Below, one piece after another: positions 1-36,286 of a stretch of 36,286 bases of DNA (within the stretch, counting starts at the first letter, position 1; the number at the start of each line of letters is the position of its first letter). The stretch is from a virus. Under the pieces are notes generated by a model. The model saw only the letters and a program-made list of their open reading frames with translations, had not been told where the DNA came from and ran no database searches. The position numbers were made by a program, and so were the translations under genes. The stretch spans positions 1 to 36,286 of the IMG/VR virus record IMGVR_UViG_3300030430_004864; one strand, given 5' to 3'.

Positions 1-203
1 AAAGTGCTTCAGGCACACTTGACGAGCTCCAGGCGGCTATTCGGAAGTTGGAAGAAAAAATTAATTGGAATACATATCTATTAGGTATGTTGACGACTGA
101 TTCGTTGGAACAACCAAATGATCTTAATTTGTCACCAAAACAAATTTGTGAATATATGGATTGGGATTTGAATATACATGAGGGGGAGCAGAATAATGAG
201 TAA
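1..203 (+). CDS. Hypothetical protein, 5' end cut by window edge
   Basis: An open frame runs from base 3 to a TAA at 201-203 and has no start inside the window, so the gene begins upstream. The visible 66 residues are hydrophilic and helix-rich, with a LDELQAAIRKLEEKI segment that could be a short coiled coil. It overlaps the next gene by 8 bases, like most junctions in this array, which supports it being real. I do not recognise the family. Confidence 0.6.
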   Translation, partial: SASGTLDELQAAIRKLEEKINWNTYLLGMLTTDSLEQPNDLNLSPKQICEYMDWDLNIHEGEQNNE

Positions 204-468
204 GTTAATAAATATAAGAGCTTATGAATATAAAGAGTTAGATGATGAAGCAAAAGCTAGATTTATACACGAAATGTATGATATGCCTTTTGATTATGAT
301 GATGATGATGAAAACGGCAACACAATAAGAAAATATGAGTATTTTGCTGACTGGGATTTAGAAGCACAGATAGAATTTTGTGAATTAAATAATTATCTTT
401 TCAATAGGTATGGCGAATTGATTGGACACTTAGAAGAGGTGGAGAATAAAGAGAGTGAAGATGAATAA
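196..468 (+). CDS. Small acidic phage protein (90 aa), unknown function
   Basis: The start chosen is ATG 196, preceded by a GGGGGAG ribosome binding site at 182-187; an in-frame ATG at 178 lies upstream of that site and is unlikely. The product is very acidic, with a DYDDDDEN run near residue 35. Its opening (YEYKELDDEAKARFI) resembles a phage protein type that starts with a 'sf.eLseeAk.kAi' motif, of unknown role. It overlaps the genes on both sides, so it is part of one early operon of tiny genes. Function is not inferred beyond early accessory gene. Confidence 0.75.
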   Translation: MSKLINIRAYEYKELDDEAKARFIHEMYDMPFDYDDDDENGNTIRKYEYFADWDLEAQIEFCELNNYLFNRYGELIGHLEEVENKESEDE

Positions 469-625
469 ATCATATAGTTATGCAGAGCTACTTGATATGC
501 CGTTATGTTGTATGTGTTGCGGTAGTAGAAATGTAGATACTACTACCGCCACTTGTTTGTCATGCGGCTCGACTGGCTTATGGCATGATGAAAGAACCGA
601 TAAAGAATATGAGGAGAGTAAATGA
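461..625 (+). CDS. Small zinc-ribbon protein (54 aa)
   Basis: ATG 461 overlaps the stop of the upstream gene, and the TGA at 623-625 overlaps the ATG of the downstream gene. The 54 residues contain two CxxC pairs: a CCMCCG knuckle at about residues 15-20 and CLSCG about 14 residues later. This is the layout of a small zinc ribbon or rubredoxin-like knuckle, so it probably binds a structural zinc. Possible roles are nucleic-acid or protein binding; the sequence does not decide. The frame fits exactly between its neighbours. Confidence 0.7.
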   Translation: MNKSYSYAELLDMPLCCMCCGSRNVDTTTATCLSCGSTGLWHDERTDKEYEESK

Positions 626-843
626 TGAAAACTTATAAAATTACAAGAATAGAAACTATTTGTATTGAAGTAAATGCAAAAGATAATGCAGAAATGAGAG
701 ACTTATATACGGATGGTACTGTTGATGACCATTGTTCTAATGCTCTATGGAGTGATCCAGACTTAGACTTAGACTATAGAGAATATGTTTATGAGGTTGA
801 TGGGAATATAGTGGATATATGGAACAATAAGGATAGTGAATAA
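622..843 (+). CDS. Small acidic protein (73 aa), tandem family member 1
   Basis: ATG 622 (or ATG 625, better spaced from the GAGGAG site at 611-616) opens a 73-residue protein. It begins with a beta-strand pattern, YKITRIETICIEVNAKDNAE, shared in outline with the next two genes: Tyr-Lys/Arg-Val, then EV-x-AK with acidic residues and Ala. The pattern recalls DpnD/PcfM-like small phage and plasmid proteins, but the match is by eye only. It overlaps both neighbours. Function unknown. Confidence 0.75.
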   Translation: MMKTYKITRIETICIEVNAKDNAEMRDLYTDGTVDDHCSNALWSDPDLDLDYREYVYEVDGNIVDIWNNKDSE

Positions 844-1037
844 TGAAAAAATATAAAGTATATACAAAATGGATTGGCTATTCTGAAATAGAAGTTAAAG
901 CTAAATCAGAAGAAAAAGCTAGAGAAATAGTTGAAACAGGAAATTATGACCCTGACAACGAAATCCATACAGGTAATGGACTTGAATATGGTTATGAGGG
1001 CGAAGAAATTACAGAGATAGAGGAGAGTGAAGAATGA
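843..1037 (+). CDS. Small acidic protein (64 aa), tandem family member 2
   Basis: The start ATG at 843 shares its A with the previous TAA. The protein MKKYKVYTKWIGYSEIEVKA continues with KSEEKAREIV, the same strand-strand-helix outline as its two neighbours. It is acidic (ending EEITEIEESEE), and its last codons encode the GAGGAG ribosome binding site of the next gene. Function unknown; probably an early accessory protein that arose by tandem duplication. Confidence 0.78.
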   Translation: MKKYKVYTKWIGYSEIEVKAKSEEKAREIVETGNYDPDNEIHTGNGLEYGYEGEEITEIEESEE

Positions 1038-1231
1038 GTAAACAAAAAGAATACAGAGTATCTTTTATGCCGTTTGAAACTTTGCAATACGATTATGTTG
1101 TAGAAGCAAAGGACGAAGATGAAGCAGGGGATCTAGCTTATGAAGAATTGATAATGGCTATTGGTCGAGACGCTTCAAAAGATTGGGAATGTAGTAATGT
1201 TGAAGAGATAAATAATAAGGAGAGTGTGTAA
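1034..1231 (+). CDS. Small acidic protein (65 aa), tandem family member 3
   Basis: ATG 1034 overlaps the previous stop and follows a GAGGAG site at about 1020. The sequence KEYRVSFMPF then YDYVVEAKDEDEAGDLAYEE has the same YxV / VEAK-acidic-EA pattern as the two genes upstream. The C terminus (EEINNKESV) carries the ribosome binding site for the next gene. Function unknown. Confidence 0.78.
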   Translation: MSKQKEYRVSFMPFETLQYDYVVEAKDEDEAGDLAYEELIMAIGRDASKDWECSNVEEINNKESV

Positions 1232-1425
1232 TGTCACAATGCGGCGTGTGCGATATACATAATGAAATTTATTTAGCTGATGAAAACGAATATTATGAGA
1301 AAAAATATGATACTAGTACAGCAATATGGAACGCTGACGAAGTATATGAAGATTACAACTTAGAGATAGAAGAAAATGGGATATGTGAAGTCTGTATCTA
1401 CAATAAATATGGGGTGGGGTGGTGA
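1231..1425 (+). CDS. Small protein with two CxxC motifs (64 aa)
   Basis: The start ATG at 1231 overlaps the previous stop. The protein opens MSQCGVCDIH and ends with ENGICEVCIYNKYG, so two CxxC pairs flank an acidic, Tyr-rich middle of about 45 residues. The pairs could form one zinc site bringing the ends together. The next gene's GTG start lies inside its last codons. I recognise no family. Confidence 0.75.
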   Translation: MSQCGVCDIHNEIYLADENEYYEKKYDTSTAIWNADEVYEDYNLEIEENGICEVCIYNKYGVGW

Positions 1426-1697
1426 TAAGTATTGATAGCAAAGAATGGGAAGAAATAATTTGCTGTATAGGAAATGAAGCAGATCAGTTTATTAAAGATT
1501 ATGAAGCCGCTCCTGAAGATTTTGTTTGGAATTGGTATGTAGCAGAAGAAGTTGCTAAAAAAATTTTAAAAGAAAAACTAATTGTTGATGAAGATTGTGT
1601 TGCAGAAATTAATAGAATGAGAGAGACAGGTCTTGATGATAAAGGTTGGGATTGGTCAAGTTTTGAAAAATATATTAAGGAGATGTCTGATGATTGA
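1419..1697 (+). CDS. Small acidic protein (92 aa), GTG start
   Basis: There is no ATG in a usable position; GTG 1419 or GTG 1422 follows a GGGGTGGGG purine-rich stretch and overlaps the previous gene. The product is helical and acidic, rich in Trp (FVWNWYVAEEVAKKIL, KGWDWSSFEKYIKEM). It ends with overlap into the next ATG at 1690. Function unknown. Confidence 0.72.
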   Translation: MVISIDSKEWEEIICCIGNEADQFIKDYEAAPEDFVWNWYVAEEVAKKILKEKLIVDEDCVAEINRMRETGLDDKGWDWSSFEKYIKEMSDD

Positions 1698-1902
1698 AAT
1701 AATAAAACTAGATATTGATAAAAATGATAAAAACAATTTTGATTTAGTTTTGAAAATAAATGACATACAAATCGCTATTGGTAATTATGATGATGGTTGC
1801 ACAATTCATCATAAAGATAATCACGATATGGTATATGTTCAAGTAGAAAGAGAGCCAAATGACGAGATTGAACATGACATAAGAATTGCTACAAGGAGAT
1901 AA
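1690..1902 (+). CDS. Hypothetical small protein (70 aa)
   Basis: The start is placed at ATG 1690, where AAGGAGATG just upstream (1678-1685) gives the ribosome binding site and ATGATTGA overlaps the previous stop. The longer frame from 1633 lacks a binding site and reads through the body of the previous gene. The product is Ile/Asp/Lys-rich with alternating hydrophobic residues (FDLVLKINDIQIAIGNYDDG), suggesting a small beta protein. No family recognised. Confidence 0.72.
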   Translation: MIEIIKLDIDKNDKNNFDLVLKINDIQIAIGNYDDGCTIHHKDNHDMVYVQVEREPNDEIEHDIRIATRR

Positions 1903-1905
1903 ATT

Positions 1906-2139
1906 ATGAAAATTAATTACGATATAGTGAATTACAAAAAGTTTAATTGGTATGACACACAAGCATATAAATTTAACCAGGATGATAACAATGGTTATAT
2001 TTATGGCTATGTAGAGTGGTATGGAAATCAAGATTTAGATGACGCTTTAGAAGTTTACGCTGGGGCAGATGTACAATGGTCTTGGTTTAAAACAGCAGCA
2101 GAGAGAAACAGAAAATTAAAGGAGATAAGTAATGACTAA
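1906..2139 (+). CDS. Hypothetical small acidic protein (77 aa)
   Basis: ATG 1906 follows AAGGAG at 1894-1899 with ideal spacing. The product is rich in Tyr, Trp and Asp (YGYVEWYGNQDLDDALEVYA). Its end (KEISND) is encoded by AAGGAGATAAGTAATGAC, which is also the ribosome binding site and start of the next gene. Function unknown. Confidence 0.75.
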   Translation: MKINYDIVNYKKFNWYDTQAYKFNQDDNNGYIYGYVEWYGNQDLDDALEVYAGADVQWSWFKTAAERNRKLKEISND

Positions 2140-2314
2140 AGATTTAGATATATGCGTGTGGGATATACAATTCTGCAAGAAAGACGAAGATGGTAATGAA
2201 CTTTTGAATGATGATGGAACTGTGAAACTCTTTCAACTTAAAAGAGAACATGATGTTTCATTTATTGCAGAGGGTACAGATCATGAAGATTTAGAGGAGA
2301 TAAATAATGACTAA
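2132..2314 (+). CDS. Hypothetical small acidic protein (60 aa)
   Basis: ATG 2132 overlaps the previous gene by 8 bases. The sequence includes CVWDIQFCKKDEDGNELLND, a pattern of alternating strand residues and acidic turns. The terminal EEINND residues encode the next ribosome binding site, as at several junctions in this array. No family recognised. Confidence 0.75.
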   Translation: MTKDLDICVWDIQFCKKDEDGNELLNDDGTVKLFQLKREHDVSFIAEGTDHEDLEEINND

Positions 2315-2561
2315 AGCCGACCTAATACAATACTTTGGCAACAGAGGTATATATTTAGATAAGAAAGACTTTAAAGAGTTTGGTGTTGTAGGCAACTACA
2401 TCTTCATACATTTAATCAATGGCGACTACGAAAACAGAGGTTGGGTTGAGATGTATGAAAAAGGCTACTCTACCTTAGAGTGTGACAGAGAGTTTGATTA
2501 TAAGCCGTTCAAGTTTACTAAAACTTATATGCGTAAGTGTGTAACAGGAGAAATATTATGA
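2307..2561 (+). CDS. Hypothetical small protein (84 aa)
   Basis: ATG 2307 overlaps the previous stop and has GAGGAG at 2294-2299. The product begins MTKADLIQYFGNRGIYLDKKDFKEFG and has a strand-rich middle (VVGNYIFIHLINGDYENRGWVEM). It ends with TGEIL, the same C-terminal pentapeptide as the next gene, because both ends encode an identical downstream ribosome binding site. Function unknown. Confidence 0.75.
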   Translation: MTKADLIQYFGNRGIYLDKKDFKEFGVVGNYIFIHLINGDYENRGWVEMYEKGYSTLECDREFDYKPFKFTKTYMRKCVTGEIL

Positions 2562-2767
2562 CTAAGGAAGAACTAAATAAACTCAATAAAATTATAAATG
2601 ATGTAGCTGAACATCAAGATTACTATGAATTCATAAATTCAAAATGGATTGAGGATTGTATTGCTAACAAAGATTGGATAGCACTTAATCCTACTATGAA
2701 TACTTTGTGTGCTTTGCAAAACACTCGAGAACAATTAGAACAATTATCTACAGGAGAAATATTATGA
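2558..2767 (+). CDS. Hypothetical small acidic protein (69 aa)
   Basis: The start is placed at ATG 2558, preceded by AGGAG at 2546-2550; the longer frame from 2537 begins inside the previous gene with no binding site. The product is helical (KEELNKLNKIINDVAEHQDY, NTREQLEQLSTGEIL) and contains two Trp residues in the middle. The end again encodes the next ribosome binding site. Function unknown. Confidence 0.74.
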   Translation: MTKEELNKLNKIINDVAEHQDYYEFINSKWIEDCIANKDWIALNPTMNTLCALQNTREQLEQLSTGEIL

Positions 2768-2871
2768 CGTTCAGTTACAGAAACAAAGATCATAATTTGG
2801 CTTTTAAAAAACGTATCAGAAACTATGTTGTGTTCTTATTATTAGGATTTTTATTAGGAGTGCTGCTATGA
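2764..2871 (+). CDS. Tiny single-pass membrane protein (35 aa)
   Basis: ATG 2764 overlaps the previous stop, and the TGA at 2869-2871 overlaps the next ATG. The 35-residue peptide has a basic N-terminal half (FKKRIRNY) followed by a hydrophobic helix (VVFLLLGFLLGVLL) that reaches the C terminus. It is preceded by a perfect AGGAG site. The positive-inside rule puts the N terminus in the cytoplasm. It may be a membrane-acting early peptide; function is unknown. Confidence 0.65.
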   Translation: MTFSYRNKDHNLAFKKRIRNYVVFLLLGFLLGVLL

Positions 2872-3083
2872 ATAAATTATTAGATTTAAAAACCCCAGAA
2901 ACCGACTACGATTGTTGTGTTTATGCAGGGGTCTTTGCTCAGTACATTATGAACAATGAACAAGCTAGAACCTGGTTTCAAGCTCAGTATGAAGTTTTAT
3001 GTGCTAGTTTAGATGAAGTGTCTCAAGCTAGAGCTAAGAAAGAGATTCAAAAAACTATTAACGACTTATATGAGGTGTTGTAA
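2868..3083 (+). CDS. Hypothetical helical protein (71 aa)
   Basis: ATG 2868 overlaps the previous TGA and follows an AGGAG at about 2855. The product has a helical middle (AQYIMNNEQARTWFQAQYEV) and a basic/acidic C-terminal helix (SQARAKKEIQKTINDLYEVL). It shares its final A with the next ATG. No family recognised. Confidence 0.73.
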   Translation: MNKLLDLKTPETDYDCCVYAGVFAQYIMNNEQARTWFQAQYEVLCASLDEVSQARAKKEIQKTINDLYEVL

Positions 3084-3280
3084 TGGCTTGGGGTGAAATA
3101 TCCAATTATAAAATAGATCGTAATCTAACGCTGAAAGAAAACTTTCAGAATTTTGTAACCGAACTAAACCGAGAACGTTTTAACTGTCGAACCGATATGT
3201 TCAATATTGATTCTTATCAACCTTGTAATGAACTTGAAGCATTTCAGTTGTTCTGCAAGTTTTGTGGTCGTCAGAAATGA
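3083..3280 (+). CDS. Hypothetical small protein (65 aa)
   Basis: This is the last clear gene of the left operon, starting at ATG 3083 in a TAATG overlap. The product contains three Cys and ends FQLFCKFCGRQK, a CxxC motif that could join an upstream Cys in a metal site. It faces the terminase small-subunit gene on the other strand across a gap of under 20 bases. Function unknown. Confidence 0.7.
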   Translation: MAWGEISNYKIDRNLTLKENFQNFVTELNRERFNCRTDMFNIDSYQPCNELEAFQLFCKFCGRQK

Positions 3281-3348
3281 TCTTAGATATCTTATTGATT
3301 ATTTTGATTGTTTGTCTAGTTTCTTTGGGGGAACGTCCTGATGATTAA
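3277..3348 (+). CDS. Possible 23-aa membrane peptide
   Basis: ATGA at 3277-3280 overlaps the previous stop and opens a 23-codon frame ending TAA at 3346-3348. It encodes a hydrophobic peptide (ILLIILIVCLVSL) like a minimal transmembrane helix. It overlaps the 3' end of the terminase gene on the opposite strand by 50 bases. The ATGA coupling argues for it; the short length and antisense overlap argue for chance. Confidence 0.3.
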   Translation: MILDILLIILIVCLVSLGERPDD

Positions 3349-3832
3349 TATCAGCCTCTATCAATTCAGTAGTCATAAGTTGTTTTAACCGACTTTCGAC
3401 TTCTTCCCGAGACATTTGGTCAATCTTGCCGAACCGCACTTCTTTCTTCTCGACTACTAAACCCCCGACTTTCAACAAAGAGTTTTGTGCGGAAATAGCC
3501 GCATTAAATGAACCCGACTCTAAAGCTTTGTCTCTGATATCGTATAAGTCCTGAACAGCCCGATCGTGATTTAGCTCATATTTTTTTTTAATCTCCGACA
3601 TCAAATAGTTAAACTCTTGCTTAACTTTAGGATTACGCATTAGTTGGTAAGCTGCTTGACGTGGATCTTTGTACCCAGCAATCCGAGCCGACTCTGCTAA
3701 AGAATACCTGGGATTATTAACCGCTGTCCAACAAAAGACTTTTTGCCGACGATTCAGATCGCTGTTATCGAAAAACTCAATAGGTGGTTGCTCTTCCGTT
3801 GAAATGATGGGTTCATGTACTTGTTCTTTCAT
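3299..3832 (-). CDS. terS: Terminase small subunit
   Basis: This 177-residue protein belongs to the Terminase_2 type. Residues about 27-75 carry the characteristic block LNRRQKVFCWTAVNNP, SLAESARIAGYKDPRQAAYQ and LMRNPKVKQEF, a helix-turn-helix DNA-binding region, followed by a helical oligomerisation part (KKYELNHDRAVQDLYDIRDK). The protein would recognise phage DNA and hand it to the large subunit, the motor-nuclease, for packaging. The large subunit is not next to it: downstream are oppositely oriented tiny genes. It is the last of three minus-strand genes joined by ATGA overlaps. Confidence 0.85.
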   Translation of the reverse strand: MKEQVHEPIISTEEQPPIEFFDNSDLNRRQKVFCWTAVNNPRYSLAESARIAGYKDPRQAAYQLMRNPKVKQEFNYLMSEIKKKYELNHDRAVQDLYDIRDKALESGSFNAAISAQNSLLKVGGLVVEKKEVRFGKIDQMSREEVESRLKQLMTTELIEADINHQDVPPKKLDKQSK

Positions 3833-4017
3833 GATCTAATTACTTTATCCGTCCAATTATGTGCGACATCTTCGGCCCATGCTTCGCTATGATTATAAGC
3901 TTCAACTGTTCTGACGTATTTATCGCCCTCTGTCAAATCAATCTCGTAGCCTTTCGCTGTTTTGTAGATAAAAGCTGCTCTTTTATTGTCTCTGACAGTC
4001 TGTATCAATTCTTTCAT
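3829..4017 (-). CDS. Hypothetical protein (62 aa)
   Basis: It lies between a 49-aa gene and the terminase small subunit, overlapping each by 4 bases, so all three are probably one translationally coupled transcript. The sequence (KRAAFIYKTAKGYEIDLTEG, then AWAEDVAHNW) suggests a small strand-rich protein with a terminal helix. No family recognised. Confidence 0.7.
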   Translation of the reverse strand: MKELIQTVRDNKRAAFIYKTAKGYEIDLTEGDKYVRTVEAYNHSEAWAEDVAHNWTDKVIRS

Positions 4018-4163
4018 CCTTGCCCCCTATAACGTTTGAAACTTGCTTTACGGGCCTTAGGCATACTGCTAGTGCCAATATTGCGACGACCTATTGAAGT
4101 TTTCTTACCTCTGACTCCGCAAACTGGGTCATGACCTTTAGCAGTACTCCATTTAGTTGCCAT
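4014..4163 (-). CDS. Small basic protein (49 aa)
   Basis: ATG at 4163 runs to a TGA at 4014-4016 that overlaps the next ATG. The product is strongly basic (GVRGKKTSIGRRNIG, MPKARKASFKRYRGQG), suggesting nucleic-acid binding. No Shine-Dalgarno is present; instead a TATAAT sits 7 bases upstream of the ATG, with TTTACT 17 bases further up, which suggests a leaderless transcript. First gene of the terminase small-subunit unit. Confidence 0.65.
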   Translation of the reverse strand: MATKWSTAKGHDPVCGVRGKKTSIGRRNIGTSSMPKARKASFKRYRGQG

Positions 4164-4170
4164 TATGCGA

Positions 4171-4199
4171 ATTATAGAGTTACAGATTGTAGAAGTAAA
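4171..4199 (-). promoter_or_regulatory. Promoter TTTACT-N17-TATAAT for the terS unit
   Basis: On the minus strand TTTACT (4194-4199) and a consensus TATAAT (4171-4176) are separated by exactly 17 bases. The -10 ends 7 bases before the ATG at 4163, so transcription should begin at or next to the start codon and give a leaderless or near-leaderless mRNA. Confidence 0.6.
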
Positions 4200-4265
4200 G
4201 TATAGATTGAAAAGCGTGGTTGAGAATGTACTTACCCCTACTCATCCCCAAGAGTATAGAGTTCG

Positions 4266-4294
4266 ATTTTCTACTATCACTTATCAGATGTCAA
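4266..4294 (-). promoter_or_regulatory. Promoter-like TTGACA-N17-GAAAAT
   Basis: The minus strand has a perfect TTGACA (4289-4294), a 17-base spacer, and GAAAAT (4266-4271). The same pair with the same spacing occurs at 5280-5308 in front of another minus-strand gene. It lies about 100 bases upstream of the 49-aa gene and may be a second promoter for it. Confidence 0.45.
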
Positions 4295-4446
4295 GTATTA
4301 AGTTTAATTTAATAAGTATAAGTCTTAGGCCCTAGTGACAAAAATGAAAAAAATAAAAAAATAGTCTAGCCCTTTGTTAATCAGTGTTTCCCATGTCATG
4401 ACTTACATGACAATAATAGGACAAAAATAGTTATGCTTTAATACTC

Positions 4447-4665
4447 TTACATAAATTTACCATTTATTTGGGACTTTGCGCCTTTATTTATTTTAAACTT
4501 ACCGCCTTTTTTTGTTGCAGTTTTTCTTCTTAAATGTAAAAGATATAACTGTAAATCCATACGATCTGTAATAATTACAGGCAACAGACCAACAGGTGTA
4601 GTTTCATCAAACCCATATTTGTTCATCATTTTTTGCATTAGTACGTCTGTTTTAAGTGTTTTCAT
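4447..4665 (-). CDS. Small basic protein (72 aa), unknown
   Basis: The product has a helical N-terminal part (VLMQKMMNKYGF, DLQLYLLHLRRKT) and a very basic tail (KKGGKFKINKGAKSQ), suggesting DNA or RNA binding. The ATG at 4665 has no Shine-Dalgarno but lies 6 bases after a perfect TATAAT, so its mRNA is probably leaderless. It stands alone, with noncoding DNA on both sides. No family recognised. Confidence 0.6.
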   Translation of the reverse strand: MKTLKTDVLMQKMMNKYGFDETTPVGLLPVIITDRMDLQLYLLHLRRKTATKKGGKFKINKGAKSQINGKFM

Positions 4666-4671
4666 AATTTA

Positions 4672-4677
4672 ATTATA
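4672..4677 (-). promoter_or_regulatory. TATAAT -10 box 6 bases before an ATG
   Basis: A perfect TATAAT on the minus strand ends 6 bases before ATG 4665. The -35 region at 17 bases (4695-4700, ACCTTA) matches poorly, so the promoter may need an activator. The spacing predicts transcription starting at the start codon. Confidence 0.5.
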
Positions 4678-4689
4678 GCAGAGCATTTT

Positions 4690-4760
4690 GTCGCTAAGGT
4701 TGCTCTGAAACCGTAAGTCCGCCGACTTCTCTTAAACAGGAGAGTTCGTGTAAAGAGGCG
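4690..4760. other. Noncoding segment with consecutive small hairpins
   Basis: Three short inverted repeats follow each other: GGTT/AACC (4698-4701 with 4709-4712), AAGTC/GACTT around a CGCC loop (4715-4728), and CTCT/AGAG (4729-4732 with 4741-4744). The segment is richer in G+C than its surroundings and lies between a promoter and a terminator-like stem. It could be a small RNA or a protein-binding or origin site. No known RNA family is recognised. Confidence 0.35.
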
Positions 4761-4763
4761 ACC

Positions 4764-4831
4764 AAAAAGGTGAGGCGAAGGAGTTGTACAAGGAGATCAA
4801 TACATACACACCAACTCTAAGCATTCGCCTC
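4764..4831 (-). terminator. Terminator-like stem after the 4817-5273 gene pair
   Basis: The inverted repeats GAGGCGAA/TTCGCCTC (4772-4779 with 4824-4831) and GAGTTG/CAACTC (4781-4786 with 4812-4817) form a long two-part stem that begins within the last codons of the 88-aa gene. On the minus strand a T5 run follows 3 bases after the stem (4764-4768). The loop is larger than in a classical terminator. Confidence 0.45.
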
Positions 4832-5083
4832 ATTCTCACCATGCCGCATAAGATTATTACTTGTTATTTCTAAATGATGATCGTAAGTTTCACAATCCCA
4901 TTTAGCCTCAGTAGCATCTATTTTAAGACCAGTTGTTTTGTAAACTAAGTTTTGATAATTATGATGTAATTCTTCCCAGGTATCAAAACCCTGATCATAA
5001 GCATCAATAAAACATTTAGTTTTTTTATGATCGCACAACAGTTTATGTTCTTCGTCCATATACCATCTATTTGACTTGCTCAT
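4817..5083 (-). CDS. Hypothetical protein (88 aa)
   Basis: ATG 5083 follows AGAGGAAG with good spacing. The product is rich in His, Cys, Trp and acidic residues (WYMDEEHKLLCDHKKTKCF, AKWDCETYDHHLEI), which could suit metal binding, but no clean motif is present. It overlaps the upstream 68-aa gene by 17 bases and ends within the terminator-like stem. Function unknown. Confidence 0.65.
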   Translation of the reverse strand: MSKSNRWYMDEEHKLLCDHKKTKCFIDAYDQGFDTWEELHHNYQNLVYKTTGLKIDATEAKWDCETYDHHLEITSNNLMRHGENEANA

Positions 5084-5273
5084 TTCTTCCTCTTTTATCT
5101 TTTACTAAAGTGCTGAGGATCTCAGCCGTATACTTCTGTTGTTCTTTTGGTAAAGCACTAAGGTCCTTAATGCAATCAACCAAAAGCGATGTCGTTTGTG
5201 CTAAATCAGCAGTGATATGTTCTAAGTGTTCCATATCTTCTGTAGCAATAGTTTTCAATTTATTAATTTCCAT
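5067..5273 (-). CDS. Hypothetical helical protein (68 aa)
   Basis: The product is almost entirely helical with heptad-like spacing (DMEHLEHITADLAQTTSLLV), so a small coiled-coil protein is likely. ATG 5273 has no Shine-Dalgarno; a GAAAAT box with TTGACA 17 bases further upstream lies 6 bases before it, suggesting a leaderless mRNA. It is followed by the 88-aa gene in the same transcript. Confidence 0.62.
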   Translation of the reverse strand: MEINKLKTIATEDMEHLEHITADLAQTTSLLVDCIKDLSALPKEQQKYTAEILSTLVKDKRGRNEQVK

Positions 5274-5279
5274 ACTTGT

Positions 5280-5308
5280 ATTTTCAGGTTTATTGTTTAA
5301 AATGTCAA
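5280..5308 (-). promoter_or_regulatory. Promoter TTGACA-N17-GAAAAT
   Basis: Perfect TTGACA (5303-5308), a 17-base spacer and GAAAAT (5280-5285) on the minus strand, ending 6 bases before ATG 5273. It is identical in both hexamers and spacing to the element at 4266-4294. It drives the 68/88-aa pair, away from the exonuclease gene on the other strand. Confidence 0.5.
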
Positions 5309-5345
5309 CTACTAGAAGTAAATTAATATTATAGGAAAAAAAATT

Positions 5346-6215
5346 ATGAATAACTTACCAGAGAATCTACAAAAACACGATCACCATATGATTGGTGACG
5401 CTATCTACTTTCCAAGTATAAGCAACCATGAGTATCACAATACAGATGGTGTTTCATCTTCTATGATTAGAAAGTTCAGAATATCAGAGCTACATGCTGT
5501 CAAAGAAGAGTTACAAGAAACTCCTGCTTTACGTTTTGGTTCCGCCGCACATGCTTTGATAGTTGAGGGAGAAACAGTTTTTAACAATGAGGTAGCAGTT
5601 ATAACTGGCAGCATGTATACCGCTTCAGCTAAACAAATGATAGCCGAATGTGCCGAGAGAGGTGTAACTTGTATACCGAACAAAGACTACGAAACTATTA
5701 AAAATATGTCTGAACATTTGCTACCGGTAGCAGAAAAATATCTTAACCCTACTGAAGCAGAATATCCTGCTGAACACTTTAACAGCCCGTATGAACGAGC
5801 GTTGTATTGGTGGGAAGATGAAGTTTTATGTAAACTGAAAGCCGATGTCGTTCGACATCCAATAACTAATGCTTATGATCCGAAATCAATCGTGATAGTG
5901 GATTATAAAACAACAAAAAGTTGTGATCCTGCTAAGTTTATGACTTCAGTAAAACAATATGGTTATGAGTATCAGGCAGCTTGGTATAAAAGAGGTTTTG
6001 AGAAAGCTGGGTTCAAAGTACAAAACTTTGTTTTTGTGGCCCAAGAAAAAGTTTCACCTTATGCATCTAAAGTTTTTGTCATAGAAGCAGAAGATTTAGA
6101 CAAATACTGGATAGAATTGGAATATATGTTGCAACAATACAAAAATTATAAAACAGGACTAACAACAGAATTAAAAGCTTATAACTGTCCTGATGTTTGG
6201 GAGTTAGAATTATGA
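5346..6215 (+). CDS. RecE-type exonuclease (PD-(D/E)XK, DUF3799)
   Basis: This 289-residue protein matches the nuclease domain of exonuclease VIII/RecE, which chews the 5' strand of double-stranded DNA to make 3' single-stranded tails for recombination. Visible motifs are GSAAHALIVEG with the family His near residue 69, KADVV with Asp167, and VDYKTT with Asp186 and Lys188 as the metal-binding core, followed by QYGYEYQAAWY (about 204-214) as the Gln/Tyr motif. The length is that of the isolated nuclease domain. ATG 5346 follows an AGGA site. It pairs functionally with the Sak4 and ssDNA-binding genes at 6737-8320, although those lie on the opposite strand. Confidence 0.85.
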   Translation: MNNLPENLQKHDHHMIGDAIYFPSISNHEYHNTDGVSSSMIRKFRISELHAVKEELQETPALRFGSAAHALIVEGETVFNNEVAVITGSMYTASAKQMIAECAERGVTCIPNKDYETIKNMSEHLLPVAEKYLNPTEAEYPAEHFNSPYERALYWWEDEVLCKLKADVVRHPITNAYDPKSIVIVDYKTTKSCDPAKFMTSVKQYGYEYQAAWYKRGFEKAGFKVQNFVFVAQEKVSPYASKVFVIEAEDLDKYWIELEYMLQQYKNYKTGLTTELKAYNCPDVWELEL

Positions 6216-6487
6216 ATCAAGAAGACTATACTTATGAAGAAAAATGCAACTTTGGCGAAAATCTTGGAGAAGATTTAGTTAATCACCCAGATCATTACAC
6301 ACAAGGCTCTATAGAATACATAGACGCTGCACGTGCTATGTTAGGATCTGAAGGTTTTATCAGTCTTTGCCAGGGAACAGCAGCAAAATATATTTGGCGA
6401 CATAAGCATAAAAATAAACCATTAGAAGATTTAGAAAAAGCTAGAGTTTATCTTGACTGGATGATTGAAGAATACAAAAAAAGGTGA
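6212..6487 (+). CDS. DUF3310 family protein (91 aa)
   Basis: The start is placed at ATG 6212, which overlaps the exonuclease stop as ATGA. The block NHPDHYTQGSIEYIDAARAM, then AAKYIWRHKHKN and EDLEKARVYLDWMIEE, is the signature of the DUF3310 family, common in phage genomes and often labelled a nucleotide kinase without proof. No catalytic P-loop is visible. It probably acts in early nucleotide or DNA metabolism, given its place behind the exonuclease. Confidence 0.82.
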   Translation: MNQEDYTYEEKCNFGENLGEDLVNHPDHYTQGSIEYIDAARAMLGSEGFISLCQGTAAKYIWRHKHKNKPLEDLEKARVYLDWMIEEYKKR

Positions 6488-6493
6488 AAAAAG

Positions 6494-6676
6494 ATGAATA
6501 ATTACGACGCAATAGCAATTACACTCGGTTTTAAAAAGGTTGATACACATGAGGAAGACGCAGAAGCATGGCAGACTTTAATTGATACTGGTTTGGTTTG
6601 GAAGTTAAGTTCTAAATATATTAAAACAGCTAAAAGGCTTATTGAGATTGAAGCAAAAATAAAAAATGATGAATAA
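6494..6676 (+). CDS. Hypothetical protein (60 aa)
   Basis: ATG 6494 follows AAAAAAGGTG six bases after the DUF3310 stop. The product is helical (EEDAEAWQTLIDTGLVWKL, YIKTAKRLIEIEAKIKNDE). Similar short proteins are common in phage early regions, but no family is recognised. It is the last gene of this plus-strand trio, which meets the opposing unit at the terminator just downstream. Confidence 0.68.
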   Translation: MNNYDAIAITLGFKKVDTHEEDAEAWQTLIDTGLVWKLSSKYIKTAKRLIEIEAKIKNDE

Positions 6677-6691
6677 ATTTTTAGTAATGCT

Positions 6692-6717
6692 TAAAAAAAG
6701 CCGGCATGTAGCCGGCT
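6692..6717 (-). terminator. Intrinsic terminator of the Sak4/SSB operon
   Basis: On the minus strand a perfect 7-bp stem, AGCCGGC/GCCGGCT with a TACAT loop (6699-6717), is followed by a run of T (6693-6699). It lies about 20 bases after the stop of the DUF669 gene at 6737. This is the clearest terminator in the window. Confidence 0.85.
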
Positions 6718-6736
6718 CTCTGTAGTACAAACGTTA

Positions 6737-7204
6737 CTAACCTAAACTAGGTTTAGCTCCAACGGCAGAGCCAGAACCAAGGTTTTGGCTAGTGTTAGAA
6801 TTAGCACTATCAGAATCGGTTAAGGGTAAATAACCTTTAATTTTAGTAAAAATCTTACCGTCCCTGTTATCGTGATCGATAACAAGTCTCAACTTCTTAC
6901 CAACAAAAGCTTCTTTCTTATCTGGTAAACCATCAAAGCCTACAGCTTTCACTAATTGTGTAAAAATCTCGTTTGAGATTCTTTTGGCATCAGCATTCGA
7001 ATGCCAAAGATTGTAGTATTCTTTGTGATCAAAGTTACTTTTGTCCCCTAGTTCAAACAATACAGTCATAGCTTTGTCACCTGACTGTGTTTGCACTTCT
7101 TCTATTTTTATTACACAAGATTCATAGACTCCAGGTTTAACAACCGTCTTATCAGAACCCAGTTTAATATCTTTAAAAAAATCTACACCATCAAAATCAC
7201 TCAT
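6737..7204 (-). CDS. ssDNA-binding-like protein (DUF669 type)
   Basis: The 155-residue protein begins with a short acidic segment, then a strand-rich core (VKPGVYESCVIKIEEVQTQS, AMTVLFELGD, then KEYYNLWHSN) and a flexible Ser/Asn/Gly-rich tail from about residue 130. This matches the DUF669 group, phage proteins usually found beside Sak4 or similar recombinases and thought to bind single-stranded DNA with an OB-like fold. ATG 7204 follows GGAG and overlaps the previous stop. The position, third in a unit with Sak4, supports the role. Confidence 0.7.
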   Translation of the reverse strand: MSDFDGVDFFKDIKLGSDKTVVKPGVYESCVIKIEEVQTQSGDKAMTVLFELGDKSNFDHKEYYNLWHSNADAKRISNEIFTQLVKAVGFDGLPDKKEAFVGKKLRLVIDHDNRDGKIFTKIKGYLPLTDSDSANSNTSQNLGSGSAVGAKPSLG

Positions 7205-7584
7205 TTTATACTCCTTTTTTGTAATTTTTCAAGAATCATTATTCTTGTTTTTATATCGAAATTTCTGAATCTTAATTTTGCCATCTCTGAAAAAGCTGCT
7301 GTAAGATTTCTATAAACGACTTCTACATCTTTACGATTTTGTAAATCTACATCTTCGCAAAAAGTGGCACAAATGTATTCTTTCAGATCTTCGATTTTTT
7401 TGTGGTTGGTACAAAGCATGTCAGAATATTCATATGATGCTTCAGAAAAATCTATATCTTTGAAATGACTTTTTTCGATCCCATCATAACTTTTTAAAGC
7501 AGCATACTTTTCTTCCCAACATTGTTCGTCCCAGTCACTGTTTTGTAAATCAGTAGTGAAATCTGACAAATCAAGCTTCCTCAT
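7201..7584 (-). CDS. Hypothetical protein (127 aa) in recombination operon
   Basis: It lies between Sak4 (14-base overlap) and the DUF669 gene (ATGA overlap). The product is mixed, acidic at its N terminus (LDLSDFTTDLQNSDWDEQCW) and helical and basic at its C terminus (MAKLRFRNFDIKTRIMILEK). No catalytic motif is seen. Its position suggests an accessory protein of recombination or replication, but function is unknown. Confidence 0.7.
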   Translation of the reverse strand: MRKLDLSDFTTDLQNSDWDEQCWEEKYAALKSYDGIEKSHFKDIDFSEASYEYSDMLCTNHKKIEDLKEYICATFCEDVDLQNRKDVEVVYRNLTAAFSEMAKLRFRNFDIKTRIMILEKLQKRSIK

Positions 7585-8320
7585 TTATTAGCTCCTCTAC
7601 TGGTTCTGGTGTTGCTGTACCAGCAACAACCTTATTAAAACCTAATTTAGCGATTACACTAGATAAGTTTGGTTCTTCTAATGCCTCTAGTTTGCCTGAT
7701 CTGTCTTTACAAACAAAACCTTCAGCAAGAGTAGTTTGTAACCATCTTGTGTGTACAGCTTTACCTTCACTATCAGTTTGTTCCATAACACGCAAACACA
7801 AAACCTCGTCAAAGAAATAAGGTATTGACTGTCCTAGTTTTGTACCAATCATTTTTGGTTGAAAAAACCAAACACCATCATTATTTTCTTTGGACATTTT
7901 ACAAACAAATATTACATGCATAGGTAAATCTCTAAACATACGCATAACATTAGTACATGTAATCTGTACGTTACCATAAGCTTTACGAGCATCCTTATTA
8001 ATACTTAGTTCGTGGTCCAAAAGAATCTCTGACATCTCAGAAATAGAATCTAAACAAACGGTATCATAGTCATGCTCACCAGCTCTTAACTCACCATATA
8101 TTTGGTTTAACTCTTCGTAGGTTTTTATTTCTATTGCATCAACGTTCTCTTTATCACGTATAGATAGAAGTCCTGCTTCCATACTTATAACAAGCACTTT
8201 ACCAGGAGCCGTTGAGCATGTGTAAGTTTTACCTGCACCAGACTCGCCATAAATTAAGATTTTAGCACCTTGCTTATTAACAAGCTGATCAGGTTTTACT
8301 ACATTTTTTAAAATACTCAT
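7571..8320 (-). CDS. sak4: Sak4-like RecA-fold ATPase / single-strand annealing protein
   Basis: The start is placed at ATG 8320, preceded by GAGGAA; an upstream TTG frame from 8335 overlaps that site and is unlikely. The 249 residues show a Walker A loop GESGAGKT at residues 25-32 and a Walker B-like YDTVCLDSISEM, in the shortened RecA core typical of phage Sak4 proteins (AAA_24 type). Sak4 anneals or pairs single strands, helped by its ssDNA-binding partner, here probably the DUF669 protein two genes downstream. The RecE-type exonuclease at 5346 would supply the 3' tails. Transcription starts at the divergent promoter region 8340-8376. Confidence 0.8.
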   Translation of the reverse strand: MSILKNVVKPDQLVNKQGAKILIYGESGAGKTYTCSTAPGKVLVISMEAGLLSIRDKENVDAIEIKTYEELNQIYGELRAGEHDYDTVCLDSISEMSEILLDHELSINKDARKAYGNVQITCTNVMRMFRDLPMHVIFVCKMSKENNDGVWFFQPKMIGTKLGQSIPYFFDEVLCLRVMEQTDSEGKAVHTRWLQTTLAEGFVCKDRSGKLEALEEPNLSSVIAKLGFNKVVAGTATPEPVEELINEEA

Positions 8321-8343
8321 ATTAATATTCCTCAATAAGTTGA

Positions 8344-8372
8344 CATAAATTGTAGCATAATGTTACTTTATG
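8344..8372. promoter_or_regulatory. Possible operator, inverted repeat CATAAA/TTTATG
   Basis: An inverted repeat, CATAAA(TT)GTA with TAC-TTTATG, spans 8344-8372 and covers both hexamers of the minus-strand promoter. It lies just upstream of the gene for a helix-turn-helix protein at 8397, a natural candidate for its binding protein. The repeat is imperfect, so the call is tentative. Confidence 0.35.
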
Positions 8373-8376
8373 TAAA
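8349..8376 (-). promoter_or_regulatory. Promoter TTTACA-N16-TACAAT for the Sak4 operon
   Basis: On the minus strand TTTACA (8371-8376) and TACAAT (8349-8354) are 16 bases apart, each one mismatch from consensus. The start codon lies 28 bases after the -10, with a GAGGAA site between, so this transcript has an ordinary leader. Confidence 0.6.
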
Positions 8377-8396
8377 CACAAATTAAGGAAATTATT

Positions 8397-8720
8397 ATGG
8401 AAAATAATTTAGAGTGGTATGCAAATTACTGCCACAGATTACAACGCATAAACTTCCAACGGCTTAAAGAATTGAAAAACAAAGGGATAGAACCACTTTA
8501 TCCTGATAAAAAAGTTAAACAGTACAAACTTAATGAATACATAAAACATTTAGGTATGGCTACATCTGTTGAAACTTTTGAAGTATCGCTCGCTACTATT
8601 AAGGCTTGGCGTTGGGGTTATAGAAAACCTAGCGTAAAACAAGCAAAAAGAATTATACAAAAAACCAACGGCAAACTTGATTACGAATCAATCTATGGTT
8701 GCCCGAATGATCTAAGTTAG
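8397..8720 (+). CDS. Helix-turn-helix DNA-binding regulator (107 aa)
   Basis: The C-terminal half (VETFEVSLATIKAWRWGYRK, then PSVKQAKRIIQKTNG) has the form of a Cro/YdaS-like helix-turn-helix: a recognition helix beginning SLATIKAWRWG and the turn 'Kps...a..i...tngk'. The N-terminal half is basic and Tyr/Asn-rich. ATG 8397 follows AAGGA. The stop TAG shares its G with the GTG start of the primase gene. It faces the Sak4 operon across a 76-base divergent region and probably regulates one or both directions. Confidence 0.68.
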   Translation: MENNLEWYANYCHRLQRINFQRLKELKNKGIEPLYPDKKVKQYKLNEYIKHLGMATSVETFEVSLATIKAWRWGYRKPSVKQAKRIIQKTNGKLDYESIYGCPNDLS

Positions 8721-10840
8721 TGTTCTCAATAAACTTTAGTGGCGAAGAATCTGTCTACGATTTAGCTATGTCCTATTATGATGAGGGTTTAGACGTAGTG
8801 CCTTTGCTAAGAAAAACAAAAAAACCGCCAAGTTTTTTCAAAGGTTGGGCTCACTTCAAAACTGACAGACCTAAAAGATCAGAGGTAGAAAAATGGTTTA
8901 AAGATCGGGACGACATGACAGTAGCATTAGTGTGTGGACAATTTATGGTAGTAGATGCTGATACACCAGAAGCTATGTCTTGGGTAGATAAAAATTTACC
9001 ACCATCACCTTATAGAGTCCGTACGGGTAAGGGCATGCATTATTACTATAACAATCCACAAAACTACACAACTTTTGCTACAAAAAGAACCAACGAAACA
9101 CCTATAGAAAGACATATTGATTTACGTGGCGAGGGTGGTTTGATAATAGCGCCATACAACAAACACGCTAATGGTCAAACTTATATGCCAATACAAAACC
9201 CAAACTGGGATTTATGGGGTTTCGAAGACTTGCCTGATTTTACTGAGAAAGAGTGGGTGCAAATTACTGGCAACAATAAAGTAAATGGCCAATCAACTGT
9301 AGCGCCTTTTTCTTTGAGTGGTGTCAATGAAGGATCTAGAAACGATCAAGCTGCACGACTAGCCGGTTATCTTATAAGCAAAAATTTAAATTTAGACTTT
9401 GCCAAATTTTTTATGGAAAGTTGGAATCAACAAAACTCACCACCCTTACCAAAACATGAAATATTGTCTGTAGTAGACAATGTAAAGAAAACACACGATA
9501 GAAAAAATCAACAAGCACCCCTGTTTGTACAAGCGACAGAAAACATAACACCACCAAAAAATCTATTTAGTCCACCAGGTATTTTAAAAAATATGTTTTT
9601 GTTTGCCGAAGAGATAGCACAAATTAGTCAACCTGAGTTAAGTTTAGTAGGGGCTATTAGTTTAGCTAGTGTCTGCTGTGGGCGTATGTATAGGACAGAT
9701 ATGAATAACTTTAGCAGTTTGTATTTTGTTGGCGTTGCTAAGTCGGGCCAAGGTAAAGAAAATATCAAAACTTTTGTTGAAGCTGTTCTTAATAAAACTA
9801 GACACTCTAAGATGATTGTAGGTGATGGTTACACTTCATCAGGAGCCGTTCACTCAACACTTAAATATAAACCTACACAAATAACTATTATGGATGAGTT
9901 TGGTAAAAGGCTAGAAAATATTTCTGCACAACAAAACACAAATGTAGAGAGCGGCATACAAACTTTAATGGAAGCCTGGGGTAGATGTCATGGTGCTTTA
10001 CGTCCTGATAACTACTCACTTATGAACACACCTGAACAATATGTAGAACAAACTATGAACCGCATTTGTTATAAACCGGCTATTACTTTAGTAGGTTTGT
10101 CTGTTCCAAAAAATTTTTATGGAGCTTTGAACTCTGGACGTGTGGCTGACGGTTTTTTAAATAGATTTTTAATTGTTGAATCTAAAGAACCACGTAAGGT
10201 AACTGCCCTTAAGAAATTCAAAAGACCGCCACAAAATATAGTAGATTGGGTTAATGCAATCAGGAAACCGCAAACTGATTTTGGTGACATAGCAGAAGAA
10301 AATTCACAAGTAGATGTAGGACAGAAAGTATTGGATTTTGATGAAGATAGTAGACAGTTGCTAAGTGAGTTTGCAGAAGAGATAGTGCGAAGACAAAACA
10401 TACTTGAAAAAGATAACTTAGAACCTTTGTTGTCAAGATCTCGGGAAAAAGCCATGAGACTTGCACTAATTTGTGCACTTGCTTGTGATGTTAAAGCTCG
10501 CAACATACAAAAGGAACATACAGAGTGGGCAATAGATTATGTTAGATATTACGATCTACTATTTATAGAAACATGCCGAGATAAAGTTGCTTCCTCTGCA
10601 ACAGAGGCAAAAATAAAATCTGTTTTATCTTACATTAGGACGAGGGGTGCTGAGGGTATCAGTAAAAGAGAAGTAGATAGACATGAATTATTTAGATCAA
10701 TGAAGTCATATGAAGTCAAAGAAATAATAGACCGGCTAAAAAATGCCGGTGAAATACAAGAAATAGAAGTAAAGGTTGGGGGAAAAGGACGGCCTACCAA
10801 AAGATTTGTAGCCGTTGATCCTAATTTTTATCAAGATTAA
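8720..10840 (+). CDS. Primase-polymerase / ATPase fusion protein (706 aa)
   Basis: Residues about 10-170 form an archaeo-eukaryotic type primase-polymerase domain: VVDAD (Asp79, Asp81), GKGMHYYY (His107), and HIDLRGEGGLIIAP (Asp134). A helical PriCT-like linker follows (about 200-262). Residues about 285-560 form a P-loop ATPase of the DUF3987 type with Walker A GVAKSGQGK (338-346) and Walker B ITIMDEFG (Asp392, Glu393). The last 70 residues look like a winged helix. It should prime phage replication and act as its helicase or loader. The start is GTG 8720, coupled to the regulator's stop. Confidence 0.82.
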   Translation: MFSINFSGEESVYDLAMSYYDEGLDVVPLLRKTKKPPSFFKGWAHFKTDRPKRSEVEKWFKDRDDMTVALVCGQFMVVDADTPEAMSWVDKNLPPSPYRVRTGKGMHYYYNNPQNYTTFATKRTNETPIERHIDLRGEGGLIIAPYNKHANGQTYMPIQNPNWDLWGFEDLPDFTEKEWVQITGNNKVNGQSTVAPFSLSGVNEGSRNDQAARLAGYLISKNLNLDFAKFFMESWNQQNSPPLPKHEILSVVDNVKKTHDRKNQQAPLFVQATENITPPKNLFSPPGILKNMFLFAEEIAQISQPELSLVGAISLASVCCGRMYRTDMNNFSSLYFVGVAKSGQGKENIKTFVEAVLNKTRHSKMIVGDGYTSSGAVHSTLKYKPTQITIMDEFGKRLENISAQQNTNVESGIQTLMEAWGRCHGALRPDNYSLMNTPEQYVEQTMNRICYKPAITLVGLSVPKNFYGALNSGRVADGFLNRFLIVESKEPRKVTALKKFKRPPQNIVDWVNAIRKPQTDFGDIAEENSQVDVGQKVLDFDEDSRQLLSEFAEEIVRRQNILEKDNLEPLLSRSREKAMRLALICALACDVKARNIQKEHTEWAIDYVRYYDLLFIETCRDKVASSATEAKIKSVLSYIRTRGAEGISKREVDRHELFRSMKSYEVKEIIDRLKNAGEIQEIEVKVGGKGRPTKRFVAVDPNFYQD

Positions 10841-10849
10841 GGAGTATTT

Positions 10850-11314
10850 ATGATTAAACCTAGTTTAGAAACAATAGACGATCAAAAAAGAGAAGAGCGG
10901 GTGGCAGGTTACTTAGAGGGTAAATGGGATGTAACTTGTCACAAGCTTCCAGTATCTTACGGTTTAGATTACTGGATAGAATCAAAAGAAAAAAGTTTTT
11001 GGTGTGAAGTAAAATGTCGTACCTTTGCTTACGATAAATATGATACTTTCATTTTATCAGCTGCAAAATTAGCGAAAGGAAGTGCATTTGCTAATGCTAC
11101 AGGTGTGCCTTTTATTATTGTTTATGCTATGACAGATGGATTGTATATGCATAAATGGCAAAAGAATCATAATTATGAAGTCATGATGAATTTATCACAA
11201 GATCCACAACACGTTGATGACAATGAGCCTTACATTCACATACCGAAAAATATGATAGAATGTATTAACGATTTACCATTAGGTATGGATAGGAACGAAA
11301 TAGGACTATGTTAG
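10850..11314 (+). CDS. PD-(D/E)XK nuclease, resolvase-like (154 aa)
   Basis: The N-terminal half carries the core YGLDYWIESKEKSFWCEVKC, with Asp40, Glu53 and Lys55 as the metal-binding D...ExK set, preceded by a helix with Glu15/Glu16. This is the layout of small archaeal-type Holliday-junction resolvases and VRR-like nucleases. It follows the primase by 9 bases with an AAGGAG site, so it probably cuts branched replication or recombination intermediates before packaging. Its stop overlaps the holin start. Confidence 0.7.
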   Translation: MIKPSLETIDDQKREERVAGYLEGKWDVTCHKLPVSYGLDYWIESKEKSFWCEVKCRTFAYDKYDTFILSAAKLAKGSAFANATGVPFIIVYAMTDGLYMHKWQKNHNYEVMMNLSQDPQHVDDNEPYIHIPKNMIECINDLPLGMDRNEIGLC

Positions 11315-11781
11315 ATATATTAAAAAATACTTTAGCGACTGTAGCACCAACATTAGGGCAAGCAGTAGGTGGGCCTTTAGGCGGAGCTGCTGCAAATATG
11401 ATTGCTAGTGTGCTTGGTTGTAAAGCAGAGCCAAAATCTATTGCACAGGCTATGCAAAACGCTACACCTGAACAGTTACTAGAACTTAAAAAAGCAGAAA
11501 AAGAGTTCGAAGTAAAAATGAAAGAGTTAGATGTAGATATTTATAAATTACAAACACAAGATATACAAAATGCACGAAGTGCTTTTTCGGGCGATTGGAC
11601 CTCTAAAATATTAGGGTTTATAACATTAGGTGGTTTTATGGGTTATATATTTTTAGTAACAATACAACCGCCAGAACAAAATAGTGAGGCTCTTATTAAC
11701 CTTGTGTTAGGTTACTTAGGTGGTTTGGCTAGTGCAGTCATATCCTTTTACTTTGGAGCATCACACAAAAAGGACGAGTAG
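11308..11781 (+). CDS. Holin, GTA-type 3TM family (157 aa)
   Basis: An N-terminal Gly/Ala-rich hydrophobic helix (about residues 8-36) is followed by a charged coiled helix (LLELKKAEKEFEVKMKELDV, then QDIQNARSAFSGDW) and two C-terminal membrane helices (ILGFITLGGFMGYIFLV; LGYLGGLASAVISFYFGA). The ARS-x(4)-DWTSKI and C-terminal FYFGASHKK are typical of the three-TM holins known from gene transfer agents and marine phages. The protein would open the inner membrane late in infection. Its stop codon lies inside the 5' arm of the hairpin at 11776-11852. Confidence 0.75.
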   Translation: MLDILKNTLATVAPTLGQAVGGPLGGAAANMIASVLGCKAEPKSIAQAMQNATPEQLLELKKAEKEFEVKMKELDVDIYKLQTQDIQNARSAFSGDWTSKILGFITLGGFMGYIFLVTIQPPEQNSEALINLVLGYLGGLASAVISFYFGASHKKDE

Positions 11782-11852
11782 TCTGTTGACTAGCGTAAAG
11801 CTCAAGGGTTTTTCAGAAAGTTGCGCCCTGGGAACATCAGACTACTCTTTTT
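11776..11852 (+). ncRNA. Large hairpin with T-run between two holin-like genes
   Basis: GAGTAGTCTG (11776-11785) pairs perfectly with CAGACTACTC (11838-11847), followed by TTTTT (11848-11852). The 52-base loop has an inner AGGG/CCCT helix (11805-11808 with 11826-11829). The 5' arm contains the holin stop codon, and the next gene's ATG is three bases after the T-run with no Shine-Dalgarno. It could be an intrinsic terminator with a structured head or a switch controlling translation of the second membrane protein. Confidence 0.6.
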
Positions 11853-11854
11853 AA

Positions 11855-12205
11855 ATGCAAGATATTGTCACTATAATCCAACAAGTAGGTTTTCCGATAG
11901 CAGCAGCTCTCGGACTAGGTTGGTTTATTTACAAGCTAATCATGCGTATTGTTGACGGTATGGAAAATAAATTAGATGTCGTTGACGAAAAGGTAGCTGA
12001 ACAAATAACCGCCATGGAACAAAGATTAGGTACAAAACTTGATTCACAACATGGTATCTTAGTAGCTTTGATTGACAGGATTAGAAGCCTTGACAACGAG
12101 ATCATTAGACAGGACACTTTAATTAAGACCATATTAGGTGTGCCACAATTAATTGATAGCAATAAGATAGCTAAGGCAGATAGAGATGACCAAAGAAAAG
12201 ACTAA
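11855..12205 (+). CDS. Holin-like membrane/coiled-coil protein (116 aa)
   Basis: An N-terminal membrane helix (VGFPIAAALGLGWFIYKLIM, about residues 10-30) is followed by a long coiled coil (residues about 38-85, DVVDEKVAEQITAMEQRL and so on). This shape is seen in BhlA/UviB-like small holins and other phage lysis accessory proteins. The start at 11855 is the only one that keeps the membrane helix, although it has no ribosome binding site and lies just behind the hairpin. It overlaps the csgF-like gene by 20 bases. Confidence 0.6.
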   Translation: MQDIVTIIQQVGFPIAAALGLGWFIYKLIMRIVDGMENKLDVVDEKVAEQITAMEQRLGTKLDSQHGILVALIDRIRSLDNEIIRQDTLIKTILGVPQLIDSNKIAKADRDDQRKD

Positions 12206-12686
12206 TTATAAAATGAGTGATTATTATAAGGATAAATACAAGAGGATGGGTTGTGCTGTTTACTTAATCCCGATCTTGGCACTTCCTGTCCTCGCCGATG
12301 AAATTAAATTTCAATTCAAATCACCATCATTTAGTGGTATAGGCACAAGCCAACACTATCTGACAATAGACGAGCAAGAATATACAAGACGAGAGGCATT
12401 AGAGGCAGAGATCAAGGCTATGCAAGATGAACTTGAGCGTGATGCACAAAATACAACGTTAGCCAGGTTCTTACGAAACTTTGAATCTAGAGTTTATGCC
12501 CAACTATCTAGACAGCTGGTGGATCAACTCTTTGGTGAAAATCCTGCTGAACAAGGTAGTTTTACTTTATTCGACAATCTTATAACTTGGACTACGGACG
12601 GCATAACTATTACAATGTCTATATTTAATGAAACAACTGGCGAAACAACTACTATTACTATTCCTATTGGGGACTTTGGCTTCTAG
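12186..12686 (+). CDS. csgF: CsgF-like curli assembly protein
   Basis: A signal peptide ending LALPVLA (cleavage after about residue 37) is followed by DEIKFQFKSPSFSG, the clear counterpart of the CsgF N-terminal segment (FQF-x-NP-x-FGG) that plugs into the CsgG channel. The C-terminal half ends with a strand pair (TDGITITMSIFNETTGETTT) matching the CsgF C-terminal domain. In curli systems CsgF forms a second constriction on the CsgG pore and anchors nucleation at the surface. The start at 12186 gives an unusually long charged n-region; ATG 12246 would give a short standard signal peptide and may be the real start. The last 59 bases also encode the start of CsgG. Confidence 0.85.
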   Translation: MTKEKTNYKMSDYYKDKYKRMGCAVYLIPILALPVLADEIKFQFKSPSFSGIGTSQHYLTIDEQEYTRREALEAEIKAMQDELERDAQNTTLARFLRNFESRVYAQLSRQLVDQLFGENPAEQGSFTLFDNLITWTTDGITITMSIFNETTGETTTITIPIGDFGF

Positions 12687-13473
12687 TTGTACTACACACC
12701 TATCTTACATATCACCATGCTTAACTAATCCTGATAACGATTATAAAGATGTTGTTACTATTGTTGGTAAGGCAGAGTGTTTCTCCAAAGCAGCTTTTAT
12801 TAATGAACCTGTAACTGATGCAATAAAAAATTTACCAAAACCAGCACAAAGACCAGTGGTAGCCGTATATCAGTTTCCTGATGCTACAGGACAAAGAAAA
12901 TCTATTGACGGCTTTGCAAGTTTTAGTTCGGCCCTAACTCAAGCTCCAGAAGCTTACGTTATCAGAGCTTTGAAACAATCTAAATTTTTCAGGGTAGTAG
13001 AACGGGTAGGTATAGATCACGTGACTCGTGAAAGGCAGATTATTAGGTCTACCAGAGAAAAGTTTGATGAAGAGACACAACAGATGCCTTTGTTGTTTGC
13101 AGGACTAATTATTGAAGGTGCTTTGATAGATTACAATACTAATCTTCTAACCGGTGGTGTAGGTGCTAGATATTTAGGTATTGGTAACTCAAAACAATAT
13201 CGTGAAGATACTGTTATTGTTTCTATGCGGGTTGTATCGGTGTCGACTGGTGAAATATTATTAGAAAATTTAACAACAAAAACTATTTTATCTGTTGGTT
13301 TATCTAATGATTTTTTTCGGTATATTGCTGATGGTACGAAGCTAGTTGAGTTTGAAACCGGTAATGCTATGAATGAAAGTAAGTCTATAGCTTTACAAGC
13401 AGCAATAGAAACTGGTATTGTAGATATTGTGGCTCAAGGTATTGATAAGGGCTACTGGGAATATATGAAATGA
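12628..13473 (+). CDS. csgG: CsgG-like outer-membrane secretion lipoprotein
   Basis: This 281-residue protein has a lipoprotein signal (LLLLFLLGTLASSC, lipid on Cys21) and the CsgG body: VVAVYQFPDATGQ (77-89), ALKQSKFFRVVERVG, TGGVGARYLGIG (175-186), VVSVSTGEI, TKTILSVG and AAIETGIVDIV near the end. CsgG forms a nonameric barrel that exports unfolded curlin across the outer membrane. By eye the constriction loop aligns with Phe kept but the Asn and Tyr replaced (SIDGFASFS). Compared with E. coli it ends a little earlier and has about 20 extra residues, including Cys31 and Cys51, after the lipid anchor. It overlaps csgF by 59 bases and the curlin gene by 4. Confidence 0.92.
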   Translation: MKQLAKQLLLLFLLGTLASSCTTHLSYISPCLTNPDNDYKDVVTIVGKAECFSKAAFINEPVTDAIKNLPKPAQRPVVAVYQFPDATGQRKSIDGFASFSSALTQAPEAYVIRALKQSKFFRVVERVGIDHVTRERQIIRSTREKFDEETQQMPLLFAGLIIEGALIDYNTNLLTGGVGARYLGIGNSKQYREDTVIVSMRVVSVSTGEILLENLTTKTILSVGLSNDFFRYIADGTKLVEFETGNAMNESKSIALQAAIETGIVDIVAQGIDKGYWEYMK

Positions 13474-14192
13474 CTATGCGTATAATTTTTTTACTTTTAT
13501 CTTTTGGTTTATTGGCAGACGATGAGATATTCGTTGAGCAAACTGGTTCGAATGCTACTATCAAATTAGAACAGCTTGGTAGTAATAACATAATTGGTGG
13601 CACAAGTGCTGTTTCCGGCACTATGACTGCTTTAGACTTGGATGGTACAGATATGACTCTCACTATTAATCAAATAGGAAGTAGCAATATATTTAGATCA
13701 GATGGCATAAATTCAGATAACGTTACAGGTTATTTTGATTTTCAAGGAGATTCTAACGTGCTTGATATCTTGTTGAACAGTAATGGTGCATATTCAGCAG
13801 ATTACGCCAATCTAAATGTACAGGTCTCAGGTGGAAGCAATATTTTCGATATTGAAATAGGTGAAGCATCCAACGCCGATTATTTAGACTTAGATTGGAT
13901 TATAGATGGAGATAACAACGATTTTGAATTTGATATTGACTACGAAAATGCTACTAACTATGTAGATGTTTTTGGAGATGGCAATGAACTTACTTTCGTA
14001 GGAAGTGGTTATGCCGGCACAAGTGCCAGCGATAGTGGTTATTTTTATTTAGATTTAGATGGTAGTTCAAACACTTTTACTATTACACAATCATCAACCC
14101 TAGCTAGAGACTGGCTCAAGATTACAACAAATGGATCTAATTCGATATTTTGTGTGGTACAAAGTGACGGTGGGACTTCTACTACATGCTAG
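13470..14192 (+). CDS. Secreted curlin-repeat protein (240 aa)
   Basis: A short signal peptide (IIFLLLSFGLLA) is followed by an acidic Asn/Ser/Gly/Asp-rich protein with nine G-x-x-N or GSN turns at residues 26, 37, 70, 93, 121, 147, 169, 198 and 222, mostly 22-33 residues apart, close to the curlin repeat length. The first repeats keep the curlin Gln pattern (EQTGSNATIKLEQLGSNN; INQIGSSN). It ends CVVQSDGGTSTTC, with the only two Cys of the mature chain near the C terminus. It is probably the substrate of the CsgG/CsgF pore and may assemble as amyloid-like fibre. ATG 13470 overlaps the csgG stop; ATG 13476 is an alternative. Confidence 0.78.
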   Translation: MTMRIIFLLLSFGLLADDEIFVEQTGSNATIKLEQLGSNNIIGGTSAVSGTMTALDLDGTDMTLTINQIGSSNIFRSDGINSDNVTGYFDFQGDSNVLDILLNSNGAYSADYANLNVQVSGGSNIFDIEIGEASNADYLDLDWIIDGDNNDFEFDIDYENATNYVDVFGDGNELTFVGSGYAGTSASDSGYFYLDLDGSSNTFTITQSSTLARDWLKITTNGSNSIFCVVQSDGGTSTTC

Positions 14193-15216
14193 TAGTATAG
14201 GGGACATTACTGAACTTAGAGGTTACGGGCAAATAATTAGAGATGAGCCTTTTCCTGCGGTTCTAAATTTTAATATTAATTCTTATGATGACGTGCAGAC
14301 TAGAGCTGGACGTATCGGTATTACTTTTTTAGATAACTCTACCGTCAAACTAACAGAACATTCTTCACTAATAATTGATGAATACATATATGATGCTAAT
14401 CCAAGTAATAGCAAAATGGCTCTTCAGTTTGCTAGTGGCACTATCCGTTTCATTTCAGGCAATCTAAATAAAAGTAACATAACCCTGAAAACACCAACCG
14501 CTGATATTGCAGTTAGAGGTACCGATTTTACTTGCACTGTAGATGAAACAGGCAAATCTTTGATAATACTTTTACCAAATGAGTTTGGCGATCCTAGTGG
14601 AGAAATAGTGGTATCTACAGCTATGGGCCAAGTAATTCTTAACAAACCGTATCAAGCTACTACCACTAGAGTTTATGAAAAAAGTCCGAGCAAACCAGTA
14701 ACATTAGATATAGATTTACAGTTTATAGATAACATGTTAATTATTAGTCCACCTAAAGAGGAAAGTTTACCTGGCGAAGAGGCAACTAATAAAACCCAAG
14801 ATTACTTAGATTTTACTGATTTAGACGTAGATTTTTTGGAAGAAGACCTGTTGGAAGAAGACGCTGATTTTGAGTTTACTGAGTTAGATATAGATTATTT
14901 GAACGTAAATTTTTTAGAAGATCTTTTAGACATTTTAGATTTATTAGAAGAGGAGCAAGAAACAGAATTATTGGGTTCAGTGGCAGGGGTTGACATACAA
15001 GGCACACAAATCGGCCAGGATCTTGAAACTAACATTACAACGATTATTGATGGCAGCACAATCAGACTAATACGCAAGGTCACACAAAATGCAGAATTTA
15101 GTTTGAACTCTGATCAAGCTTATACCGTAACTTTCACGCAAGATGGGGTAACAAGAACCGTTAAAATAAATGGTGGCAACGAATCCAATATAACAGTAAT
15201 ACAAAACTCAGGATGA
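14131..15216 (+). CDS. Periplasmic FecR-domain protein (361 aa)
   Basis: After a weak N-terminal signal (VTVGLLLHASS) comes a FecR domain of about 150 residues, ending with the diagnostic TPTADIAVRGTDF (121-133). Then follows a beta-rich stretch and an acidic region (about 220-285) with two diverged copies of an F-T-D/E-L-D-x-D-F/Y-L motif, and a final beta domain with VTFTQDGVTRTVKING. FecR domains act in the periplasm as sensors or surface-associated adaptors and are often encoded next to CHASE2-cyclase genes, as here. The first 62 bases overlap the curlin gene in another frame; the ATGA at the end couples it to the cyclase. Confidence 0.8.
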   Translation: MDLIRYFVWYKVTVGLLLHASSIGDITELRGYGQIIRDEPFPAVLNFNINSYDDVQTRAGRIGITFLDNSTVKLTEHSSLIIDEYIYDANPSNSKMALQFASGTIRFISGNLNKSNITLKTPTADIAVRGTDFTCTVDETGKSLIILLPNEFGDPSGEIVVSTAMGQVILNKPYQATTTRVYEKSPSKPVTLDIDLQFIDNMLIISPPKEESLPGEEATNKTQDYLDFTDLDVDFLEEDLLEEDADFEFTELDIDYLNVNFLEDLLDILDLLEEEQETELLGSVAGVDIQGTQIGQDLETNITTIIDGSTIRLIRKVTQNAEFSLNSDQAYTVTFTQDGVTRTVKINGGNESNITVIQNSG

Positions 15217-16970
15217 GATTTAAAATATTCACAGTTTTATTAGGGTTATTAACGATACCTTTAGCCACTCAGTCGGTTCCTAGCGAAATATTAAAGCTTA
15301 AAGTTTTTGATGCTTTTGTTGAGAAACATAAACCAAGCGAATACTTTACTATAATTAATATTGATGAATCTACTATTCAAGCTGAGGGTGGTTGGCCTTT
15401 ACCAAGATCTAGAATAGCTGAGATAACAGAAGAAATATTTGCAAATGGTGCAATAGGGGTAGGTTGGGTGTTATCATTTGTAGATAAAGATAGGTTTGAG
15501 AATGGTGGTGATGACTACCTCTTAGAAAAGTTAATATCATATCCCTCAGTTGTTGCCACTTTCTCTTACGACAATCAGGAATATCCAAAGCCAGAAGGCA
15601 CAGTAATCTTAGGCGAAGATGCTCCAGGTATTTTATTAGAAGGTCATTTACCAAATATACCTGGTATGTCTGAGGCAAGCTTAGAGGGTATTGTCTCTGC
15701 ACCTGTTGACGTTGATAACTTAGTAAGACGGCTACCTCTGATGTATCGAATACCTGACGGCTGGGTACCAAGCTTTGGCACACAAGTATATAAATTACTA
15801 ACAGGATCTGATACGTATGTCATCAAAACCAACGAATACGGTTTAGAAGAAATAAGAGTAAAAGGTATACCACCTGTCAAGGTAGACAGCTTAGGTCGAA
15901 AGTGGATCAGTTGGGTTGATACACCTGAAACAACTTTGTCTGAAATGCAAGTTGCTAATAAATTTGTATTTGTTGGGGTAACTGGTAAAGGCATAATGCC
16001 GAAAGTTGCAACAAGCTCAGGTGAATTATTAGAGCCTCACAAAATTCAAGCTGCTTTAGCTGAGTCAATCCTGATTCCAAACTCACCATATATACCAGAT
16101 TGGCATTTACCTGTGGAGTTGTTAATTTTAGGATTTTTTTGTCTTCTTATTTGGGTTCTAACGCAATCTTTTGCAGTTACAGGTGGTTTGATAAGCTTTT
16201 TTACAATATTTTTGTCTACTGGCTTTGTAGGGCTTCAAATGATAGGTAGAGGCATTTTGATAGATTTTTCCTATACTTTGGTGTCAGAATTTATTGTTGG
16301 AGCTGTTTCTTTCTATTTGAACTTCGCACAACAGTATAAATTAAGACAACAAATCAAAAAACAATTTGAACATTATTTAGACCCAAAACAAGTCAAACGT
16401 TTGCAAGACAATCCTGAGTTGTTGAAGTTGGGTGGTGAAAAAAGATATTGCACATTTTTATTTACAGATGTGCGTGGTTTTACTGCTTTATCAGAAAAAC
16501 TGGATCCGCAACAAGTTACTGAGATTATGAACAAGGCCTTGACCATTCAAGCTAATGCTGTCCAAAACAACGGGGGTATGGTCGATAAATATATTGGTGA
16601 TGCTATGATGGCTATATTCAACGCACCTTTAGATCAAGATAATCATGAAGACGCAGCTATACAAACAGCGCTTCAAATACGACACGACATAAAAGCAGCA
16701 GAGTTAGGTATTGAAATTGGTATAGGGATAAATTCAGGGCCAGCTGTTGTAGGTAATATGGGGTCAGATTCACGTTTCGATTATACAGCAATCGGTTCTG
16801 ATGTGAATTTAGCTGCAAGGTGTGAGTCTAGTTGCAAAGCCGTAGGACAAGATCTAGTAATAGCAAAAAATACGGCAAAAGCATCTAGCTATAAACTAAA
16901 AAAATTAAAACCTGTTGAAATGAAAGGTATTGCTGAACCGGTAGAAATATATACTAAGGACTTACTATAG
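15213..16970 (+). CDS. CHASE2-sensor class III adenylate cyclase (585 aa)
   Basis: Order of parts: N-terminal signal-anchor helix, a periplasmic CHASE2 domain (about 25-295, with INIDE, then WPLPRSRIAEI), three membrane helices (about 300-317, 320-340, 352-370), a short linker helix, and a class III cyclase domain (about 408-585). Catalytic residues are all present: metal Asp419 (FTDVRGF) and Asp463 (YIGD), purine-selecting Lys459 and Asp523 (FDYTAIG), and transition-state Asn532 and Arg536 (VNLAARCE). The Lys/Asp pair predicts ATP, so the product is cAMP. CHASE2 would respond to a periplasmic cue, plausibly the FecR protein encoded just upstream. Its stop lies inside the end of the opposing virion gene. 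Confidence 0.93.
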   Translation: MRFKIFTVLLGLLTIPLATQSVPSEILKLKVFDAFVEKHKPSEYFTIINIDESTIQAEGGWPLPRSRIAEITEEIFANGAIGVGWVLSFVDKDRFENGGDDYLLEKLISYPSVVATFSYDNQEYPKPEGTVILGEDAPGILLEGHLPNIPGMSEASLEGIVSAPVDVDNLVRRLPLMYRIPDGWVPSFGTQVYKLLTGSDTYVIKTNEYGLEEIRVKGIPPVKVDSLGRKWISWVDTPETTLSEMQVANKFVFVGVTGKGIMPKVATSSGELLEPHKIQAALAESILIPNSPYIPDWHLPVELLILGFFCLLIWVLTQSFAVTGGLISFFTIFLSTGFVGLQMIGRGILIDFSYTLVSEFIVGAVSFYLNFAQQYKLRQQIKKQFEHYLDPKQVKRLQDNPELLKLGGEKRYCTFLFTDVRGFTALSEKLDPQQVTEIMNKALTIQANAVQNNGGMVDKYIGDAMMAIFNAPLDQDNHEDAAIQTALQIRHDIKAAELGIEIGIGINSGPAVVGNMGSDSRFDYTAIGSDVNLAARCESSCKAVGQDLVIAKNTAKASSYKLKKLKPVEMKGIAEPVEIYTKDLL

Positions 16971-19900
16971 GGCCAAAACCTAAATCTCGTTCTCTTTGTA
17001 TGGTATCTGAGACACCTGGTGAAACGTTTGTATAAGAACTTAAATCAGGTAGAGGCATATTAACATTAGGTACCGAAGCTCGACCTGTCGCAATTAGATC
17101 TTGTACTTCATCCCTTTCTAAAACATCAGCGGTTGCTTCTGTTATTTGTTCTTCTGCATCCTCGATTCCACTAGCAACGCCTCTAACCCCTAATTGTTTT
17201 AAAGTTCTATCGAAATAATCGAAAACTAATCTGATTGAAGTTTTATCAGTTTGTGCTAAACCTCTGACAACTCTAGGATTTGAAAGCAAACCACGCATAA
17301 ATATCGTTCCTATAATAAGAGGCAACGTATTAATATTAAAAAAACTAATAGCAAGGGTAGCAGCCACTAAACCACCCGCTGCTGCACCTCTGCCAGACTC
17401 ACCTTTTGTTAAAACATCTAATGTGTTAGCCAGATATCGTAGACTTTGCCTTGTTTCGGCACCAAACATAGCGTCTAAAGTTTCATTACCATAAGAATCT
17501 AAGGCGTTAGCTAAAGCTTGAGGTTTGAATATATCTGTAATTTCACCTTTGCTACCAGGCTTAACAGCTGTTCTTATTAATTTATCCATAGCTGCATTTT
17601 GAATCTCTAAAAAATCTTCTTCTCTGAGCAAACTTTTTACTCTGGCAATGTCAGGAGCAGCCTTTGGTGTGAATAGCCGTCCAGCTACTTCTTCGGCAGT
17701 TGCCTCTTCTAATCTTTGCGTTATAAAAGTTTGTCTTTCGAAAGCCTCACGTGCTGCTTGAGCTTCTGCTTTTGTTTTTAAATTTAGTAGTACTTTAGAA
17801 CCGCTGTTCAAACTTCTTAAGCCATCTCTAGTTATGTTCATGCCTTTCAAAAGATCAAAAACCTCGTCGGATTTTATTTTTGGATTTAATTTAATCAGTT
17901 CACCTGATAATGCACGAATTTTTGCAGCTTCTTCAGTTCCAAATAGTAAATCGTATTTAGCACGACCCCTACCTCGCTCAAAGTCTGCTATATATTTACC
18001 AAAATCGTTGAATCTTATGTTGCCTGTAACTGGATCAATAGATTCTTCTAAACCTTCTTGAAAAAACTTTTGTTTCATAATTGATTTAATTCTGTCTCCT
18101 ACAAGAGTATTATCATTTGCTTGTCCAATTCTTGCTAAATAACCATCATATTCTCTAAGGTTTGCGAAAATATCACGTAAGTCCGCATAATCTCCATCCT
18201 TAAAAGCGGTTTGATATATTTCATCTGCGTCTGCGCCACCTCTTCTTGCACCCTTAGCTATTCTTTTTATATTCAATCTGTCGAAAGCTTCGGATTTTTT
18301 TGCATAATTTGAGTTAGTTCTTTTTAACTCTTCTACGATATTTATTAATTCATCTCTTTCTGAACCTGATAGTTTTGCCATCGGTTCCATATAATCAAGT
18401 TCGTCTGTAAAATTTCCTGCACTATCCTTTTTCATTACAGATCTCCCGGCGTTGTTCACCGCTGTAATTTTCCTTAAATCTGTAGCGTCATCGAGAAAAC
18501 CACCTGATCTACCTATACCGAAAATCGGATCATCTTTTATTTGTATTAACTCGCCATCTTTATAAATAACATCATCAAAACCTAATTGATTATTCATTTT
18601 TTCATAAATTCTATTAATTTGTCCCTTTGTCAAAGGATTGTACTTGTATTGTTTAAGGTCTTTAGTCAACTCAAATATACCGTCAGGCCCACCTAGCTTC
18701 AATTGGGTTGGGTCATCGACCATTTTTTGTAATTCGGCGGTAACCTTTTTAAAAGAATTTAAAGCGTTTGATGGTAAGTCGCCCTTATTGTCTAGACCAT
18801 CGGCAAGTTTTGATTCATAGTCTTTTATTTCTGCTCTAATAGCTTTCACTCTAGGTCGCAACATTTCAGCTAAAGTAGTTCGCAAAGCATCAGAGTTGCT
18901 TTCTTCCATAAGTTTTATAATTGCTTTATCTATATCTCTATACTTAGGCCCATAAGTGTTATCAATAGCTCTGCGAGCACGATCCAAAGCACTTATTAGT
19001 TGAATACCAAATTCTCTAGATCCTAATGCTTCAGCAGATTGCGTTGTTCCTACTATATCATCAACAACGGTTTTCAAAGCATCATCTAAGGTTTTGTTGC
19101 TTTGGTTAACAGCTAAATCTAATTCATTTTTTTTGTTTTTAATAGTTTGCTCGATTGATCTTTTTGCCCTTGGACTGATACCGGCTTGTAGTTTGTCTTT
19201 GAAATAGCTGCTTGATACAGCTGCCTCATTATTCAGGTCGCCTACCAATTTACTTATTTGTGCGTTTAAGTTATCTATATTTCCTCTAGTTCTTTTGTTA
19301 CCCAAAATAGACTCCAAAATTTGTTGCAACCTGCCTGGTAAAGATCTTTCCAAACCTGCTTGACTTATTACGTAAGGTCCAGGCAACATACGGACTGCCC
19401 CTATCTGATAACCGCCTTTATCATAATCGTATTTTTTTACAGCGTCTGCTAATTCTTTTTTGGTTGCGGCTCTGCCTAATGATTCGTCAAGTTTTTGTAT
19501 GTCGATAAGATCACGTCCGAAAGTAGCTTGCTCTGCTAATCTGCTACTAGCGACAGGGGCTCCTTTACCTAAAGTGTTAGCAAATACTATTCCTATACCC
19601 TCACCTATACCTTGGCCAATACCACCTAGTAACGCTTCACGTGTGAGTTCTCCACCTACCTCACCAAGACTTTGTTTTTGATACCCTTGCAGATAATCTA
19701 CGGCCTCTTCTACACCTTTACCACCAGCGGATCCTATAGCAGCGGTTGTCACATTTGCTGCTCTTGTGCCGAATTTACCCCCTAAAAAACCAAAAAGTTT
19801 TTTTGCTGCACCAAAAAGCTTAAAGGGTGGTGCCATAGCCACTAATGAACCAATTACAGGACCGGTAATACCAGAAAAATCTGCTAGGGTTGCACCCAAG

Positions 19901-20313
19901 CCTTCAAACCGTCTTGCATCTATTATCGTATTAATAGGTATACGCTCTCCGTTTGGTAAGGTTCTGAACTTGACGGGTAAGCCTAATCTTCTTAGACCCT
20001 CATGCGTTAAAGCCATTTCGCCTTTACTATTGTAGGTATAACCTCTTGAGCCTAACAAAGTGGTAGCGACATTTTCTCTCTCTTCTAAAGTTTCTGCTTG
20101 TGCTAGTTCAGATCTTATACCTTTGATATTAGGCACACCTTCGTCGTAATCAAACAAGTAATCATCTAAATATGCAGCAGTCTCAGCATTTTTATTGTTA
20201 AAAAAATTAACTTGCTCAATATCTCTTCTAATTAAGGCTTTAGCCTCTTCAGGACTAGAGGCTTCTTTGATTACTTGTTTGCCATCAGATAGTGTAACTC
20301 TGTATTGTGGCAT
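16954..20313 (-). CDS. Large internal virion / ejection-like protein (1119 aa)
   Basis: The last gene of the late virion operon. The N-terminal region is charged (MPQYRVTLSDGKQVIKEASS) and is followed by a Gly/Ala-rich hydrophobic region (about 150-265) with possible amphipathic or membrane-active helices, then a long helical body rich in Lys, Glu and Leu (about 340-960). A Gly/Ala hydrophobic segment with INTLPLIIGTIFM lies near the C terminus. Podovirus ejection proteins that enter the cell envelope with the DNA have this size and composition. No peptidase or transglycosylase motif is obvious. The gene meets the cyclase gene tail to tail, overlapping by 17 bases. Confidence 0.6.
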   Translation of the reverse strand: MPQYRVTLSDGKQVIKEASSPEEAKALIRRDIEQVNFFNNKNAETAAYLDDYLFDYDEGVPNIKGIRSELAQAETLEERENVATTLLGSRGYTYNSKGEMALTHEGLRRLGLPVKFRTLPNGERIPINTIIDARRFEGLGATLADFSGITGPVIGSLVAMAPPFKLFGAAKKLFGFLGGKFGTRAANVTTAAIGSAGGKGVEEAVDYLQGYQKQSLGEVGGELTREALLGGIGQGIGEGIGIVFANTLGKGAPVASSRLAEQATFGRDLIDIQKLDESLGRAATKKELADAVKKYDYDKGGYQIGAVRMLPGPYVISQAGLERSLPGRLQQILESILGNKRTRGNIDNLNAQISKLVGDLNNEAAVSSSYFKDKLQAGISPRAKRSIEQTIKNKKNELDLAVNQSNKTLDDALKTVVDDIVGTTQSAEALGSREFGIQLISALDRARRAIDNTYGPKYRDIDKAIIKLMEESNSDALRTTLAEMLRPRVKAIRAEIKDYESKLADGLDNKGDLPSNALNSFKKVTAELQKMVDDPTQLKLGGPDGIFELTKDLKQYKYNPLTKGQINRIYEKMNNQLGFDDVIYKDGELIQIKDDPIFGIGRSGGFLDDATDLRKITAVNNAGRSVMKKDSAGNFTDELDYMEPMAKLSGSERDELINIVEELKRTNSNYAKKSEAFDRLNIKRIAKGARRGGADADEIYQTAFKDGDYADLRDIFANLREYDGYLARIGQANDNTLVGDRIKSIMKQKFFQEGLEESIDPVTGNIRFNDFGKYIADFERGRGRAKYDLLFGTEEAAKIRALSGELIKLNPKIKSDEVFDLLKGMNITRDGLRSLNSGSKVLLNLKTKAEAQAAREAFERQTFITQRLEEATAEEVAGRLFTPKAAPDIARVKSLLREEDFLEIQNAAMDKLIRTAVKPGSKGEITDIFKPQALANALDSYGNETLDAMFGAETRQSLRYLANTLDVLTKGESGRGAAAGGLVAATLAISFFNINTLPLIIGTIFMRGLLSNPRVVRGLAQTDKTSIRLVFDYFDRTLKQLGVRGVASGIEDAEEQITEATADVLERDEVQDLIATGRASVPNVNMPLPDLSSYTNVSPGVSDTIQRERDLGFGPIVSP

Positions 20314-20315
20314 TA

Positions 20316-21758
20316 TTAGTCTCCTAAGCTGCCAGCGTCTATTACGTTACCACCACTAGCGTCAAAAAATCCTTCTGCTTTAGGATCGTAAACAGGCGGT
20401 TTATAATTTAGAAAATCAGATATGTCTAATATTTTTTTAATAATATCAGCATTAGCCACTAAAACACTGCTTGGCATATTTGTTTGGTTGAAGTAGTCAA
20501 TACCTGACAAAATATTATTTCTATTTTTCTTCATTTCCCCTCTGTATCTAAATGCTATTTGTTTAAGTTTTTCTTTTATTTCTGCTGGAGTTGTGTCGAC
20601 TGTAATAGTACCGAATATCTCGGCTACTATTTCTCTATCTAAATTAGAAATTGTTCTACCAGATTCACCCAAAAGTTTTTGTATATCTTGTTGTCTTAAA
20701 GCGTTAAGTATTGCGTCTGCTTGAGTTCTAGAGTCTAAGTTTTCGAAATCTATACGTTGTCGCTCGTTGATTAAAGCTAATGCTTTTGTCCAAAGTTTAC
20801 CGAAAAGACCTGATAGACCTGTAGCGCCTTTATCTACTAAACTTGTTGCATACTGCAACCTAGATAAATTCTTTTCTGTTCGTTCAAACTCATTTATGTT
20901 GGTTAATATTTCTTTATTAAATTCTGCGTTTGTTTTAGCTTCAGTTGTTTTTATAGTTTTAAATTTATTAGCCTCTAAAGCTTTTGCTGCTATATCAGGT
21001 GCTTGCGCCGCAGGCGTAAAGAAACCAGTGCTTAAAGAACCAGTAAGTGCTTTTAGAAAAGCGTCGAATTTTTCATCTGATAAAACATTAGATATTTTTG
21101 CTTTGTCATAAACTATTTCAGGCTTTTCAGGCTTTTCAGGTTCTTCGGGTTTTAGTGGATCGAATAAACTACCGCTAAGTCTATCAGGTTTTGTTTGTAA
21201 GTCTGTAAGTTCTTGTTGTATATCTACTGGTCCTGGTTTCAAAGCTTCTAAGCCAGCAATACCACCAGCACCACCAATACCTAATGCAACATTTTTACCC
21301 GCATCAGTAAGACCAATGATTTGGTTTGGATTTGTAAGTTTGGCTACGGAGCCCGGCCCTGTTAGTGTATCTCTCTGTCTTATTGTTAGTTGTGGTATTT
21401 TAGCGAGAATTGGTTTCAACGCATTTGCAGCTGCTGTTATACCCATTCTAGCAAGTCGATAACTTGGGATTAAACTTAATCCAAGCCCTATAGCAGTTTG
21501 AAGTCTACCCAAACTTTGTTCGGACCGTTGTCTGTTAAAAGCTTCACTAGGGTTACGTGTTGCGGATAAGGTTAAATCTACGGGTACCTCAGATACTTTG
21601 TTACCGTCTTGGTCTATTTCTACATACATAACCGTATCTGGATTTTCAGTAGGTTCGAATGTATAAGTATTTTGTTGTGACTGTCCGTAACTAGTTGGCA
21701 GTTGCGAACCACGCACTAACCCGCCGTTCTGGAACATAGGTCTATCTAATACACTCAT
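20316..21758 (-). CDS. Putative internal virion protein (480 aa)
   Basis: The protein opens SVLDRPMFQNGGLVRG, a start seen in structural proteins of marine podophages, then has hydrophobic Gly/Ala segments (about 85-175) and a proline/glutamate linker (PEEPEKPEKPEIVYD) before a helical C-terminal half. It lies between two other large virion genes, with the start overlapping the upstream stop as ATGA. A role in the ejected core is inferred from position; no enzymatic motif is seen. Confidence 0.58.
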   Translation of the reverse strand: MSVLDRPMFQNGGLVRGSQLPTSYGQSQQNTYTFEPTENPDTVMYVEIDQDGNKVSEVPVDLTLSATRNPSEAFNRQRSEQSLGRLQTAIGLGLSLIPSYRLARMGITAAANALKPILAKIPQLTIRQRDTLTGPGSVAKLTNPNQIIGLTDAGKNVALGIGGAGGIAGLEALKPGPVDIQQELTDLQTKPDRLSGSLFDPLKPEEPEKPEKPEIVYDKAKISNVLSDEKFDAFLKALTGSLSTGFFTPAAQAPDIAAKALEANKFKTIKTTEAKTNAEFNKEILTNINEFERTEKNLSRLQYATSLVDKGATGLSGLFGKLWTKALALINERQRIDFENLDSRTQADAILNALRQQDIQKLLGESGRTISNLDREIVAEIFGTITVDTTPAEIKEKLKQIAFRYRGEMKKNRNNILSGIDYFNQTNMPSSVLVANADIIKKILDISDFLNYKPPVYDPKAEGFFDASGGNVIDAGSLGD

Positions 21759-22819
21759 GTACCGACACCCCCCCCGAATGGGCTGTAGTTGCTGAATGGA
21801 TTGGTAGCACTACTTGATGGTTGTGGAATCGGAACACCAAAAATGCTATCTGAGCTTGGCAAAATTGGTCCTGAACTGGTTCCTGAAACACTAGAACTTG
21901 CTGGGTTGCTTGTAAAGAATGAACCAAAACCGCCCCCAGTATTTTTTCTATCGCCGTATAATAGATCAAAAACATTACCTAAAACGTTTGATCTTGATGG
22001 CGATGTGTTATCTGTATCTGTTTGTACCACTCTTGGTTCTCCTAATGTAGGTTCTTTGTTTCTAAATAGATTAAACATACCTAATCCAGCACTTAAACCT
22101 AAAGCTGTTGGATCAGGAGCCATACCGTATTGGCTTGTTAATTGTGTTGTCGTTGGAGTATATGTAGGTAAAAAATTACCTATACCTTGTAACACACGCA
22201 AAGGTCTAAATATATCTTGTTCAAACAAAGTTGGAGCTAAACTAGCAAGCGTGGATGAAAAATCTGCACCACGCCCAAACAAACCTCTTTGTTCGAACAC
22301 ATTACTAAGAGCATCACTAAAACCTTGTGATCTGATAGCGGGTAAGGCTGCGCCTAAACCACGACCAATAGCCTCAGCTCTCTCGCTCGCTTGTAAACGT
22401 CCTCGAGAACCAAAAGCTCCTTCACCTGCTTGTCCTATTGCTTGTGCTCTTGCTATATTATCTTCTATGGCTGCTTGTTTTAAAACATCATCTATAGTTT
22501 GTTGCACGACCATATCCTCGAAAGGGTCGTAAAATTGTCCGATATCAGCTGCGGTAACTGGGGATGCTTGAAGTGAACTTAATGCTTGTGCTTGCTGTAA
22601 AAAGGGTAAATACATACCTAAACCAGCAGGAATTTGTTGGCTTATATTCCGTCCAACACTTTGTAGTTGATCAAAAAATCCTGGACTATCAGCTGTGCCG
22701 AAATACAACTGTCTTAATAGGGGATCACCTAAACTCTCTACAGCTATTTGATCTTGTAGTATAGGATCTAAACCACCCGTAGGGACTGAAACTTCTTCAA
22801 CACCTGTAATTTCTGCCAT
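21755..22819 (-). CDS. Putative internal virion protein (354 aa)
   Basis: The N-terminal half is helical and Ala/Gln-rich (NIARAQAIGQAGEGAFGSRG, ASERAEAIGRGLGAALPAIR); the C-terminal third is a Ser/Gly/Pro-rich flexible tail ending in GGGVGT. The Ala/Gln-rich helical region followed by a disordered tail resembles internal core proteins of podoviruses. It is joined to its neighbours by TAATG and ATGA overlaps. Confidence 0.57.
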   Translation of the reverse strand: MAEITGVEEVSVPTGGLDPILQDQIAVESLGDPLLRQLYFGTADSPGFFDQLQSVGRNISQQIPAGLGMYLPFLQQAQALSSLQASPVTAADIGQFYDPFEDMVVQQTIDDVLKQAAIEDNIARAQAIGQAGEGAFGSRGRLQASERAEAIGRGLGAALPAIRSQGFSDALSNVFEQRGLFGRGADFSSTLASLAPTLFEQDIFRPLRVLQGIGNFLPTYTPTTTQLTSQYGMAPDPTALGLSAGLGMFNLFRNKEPTLGEPRVVQTDTDNTSPSRSNVLGNVFDLLYGDRKNTGGGFGSFFTSNPASSSVSGTSSGPILPSSDSIFGVPIPQPSSSATNPFSNYSPFGGGVGT

Positions 22820-24066
22820 TATGCTACTCCTTCAAAATATTTCATCATAACCATCATATTGTCTGAACCTTTACCTCTGCTAGGTTTACCGCTTTTAACA
22901 AAAGATAGTAAACCGTCTTTGCCTTTTTTAACATTTACTGTACCAGCACCACGTACGGCTTTAGCTGTCATCACAAACTCACCGTCTGACAACATAGCGG
23001 GTATATCGTCTGAAGTACCAGTCCCAGGTCCTGCTGATTCACCACCAGCCCGCATGTCTAATACTTCATCTTCAGAGTAAACTGAACCGCCAGCAGCAAA
23101 CCCTAGATCAAAGCCACCTAAGCCAAAAACAGGTTGTTGAGCTAAATCTGGTCTTTTTGATTGTCTAATATCTTTAAGACCTTCTGCTTCTCTTTCTGCC
23201 TTACTTTTTATAGCTTTACCGTAAGCTAAAGAGGCTGCAAATAATTTTGGATCTATACCGCCTTTGTCAGGATCGAATGTGTCTTTGAACTCCTTTCCGA
23301 TATTTCTGATAAAATCTGGTGTCCTGTATCCAAAAAAACTACCAGAACCTTCCGGACTAGCAGATAAATTATAAGTCGCTTGTACCTCTGGTGCTAAAGC
23401 TTCGTATTGTTCTTGACTAATTGTTATAGTGCCACCTTTACCATCTGGCCCAACATATGTTTGTTGTGATGGAAACACAGGGTTACGCTCCATCAGATTT
23501 TTGAATAACCCTTTTTCGTCTGCGCCAGGTAATATGAATTCTCCTATATTACCAGCAGCAGATCTAAATGCATCTCCATATTCGGAAAATCTAAAACCTT
23601 TTTCACCAAAGTTTTCTAAAAAGTCTCTTGCTACCCCTTTTTCACCAAATAATTTAGGACCACCTGTTATTTGCAAAATGTCACTCAAGTCTCCTTTGCC
23701 TTTGACTATATCAACAGCGGCTTTACCTTTTTGATAAATAGCTGAGGGGGCTTGCCAAGGGCCAGGAATGAATTGTGCTACCTTAGTAACAGGATCTATA
23801 ACTTTTTTTACCTTTTTCCAAAGATTACTAAAAAATCCAAACTCGGCAAAACCAGTATAAGGGTTATAAGAAACTAAATTAGAACCTACAGTTCTTTCGG
23901 TCAGATTAGTATCTAATTTATTAAGTTTTTTTTGTATAGATTTTTTTAGTTTATTATCATTAAAAAAAATATTAGGCGGTAAGACAACCTCACCTACCAT
24001 AAGGTGTGTTAATTGTGTATCACCATTTCTACCATACTTAGCTAATGATTGTAAACCGTTGTTCAT
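22819..24066 (-). CDS. Putative structural / core protein (415 aa)
   Basis: The N terminus (GDTQLTHLMVGEVVLPPNIF) and the C-terminal segment (GPGTGTSDDIPAMLSDGEFV, then MTAKAVRGAG) are motifs repeated across marine phage structural proteins. The second is widespread in tail-end or core proteins of podoviruses and large siphoviruses. The middle contains a hydrophobic helical stretch and Gly-rich turns. ATG 24066 has an AAGGAAAAG site. It lies immediately after the tail fibre gene and starts the block of four putative ejection proteins. Confidence 0.58.
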   Translation of the reverse strand: MNNGLQSLAKYGRNGDTQLTHLMVGEVVLPPNIFFNDNKLKKSIQKKLNKLDTNLTERTVGSNLVSYNPYTGFAEFGFFSNLWKKVKKVIDPVTKVAQFIPGPWQAPSAIYQKGKAAVDIVKGKGDLSDILQITGGPKLFGEKGVARDFLENFGEKGFRFSEYGDAFRSAAGNIGEFILPGADEKGLFKNLMERNPVFPSQQTYVGPDGKGGTITISQEQYEALAPEVQATYNLSASPEGSGSFFGYRTPDFIRNIGKEFKDTFDPDKGGIDPKLFAASLAYGKAIKSKAEREAEGLKDIRQSKRPDLAQQPVFGLGGFDLGFAAGGSVYSEDEVLDMRAGGESAGPGTGTSDDIPAMLSDGEFVMTAKAVRGAGTVNVKKGKDGLLSFVKSGKPSRGKGSDNMMVMMKYFEGVA

Positions 24067-24111
24067 AACTTTTCCTTATTCTACCACCTATTATTAGGCT
24101 ACTTCAATAAA

Positions 24112-27100
24112 TTACTTATTCTCCTTTAATTCTTTTATTTCTGCTTTGAGATCAGCAATAACGGCTAATAAATCTTTATAGCCGTCCATATCCTCTAATC
24201 CTTTAGGGGTATGTGAGTCTTTTTCTAACCTTTCTATCTGTTCTTGTTGTTCTTGTACGGCTTTTAATAAAGGTGTGACTAGTTTGGTATAGTCCATTTG
24301 ATAGTATCCATCTGCATTTTTTGTAACTGCATTTGGGATATACTTCATAACTTCTTGAGCTAACAAACCTTGGTCTCTTTGACCAGTTGCTACCCATTTA
24401 AAATCTACAGGATTTAAAGCTTGAACAATACTTAAGCCTTCTGCATGACCTGTAACTTCTTTGAGTCTAGCATCTGAAGATGTGTTAAAAGCGGTTGCTG
24501 AACCCGTACATTTTATGCTACCAACCTCAGTATTACTGCTATTTAAAAAAGCGTAGTGTGGTCTGCTAGTACTACTTGCTGAACCTGTGTGTTTGCTAAT
24601 TACTGCTGCTCTATCATCTGTCGAAGCAAACTCAAACATAGCAGTATTTGAAGAGCTACCTGAGTTTTTGACTTTTAGATTTTCACCAAATGTCCTTGAT
24701 GTATCTCCTATTAACAAAGCGCCATTAGAAGCTAATCGCATTTTTTCATTTGTACTAAACTTAAACTGTATGACAGAATCATCTAAGACAATATTTGGTG
24801 ATCCACCAAAACCAACTAATGTCAGGCTTTCATCATCATCTGCAACACTACCCACTCTAAAACCACTACTGTATTCAATTAAATCAAGCGAGTTTATCAA
24901 GTATTTGCCTGAAGATGGTACAGATACACTACCGCCAAAATTAGCGGCATTTGAACTTCTATTTAGATCTAAAATAGTTGTAGAACCATCAAAAAAGCTG
25001 AAGTTCTCACTTCCTGCACCAGTCATACCTATACGAAATATCTGATTATCACTTTCATCAGTAAAAGCCATTTGTGCTCGACCAGAACTAGAACTACGTT
25101 TTATGGTTAAGGCTGTTGCTGTAGTGCTTGAGGCTTTTATTCTTGTATCACCTACAACATCTAACTGAACTGCTGGGCTGGTTGTCCCTAGCCCCAAGCG
25201 GCCTGCTGAAGTAAGCCGCATTTTTTCTGTTGTTGCCCCTGACCCATCAGATGTAGTACCAAATATTAATCTACTTGGCGCATCACCATCCGCTACTGTT
25301 GCTTCTGCTTGATAGCCGATAAAAGCCATTTCCTCGAAGTCAGTACCATCGAAGCCATTCATCCTTATAATGCCACCCTGATCCGCAGGTAGAGCAGAAC
25401 TTGTACTGCTGTTGTCTCTTGCTCTTAGTTCTAATAAATTAGCAGTACCATCTCTTTGTCCTTCTATAACTACCGAACCATTAGGTGAAGCAGGGTTGCT
25501 TGTATCTATGACGTGTAGCTTCTGAGCAGGACTAGTTGTGCCAATTCCAATATTGCCACCATTAGGGTTTAGAGCTAAATTCCTAAAAGCTACACCCTGC
25601 TCAACTGCTTGTATTTGACCATAATCAGAAGAATGAAAACCAAGTATTAGTTGTTCATTAGTGTTTGATGCTCTTTTGATGACAAGTTGTTCATTACCGC
25701 CATCTGTTTGTATAGTGGTAACACCTGCAAAAGTAGCATTACTGTTACTACCTAGAGTTAAAACTGGTGTACCTTCACTTGTTGCTGTCGTGCTTGAAGA
25801 TTTAGATATAAATAAATCTCTGTCATTACCAAAAACTATATGGGTATCTTTCCCTGACCCTGCTCCACTTAGAAATAAAGTGCCATCATCATCGGATGAG
25901 ATAGCTGCAATTATTTTATCGCCTGATCCTGATGCTGTTATATCACCTACAACATCTAATTTAGAAGAAGGACTGTTTGTGTTGATACCAACATTCCTGT
26001 TAGTACCATCAATAAACATAGCAAGAGCATTTCCTATATTAAATTGTTGATAATTAAAAGTATCTATTACTAAAGGTTTAGATTGCCAAGTTTCTAAAAG
26101 AGCTATATTACTACTTGTGTTATAAGATAAAGTAACACCAGCTTCACCTGTGTGTCCTGTGCTTCTATTAGTTGCTTTTATAGAACCAGCAACTTCTAGT
26201 TTGGCTAAAGGTGAAGTATCTCCAATCCCAAAATTGAAACTATTATTGATAAAAGAATTATCATTTTGATTTAAATTAATTTTAACTGCACCTGAGTGGT
26301 AAAGTTGGAAATTATTAGCATCAGCAAATTCTGCAACTTTAGTTCCTGAGTTATAAAATACTAAACCACCAAAAGAATCAGTACCAATTTGATATGATTC
26401 ACCACCACTATTTTCTTCAATTTGCAAAGCATACCCAGAACTATTTGTTTTAACATGAAGTGGTGTATTAGGCGAGGTTGTGCCGATACCTAGGTTGCCT
26501 GATGTATCAAACCTAGCGCTTTCAAATGCTCCACTTGTGTTTTCTTTAGAAAAGACCAACGCACCTGTTGATGTGTTATTACCAGATGATATTGTCATTA
26601 CGCCGTTATCGTGTGTGATTTTAGCCGTACTAGAAGTAGAGTTAGAATCTCTTAGTAAAATTTGCGGCGTAGATTGTCCGTTAGCGGTAGATTCGATAGT
26701 GCCCTCTACATCTAATTTAGAAGAAGGACTGGTTGTGCCGATACCTACGTTGTCACCATAAGGATTCAATAGTAAAGGATCAGTTGTGCCATTAGATCGA
26801 CCCGCTTGAATAGCACAAGCATCTGTCGAAGAGTTAGCGTAACCCATATACAAACCATATTCATTAGAATGGTTTACAACAGACCTTAAGGTAGCGTTAG
26901 ATATAAAAGCACTAAAGTCAGATGGTGTTGATGTGCTGCCACCTTTAACGTGTAGAGCGGAACTAGGACTGCTTGTGCCTATACCTACATCTCCACCATT
27001 AAAGTAACTATCACCTGCTGTAGCTATTTGTACTGTTTGTGTAGCTGAAGCGTTTTTAAGGAATAGTGATAAACCTACCGAACCTGATTGGAAGAAACCG

Positions 27101-30100
27101 CCCCCATCAGTACCGTCGTTATAATCTAAATTTACTAGATAACTACCTGAAGAACCGCTTACTATATTTAACTTACCTGTTGGACTGGTTGTGCCGATAC
27201 CAAGACCTGTCGAAGTAAGTCGCATTATTTCAGAACCACTAATATTGAATTGTTGTGTTAAAGCATCTAGTTTGAAATTCATATAAGCACTAGCTGTTCT
27301 GTCATAGTTGGTCAGTCTGTTAGTATCTGTAGTTAGTTCTGGATGAAACTCCATACCTGCTGCTCCACCATTAGAAACAACTAATGGTGCTGAAGGGCTG
27401 GTTGTGCCGATACCTACTCGTTGCGAACTGTCTATAGTTGCAGCAATCTGGTCGTTGGTTCTGAATGACATGCTGTTAGCAGTATGATCGTAAAATATCT
27501 CACCACTATTAGGGTCAGCATTATCACCAAAAGCGAGTACTCCGTAGCGTTTACCATTACCTCTTAATGTAATACCCACGCCATCATCTGCTGAGTTACC
27601 ACCTAAAACAACCAAATCTTCAGCAAAACTATAACCTTGTCCATCAGGGTCAGTAGTATTAATACCTACTTTGCCTGTAGCTGTAAGCTGTGCTGCAAAG
27701 GTGGCACTTTGATCTGACCCTAAAGTTAAAGCTGTTGCAGTTGAACCATTTCCACCTGTACTAAAAATTAAGGCATCACCACCCATAATTCTTGAATCAA
27801 AATCATCAGAGGTAGAATTTTTAAAATCTATAAATGGGCCACCAGCACTTCTAGTAATTTCTAATGCTCCATTAGTGACTGCAAGTAAGACTTGGTTTGA
27901 ACCTGAAGTTAGAGTTATGTCACCAGTACCAGCATAAGTACCGATATTGGTGAGGTTTCTTGAAGCTGTAATTACTTCGCTACCTGCGACTTCTACTGCC
28001 CCTGTTGAATTTACTCTAAAGTAATGACCTGAAGCATTTTCACATCTAATTGCATAACCACTATCTTTTCTTATGTCTAGCCTTGCAGAAGCAGTTGTGT
28101 TTCCTATAGATAAATTTCCATCACTATCCAGTCTCATTTTTTCAGAACCTTCAAAGAAAAATCCTAAATCTGAATCATCTGTTCCTTGTCTTATTCCAGC
28201 AATATGAATATCTGCATCATTATTTCTAAGATGCAACATAGCCATAGTGCCATTTGTACTGCTGGTATTTTCAATTCTGATACCCTCACTACCCCAAGCA
28301 CCACCAGAACCACCAGAGAAAGAAGTATCTGTATTTGCAAACTCAACATGAAATTTTTGATCTGGTGCATTTGTACCTATACCCAAGTTACCAGAGGCAT
28401 CAAATCTAGCAGATTCTACTGTTGTAGTTGCTGTTCTTCTTTTAAAAACAATTTGTCCAGCTGCGGTATTATTATTAGATTCAATCGACATAATGCCGTT
28501 ATCGTGATAGATGTTTGCACTTATAGAAGTGTTAGCTGAATCTACTAAAGTAAAATGTTTTTCGGAAAGACCATTTGCGGTTGCTTGTATAACTCCAGCA
28601 ACTTCTAGCTTTTGTGAAGGTGACGTAGTGCCTATGCCAAGGTTACCTGAACTGTCTACTCGTAGACGTTCAGAAGAACCATCTAAAATACCAAAAGCAG
28701 CATTAGCGTTATTAAATATACTGCTAGTTTGGCTGCTTGAACCAAGAACTATTTCAACTTGTGAATTTGTTGTTTGAATATGAAGTTCTTGTGAAGGTGA
28801 CGTAGTGCCGATACCAATATTTCCAGAGTTATCAAAGTGCATTAAAGTCTTTGGACTTCCTGCTGCACCATCTACTTTTTTGACTTGTAAGTTACCATCA
28901 TTATTGGCAGCAAATTCTGTAGCTAACACAAACCTGTCAGCACTACTGTTATAAACTAAACCTAGTAAATCTCCTGACCCACCTGTACCTGTACCTCTGA
29001 TAGTTAAGGGTTCATTAGGTGCTGTTGTACCTATACCTACTTTAGAATCTTCCGTAATTCGCATGACCTCTGTCACAGTTCCAGCATTAGCAGTATGGAA
29101 TGATAAGTCACCACCTTGTCCTGAGTTTGTATTTGTTTCTACATCTGCTCGTATTCTTGCATACATTTCTTCAGTGCCATCGGCAGTATTAAAGCTGAAG
29201 TCTAAACCTGAAGCAGCAGAAACAGATGAATTAGGTCTATGTAAATTTAATAAACTCAATTGATCAACCCTGACATCAAGTGCTGAGGCTGGCGAAGTGG
29301 TTCCAATCCCTACTCTTTGTGAACTATCTACTCTAAAAGCTTCCGATCCTGCTGTTTCAATCGTTACTGTATCGGCACTAGGAAATCTAAAAAAAGTGTT
29401 GCTATCGCCTGTATGTCCTAGTTTATCGGCTATAGTCACATCACCAGCTACATCTAGACCACCACTTAAGTTTGTATCATTAGAAACTGTTAATTCATCA
29501 ATAGTTGATGCACCTGATGTCTGTATAGACGGTGTGGTAATTTTATGAGAAAAATCAAACTCGTCGTTTGTACTATCCCACAAGATAGTAGCGTCTGTTG
29601 ATGCACTTACTGCGTCTTGTATGGTTATACCTGCCCCGTTAGCGTTAGACGAGGTATCTCCAGCACCAAAATTTAACGTGATGTTTTTATCTTTTACTTC
29701 TAGGTTAGTAGTATTGATAGTAGTAGTTGTACCTGAAACCGTTAGATCGCCTGAAATAGTGACATTACTAGCAAAAGTTGCTGAACCGGCATCAGACATA
29801 TCTAATGTCAGAGCGGTTATAGCGCTACTGTCGTCAACACCTTTAAAAATAATATCTTTATTATTGACACTAGATTTAATTATAAAATCACTCGAAGAAT
29901 TAGTTAGCTCACCAAAGGTTGTCCCAGCATCTTTTAATAAAATGTCTGCGCCGTCTGCATCTAAAATAATATCGCCACCAGAATCTAACGTGATATCTGT
30001 ACCATCATTTGTAATTGTGTCTAGAGCAATAGAACCTACGTTTGTAATATTGTTATCGTTGAAAGAAGTAGCTCCTAACGAAATAGTACCTGTAGCGGTT

Positions 30101-30909
30101 AAATTTGAAGAGCCGATATCTATTGCACCGAAACCAGAACTAATTGCACCAGAATCTAACGTACCTACAGTTGTTATTTGAGACTGTGCAGCATCAACAG
30201 AAAGAGTGACGTTATTGCCTGATGCACTAGAAGTCAGACCTGTACCACCTAAAATACCTAATACTTCGCTGTTAAGGTCGATCGCTATACTCGCAGAACC
30301 GTCAGTAACATCTAAATCCTCGGCAGTTATTTGTGTATCTACAAAGTCTTTAACAGCAGCAGAGGTCGGTACACTAGTATCATTATCGTTGGATGCAATA
30401 CCCTCTGATTCTGTCACAATAGCAGAAGCTTTGAAGTTATCTATTTCTATATTTGATAATGTATTATTATCAACATCTATAGTCTTGTTGGTTAAAGTTT
30501 GAGATCCTACTAAAGTTGCTACTGTAGAATCTATTGCAAAAGTAACACCATTACCTGAAGCTGTAGCGGTTAATCCTGTACCCCCTAGCAAGGATAGAGT
30601 TTCACTAAATAGATCTATTGCAATACTGCTGGAACCATCTGTTATGTTTAATGTGATAGCACCTGTAGATGATATGTTTTGAAAAGCAGAACCATCCCAA
30701 TACTGTAAAGTCGTAGTAGAAGTGTTATAGATGATCTGACCTATATTAAAGTTCAGAGTGTCTCTTTCAGCCGTTGTAAGCTGTAAAGTGTTATCAGGAT
30801 CAACCGAGCCTAAATTTATTTCTAAGACCCTTACAAGTTGGTTGAAGGTCTCAGATGTGACATTAGGGCCTTGAGCAAAGGGTAAATTAGTTTGTAGCAG
30901 TTTAGCCAC
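24112..30909 (-). CDS. Giant tail fibre with S74 chaperone domain (2265 aa)
   Basis: The N-terminal part (about residues 1-550) has repeated modules with GGTGL, VTDGSASIAIDL and LTNKTIDVDNN signatures and probably attaches to the tail. The central shaft has about 17 copies of a V/L-G-I-G-T-T-S-P-x(3)-L motif spaced roughly 70-120 residues apart. The C terminus (about 2145-2265) is an intramolecular chaperone of Peptidase_S74 type: SDARLKEV with the catalytic Ser, GLLAQEVMKYIP, and a final coiled coil (LLKAVQEQQEQIERLEKD). Such domains trimerise the fibre and then cleave themselves off. This is the main receptor-binding candidate. Confidence 0.88.
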   Translation of the reverse strand: MAKLLQTNLPFAQGPNVTSETFNQLVRVLEINLGSVDPDNTLQLTTAERDTLNFNIGQIIYNTSTTTLQYWDGSAFQNISSTGAITLNITDGSSSIAIDLFSETLSLLGGTGLTATASGNGVTFAIDSTVATLVGSQTLTNKTIDVDNNTLSNIEIDNFKASAIVTESEGIASNDNDTSVPTSAAVKDFVDTQITAEDLDVTDGSASIAIDLNSEVLGILGGTGLTSSASGNNVTLSVDAAQSQITTVGTLDSGAISSGFGAIDIGSSNLTATGTISLGATSFNDNNITNVGSIALDTITNDGTDITLDSGGDIILDADGADILLKDAGTTFGELTNSSSDFIIKSSVNNKDIIFKGVDDSSAITALTLDMSDAGSATFASNVTISGDLTVSGTTTTINTTNLEVKDKNITLNFGAGDTSSNANGAGITIQDAVSASTDATILWDSTNDEFDFSHKITTPSIQTSGASTIDELTVSNDTNLSGGLDVAGDVTIADKLGHTGDSNTFFRFPSADTVTIETAGSEAFRVDSSQRVGIGTTSPASALDVRVDQLSLLNLHRPNSSVSAASGLDFSFNTADGTEEMYARIRADVETNTNSGQGGDLSFHTANAGTVTEVMRITEDSKVGIGTTAPNEPLTIRGTGTGGSGDLLGLVYNSSADRFVLATEFAANNDGNLQVKKVDGAAGSPKTLMHFDNSGNIGIGTTSPSQELHIQTTNSQVEIVLGSSSQTSSIFNNANAAFGILDGSSERLRVDSSGNLGIGTTSPSQKLEVAGVIQATANGLSEKHFTLVDSANTSISANIYHDNGIMSIESNNNTAAGQIVFKRRTATTTVESARFDASGNLGIGTNAPDQKFHVEFANTDTSFSGGSGGAWGSEGIRIENTSSTNGTMAMLHLRNNDADIHIAGIRQGTDDSDLGFFFEGSEKMRLDSDGNLSIGNTTASARLDIRKDSGYAIRCENASGHYFRVNSTGAVEVAGSEVITASRNLTNIGTYAGTGDITLTSGSNQVLLAVTNGALEITRSAGGPFIDFKNSTSDDFDSRIMGGDALIFSTGGNGSTATALTLGSDQSATFAAQLTATGKVGINTTDPDGQGYSFAEDLVVLGGNSADDGVGITLRGNGKRYGVLAFGDNADPNSGEIFYDHTANSMSFRTNDQIAATIDSSQRVGIGTTSPSAPLVVSNGGAAGMEFHPELTTDTNRLTNYDRTASAYMNFKLDALTQQFNISGSEIMRLTSTGLGIGTTSPTGKLNIVSGSSGSYLVNLDYNDGTDGGGFFQSGSVGLSLFLKNASATQTVQIATAGDSYFNGGDVGIGTSSPSSALHVKGGSTSTPSDFSAFISNATLRSVVNHSNEYGLYMGYANSSTDACAIQAGRSNGTTDPLLLNPYGDNVGIGTTSPSSKLDVEGTIESTANGQSTPQILLRDSNSTSSTAKITHDNGVMTISSGNNTSTGALVFSKENTSGAFESARFDTSGNLGIGTTSPNTPLHVKTNSSGYALQIEENSGGESYQIGTDSFGGLVFYNSGTKVAEFADANNFQLYHSGAVKINLNQNDNSFINNSFNFGIGDTSPLAKLEVAGSIKATNRSTGHTGEAGVTLSYNTSSNIALLETWQSKPLVIDTFNYQQFNIGNALAMFIDGTNRNVGINTNSPSSKLDVVGDITASGSGDKIIAAISSDDDGTLFLSGAGSGKDTHIVFGNDRDLFISKSSSTTATSEGTPVLTLGSNSNATFAGVTTIQTDGGNEQLVIKRASNTNEQLILGFHSSDYGQIQAVEQGVAFRNLALNPNGGNIGIGTTSPAQKLHVIDTSNPASPNGSVVIEGQRDGTANLLELRARDNSSTSSALPADQGGIIRMNGFDGTDFEEMAFIGYQAEATVADGDAPSRLIFGTTSDGSGATTEKMRLTSAGRLGLGTTSPAVQLDVVGDTRIKASSTTATALTIKRSSSSGRAQMAFTDESDNQIFRIGMTGAGSENFSFFDGSTTILDLNRSSNAANFGGSVSVPSSGKYLINSLDLIEYSSGFRVGSVADDDESLTLVGFGGSPNIVLDDSVIQFKFSTNEKMRLASNGALLIGDTSRTFGENLKVKNSGSSSNTAMFEFASTDDRAAVISKHTGSASSTSRPHYAFLNSSNTEVGSIKCTGSATAFNTSSDARLKEVTGHAEGLSIVQALNPVDFKWVATGQRDQGLLAQEVMKYIPNAVTKNADGYYQMDYTKLVTPLLKAVQEQQEQIERLEKDSHTPKGLEDMDGYKDLLAVIADLKAEIKELKENK
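24680..29330 (-). repeat. Tandem GIGTTSP-type repeats in the tail fibre gene
   Basis: Within the fibre gene about 17 diverged copies encode GIGTTSP or close variants (GIGTTAP, GINTNSP, GLGTTSP, GIGDTSP). At DNA level a string such as GGCACAACCAGTCC recurs on the coding strand. Copies are irregularly spaced, consistent with a repeated beta shaft module rather than a simple tandem repeat. Near-identical copies at 26700-26760 and 26460-26500 could recombine. Confidence 0.75.
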
Positions 30910-32777
30910 TATCTTCTCCCGTCGCTTCTAAGTTCTAATCTAGTAGCACCTAACCTCCATCCTGCTCCAATATTACCAGCGTCACCATCATTAGATTCAA
31001 CTCTAAGGACAAATTGTCTGCCTCTTGATCTGATGAACGCTTGTTGTGTAGACGGGGTGATTACTGAACTAGAACTTTGACTGAGTGAGTCACCAGGGAA
31101 ATTACGTGTTTTTGTAATTAGTTTTACATTACCCTCTTGCCCTGATATAAATTTGAAATCAGGTATGAGTTTGCTTACAAAAACAAATTGCTCTCCATCT
31201 TCTACATCAATATCTGCTGACTCAATAAATACACCAGTCATTTCTGATCCGTCGTCATCAAAGCCTACTTCGTGTTGAAATAAATTTGGGGCTTTGACGG
31301 CTTGTGGGAAAGGTTCAACTCCTGAGTCCAACCAAGCAGTCCTCACCAACTGTCCATAATACCAAATACCGTCTTCATAGTTGTATATGACATAACGGTT
31401 TATTTCTGAATTTGTGTTCCCATCTGAATCTTTTTTACCAGGATAAAACCAACCGACCTCGTTGTGTTCTTTATTAGAAAAAGCAAAAATTTTAAAAGCT
31501 TGATCTACGTTTAGGCCGTTAGTAGGATCATTAAATACAAAGTTTTTTACCGAACAAGGTAGTTTTTGTACTGCACCACTATACAAATAAAAACTATCGT
31601 ATGACATAAAAAATACACCACCAGGAGCTGTTATAGCAGCTTTGGGACCAATCAACCCAGTAGAATTATCTATTAAATTTATAGAAAAAGTAAAAGGTGG
31701 TCCTATAAATTGCATACTATAAACAGAAGTATCTGTAAAAATTACTATTTCTTGTCTTGCTTTTACGCCACCAATAATTTGCGAACCGGACGATAATCTG
31801 ACAGAACCTGCTGTATTGGTTACTGTTGGATTAAATTCTATTTCATTTTCTTGATCACTAAAAGCAACTAACATAGGATCAATAGTACCAGTCCTATTAC
31901 CGCCTGATATAGGATCTGCTCCCAAAACTATCAAATGCCTATCGGTTTCTGACGTTAAAACTTGCAAACCTACTGTAGGCACTTTACTTGCACTACCTAC
32001 TGTTGATAATTGCACAGCTCTTGTGCTCGTGCCATCTGATTCTACCCATCTGTAAATAGAACCACCTCTAGCGTTAATTATTAAATTTTCACCAAAATTA
32101 TCGTGTGACCATAATCTAAGTTGATTTAATGAAGATAAAGAGTTAGTTGAGCCCCAAGTTCCGGTATTCCAACCATTTACACCCCAACCTGTACCAGCAA
32201 CAAAATTATCTAAACCAACATTTATTTGATAAACACCATCGACACCACTGCCACCATTACCTGTATCGCTTGAATTAGCTGTAGCTGAGGCTGTTATGGT
32301 GTAAGTATTAGCGGTTGGTGCTGTAACTATTTGGTGTTCAGTATTCAAAACTGATGCTGTTATGTTGCCACCCAAAGAAACTGCTTCGCTTATAGTGACG
32401 AAATCACCTACTACTGCGCCGTGACTGTTATCAGTTACAGTAATAGTACTCGAACCATTTGTTGCTGCGAAAGTAATACTATTTGAAGAGGTTTTACGAA
32501 TTGGTGTAATATCAGCAAAAGTACCGCCGAACTCAACATAATATTTTAAATTAGTACCAACCCCTAAATACTTTTCACCTGTGTTACTTATCCAGTTATG
32601 TAATGCTCTAGCTGTCCCTTGATATGTGTCACTTGTAAGTTTTTGCCAACCACCAAATTTTTCTGGTCGACCAAATCTAAATCTTACTAAGTTACAATCA
32701 AACCAACCACCCTCTGAGTCGTAAGCGGTTCCTTCTCTGTCAATACCTGCTTTGAAGCTTAATTTTTTTATAGCCAT
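30909..32777 (-). CDS. P22 gp10-like tail / DNA stabilisation protein (622 aa)
   Basis: The N terminus reads FKAGIDREGTAYDSEGGWFDC followed by NLVRFRFGRPEKFGGW, which resembles the opening of P22 gp10-type packaged-DNA stabilisation proteins (a 'G...r.gt.y...grw.D.n.vR' pattern). The rest is strand-rich with many Gly/Asn/Thr turns, as expected for a beta-propeller-like tail hub. It lies just upstream of the tail fibre gene and shares its stop region with the fibre ATG. An alternative is a generic tail hub or tubular protein. Confidence 0.55.
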   Translation of the reverse strand: MAIKKLSFKAGIDREGTAYDSEGGWFDCNLVRFRFGRPEKFGGWQKLTSDTYQGTARALHNWISNTGEKYLGVGTNLKYYVEFGGTFADITPIRKTSSNSITFAATNGSSTITVTDNSHGAVVGDFVTISEAVSLGGNITASVLNTEHQIVTAPTANTYTITASATANSSDTGNGGSGVDGVYQINVGLDNFVAGTGWGVNGWNTGTWGSTNSLSSLNQLRLWSHDNFGENLIINARGGSIYRWVESDGTSTRAVQLSTVGSASKVPTVGLQVLTSETDRHLIVLGADPISGGNRTGTIDPMLVAFSDQENEIEFNPTVTNTAGSVRLSSGSQIIGGVKARQEIVIFTDTSVYSMQFIGPPFTFSINLIDNSTGLIGPKAAITAPGGVFFMSYDSFYLYSGAVQKLPCSVKNFVFNDPTNGLNVDQAFKIFAFSNKEHNEVGWFYPGKKDSDGNTNSEINRYVIYNYEDGIWYYGQLVRTAWLDSGVEPFPQAVKAPNLFQHEVGFDDDGSEMTGVFIESADIDVEDGEQFVFVSKLIPDFKFISGQEGNVKLITKTRNFPGDSLSQSSSSVITPSTQQAFIRSRGRQFVLRVESNDGDAGNIGAGWRLGATRLELRSDGRR

Positions 32778-32826
32778 AACCTTAAGATATTCTATCTCGT
32801 TGTTTTGATTTAAGCTAGATGTAAGA

Positions 32827-33273
32827 TTAGATGTGCAAAATATCTGATTCCATCATGTTTGCTAAGTCATTTGCTCGTCCTTTGACTTGTTTAGCCCATT
32901 TGCTATCTAACATTTGCTTAGCTGCTTCTTCGTAATCTTTTGCGTGTATTGCGTATAACATGTTGTTAAATTTAAACAACCTATTGCCTAAGTTGAAATA
33001 CATATTAATTAAAACTATTTTTCTTGTTTCTGATAAGTCTTTAAAACAATCTATTTGAGCGTTAAGTATTTTTATACAGTTTTTTACATCATTTCTAAGA
33101 AGATACTCGGCTTCTTCTTGCGATATACCACCCCCTAGTCTTTCATCTATCAGTCTGCCGTAACCAATAGTTAAATATTTTTCTGGGGTAGAGTCTTCGT
33201 AAGCATGAGAGACAAAACCCTCATGTAATTTTAGCTGTTCACAAACTTTTTGTTCTAAATTATCACTTATCAT
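32827..33273 (-). CDS. T4-type lysozyme endolysin (148 aa)
   Basis: The protein shows the full T4 lysozyme triad: Glu18 in LHEGFVSHAY, Asp27 in YEDS, and Thr35 in YLTIGYGRL. Downstream helices include ISQEEAEYLLRNDV and LINMYFNLGNRLFKF, typical of glycoside hydrolase family 24. It cleaves peptidoglycan between MurNAc and GlcNAc. No signal peptide is present, so release needs holins, such as the two encoded at 11308-12205 or the small membrane proteins encoded just upstream. ATG 33273 overlaps the previous stop. Confidence 0.9.
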   Translation of the reverse strand: MISDNLEQKVCEQLKLHEGFVSHAYEDSTPEKYLTIGYGRLIDERLGGGISQEEAEYLLRNDVKNCIKILNAQIDCFKDLSETRKIVLINMYFNLGNRLFKFNNMLYAIHAKDYEEAAKQMLDSKWAKQVKGRANDLANMMESDILHI

Positions 33274-33491
33274 AAAATTATATCCTCGATTAGTAAGGCG
33301 ACTACACTACATATTAAACCTACTAATAAAACTATGAGTGTAGTCAAACCGCCTGATACTTTTTGTTGTAACTCTTTAAGTTCGAGCTCTATATCTATAA
33401 ATTTGTTAAATGCAGTTTTCCATCTTTCTGCACTTTCTTTTTGATGCACAGATAATTCAAGGTGAACATCTGCCGCTGTTTTTCTGGCCAC
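33270..33491 (-). CDS. Small coiled-coil membrane protein, XhlA-like (73 aa)
   Basis: A soluble coiled-coil half (WKTAFNKFIDIELELKELQQ) is followed by one membrane helix (LTTLIVLLVGLICSVVALLI) at the C terminus. This is the layout of XhlA-type lysis accessory proteins and some spanin or holin partners. The start is GTG 33491, three bases from the previous stop and with no Shine-Dalgarno, so translation is probably by re-initiation. The overlap with the lysozyme gene supports a lysis role. Confidence 0.6.
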   Translation of the reverse strand: MARKTAADVHLELSVHQKESAERWKTAFNKFIDIELELKELQQKVSGGLTTLIVLLVGLICSVVALLIEDIIL

Positions 33492-33492
33492 T

Positions 33493-33591
33493 TTATTTTT
33501 TAAACTTTTCTAGCCATTGTGGTTTATTTTTAGATACCCAGAGATATCCAATAACACCAACTAAAATTAAAATTAATATGTAATCTATCAT
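33493..33591 (-). CDS. Tiny membrane peptide (32 aa)
   Basis: ATG 33591 overlaps the previous stop as ATGA and the frame closes with TAA at 33493-33495. The peptide has one hydrophobic helix (YILILILVGVIGYLWV) and a basic tail (SKNKPQWLEKFKK). It lies directly upstream of the XhlA-like and lysozyme genes, so it may be a small holin, antiholin or pinholin. Function is inferred from place and shape only. Confidence 0.58.
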   Translation of the reverse strand: MIDYILILILVGVIGYLWVSKNKPQWLEKFKK

Positions 33592-33794
33592 TCTTCAGAC
33601 TCCTCTGCTACTTCTGTTTCTTCAACTAATTCTTCTACAGGCTCTGAGACAGGTTCTTGATACTTTTGTAAACCTTGTGAGATGTAATCTCGCATAGCTG
33701 ATATAACTTTAACTTCCTCTCCTTTGACAGCACCTCTTGCTAGAGATACTTCAATTAATTGTAACGATGTAATTAAAAATTGTTTTTCATCCAT
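33588..33794 (-). CDS. Small acidic protein in virion operon (68 aa)
   Basis: A helical N-terminal part (KQFLITSLQLIEVSLARGAV) is followed by a strongly acidic tail rich in Glu and Val (PVEELVEETEVAEESEE). It overlaps the tiny membrane peptide gene by 4 bases. Proteins of this kind are common between tail and lysis genes in marine phages; I recognise no function. Confidence 0.62.
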   Translation of the reverse strand: MDEKQFLITSLQLIEVSLARGAVKGEEVKVISAMRDYISQGLQKYQEPVSEPVEELVEETEVAEESEE

Positions 33795-33810
33795 AAAAAA
33801 AGATTATATC

Positions 33811-34863
33811 TTAAATTGCAGTAACAACCAAGGCACCTGCATTACTGACAGTAACACGATATTGAGTACCATTTGCTGATTTTAACACTACACCTTTGTC
33901 GGCGGTAAGAATATTCAAATCCCCTGCTGAATTTAAAGTAGCTTGTGTTGTAATACCTTTTTTGAAAGAAAATGCAGAACCAGCGGTAAAAGTCATAGTG
34001 TCATCTGCATCATGTGTATAAGTTATTTTACCCTCGTCAGGATCGGATGGGTGGCCAAAACAAAAAAATCCTGTGGCATCATTTGCTGAAATAATTTGTA
34101 TACCGCTATCGCCACCACCTTCTACTATCAACTCTGTTGCACCTGATGTTGGAGTAAAAGAACCAGCATCCGAACTTTTTATATGCAAATTACCAAGAGG
34201 TACAGTTTCACCTATACCAACCCTACCATTTGTTGCCAAAGATAAATCTGTATTTGTGCCTAATGTGCTACCTCTGCCTAATTGTAATGTGTCGTCTGTG
34301 TCATCTAATCCTAAGTAATAATCTTGAGCATTACCATCAAATATTACTTTTGTATCTTCTGCCCCACCATCTCCTATTGTTAAAGTTGGAGTTGTACCTG
34401 TAATTTTTACTGAATCTGTTAAAACTACATCTGTTAGAACTGAGACAATATTAGCAGAACTGCCGCCACCGTCAGAATAAACTGCCATAACAGAACCGTT
34501 AGCGATAGTGACATTAGAGCCTGAGCCTTGACTAATAATTATATTGTATGGGCCACCACTACCTGAATCTGTCGTAGCGTTCTCAATAAACCAAACTTTG
34601 CTAACAGTATTAGGAGCTAGAGTGATTGTACAATCGCTGTCTAATGCACCTGTGTATTTTAAGTACAAAGACCTGCCAGGATCAGTTGCACCATCTGCTA
34701 TCGTGGTAGTATGTGTGTCAGCATTTGTGGTTATGGCTTCTGTACCAAAACTAAATGCTTCAGCTACTAGTGATAAATTTGTGTTAGTAGAAGTACCCCA
34801 AGTGCCTGACTCAGCGCCTGTAGCTATTTCTTTGAGTCTTAAATCGTTATTATAACTAGCCAT
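33811..34863 (-). CDS. Tail-fibre-like structural protein (350 aa)
   Basis: The N terminus (YNNDLRLKEIATGAESGTWG, then TSTNTNLSLVAEAF) is a frequent opening of marine phage fibre or structural proteins. The middle is a Thr/Ser/Gly-rich beta region, and residues near 210 carry one copy of the GRVGIGETVPLGNL repeat that also builds the giant fibre. The end is strand-rich. It may be a short fibre or an adaptor for the long fibre; no chaperone domain is present. Confidence 0.6.
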   Translation of the reverse strand: MASYNNDLRLKEIATGAESGTWGTSTNTNLSLVAEAFSFGTEAITTNADTHTTTIADGATDPGRSLYLKYTGALDSDCTITLAPNTVSKVWFIENATTDSGSGGPYNIIISQGSGSNVTIANGSVMAVYSDGGGSSANIVSVLTDVVLTDSVKITGTTPTLTIGDGGAEDTKVIFDGNAQDYYLGLDDTDDTLQLGRGSTLGTNTDLSLATNGRVGIGETVPLGNLHIKSSDAGSFTPTSGATELIVEGGGDSGIQIISANDATGFFCFGHPSDPDEGKITYTHDADDTMTFTAGSAFSFKKGITTQATLNSAGDLNILTADKGVVLKSANGTQYRVTVSNAGALVVTAI

Positions 34864-34870
34864 ATGAGTA

Positions 34871-35308
34871 TTATGCCAATCTAATTATAGAATTGGAAGC
34901 TCCTGTTGAAGGGAAAGTGATGGTCAGATCACTTGCAGTAGCAGTAATATCTTTACCAAAATCTATCACACAAATAGCTTTATTGCTGTCAGTCGAATTG
35001 TAAATCAAAGCTCCAGCAGCAGTTACAGTAACATTAGAAAAAGTTAAATTATCAAAATCAACCACCGCTGTGGTGCCATCTGTTGTGGGTGTGCCTGTTT
35101 TTAGTGTTAGAGTTGCGCCACCAGAGGTGTAATTTGTACCTGACACTTCGCCACTTGTCGTAAAAGCAGTTGTACTTGCATCTAATGAAGCAGAACTAGA
35201 ATATAAAGCTAACTTGAAAGTATCAGGTGAACTTGCTTTGTTAAAATTATGTACGCCTTGTAATAACTCTTTTTTGAAAGAGGTTGTTAGAGTTGATGTA
35301 ATAGCCAT
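34871..35308 (-). CDS. Putative minor structural protein (145 aa)
   Basis: The product has a helical start (TSFKKELLQGVHNFNKASSP) and then alternating beta strands with Thr/Ser/Gly turns to the end (DLTITFPSTGASNSIIRLA). This family is common in marine phage virion operons, but its exact place (head decoration, tail completion) is not known to me. It lies between a fibre-like gene and a sugar-transferase-like fold gene, with an AAG-rich leader. Confidence 0.57.
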   Translation of the reverse strand: MAITSTLTTSFKKELLQGVHNFNKASSPDTFKLALYSSSASLDASTTAFTTSGEVSGTNYTSGGATLTLKTGTPTTDGTTAVVDFDNLTFSNVTVTAAGALIYNSTDSNKAICVIDFGKDITATASDLTITFPSTGASNSIIRLA

Positions 35309-35316
35309 AACTTATC

Positions 35317-36048
35317 TTACCATTTTTTCGGTTCAGGTGGGTCCTGTCGTCCTGCTACAAACTTTTGTGGTTCAGGCTCGGGTACTGCTCTTTGTTTGTA
35401 CTCGCTCCTACGCATAGCTCTATAATTACCTGTATCGTTTTGTAATACTACCATAGGATCATCTAACCTGTGATATCCGTATAATTTATCTTCAGAAGCT
35501 TCATTTTGGTCTAGTAAAGAAGAAGATCTAGCAATACCTATGCTGACACCTTCAGATTCGAGTTTAGAGAGCCAGTATTCTACACACCCTCTACCCTGCT
35601 CGGCAAAGTGCAAATTGCCTTTGTAACTGTAATCTACGCCAAATAGAGATAGTTTTCCTACTTTACACCAGTAAGCAAAAGCAACCGCATAAGCGACTGT
35701 ATTATTTAAGTAGGCAGATTTACCTGCCTGCATAACTTCGTTAATAGGATATTCGACAAGCCCTGGACATCTTTCATCTAATTCACAAGTATAAATTGGA
35801 CCTTGATGTGATGACAAAACTTTACGCATACCTGTTGTTTGTTTACCGGCATCCTCTGAATCTAGAAATCTCGAAGCTGGGTCCATCATAAATACTCTGT
35901 CGTGTATTATGACAGATGACACAGCATTTATAGCCCATACTTCATCAAAGTTAACACCATGACTTTTTGCAATATTATAATCTTGCCAACTAGCACCTAA
36001 GCCTACTATGGCAACGTGTTTGCCCTCTAGTTCTTTGATAGGTTCCAT
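35317..36048 (-). CDS. Rossmann/DUF115-like protein in virion operon (243 aa)
   Basis: Residues 10-30 read VAIVGLGASWQDYNI, a nucleotide-binding-like loop, then DEVWAINAVSS, VFMMDPASRF, and later AYWCKVGKLSLFGVDYSY. The pattern 'GxGxS...Waina....D...' with a late 'lfGvDys' resembles DUF115/MptE-like and sialyltransferase-like proteins. It may act on a sugar or nucleotide, but sits in a structural operon and is often annotated hypothetical in marine phages. The C terminus is Pro/Glu-rich (VPEPEPQKFVAGRQDPPEPK). Starts in a TAATG overlap. Confidence 0.5.
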   Translation of the reverse strand: MEPIKELEGKHVAIVGLGASWQDYNIAKSHGVNFDEVWAINAVSSVIIHDRVFMMDPASRFLDSEDAGKQTTGMRKVLSSHQGPIYTCELDERCPGLVEYPINEVMQAGKSAYLNNTVAYAVAFAYWCKVGKLSLFGVDYSYKGNLHFAEQGRGCVEYWLSKLESEGVSIGIARSSSLLDQNEASEDKLYGYHRLDDPMVVLQNDTGNYRAMRRSEYKQRAVPEPEPQKFVAGRQDPPEPKKW

Positions 36049-36286
36049 TAGGTTACATTGTTACGTAAAGAATCGTAACGGTATTCATCTCTTCTACTTC
36101 TACCTTCAGCTCTATTTTTAAGCCTTGCAAGTTCTTGTTGATATCTTGCTTCATATACTTGAAACATGTCAGGATCGCCTTTCATAAAGGTATAGCCCTC
36201 TAAAAGACAACCGTATAAAAGTAAGTTTCTAGCATTATTTGATAACCAAGTGCCAGTTGTATCTGTCACTAGTGAATTAGGTTTGA
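36048..36286 (-). CDS. SU10-type adaptor protein, 5' end cut by window edge
   Basis: Open to the right edge of the window; 78 residues are visible. A GTG at 36269 is internal and not the start, since the frame stays open. The block WLSNNARNLLLYGCLLEGYT, then FMKGDPDMFQVYEARYQQEL, matches the helical end of phage SU10-like head-tail adaptor proteins ('npdlylygaL.ea...l.dde....w...y...l..l'). It would connect the portal to the tail. Portal, scaffold and capsid genes are expected beyond the edge. Confidence 0.6.
   Translation of the reverse strand, partial: KPNSLVTDTTGTWLSNNARNLLLYGCLLEGYTFMKGDPDMFQVYEARYQQELARLKNRAEGRSRRDEYRYDSLRNNVT

Follow-up and report, generated by a model that had tools for sequence, protein, structure and literature searches.

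The window, the whole 36,286-nucleotide stretch of viral DNA analyzed here (IMG/VR record IMGVR_UViG_3300030430_004864), carries a one-strand run of genes that begins with two small genes, H1 and H2. These are followed by homologs of the curli secretion genes csgF and csgG and by genes for a curlin-repeat protein (CUR), a FecR-domain protein and an adenylate cyclase (AC) (Table 1). An earlier note had described the five genes from csgF to AC as a module, and all five are confirmed at the positions claimed for them. Their ORFs overlap by 59 bp (csgF/csgG), 4 bp (csgG/CUR), 62 bp (CUR/FecR) and 4 bp (FecR/AC), and the true start of csgF may be an internal ATG, at 12213 or 12246. Counts of promoters and terminators are no better than those in shuffled sequence, and there are no tRNA or Rfam matches.

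Table 1. Positions and predicted products of the module genes and the neighboring H1 gene in the window.
Feature	Position	Strand	Description
H1	11308..11781	+	two-TM holin-like protein, phrog_1544; module neighbor, not core
H2	11855..12205	+	116 aa; N-terminal membrane span and likely cytosolic coiled coil
csgF homolog	12186..12686	+	secreted; Pfam CsgF 3e-16
csgG homolog	12628..13473	+	lipoprotein outer-membrane channel; Pfam CsgG 1.2e-46
CUR	13470..14192	+	secreted curlin-repeat protein, candidate fiber subunit; C-terminal residue is Cys
FecR-domain protein	14131..15216	+	periplasmic FecR domain; Pfam FecR 1.9e-12
AC	15213..16970	+	inner-membrane adenylate cyclase of class III (IIIb-type) with a CHASE2 sensor

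The earlier note proposed a survey of gene order in other phages, and the order proves to be conserved in many of them, being repeated in 140 loci with distinct CsgG. A chimeric assembly, which would have undermined the module, is ruled out: more than 100 independent contigs share the order, and it is seen in independent contigs with CsgG identities of 70-99%. H2 is present in 127 of 127 loci; where there is room for them, csgF is present in 127 of 127 loci, CUR in 122 of 122 and the FecR gene in 110 of 111. All the module genes have dN/dS values well below 1.

The description of H1 and H2 as two holins was half right. H1 is a generic phage protein and is holin-like, matching phrog_1544 (3.8e-26) and GTA_holin_3TM (0.015) and possessing hydrophobic spans at 101-119 and 129-147. 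Its relatives occur in 65 phage records, and one of the relatives listed is annotated as a holin. The position of H1 varies by lineage: in several it lies upstream of H2 or downstream of AC, and in others it is missing. H2 is specific to the module and is its unrecognized obligatory first gene. A tblastn search of 50,697 phages returned H2 from csgG-carrying records only, which excludes a generic holin, and csgF is present in all 76 of the 76 loci fetched with H2. It is the slowest-evolving protein of the set (dN 0.01-0.04) and occurs in one or two copies per module. This small membrane protein should be added to the list of required parts.

Window proteins exceed the curated Pfam cut-offs for CsgF, CsgG, FecR, CHASE2 and Guanylate_cyc, in agreement with the families first assigned to them. 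The CsgG homolog matches E. coli CsgG structures in the PDB over residues 66-279 (3e-44). Its lipobox-type cysteine is kept in nine of nine aligned sequences, and its N-terminal extension is of the podovirus type, with two extra cysteines. In a 25-member CsgF alignment the N-terminal CsgG-binding segment, FxFxSPxFxG, is conserved; P47 and F49 are invariant and G51 is nearly so. Searches of PDB sequences (phmmer or profile) with CUR, CsgF and the FecR protein returned nothing useful.

The curlin assignment of CUR stands for the family but not for the window protein taken singly, whose match to Curlin_rpt (0.069) is below the cut-off. Of 35 members of its family, 17 have a Curlin_rpt match (best 8.6e-6), and a profile of the phage CUR proteins picks out curlins encoded next to csgG in operons of bacteria (best 2.6e-9); CUR is assigned as curlin-like on these grounds. 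Residues Q24, Q35, N40, Q68, N73, Q207 and Q231 are conserved. The AF2 model is an all-beta repeat of short strands (pLDDT 84), and a fold search of the PDB with it gave nothing at E ≤ 0.001, with the CsgA fibril 8enq at E = 0.41. The earlier view that the phage has a putative module for curli-type export, complete with a candidate substrate, is supported.

The FecR-domain protein is composed of a periplasmic FecR domain, a disordered acidic linker and a C-terminal beta domain with a curlin-like tail. PF04773 is matched by 39 of 39 members at E ≤ 1, and the fold matches are to FecR/PupR and anti-sigma folds (9e-5 to 3.5e-4). Only about 20 signal-peptide-like residues precede the conserved FecR part, and the protein has no membrane span, anti-sigma domain or other Pfam domain. 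In a single profile comparison, of modest probability (23%, E 9e-4), its C-terminus aligns with that of CUR with a score of 26, against ≤13.8 for shuffles; these values are suggestive of a curlin-like tail. The FecR gene always follows CUR, and loci fetched with it contain CUR in 65 of 65 cases and CsgG in 59 of 59. Since it is kept in loci where AC is missing, it is tied to CUR and not to AC, and a role as partner of AC alone is rejected.

AC matches CHASE2 at 2.4e-26 and Guanylate_cyc at 1e-19. It aligns with PaCyaB and CyaC. Across 35 sequences D419, K459, D463 and R536 never vary, while T or S occupies position 525 in 32 of the 35 and N532 is likewise present in 32. The window protein has the complete catalytic set (metal-binding aspartates D419 and D463, purine-binding K459 and T525, transition-state N532 and R536) and is, as judged from these residues, catalytically intact. 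AC is optional, being missing from some loci; its loss in locus L084 is apparent only and reflects masked bases.

The phage is probably a marine podovirus, and we infer that its hosts are SAR11 bacteria. The window is without terminase and portal genes. A sister contig, placed in the same lineage by its tail stabilization protein (68%), compares with HTVC023P, HTVC027P and 023Pt_psg01 at 56-60% for terminase and about 52% for portal, and the lineage appears to be related to the HTVC023P-type podoviruses. CsgG is missing from the sampled SAR11-family genomes, phage contigs excepted, so its function would be new to the host. A secretion system foreign to the host is carried here by phages of, probably, the ocean's most abundant bacteria.

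The module was described in 2022 in HTVC023P-type podoviruses and pelagimyophages, and its genes are reported to be expressed in ocean metatranscriptomes (PMC9599517). The fuller system, with both substrate and sensor-cyclase, that the earlier note envisaged is therefore already on record and not novel. The published order is the same, namely small gene(s)-CsgF-CsgG-curlin-FecR-(second curlin)-AC; the window differs in carrying a single curlin gene. The phage lineages appear to be related, and CsgE, an accessory and dispensable periplasmic gate (PMC7029224), is missing in both; none of the module proteins in the window matches it. The lack of CsgE, CsgB and CsgD was noted previously, and neither these nor CsgC is seen here. 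Two parts of the published module appear to be mislabelled. Judged by position and copy number, H2 is presumably the published histidine kinase gene or genes upstream of csgF. No histidine-kinase domain (HisKA, HATPase_c) is found in 31 H2 members, the H2 family has no conserved histidine as a candidate phospho-acceptor, and no HATPase domain occurs in 15 phage records (the window, 12 related contigs, HTVC008M and Melnitz). A kinase at this place is rejected, and if the labelled gene is H2 the kinase name ought to be abandoned.

The myophages HTVC008M (Pelagibacter) and Melnitz (Methylophilales) have all the module genes of the window in the same order, with CsgG identities to the window of 44% and 39%, respectively. 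Unlike the window, both have two H2 copies and, between FecR and AC, another gene for a curlin-repeat protein. The FecR gene starts at or near the CUR stop in both (3 bp after it in HTVC008M), whereas in the window it starts 62 bp inside CUR. In alphaproteobacterial csgF-csgG-curlin operons the three genes adjoin as they do in the window, but H2, FecR and AC are not beside csgFG in three alphaproteobacterial csgF loci (18 kb) or in a Polaromonas locus. The phage module shares CsgG and CsgF homologs and Q/N-G curlin repeats with E. coli curli (csgBAC, csgDEFG); it differs in that CsgE, CsgC, CsgD and a separate CsgB are not seen and in the addition of H2, FecR and AC.

The analysis shows which genes are present, how they are ordered and linked, which residues are conserved and that purifying selection acts on the genes; secretion, fiber formation, the roles of H2 and the FecR protein and a benefit to the phage are inferred. 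We consider it reasonably probable that the module is a type VIII (curli) secretion system, remodelled and carried by phages, that gives infected cells a curlin-like coat. CsgF, CsgG, CUR and the FecR protein would be exported by the host Sec system during infection, with CsgG forming the outer-membrane pore and CsgF its cap. CUR would be threaded out to form a fiber or coat of curlin-type beta repeats. The FecR protein, which ends in the curlin-like tail, probably serves to tether or nucleate CUR in the manner of CsgB and not to regulate iron, and H2 may be an inner-membrane coiled-coil part for assembly or control. Where present, the CHASE2 cyclase would sense something periplasmic and produce cAMP. 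The coat would most likely change the infected-cell surface, blocking superinfection or promoting cell-cell adhesion; Melnitz carries the module, yet no clumping of the cells it infects was observed in PMC9004378. More tentatively, the system may be virus-specific, with a module-only H2, a FecR-curlin hybrid that replaces CsgB, and an optional cyclase that reads the export state into cAMP in a host without a known receptor; this is possible but doubtful.

An alternative, based on an idea in PMC9004378, is that the CsgG-CsgF pore is itself the product and depolarizes or permeabilizes the outer membrane to time lysis. A holin-like gene does lie directly upstream in the window lineage and downstream of AC in others, and H2 members weakly match the holin family phrog_4898 (4e-5). 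Against this, H1 is often away from the module, the endolysin is encoded elsewhere on the opposite strand (32827-33273), and CsgF is kept. The csgA/B genes are said in that paper to be missing in Melnitz, yet in the Melnitz record two proteins next to csgG are annotated as curlin-repeat proteins. CUR is under strong purifying selection and is never lost, which argues against any pore-only model, and we regard this one as unlikely. Because the exported protein is always kept, the selected trait is probably the export of CUR and not a bare pore.

It is similarly improbable that FecR and AC are a separate envelope-sensing pair that travels with the curli operon and acts on host expression through cAMP. 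The catalytic residues of AC would allow this, a FecR gene lies within about 1.4 kb in 5 of 30 alphaproteobacterial CHASE2-cyclase loci with no csgG near, and in Sinorhizobium a cAMP regulator targets a gene with a FecR domain (PMC5498481). The persistence of FecR without AC speaks against a pair. Cyclic AMP-binding proteins are matched in only 7 of 98 sampled SAR11-family genomes, one match being CRP-sized, and no phage-encoded receptor is found in 15 phage records. Class III cyclases occur in two of the 98 genomes, both on phage contigs. The earlier suggestion that cAMP tunes the host has little footing, because AC is optional and a receptor is nearly absent; a receptor is required before this branch is called host control.

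A further proposal, made in PMC9599517 and PMC7029224, is that the pore takes in nutrients or cofactors in short supply (iron siderophores, B12), with FecR as iron sensor; the presence of a FecR domain fits it. It is very unlikely, as the FecR domain directly follows the signal-peptide-like segment and the substrate CUR is always kept. An iron regulator is rejected for want of the anti-sigma half, and no FecI-type sigma factor or FecA-type receptor was recognized among the subset of window proteins scanned. Virion release through the pore, also suggested in the earlier note, is unlikely, as the pore is too narrow by the argument of PMC7029224 and the substrate persists in every locus with room for it.

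The five genes that the earlier note read as a curli-like export and signalling module, csgF through to the adenylate cyclase gene (AC), are real and lie where it placed them. The CsgF, CsgG, FecR, CHASE2 and cyclase assignments were all upheld by matches above the Pfam cut-offs.

Genes of the module (all on the + strand), with Pfam match values and overlaps between successive reading frames
Gene	Position	Length	Description	Pfam match	Overlap with next gene (bp)
H2	11855-12205	116 aa	one membrane span, likely coiled coil
csgF	12186-12686		CsgF	3e-16	59
csgG	12628-13473		CsgG	1.2e-46	4
CUR	13470-14192		curlin-repeat protein, candidate fibre subunit	Curlin_rpt 0.069 (weak)	62
FecR	14131-15216		FecR-domain protein	FecR 1.9e-12	4
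AC	15213-16970		CHASE2 class III adenylate cyclase	CHASE2 2.4e-26; cyclase 1e-19

The system is real, well conserved and already published, and the window holds a further member; what is new here are corrections and testable predictions. csgF and csgG are known from pelagimyophages, where 'sibling capture' was proposed (PMC7029224, 2020). The same gene set was described from the genomes of nine HTVC023P-type podoviruses and also from re-examined myophages, with expression reported in metatranscriptomes (PMC9599517, 2022); it was given as one or two 'histidine kinases', CsgF, CsgG, CsgA/B, FecR, frequently another CsgA/B, and AC. The window phage probably belongs to, or near, the HTVC023P-type group, because the terminase and portal of a sister contig of its lineage, genes that the window itself lacks, are 52-60% identical to those of HTVC023P, HTVC027P and 023Pt_psg01.

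Linkage was scored in 140 viral loci with distinct CsgG, each gene only where flanking DNA suffices. CsgF and H2 are each present in 127 of 127 scorable loci (H2 in two copies in 33), CUR in 122/122 and FecR in 110/111. AC lies on the same strand in 66 of 78 and is inverted in three more; one apparent absence (L084) is a masking artefact. Searches started from H2 recover CsgF (76/76) and CsgG (72/72), and those started from FecR recover CUR (65/65) and CsgG (59/59), both within the closest 80 loci, with remote relatives outside the sample. These counts define a conserved core, H2-CsgF-CsgG-CUR-FecR, with AC optional, and the CsgF, CsgG, CUR and FecR part of the order first described recurs across phage contigs. 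In loci L117, L119, L135 and L157, AC is inverted and separated from the other module genes; a small heat-shock-like gene adjoins it in L117 and L119.

The curlin claim holds at the family level, although the window CUR alone matches weakly: 17 of 35 CUR relatives match Curlin_rpt (best 8.6e-6), and the phage CUR profile retrieves curlins adjoining csgG in bacterial genomes (best 2.6e-9). The module would export CUR as a curlin-like coat or fibre, a function we consider probable because no scorable locus lacks CUR and purifying selection acts on it. The same evidence speaks against a pore acting by itself, which makes lysis, the timing of which was proposed to be pore-driven in a study that did not observe clumping (PMC9004378, 2022), an improbable sole function and uptake a still less probable one. 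Superinfection block and adhesion are candidate benefits to the phage, on an equal footing. Fibre genes were stated to be missing in PMC9004378; the Melnitz record (L083, MZ577097) nonetheless annotates two curlin-associated repeat proteins (8689-11483). One phage has an additional curlin-repeat gene upstream of csgF (L146:6743-7531).

Residues 66-279 of CsgG are alignable with E. coli CsgG structures. Phage CsgF retains the segment FxFxSPxFxG, which corresponds to the CsgG-docking N-terminus of mature E. coli CsgF. Relative to E. coli CsgG, the constriction loop that follows the DxTGQ motif has one additional residue; the common podovirus patterns retain the Phe56 equivalent but differ at the Tyr51/Asn55 positions, and HTVC008M has Leu at the Phe56 position. 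CsgG of the window lineage has an N-terminal extension (12628-12800) with two extra conserved cysteines, not found in myophages; the pattern C..C..C[YF]SK occurs in 69 of 146 CsgG.

The FecR protein begins with a signal-peptide-like segment. The model of its FecR domain matches FecR/PupR-type structures (9e-5 to 3.5e-4), and an acidic, disordered linker leads on to a beta domain at the C-terminus; the protein has no counterpart of the cytoplasmic anti-sigma half found in FecR regulators. Its C-terminus aligns with that of CUR (score 26, against ≤13.8 in 20 column shuffles and ≤17.6 for other FecR segments or other families), and the final glutamine of the FecR protein is the same in every member. 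These features are suggestive of a CsgB-like role, anchoring or nucleating. The sequence for the FecR signal peptide lies out of frame within the 3' end of CUR (14131-14192) in podovirus lineages. The extra CUR tail there ends in a conserved Cys (C-terminal in 119 of 154 CUR proteins); HTVC008M CUR has no such tail, and in that phage FecR begins 3 bp downstream of CUR.

From position and copy number, which agree with the 'HK, sometimes two' of PMC9599517, we infer that H2 is the gene published as a histidine kinase. No kinase domain or conserved histidine was found across 31 H2 members, and no HATPase_c in any of 15 phage records: the window, 12 related contigs, and the genomes of HTVC008M and Melnitz (control genomes positive, 14/14). 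Among 50,697 phage records, tblastn matches H2 in those of Melnitz and HTVC008M only, both csgG-carrying. H2 evolves more slowly than any other module protein, with dN of 0.01-0.04 in comparisons with sister phages (dN/dS ratios are rough, as dS is close to saturation).

All six catalytic positions of AC carry residues of active class IIIb-type adenylate cyclases. The suggestion that cAMP tunes the host fared less well: in a SAR11 host the product would lack an obvious receptor, cNMP-binding domains being encoded in 7 of 98 sampled SAR11-family genomes (one of CRP size) and in 0 of 15 phage records. Class III cyclases occur in two MAGs among those 98, each on a phage contig with the module. 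FecR adjoins a CHASE2 cyclase without csgG in 5 of 30 alphaproteobacterial loci (short flanks), so the pairing has cellular precedent.

Unlike the phage module, three alphaproteobacterial loci and one from Polaromonas have csgF-csgG-curlin with no adjoining H2, FecR or AC, and CsgG in SAR11-family genomes (2/148) is confined to the same phage contigs as the cyclases. On these comparisons the phage set reads as a curli core with phage-associated additions, judged against a bacterial sample that is small because CsgF occurs in 4 of 289 alphaproteobacterial genomes.

Elsewhere in the window, 24112-30909 encodes a 2265-aa tail-fibre-like protein with, on sequence reading only, an intramolecular-chaperone-type C-terminus, and a related second fibre-like gene lies at 33811-34863. 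OR851715.1 (1499 bp), named as a Salmonella phage, has a 37% match to CsgG and is likely a bacterial fragment.

Follow-up and report, generated by a model that had tools for sequence, protein, structure and literature searches.

The adenylate cyclase gene analysed here is most likely the signalling end of a curli (type VIII secretion, T8SS) module carried by the phage itself, whose gene content predicts the secretion of a fibre. The window, that is, the whole stretch of DNA under analysis, is a viral record of 36,286 bases, and the open reading frame of the cyclase (15213-16970, plus strand, 585 aa) was borne out in it. The earlier note had treated this gene as a stand-alone phage cyclase, overlooking the CsgF, CsgG and curlin genes of the module to which it belongs. 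Marine-phage modules of this type are already known (published in 2020-2022), so that the window represents one more such module, on another backbone, characterized by a Prim-Pol primase and a virion protein with 34-39% identity to those of HTVC027P, CRP-901/902 and DSL-LC04.

The genes of the cassette lie on one strand with overlapping ends in the order x116, CsgF, CsgG, curlin-repeat protein, FecR-domain protein and, as the last one, the cyclase. CsgF, the curli assembly factor, is encoded at 12186-12686 (+; PF10614, E 3e-16), and CsgG, the outer-membrane curli secretion pore bearing a lipoprotein signal, at 12628-13473 (+; PF03783, E 1.2e-46). The next gene (13470-14192, +) encodes a CsgA/B-like secreted protein of 240 aa, which was recognized by its QxGxxN repeats, a conserved alignment and the presence of PF07012 in its relatives (12 of 15 members, best E 8.6e-6; the window copy falls below the cut-off). 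What defines a phage T8SS/curli module, namely co-directional CsgF, CsgG and curlin-repeat genes along with FecR and the adenylate cyclase (AC), is present in the window.

The linkage of the cyclase to these genes was scored in two sets of loci. A search for the cyclase itself yielded 80 viral loci, 65 of them with enough flank to score FecR, and FecR lies directly upstream of the cyclase in 63 of the 65. Where the flank sufficed for the entire module (36 loci), x116, CsgF, CsgG, curlin and FecR were all found upstream, without exception. To avoid circularity, a second search was seeded on CsgG instead of the cyclase; in the scorable viral loci obtained this way, the cyclase stands at the end of the module in 48/48 and FecR is present in 61/61. 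These loci are near relatives picked by similarity to the window, so the 48/48 describes this clade and may not extend to every phage curli module; PMC9599517 reports modules in which the AC is missing. The data suggest that the modules of this clade carry the cyclase and FecR as constant components, not as optional additions. Median dN/dS values are 0.083 for CsgG and 0.092 for FecR vs. 0.12 for AC. The phage-type module was also seen, complete or in part, in six contigs from bacterial metagenome-assembled genomes (L082-L086 and L098) labelled as Neomarinimicrobiota, Flavobacteriaceae, Saprospirales and Rickettsiales, two of which (L085 and L086) bear only the cyclase and x116; these are probably misbinned phage contigs.

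Curli modules were reported earlier for pelagimyophages (PMC7029224), for the OM43 phage Melnitz (PMC9004378) and for HTVC023P-type podophages, where they include FecR and adenylate cyclase (PMC9599517). The pelagiphage module (PMC9599517; also PMC7029224) comprises a small 'HK', CsgF, CsgG, CsgA/B, FecR and adenylate cyclase in the same order as in the window, and CsgE, CsgC and CsgD were found in neither. In contrast to it, the window encodes curlin only once, FecR and AC being direct neighbours, has the Prim-Pol primase backbone, and bears a gene without a kinase domain (x116) in the 'HK' position. The Pelagibacter myophage HTVC008M and the OM43 myophage Melnitz likewise possess CsgF, CsgG, curlin, FecR and AC ordered as in the window, but have one more curlin gene, placed between FecR and AC; their cyclases are 34% and 29.5% identical to that of the window, respectively. 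The HTVC008M enzyme looks intact, whereas in the Melnitz AC (L166, 7977-10028) Ser replaces the transition-state Asn and Asp occupies purine position 525, so that, judging by its residues, this cyclase may be impaired.

The first gene of the cassette, x116 (11855-12205, +), encodes a module-specific protein of 116 aa that combines a single membrane helix with a coiled coil and was found in 36/36 scorable loci; its only matches among 50,697 phage records are in two curli phages, HTVC008M and Melnitz. From its position, size and frequent duplication, x116 is probably the gene labelled 'histidine kinase' upstream of csgF in PMC9599517. A histidine kinase (HisKA/HATPase) was rejected as its identity: no kinase domain was detected in the 17 members inspected. 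In one related locus (L004, 4629-4976), the x116 protein is 100% identical to that at 11855-12202 of the window, while AC and FecR there are 67-68% identical; either strong constraint or local recombination may account for this. Upstream lies x157 (11308-11781, +), a candidate holin-like membrane protein (weak GTA_holin_3TM match, E 0.015, below the cut-off), which is a neighbour of the module and not part of its core. Between x157 and x116, a stem-loop with a U-run was found at 11774-11850 (+; MFE -25.4 kcal/mol, z -2.3), where the stem GAGUAGUCUG/CAGACUACUC runs into the U-run; a comparison of the loci L001-L003 shows paired changes (in L002/L003) together with a loop that is conserved (TTGACTAG..CTCA..GGAACA). 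No Rfam family matches it, which speaks against a riboswitch or another known RNA ahead of the module, and it is a candidate terminator, attenuator or structured leader RNA. Promoter and terminator scans gave no excess over shuffled sequences. On the opposite strand, following the cyclase (16954-20313, -), a protein of 1119 aa is encoded that has no Pfam, PHROG or tblastn match in the 50,697 phage records; by its position, it is probably a large virion/ejection-type protein.

The cyclase contains a CHASE2 domain, as had been claimed (PF05226, residues 13-312, E 2.4e-26), and a Guanylate_cyc domain (residues 412-580, E 1e-19). A confident AlphaFold2 model (pLDDT 90.7), built on 35 aligned homologues, refines this layout: a transmembrane helix at residues 2-18, CHASE2 at about 22-297, helices at 298-319, 322-345 and 353 to about 375, and the class III catalytic domain at 409-581. 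There are thus four membrane helices, one N-terminal and three C-terminal, and not three as counted previously. An N-terminal helix, a CHASE2 domain predicted to be extracytoplasmic and three C-terminal helices preceding the output domain place the protein in the CHASE2 receptor family. Foldseek matched the cyclase domain of the model to the structures of CyaC, CyaB and Cya2. Spirulina CyaC and Pseudomonas CyaB share with it the class III fold and the Lys/Thr purine pair; their regulatory domains, unlike that of the window cyclase, are other than CHASE2.

The catalytic residues were assigned by alignment to 1wc0/1wc1 and 3r5g. The letters named in the earlier note for positions 419, 459, 463, 523, 532 and 536 are all correct; the role given to Asp523 is not. 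In the alignment to the solved CyaC (1wc0/1wc1, '..RSDFTAIGPSVNIAAR..'), Thr525 takes the purine-selecting position, and residue 523 varies (D/E/A) in bacterial homologues. All residues expected of a class III (IIIb) enzyme were found, i.e., D419 and D463 for metal binding, the purine pair K459/T525, and N532 and R536 for the transition state. D419, K459, D463, N532 and R536 are unchanged in 81/81 phage homologues, where position 525 is occupied by T (43/81) or S (38/81). Because the purine partner of Lys459 is Thr525, the cyclase is of the Lys/Thr, class IIIb-like type. In class IIIb adenylate cyclases, such a pair denotes a preference for ATP rather than GTP. The gene is under strong purifying selection (median dN/dS 0.12 over its whole length and 0.097 for the cyclase domain). 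Taken together, the residues, the fold and the selection make it very probable that the enzyme is active as an adenylate cyclase, and the claim of a catalytically intact enzyme is supported as a prediction.

Immediately upstream of the cyclase gene, with a 4-nt overlap, lies the gene for the FecR-domain protein (14131-15216, +; PF04773, E 1.9e-12), which has a signal-like N-terminal segment. Both its position and its proposed role as a partner agree with our data: besides adjoining the cyclase in nearly all viral loci scored, FecR adjoins it in 8 of the 9 bacterial CHASE2 cyclase loci that bear a FecR domain (Pfam-confirmed; median of about 9 genes per bacterial locus). FecR is very probably a functional partner of the cyclase. 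In bacteria, the two neighbours occur in same-strand, divergent and convergent orientations, which speaks for a functional pairing that predates the phage module, even if CHASE2 cyclases with adjoining FecR are a minority in bacteria (about 6 of 33 scorable loci). The bacterial cyclases with adjoining FecR (e.g., L109 from Gammaproteobacteria and L118 from Arenicellales) combine CHASE2 and Guanylate_cyc as in the window; they are 736-770 aa long and about 26-30% identical to the window cyclase, and no curli genes were detected beside them. Among the module genes, FecR shows the highest distance correlation with AC (Spearman 0.67). This cannot be taken as specific coevolution of the two, given that the neighbouring x157 scores as high (0.68 vs. 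0.67). A role as an iron/sigma regulator of the FecIR type was rejected: a FecR domain behind the signal-like N-terminus was all that could be recognized in the protein, an anti-sigma domain was not found, and no sigma factor was seen among the ORFs scanned. Its low-confidence model (pLDDT 60) resembles only the PupR/BDI_1681 surface-signalling domain (Foldseek).

Building on the observed gene set and linkage, catalytic residues, fold, purifying selection and FecR adjacency in bacteria, we consider it probable that the cyclase works as a sensor within the phage curli module, where FecR or the envelope/fibre state would act through CHASE2 and cAMP on a non-CRP target. During infection, the phage would build the CsgG outer-membrane pore with CsgF and export the curlin-repeat protein, and the FecR-domain protein would be placed in the periplasm or on the surface. 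In the predicted membrane orientation, the periplasmic CHASE2 would detect its presumed ligand, the FecR protein, or the envelope/fibre state that FecR reports. The signal would then cross via the three C-terminal membrane helices and switch the putatively homodimeric class IIIb (Lys459/Thr525) cyclase domain, which, in the presumed direction of the response, would turn cytoplasmic ATP into cAMP. The Melnitz homologue without the transition-state Asn counts against this sensor reading, as does its missing output step: neither SAR11 nor the phages show a cAMP receptor.

The nature of the output was approached through SAR11, the host of the cultured relative HTVC008M; SAR11 may not be the host of the window. 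SAR11 genomes were spotted with a 16S probe sequence, and their order was then searched. The cAMP-binding domain PF00027 was found in only 4 of the 58 SAR11-order genomes (G409, G429, G439 and G445), each time as a weak cNMP-binding domain inside a single 870-aa frame unlike CRP. This frame may encode a transporter equipped with a cAMP-binding domain; no other candidate for binding cAMP is visible in the order. Neither class III cyclases nor CsgG were detected in the same 58 genomes (0/58 each). A phage-encoded receptor was rejected as well, with PF00027 in 0/47 phage records, among them the complete genomes of HTVC008M and Melnitz, and the text of PMC9599517 makes no mention of CRP or a receptor. 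The earlier note had proposed that phage cAMP rewires host metabolism through a CRP-type receptor. In SAR11, such an effect is unlikely because PF00027 is so rare there and absent from the phages, yet HTVC008M, infecting hosts without a class III cyclase of their own, keeps the gene; moreover, the strict linkage to curli genes would be left unexplained. The apparently intact catalytic site and the frequency of PF00027 in Alphaproteobacteria generally (32/41 sampled genomes of the class) speak for the proposal, as does the uncertainty about the host, the fibre N-terminus of the window resembling that of the Roseobacter phage CRP-902 (53% over 150 aa). The window proteins show weak affinities to HTVC023P-type pelagiphages as well as to the Roseobacter phages CRP-901/902, and the GC content (36.6%, near the 34.6/34.9% of HTVC008M/HTVC027P) is only suggestive as to the host. 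All this makes the CRP route improbable in our estimation. The outcome named beforehand as speaking against it, a host without any cAMP-responsive protein, is close to what was found for SAR11, although the window's host may differ.

A role in lysis is a serious rival because a lysozyme or holin-like gene lies near the cyclase in many loci (lysozyme or x157 at most 3 kb downstream of AC in 35/48, and from -7.5 to +3 kb in 14/14). The module, cyclase included, would then time or aid lysis, the pore and the envelope sensor acting together with holin and lysozyme. The weak YvrJ similarity of x116 and the lysis role of CsgGF proposed for Melnitz (PMC9004378) fit this idea. Still, the adjacency may reflect nothing but shared late expression, the holin call for x157 is a sub-threshold match, the window lysozyme is about 16 kb away, and neither curlin nor FecR is accounted for, so that we find this explanation unlikely, too. 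It is also conceivable, but in our view highly improbable, that the cAMP output itself matters without a CRP-type receptor, by draining ATP or by signalling to some other nucleotide-binding host or defence protein. That the active site is strongly constrained in phages infecting SAR11, where no classic receptor was seen, would agree with this, but a membrane sensor domain is superfluous for a simple ATP drain, and no candidate target is known.

Returning to the sensor reading, the target of cAMP in SAR11 is unlikely to be a CRP-type regulator. Only tentatively, and with considerable doubt, we suggest that this widespread module of strictly linked phage genes makes cAMP in SAR11 cells, which lack both a CRP-type receptor and a native class III cyclase, and that the effect of this messenger, new to the host, whether through a non-CRP target or through ATP/cAMP chemistry itself, is tied to the state of an outer-membrane fibre or pore built by the phage.

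Few entities in the ocean are as abundant as SAR11 and its phages. Phage curli modules are reported from all 65 GOV2.0 stations (PMC9599517). For this family, our analysis sets the FecR protein apart from iron regulation and questions the 'histidine kinase' label of the gene in the x116 position. It also presents a paradox, in that a conserved, predicted cAMP-making sensor is maintained in phages of hosts (SAR11) that lack the usual cAMP receptor. If the proposed scheme is true, the phage would bring into its SAR11 host a second messenger that is new to it.
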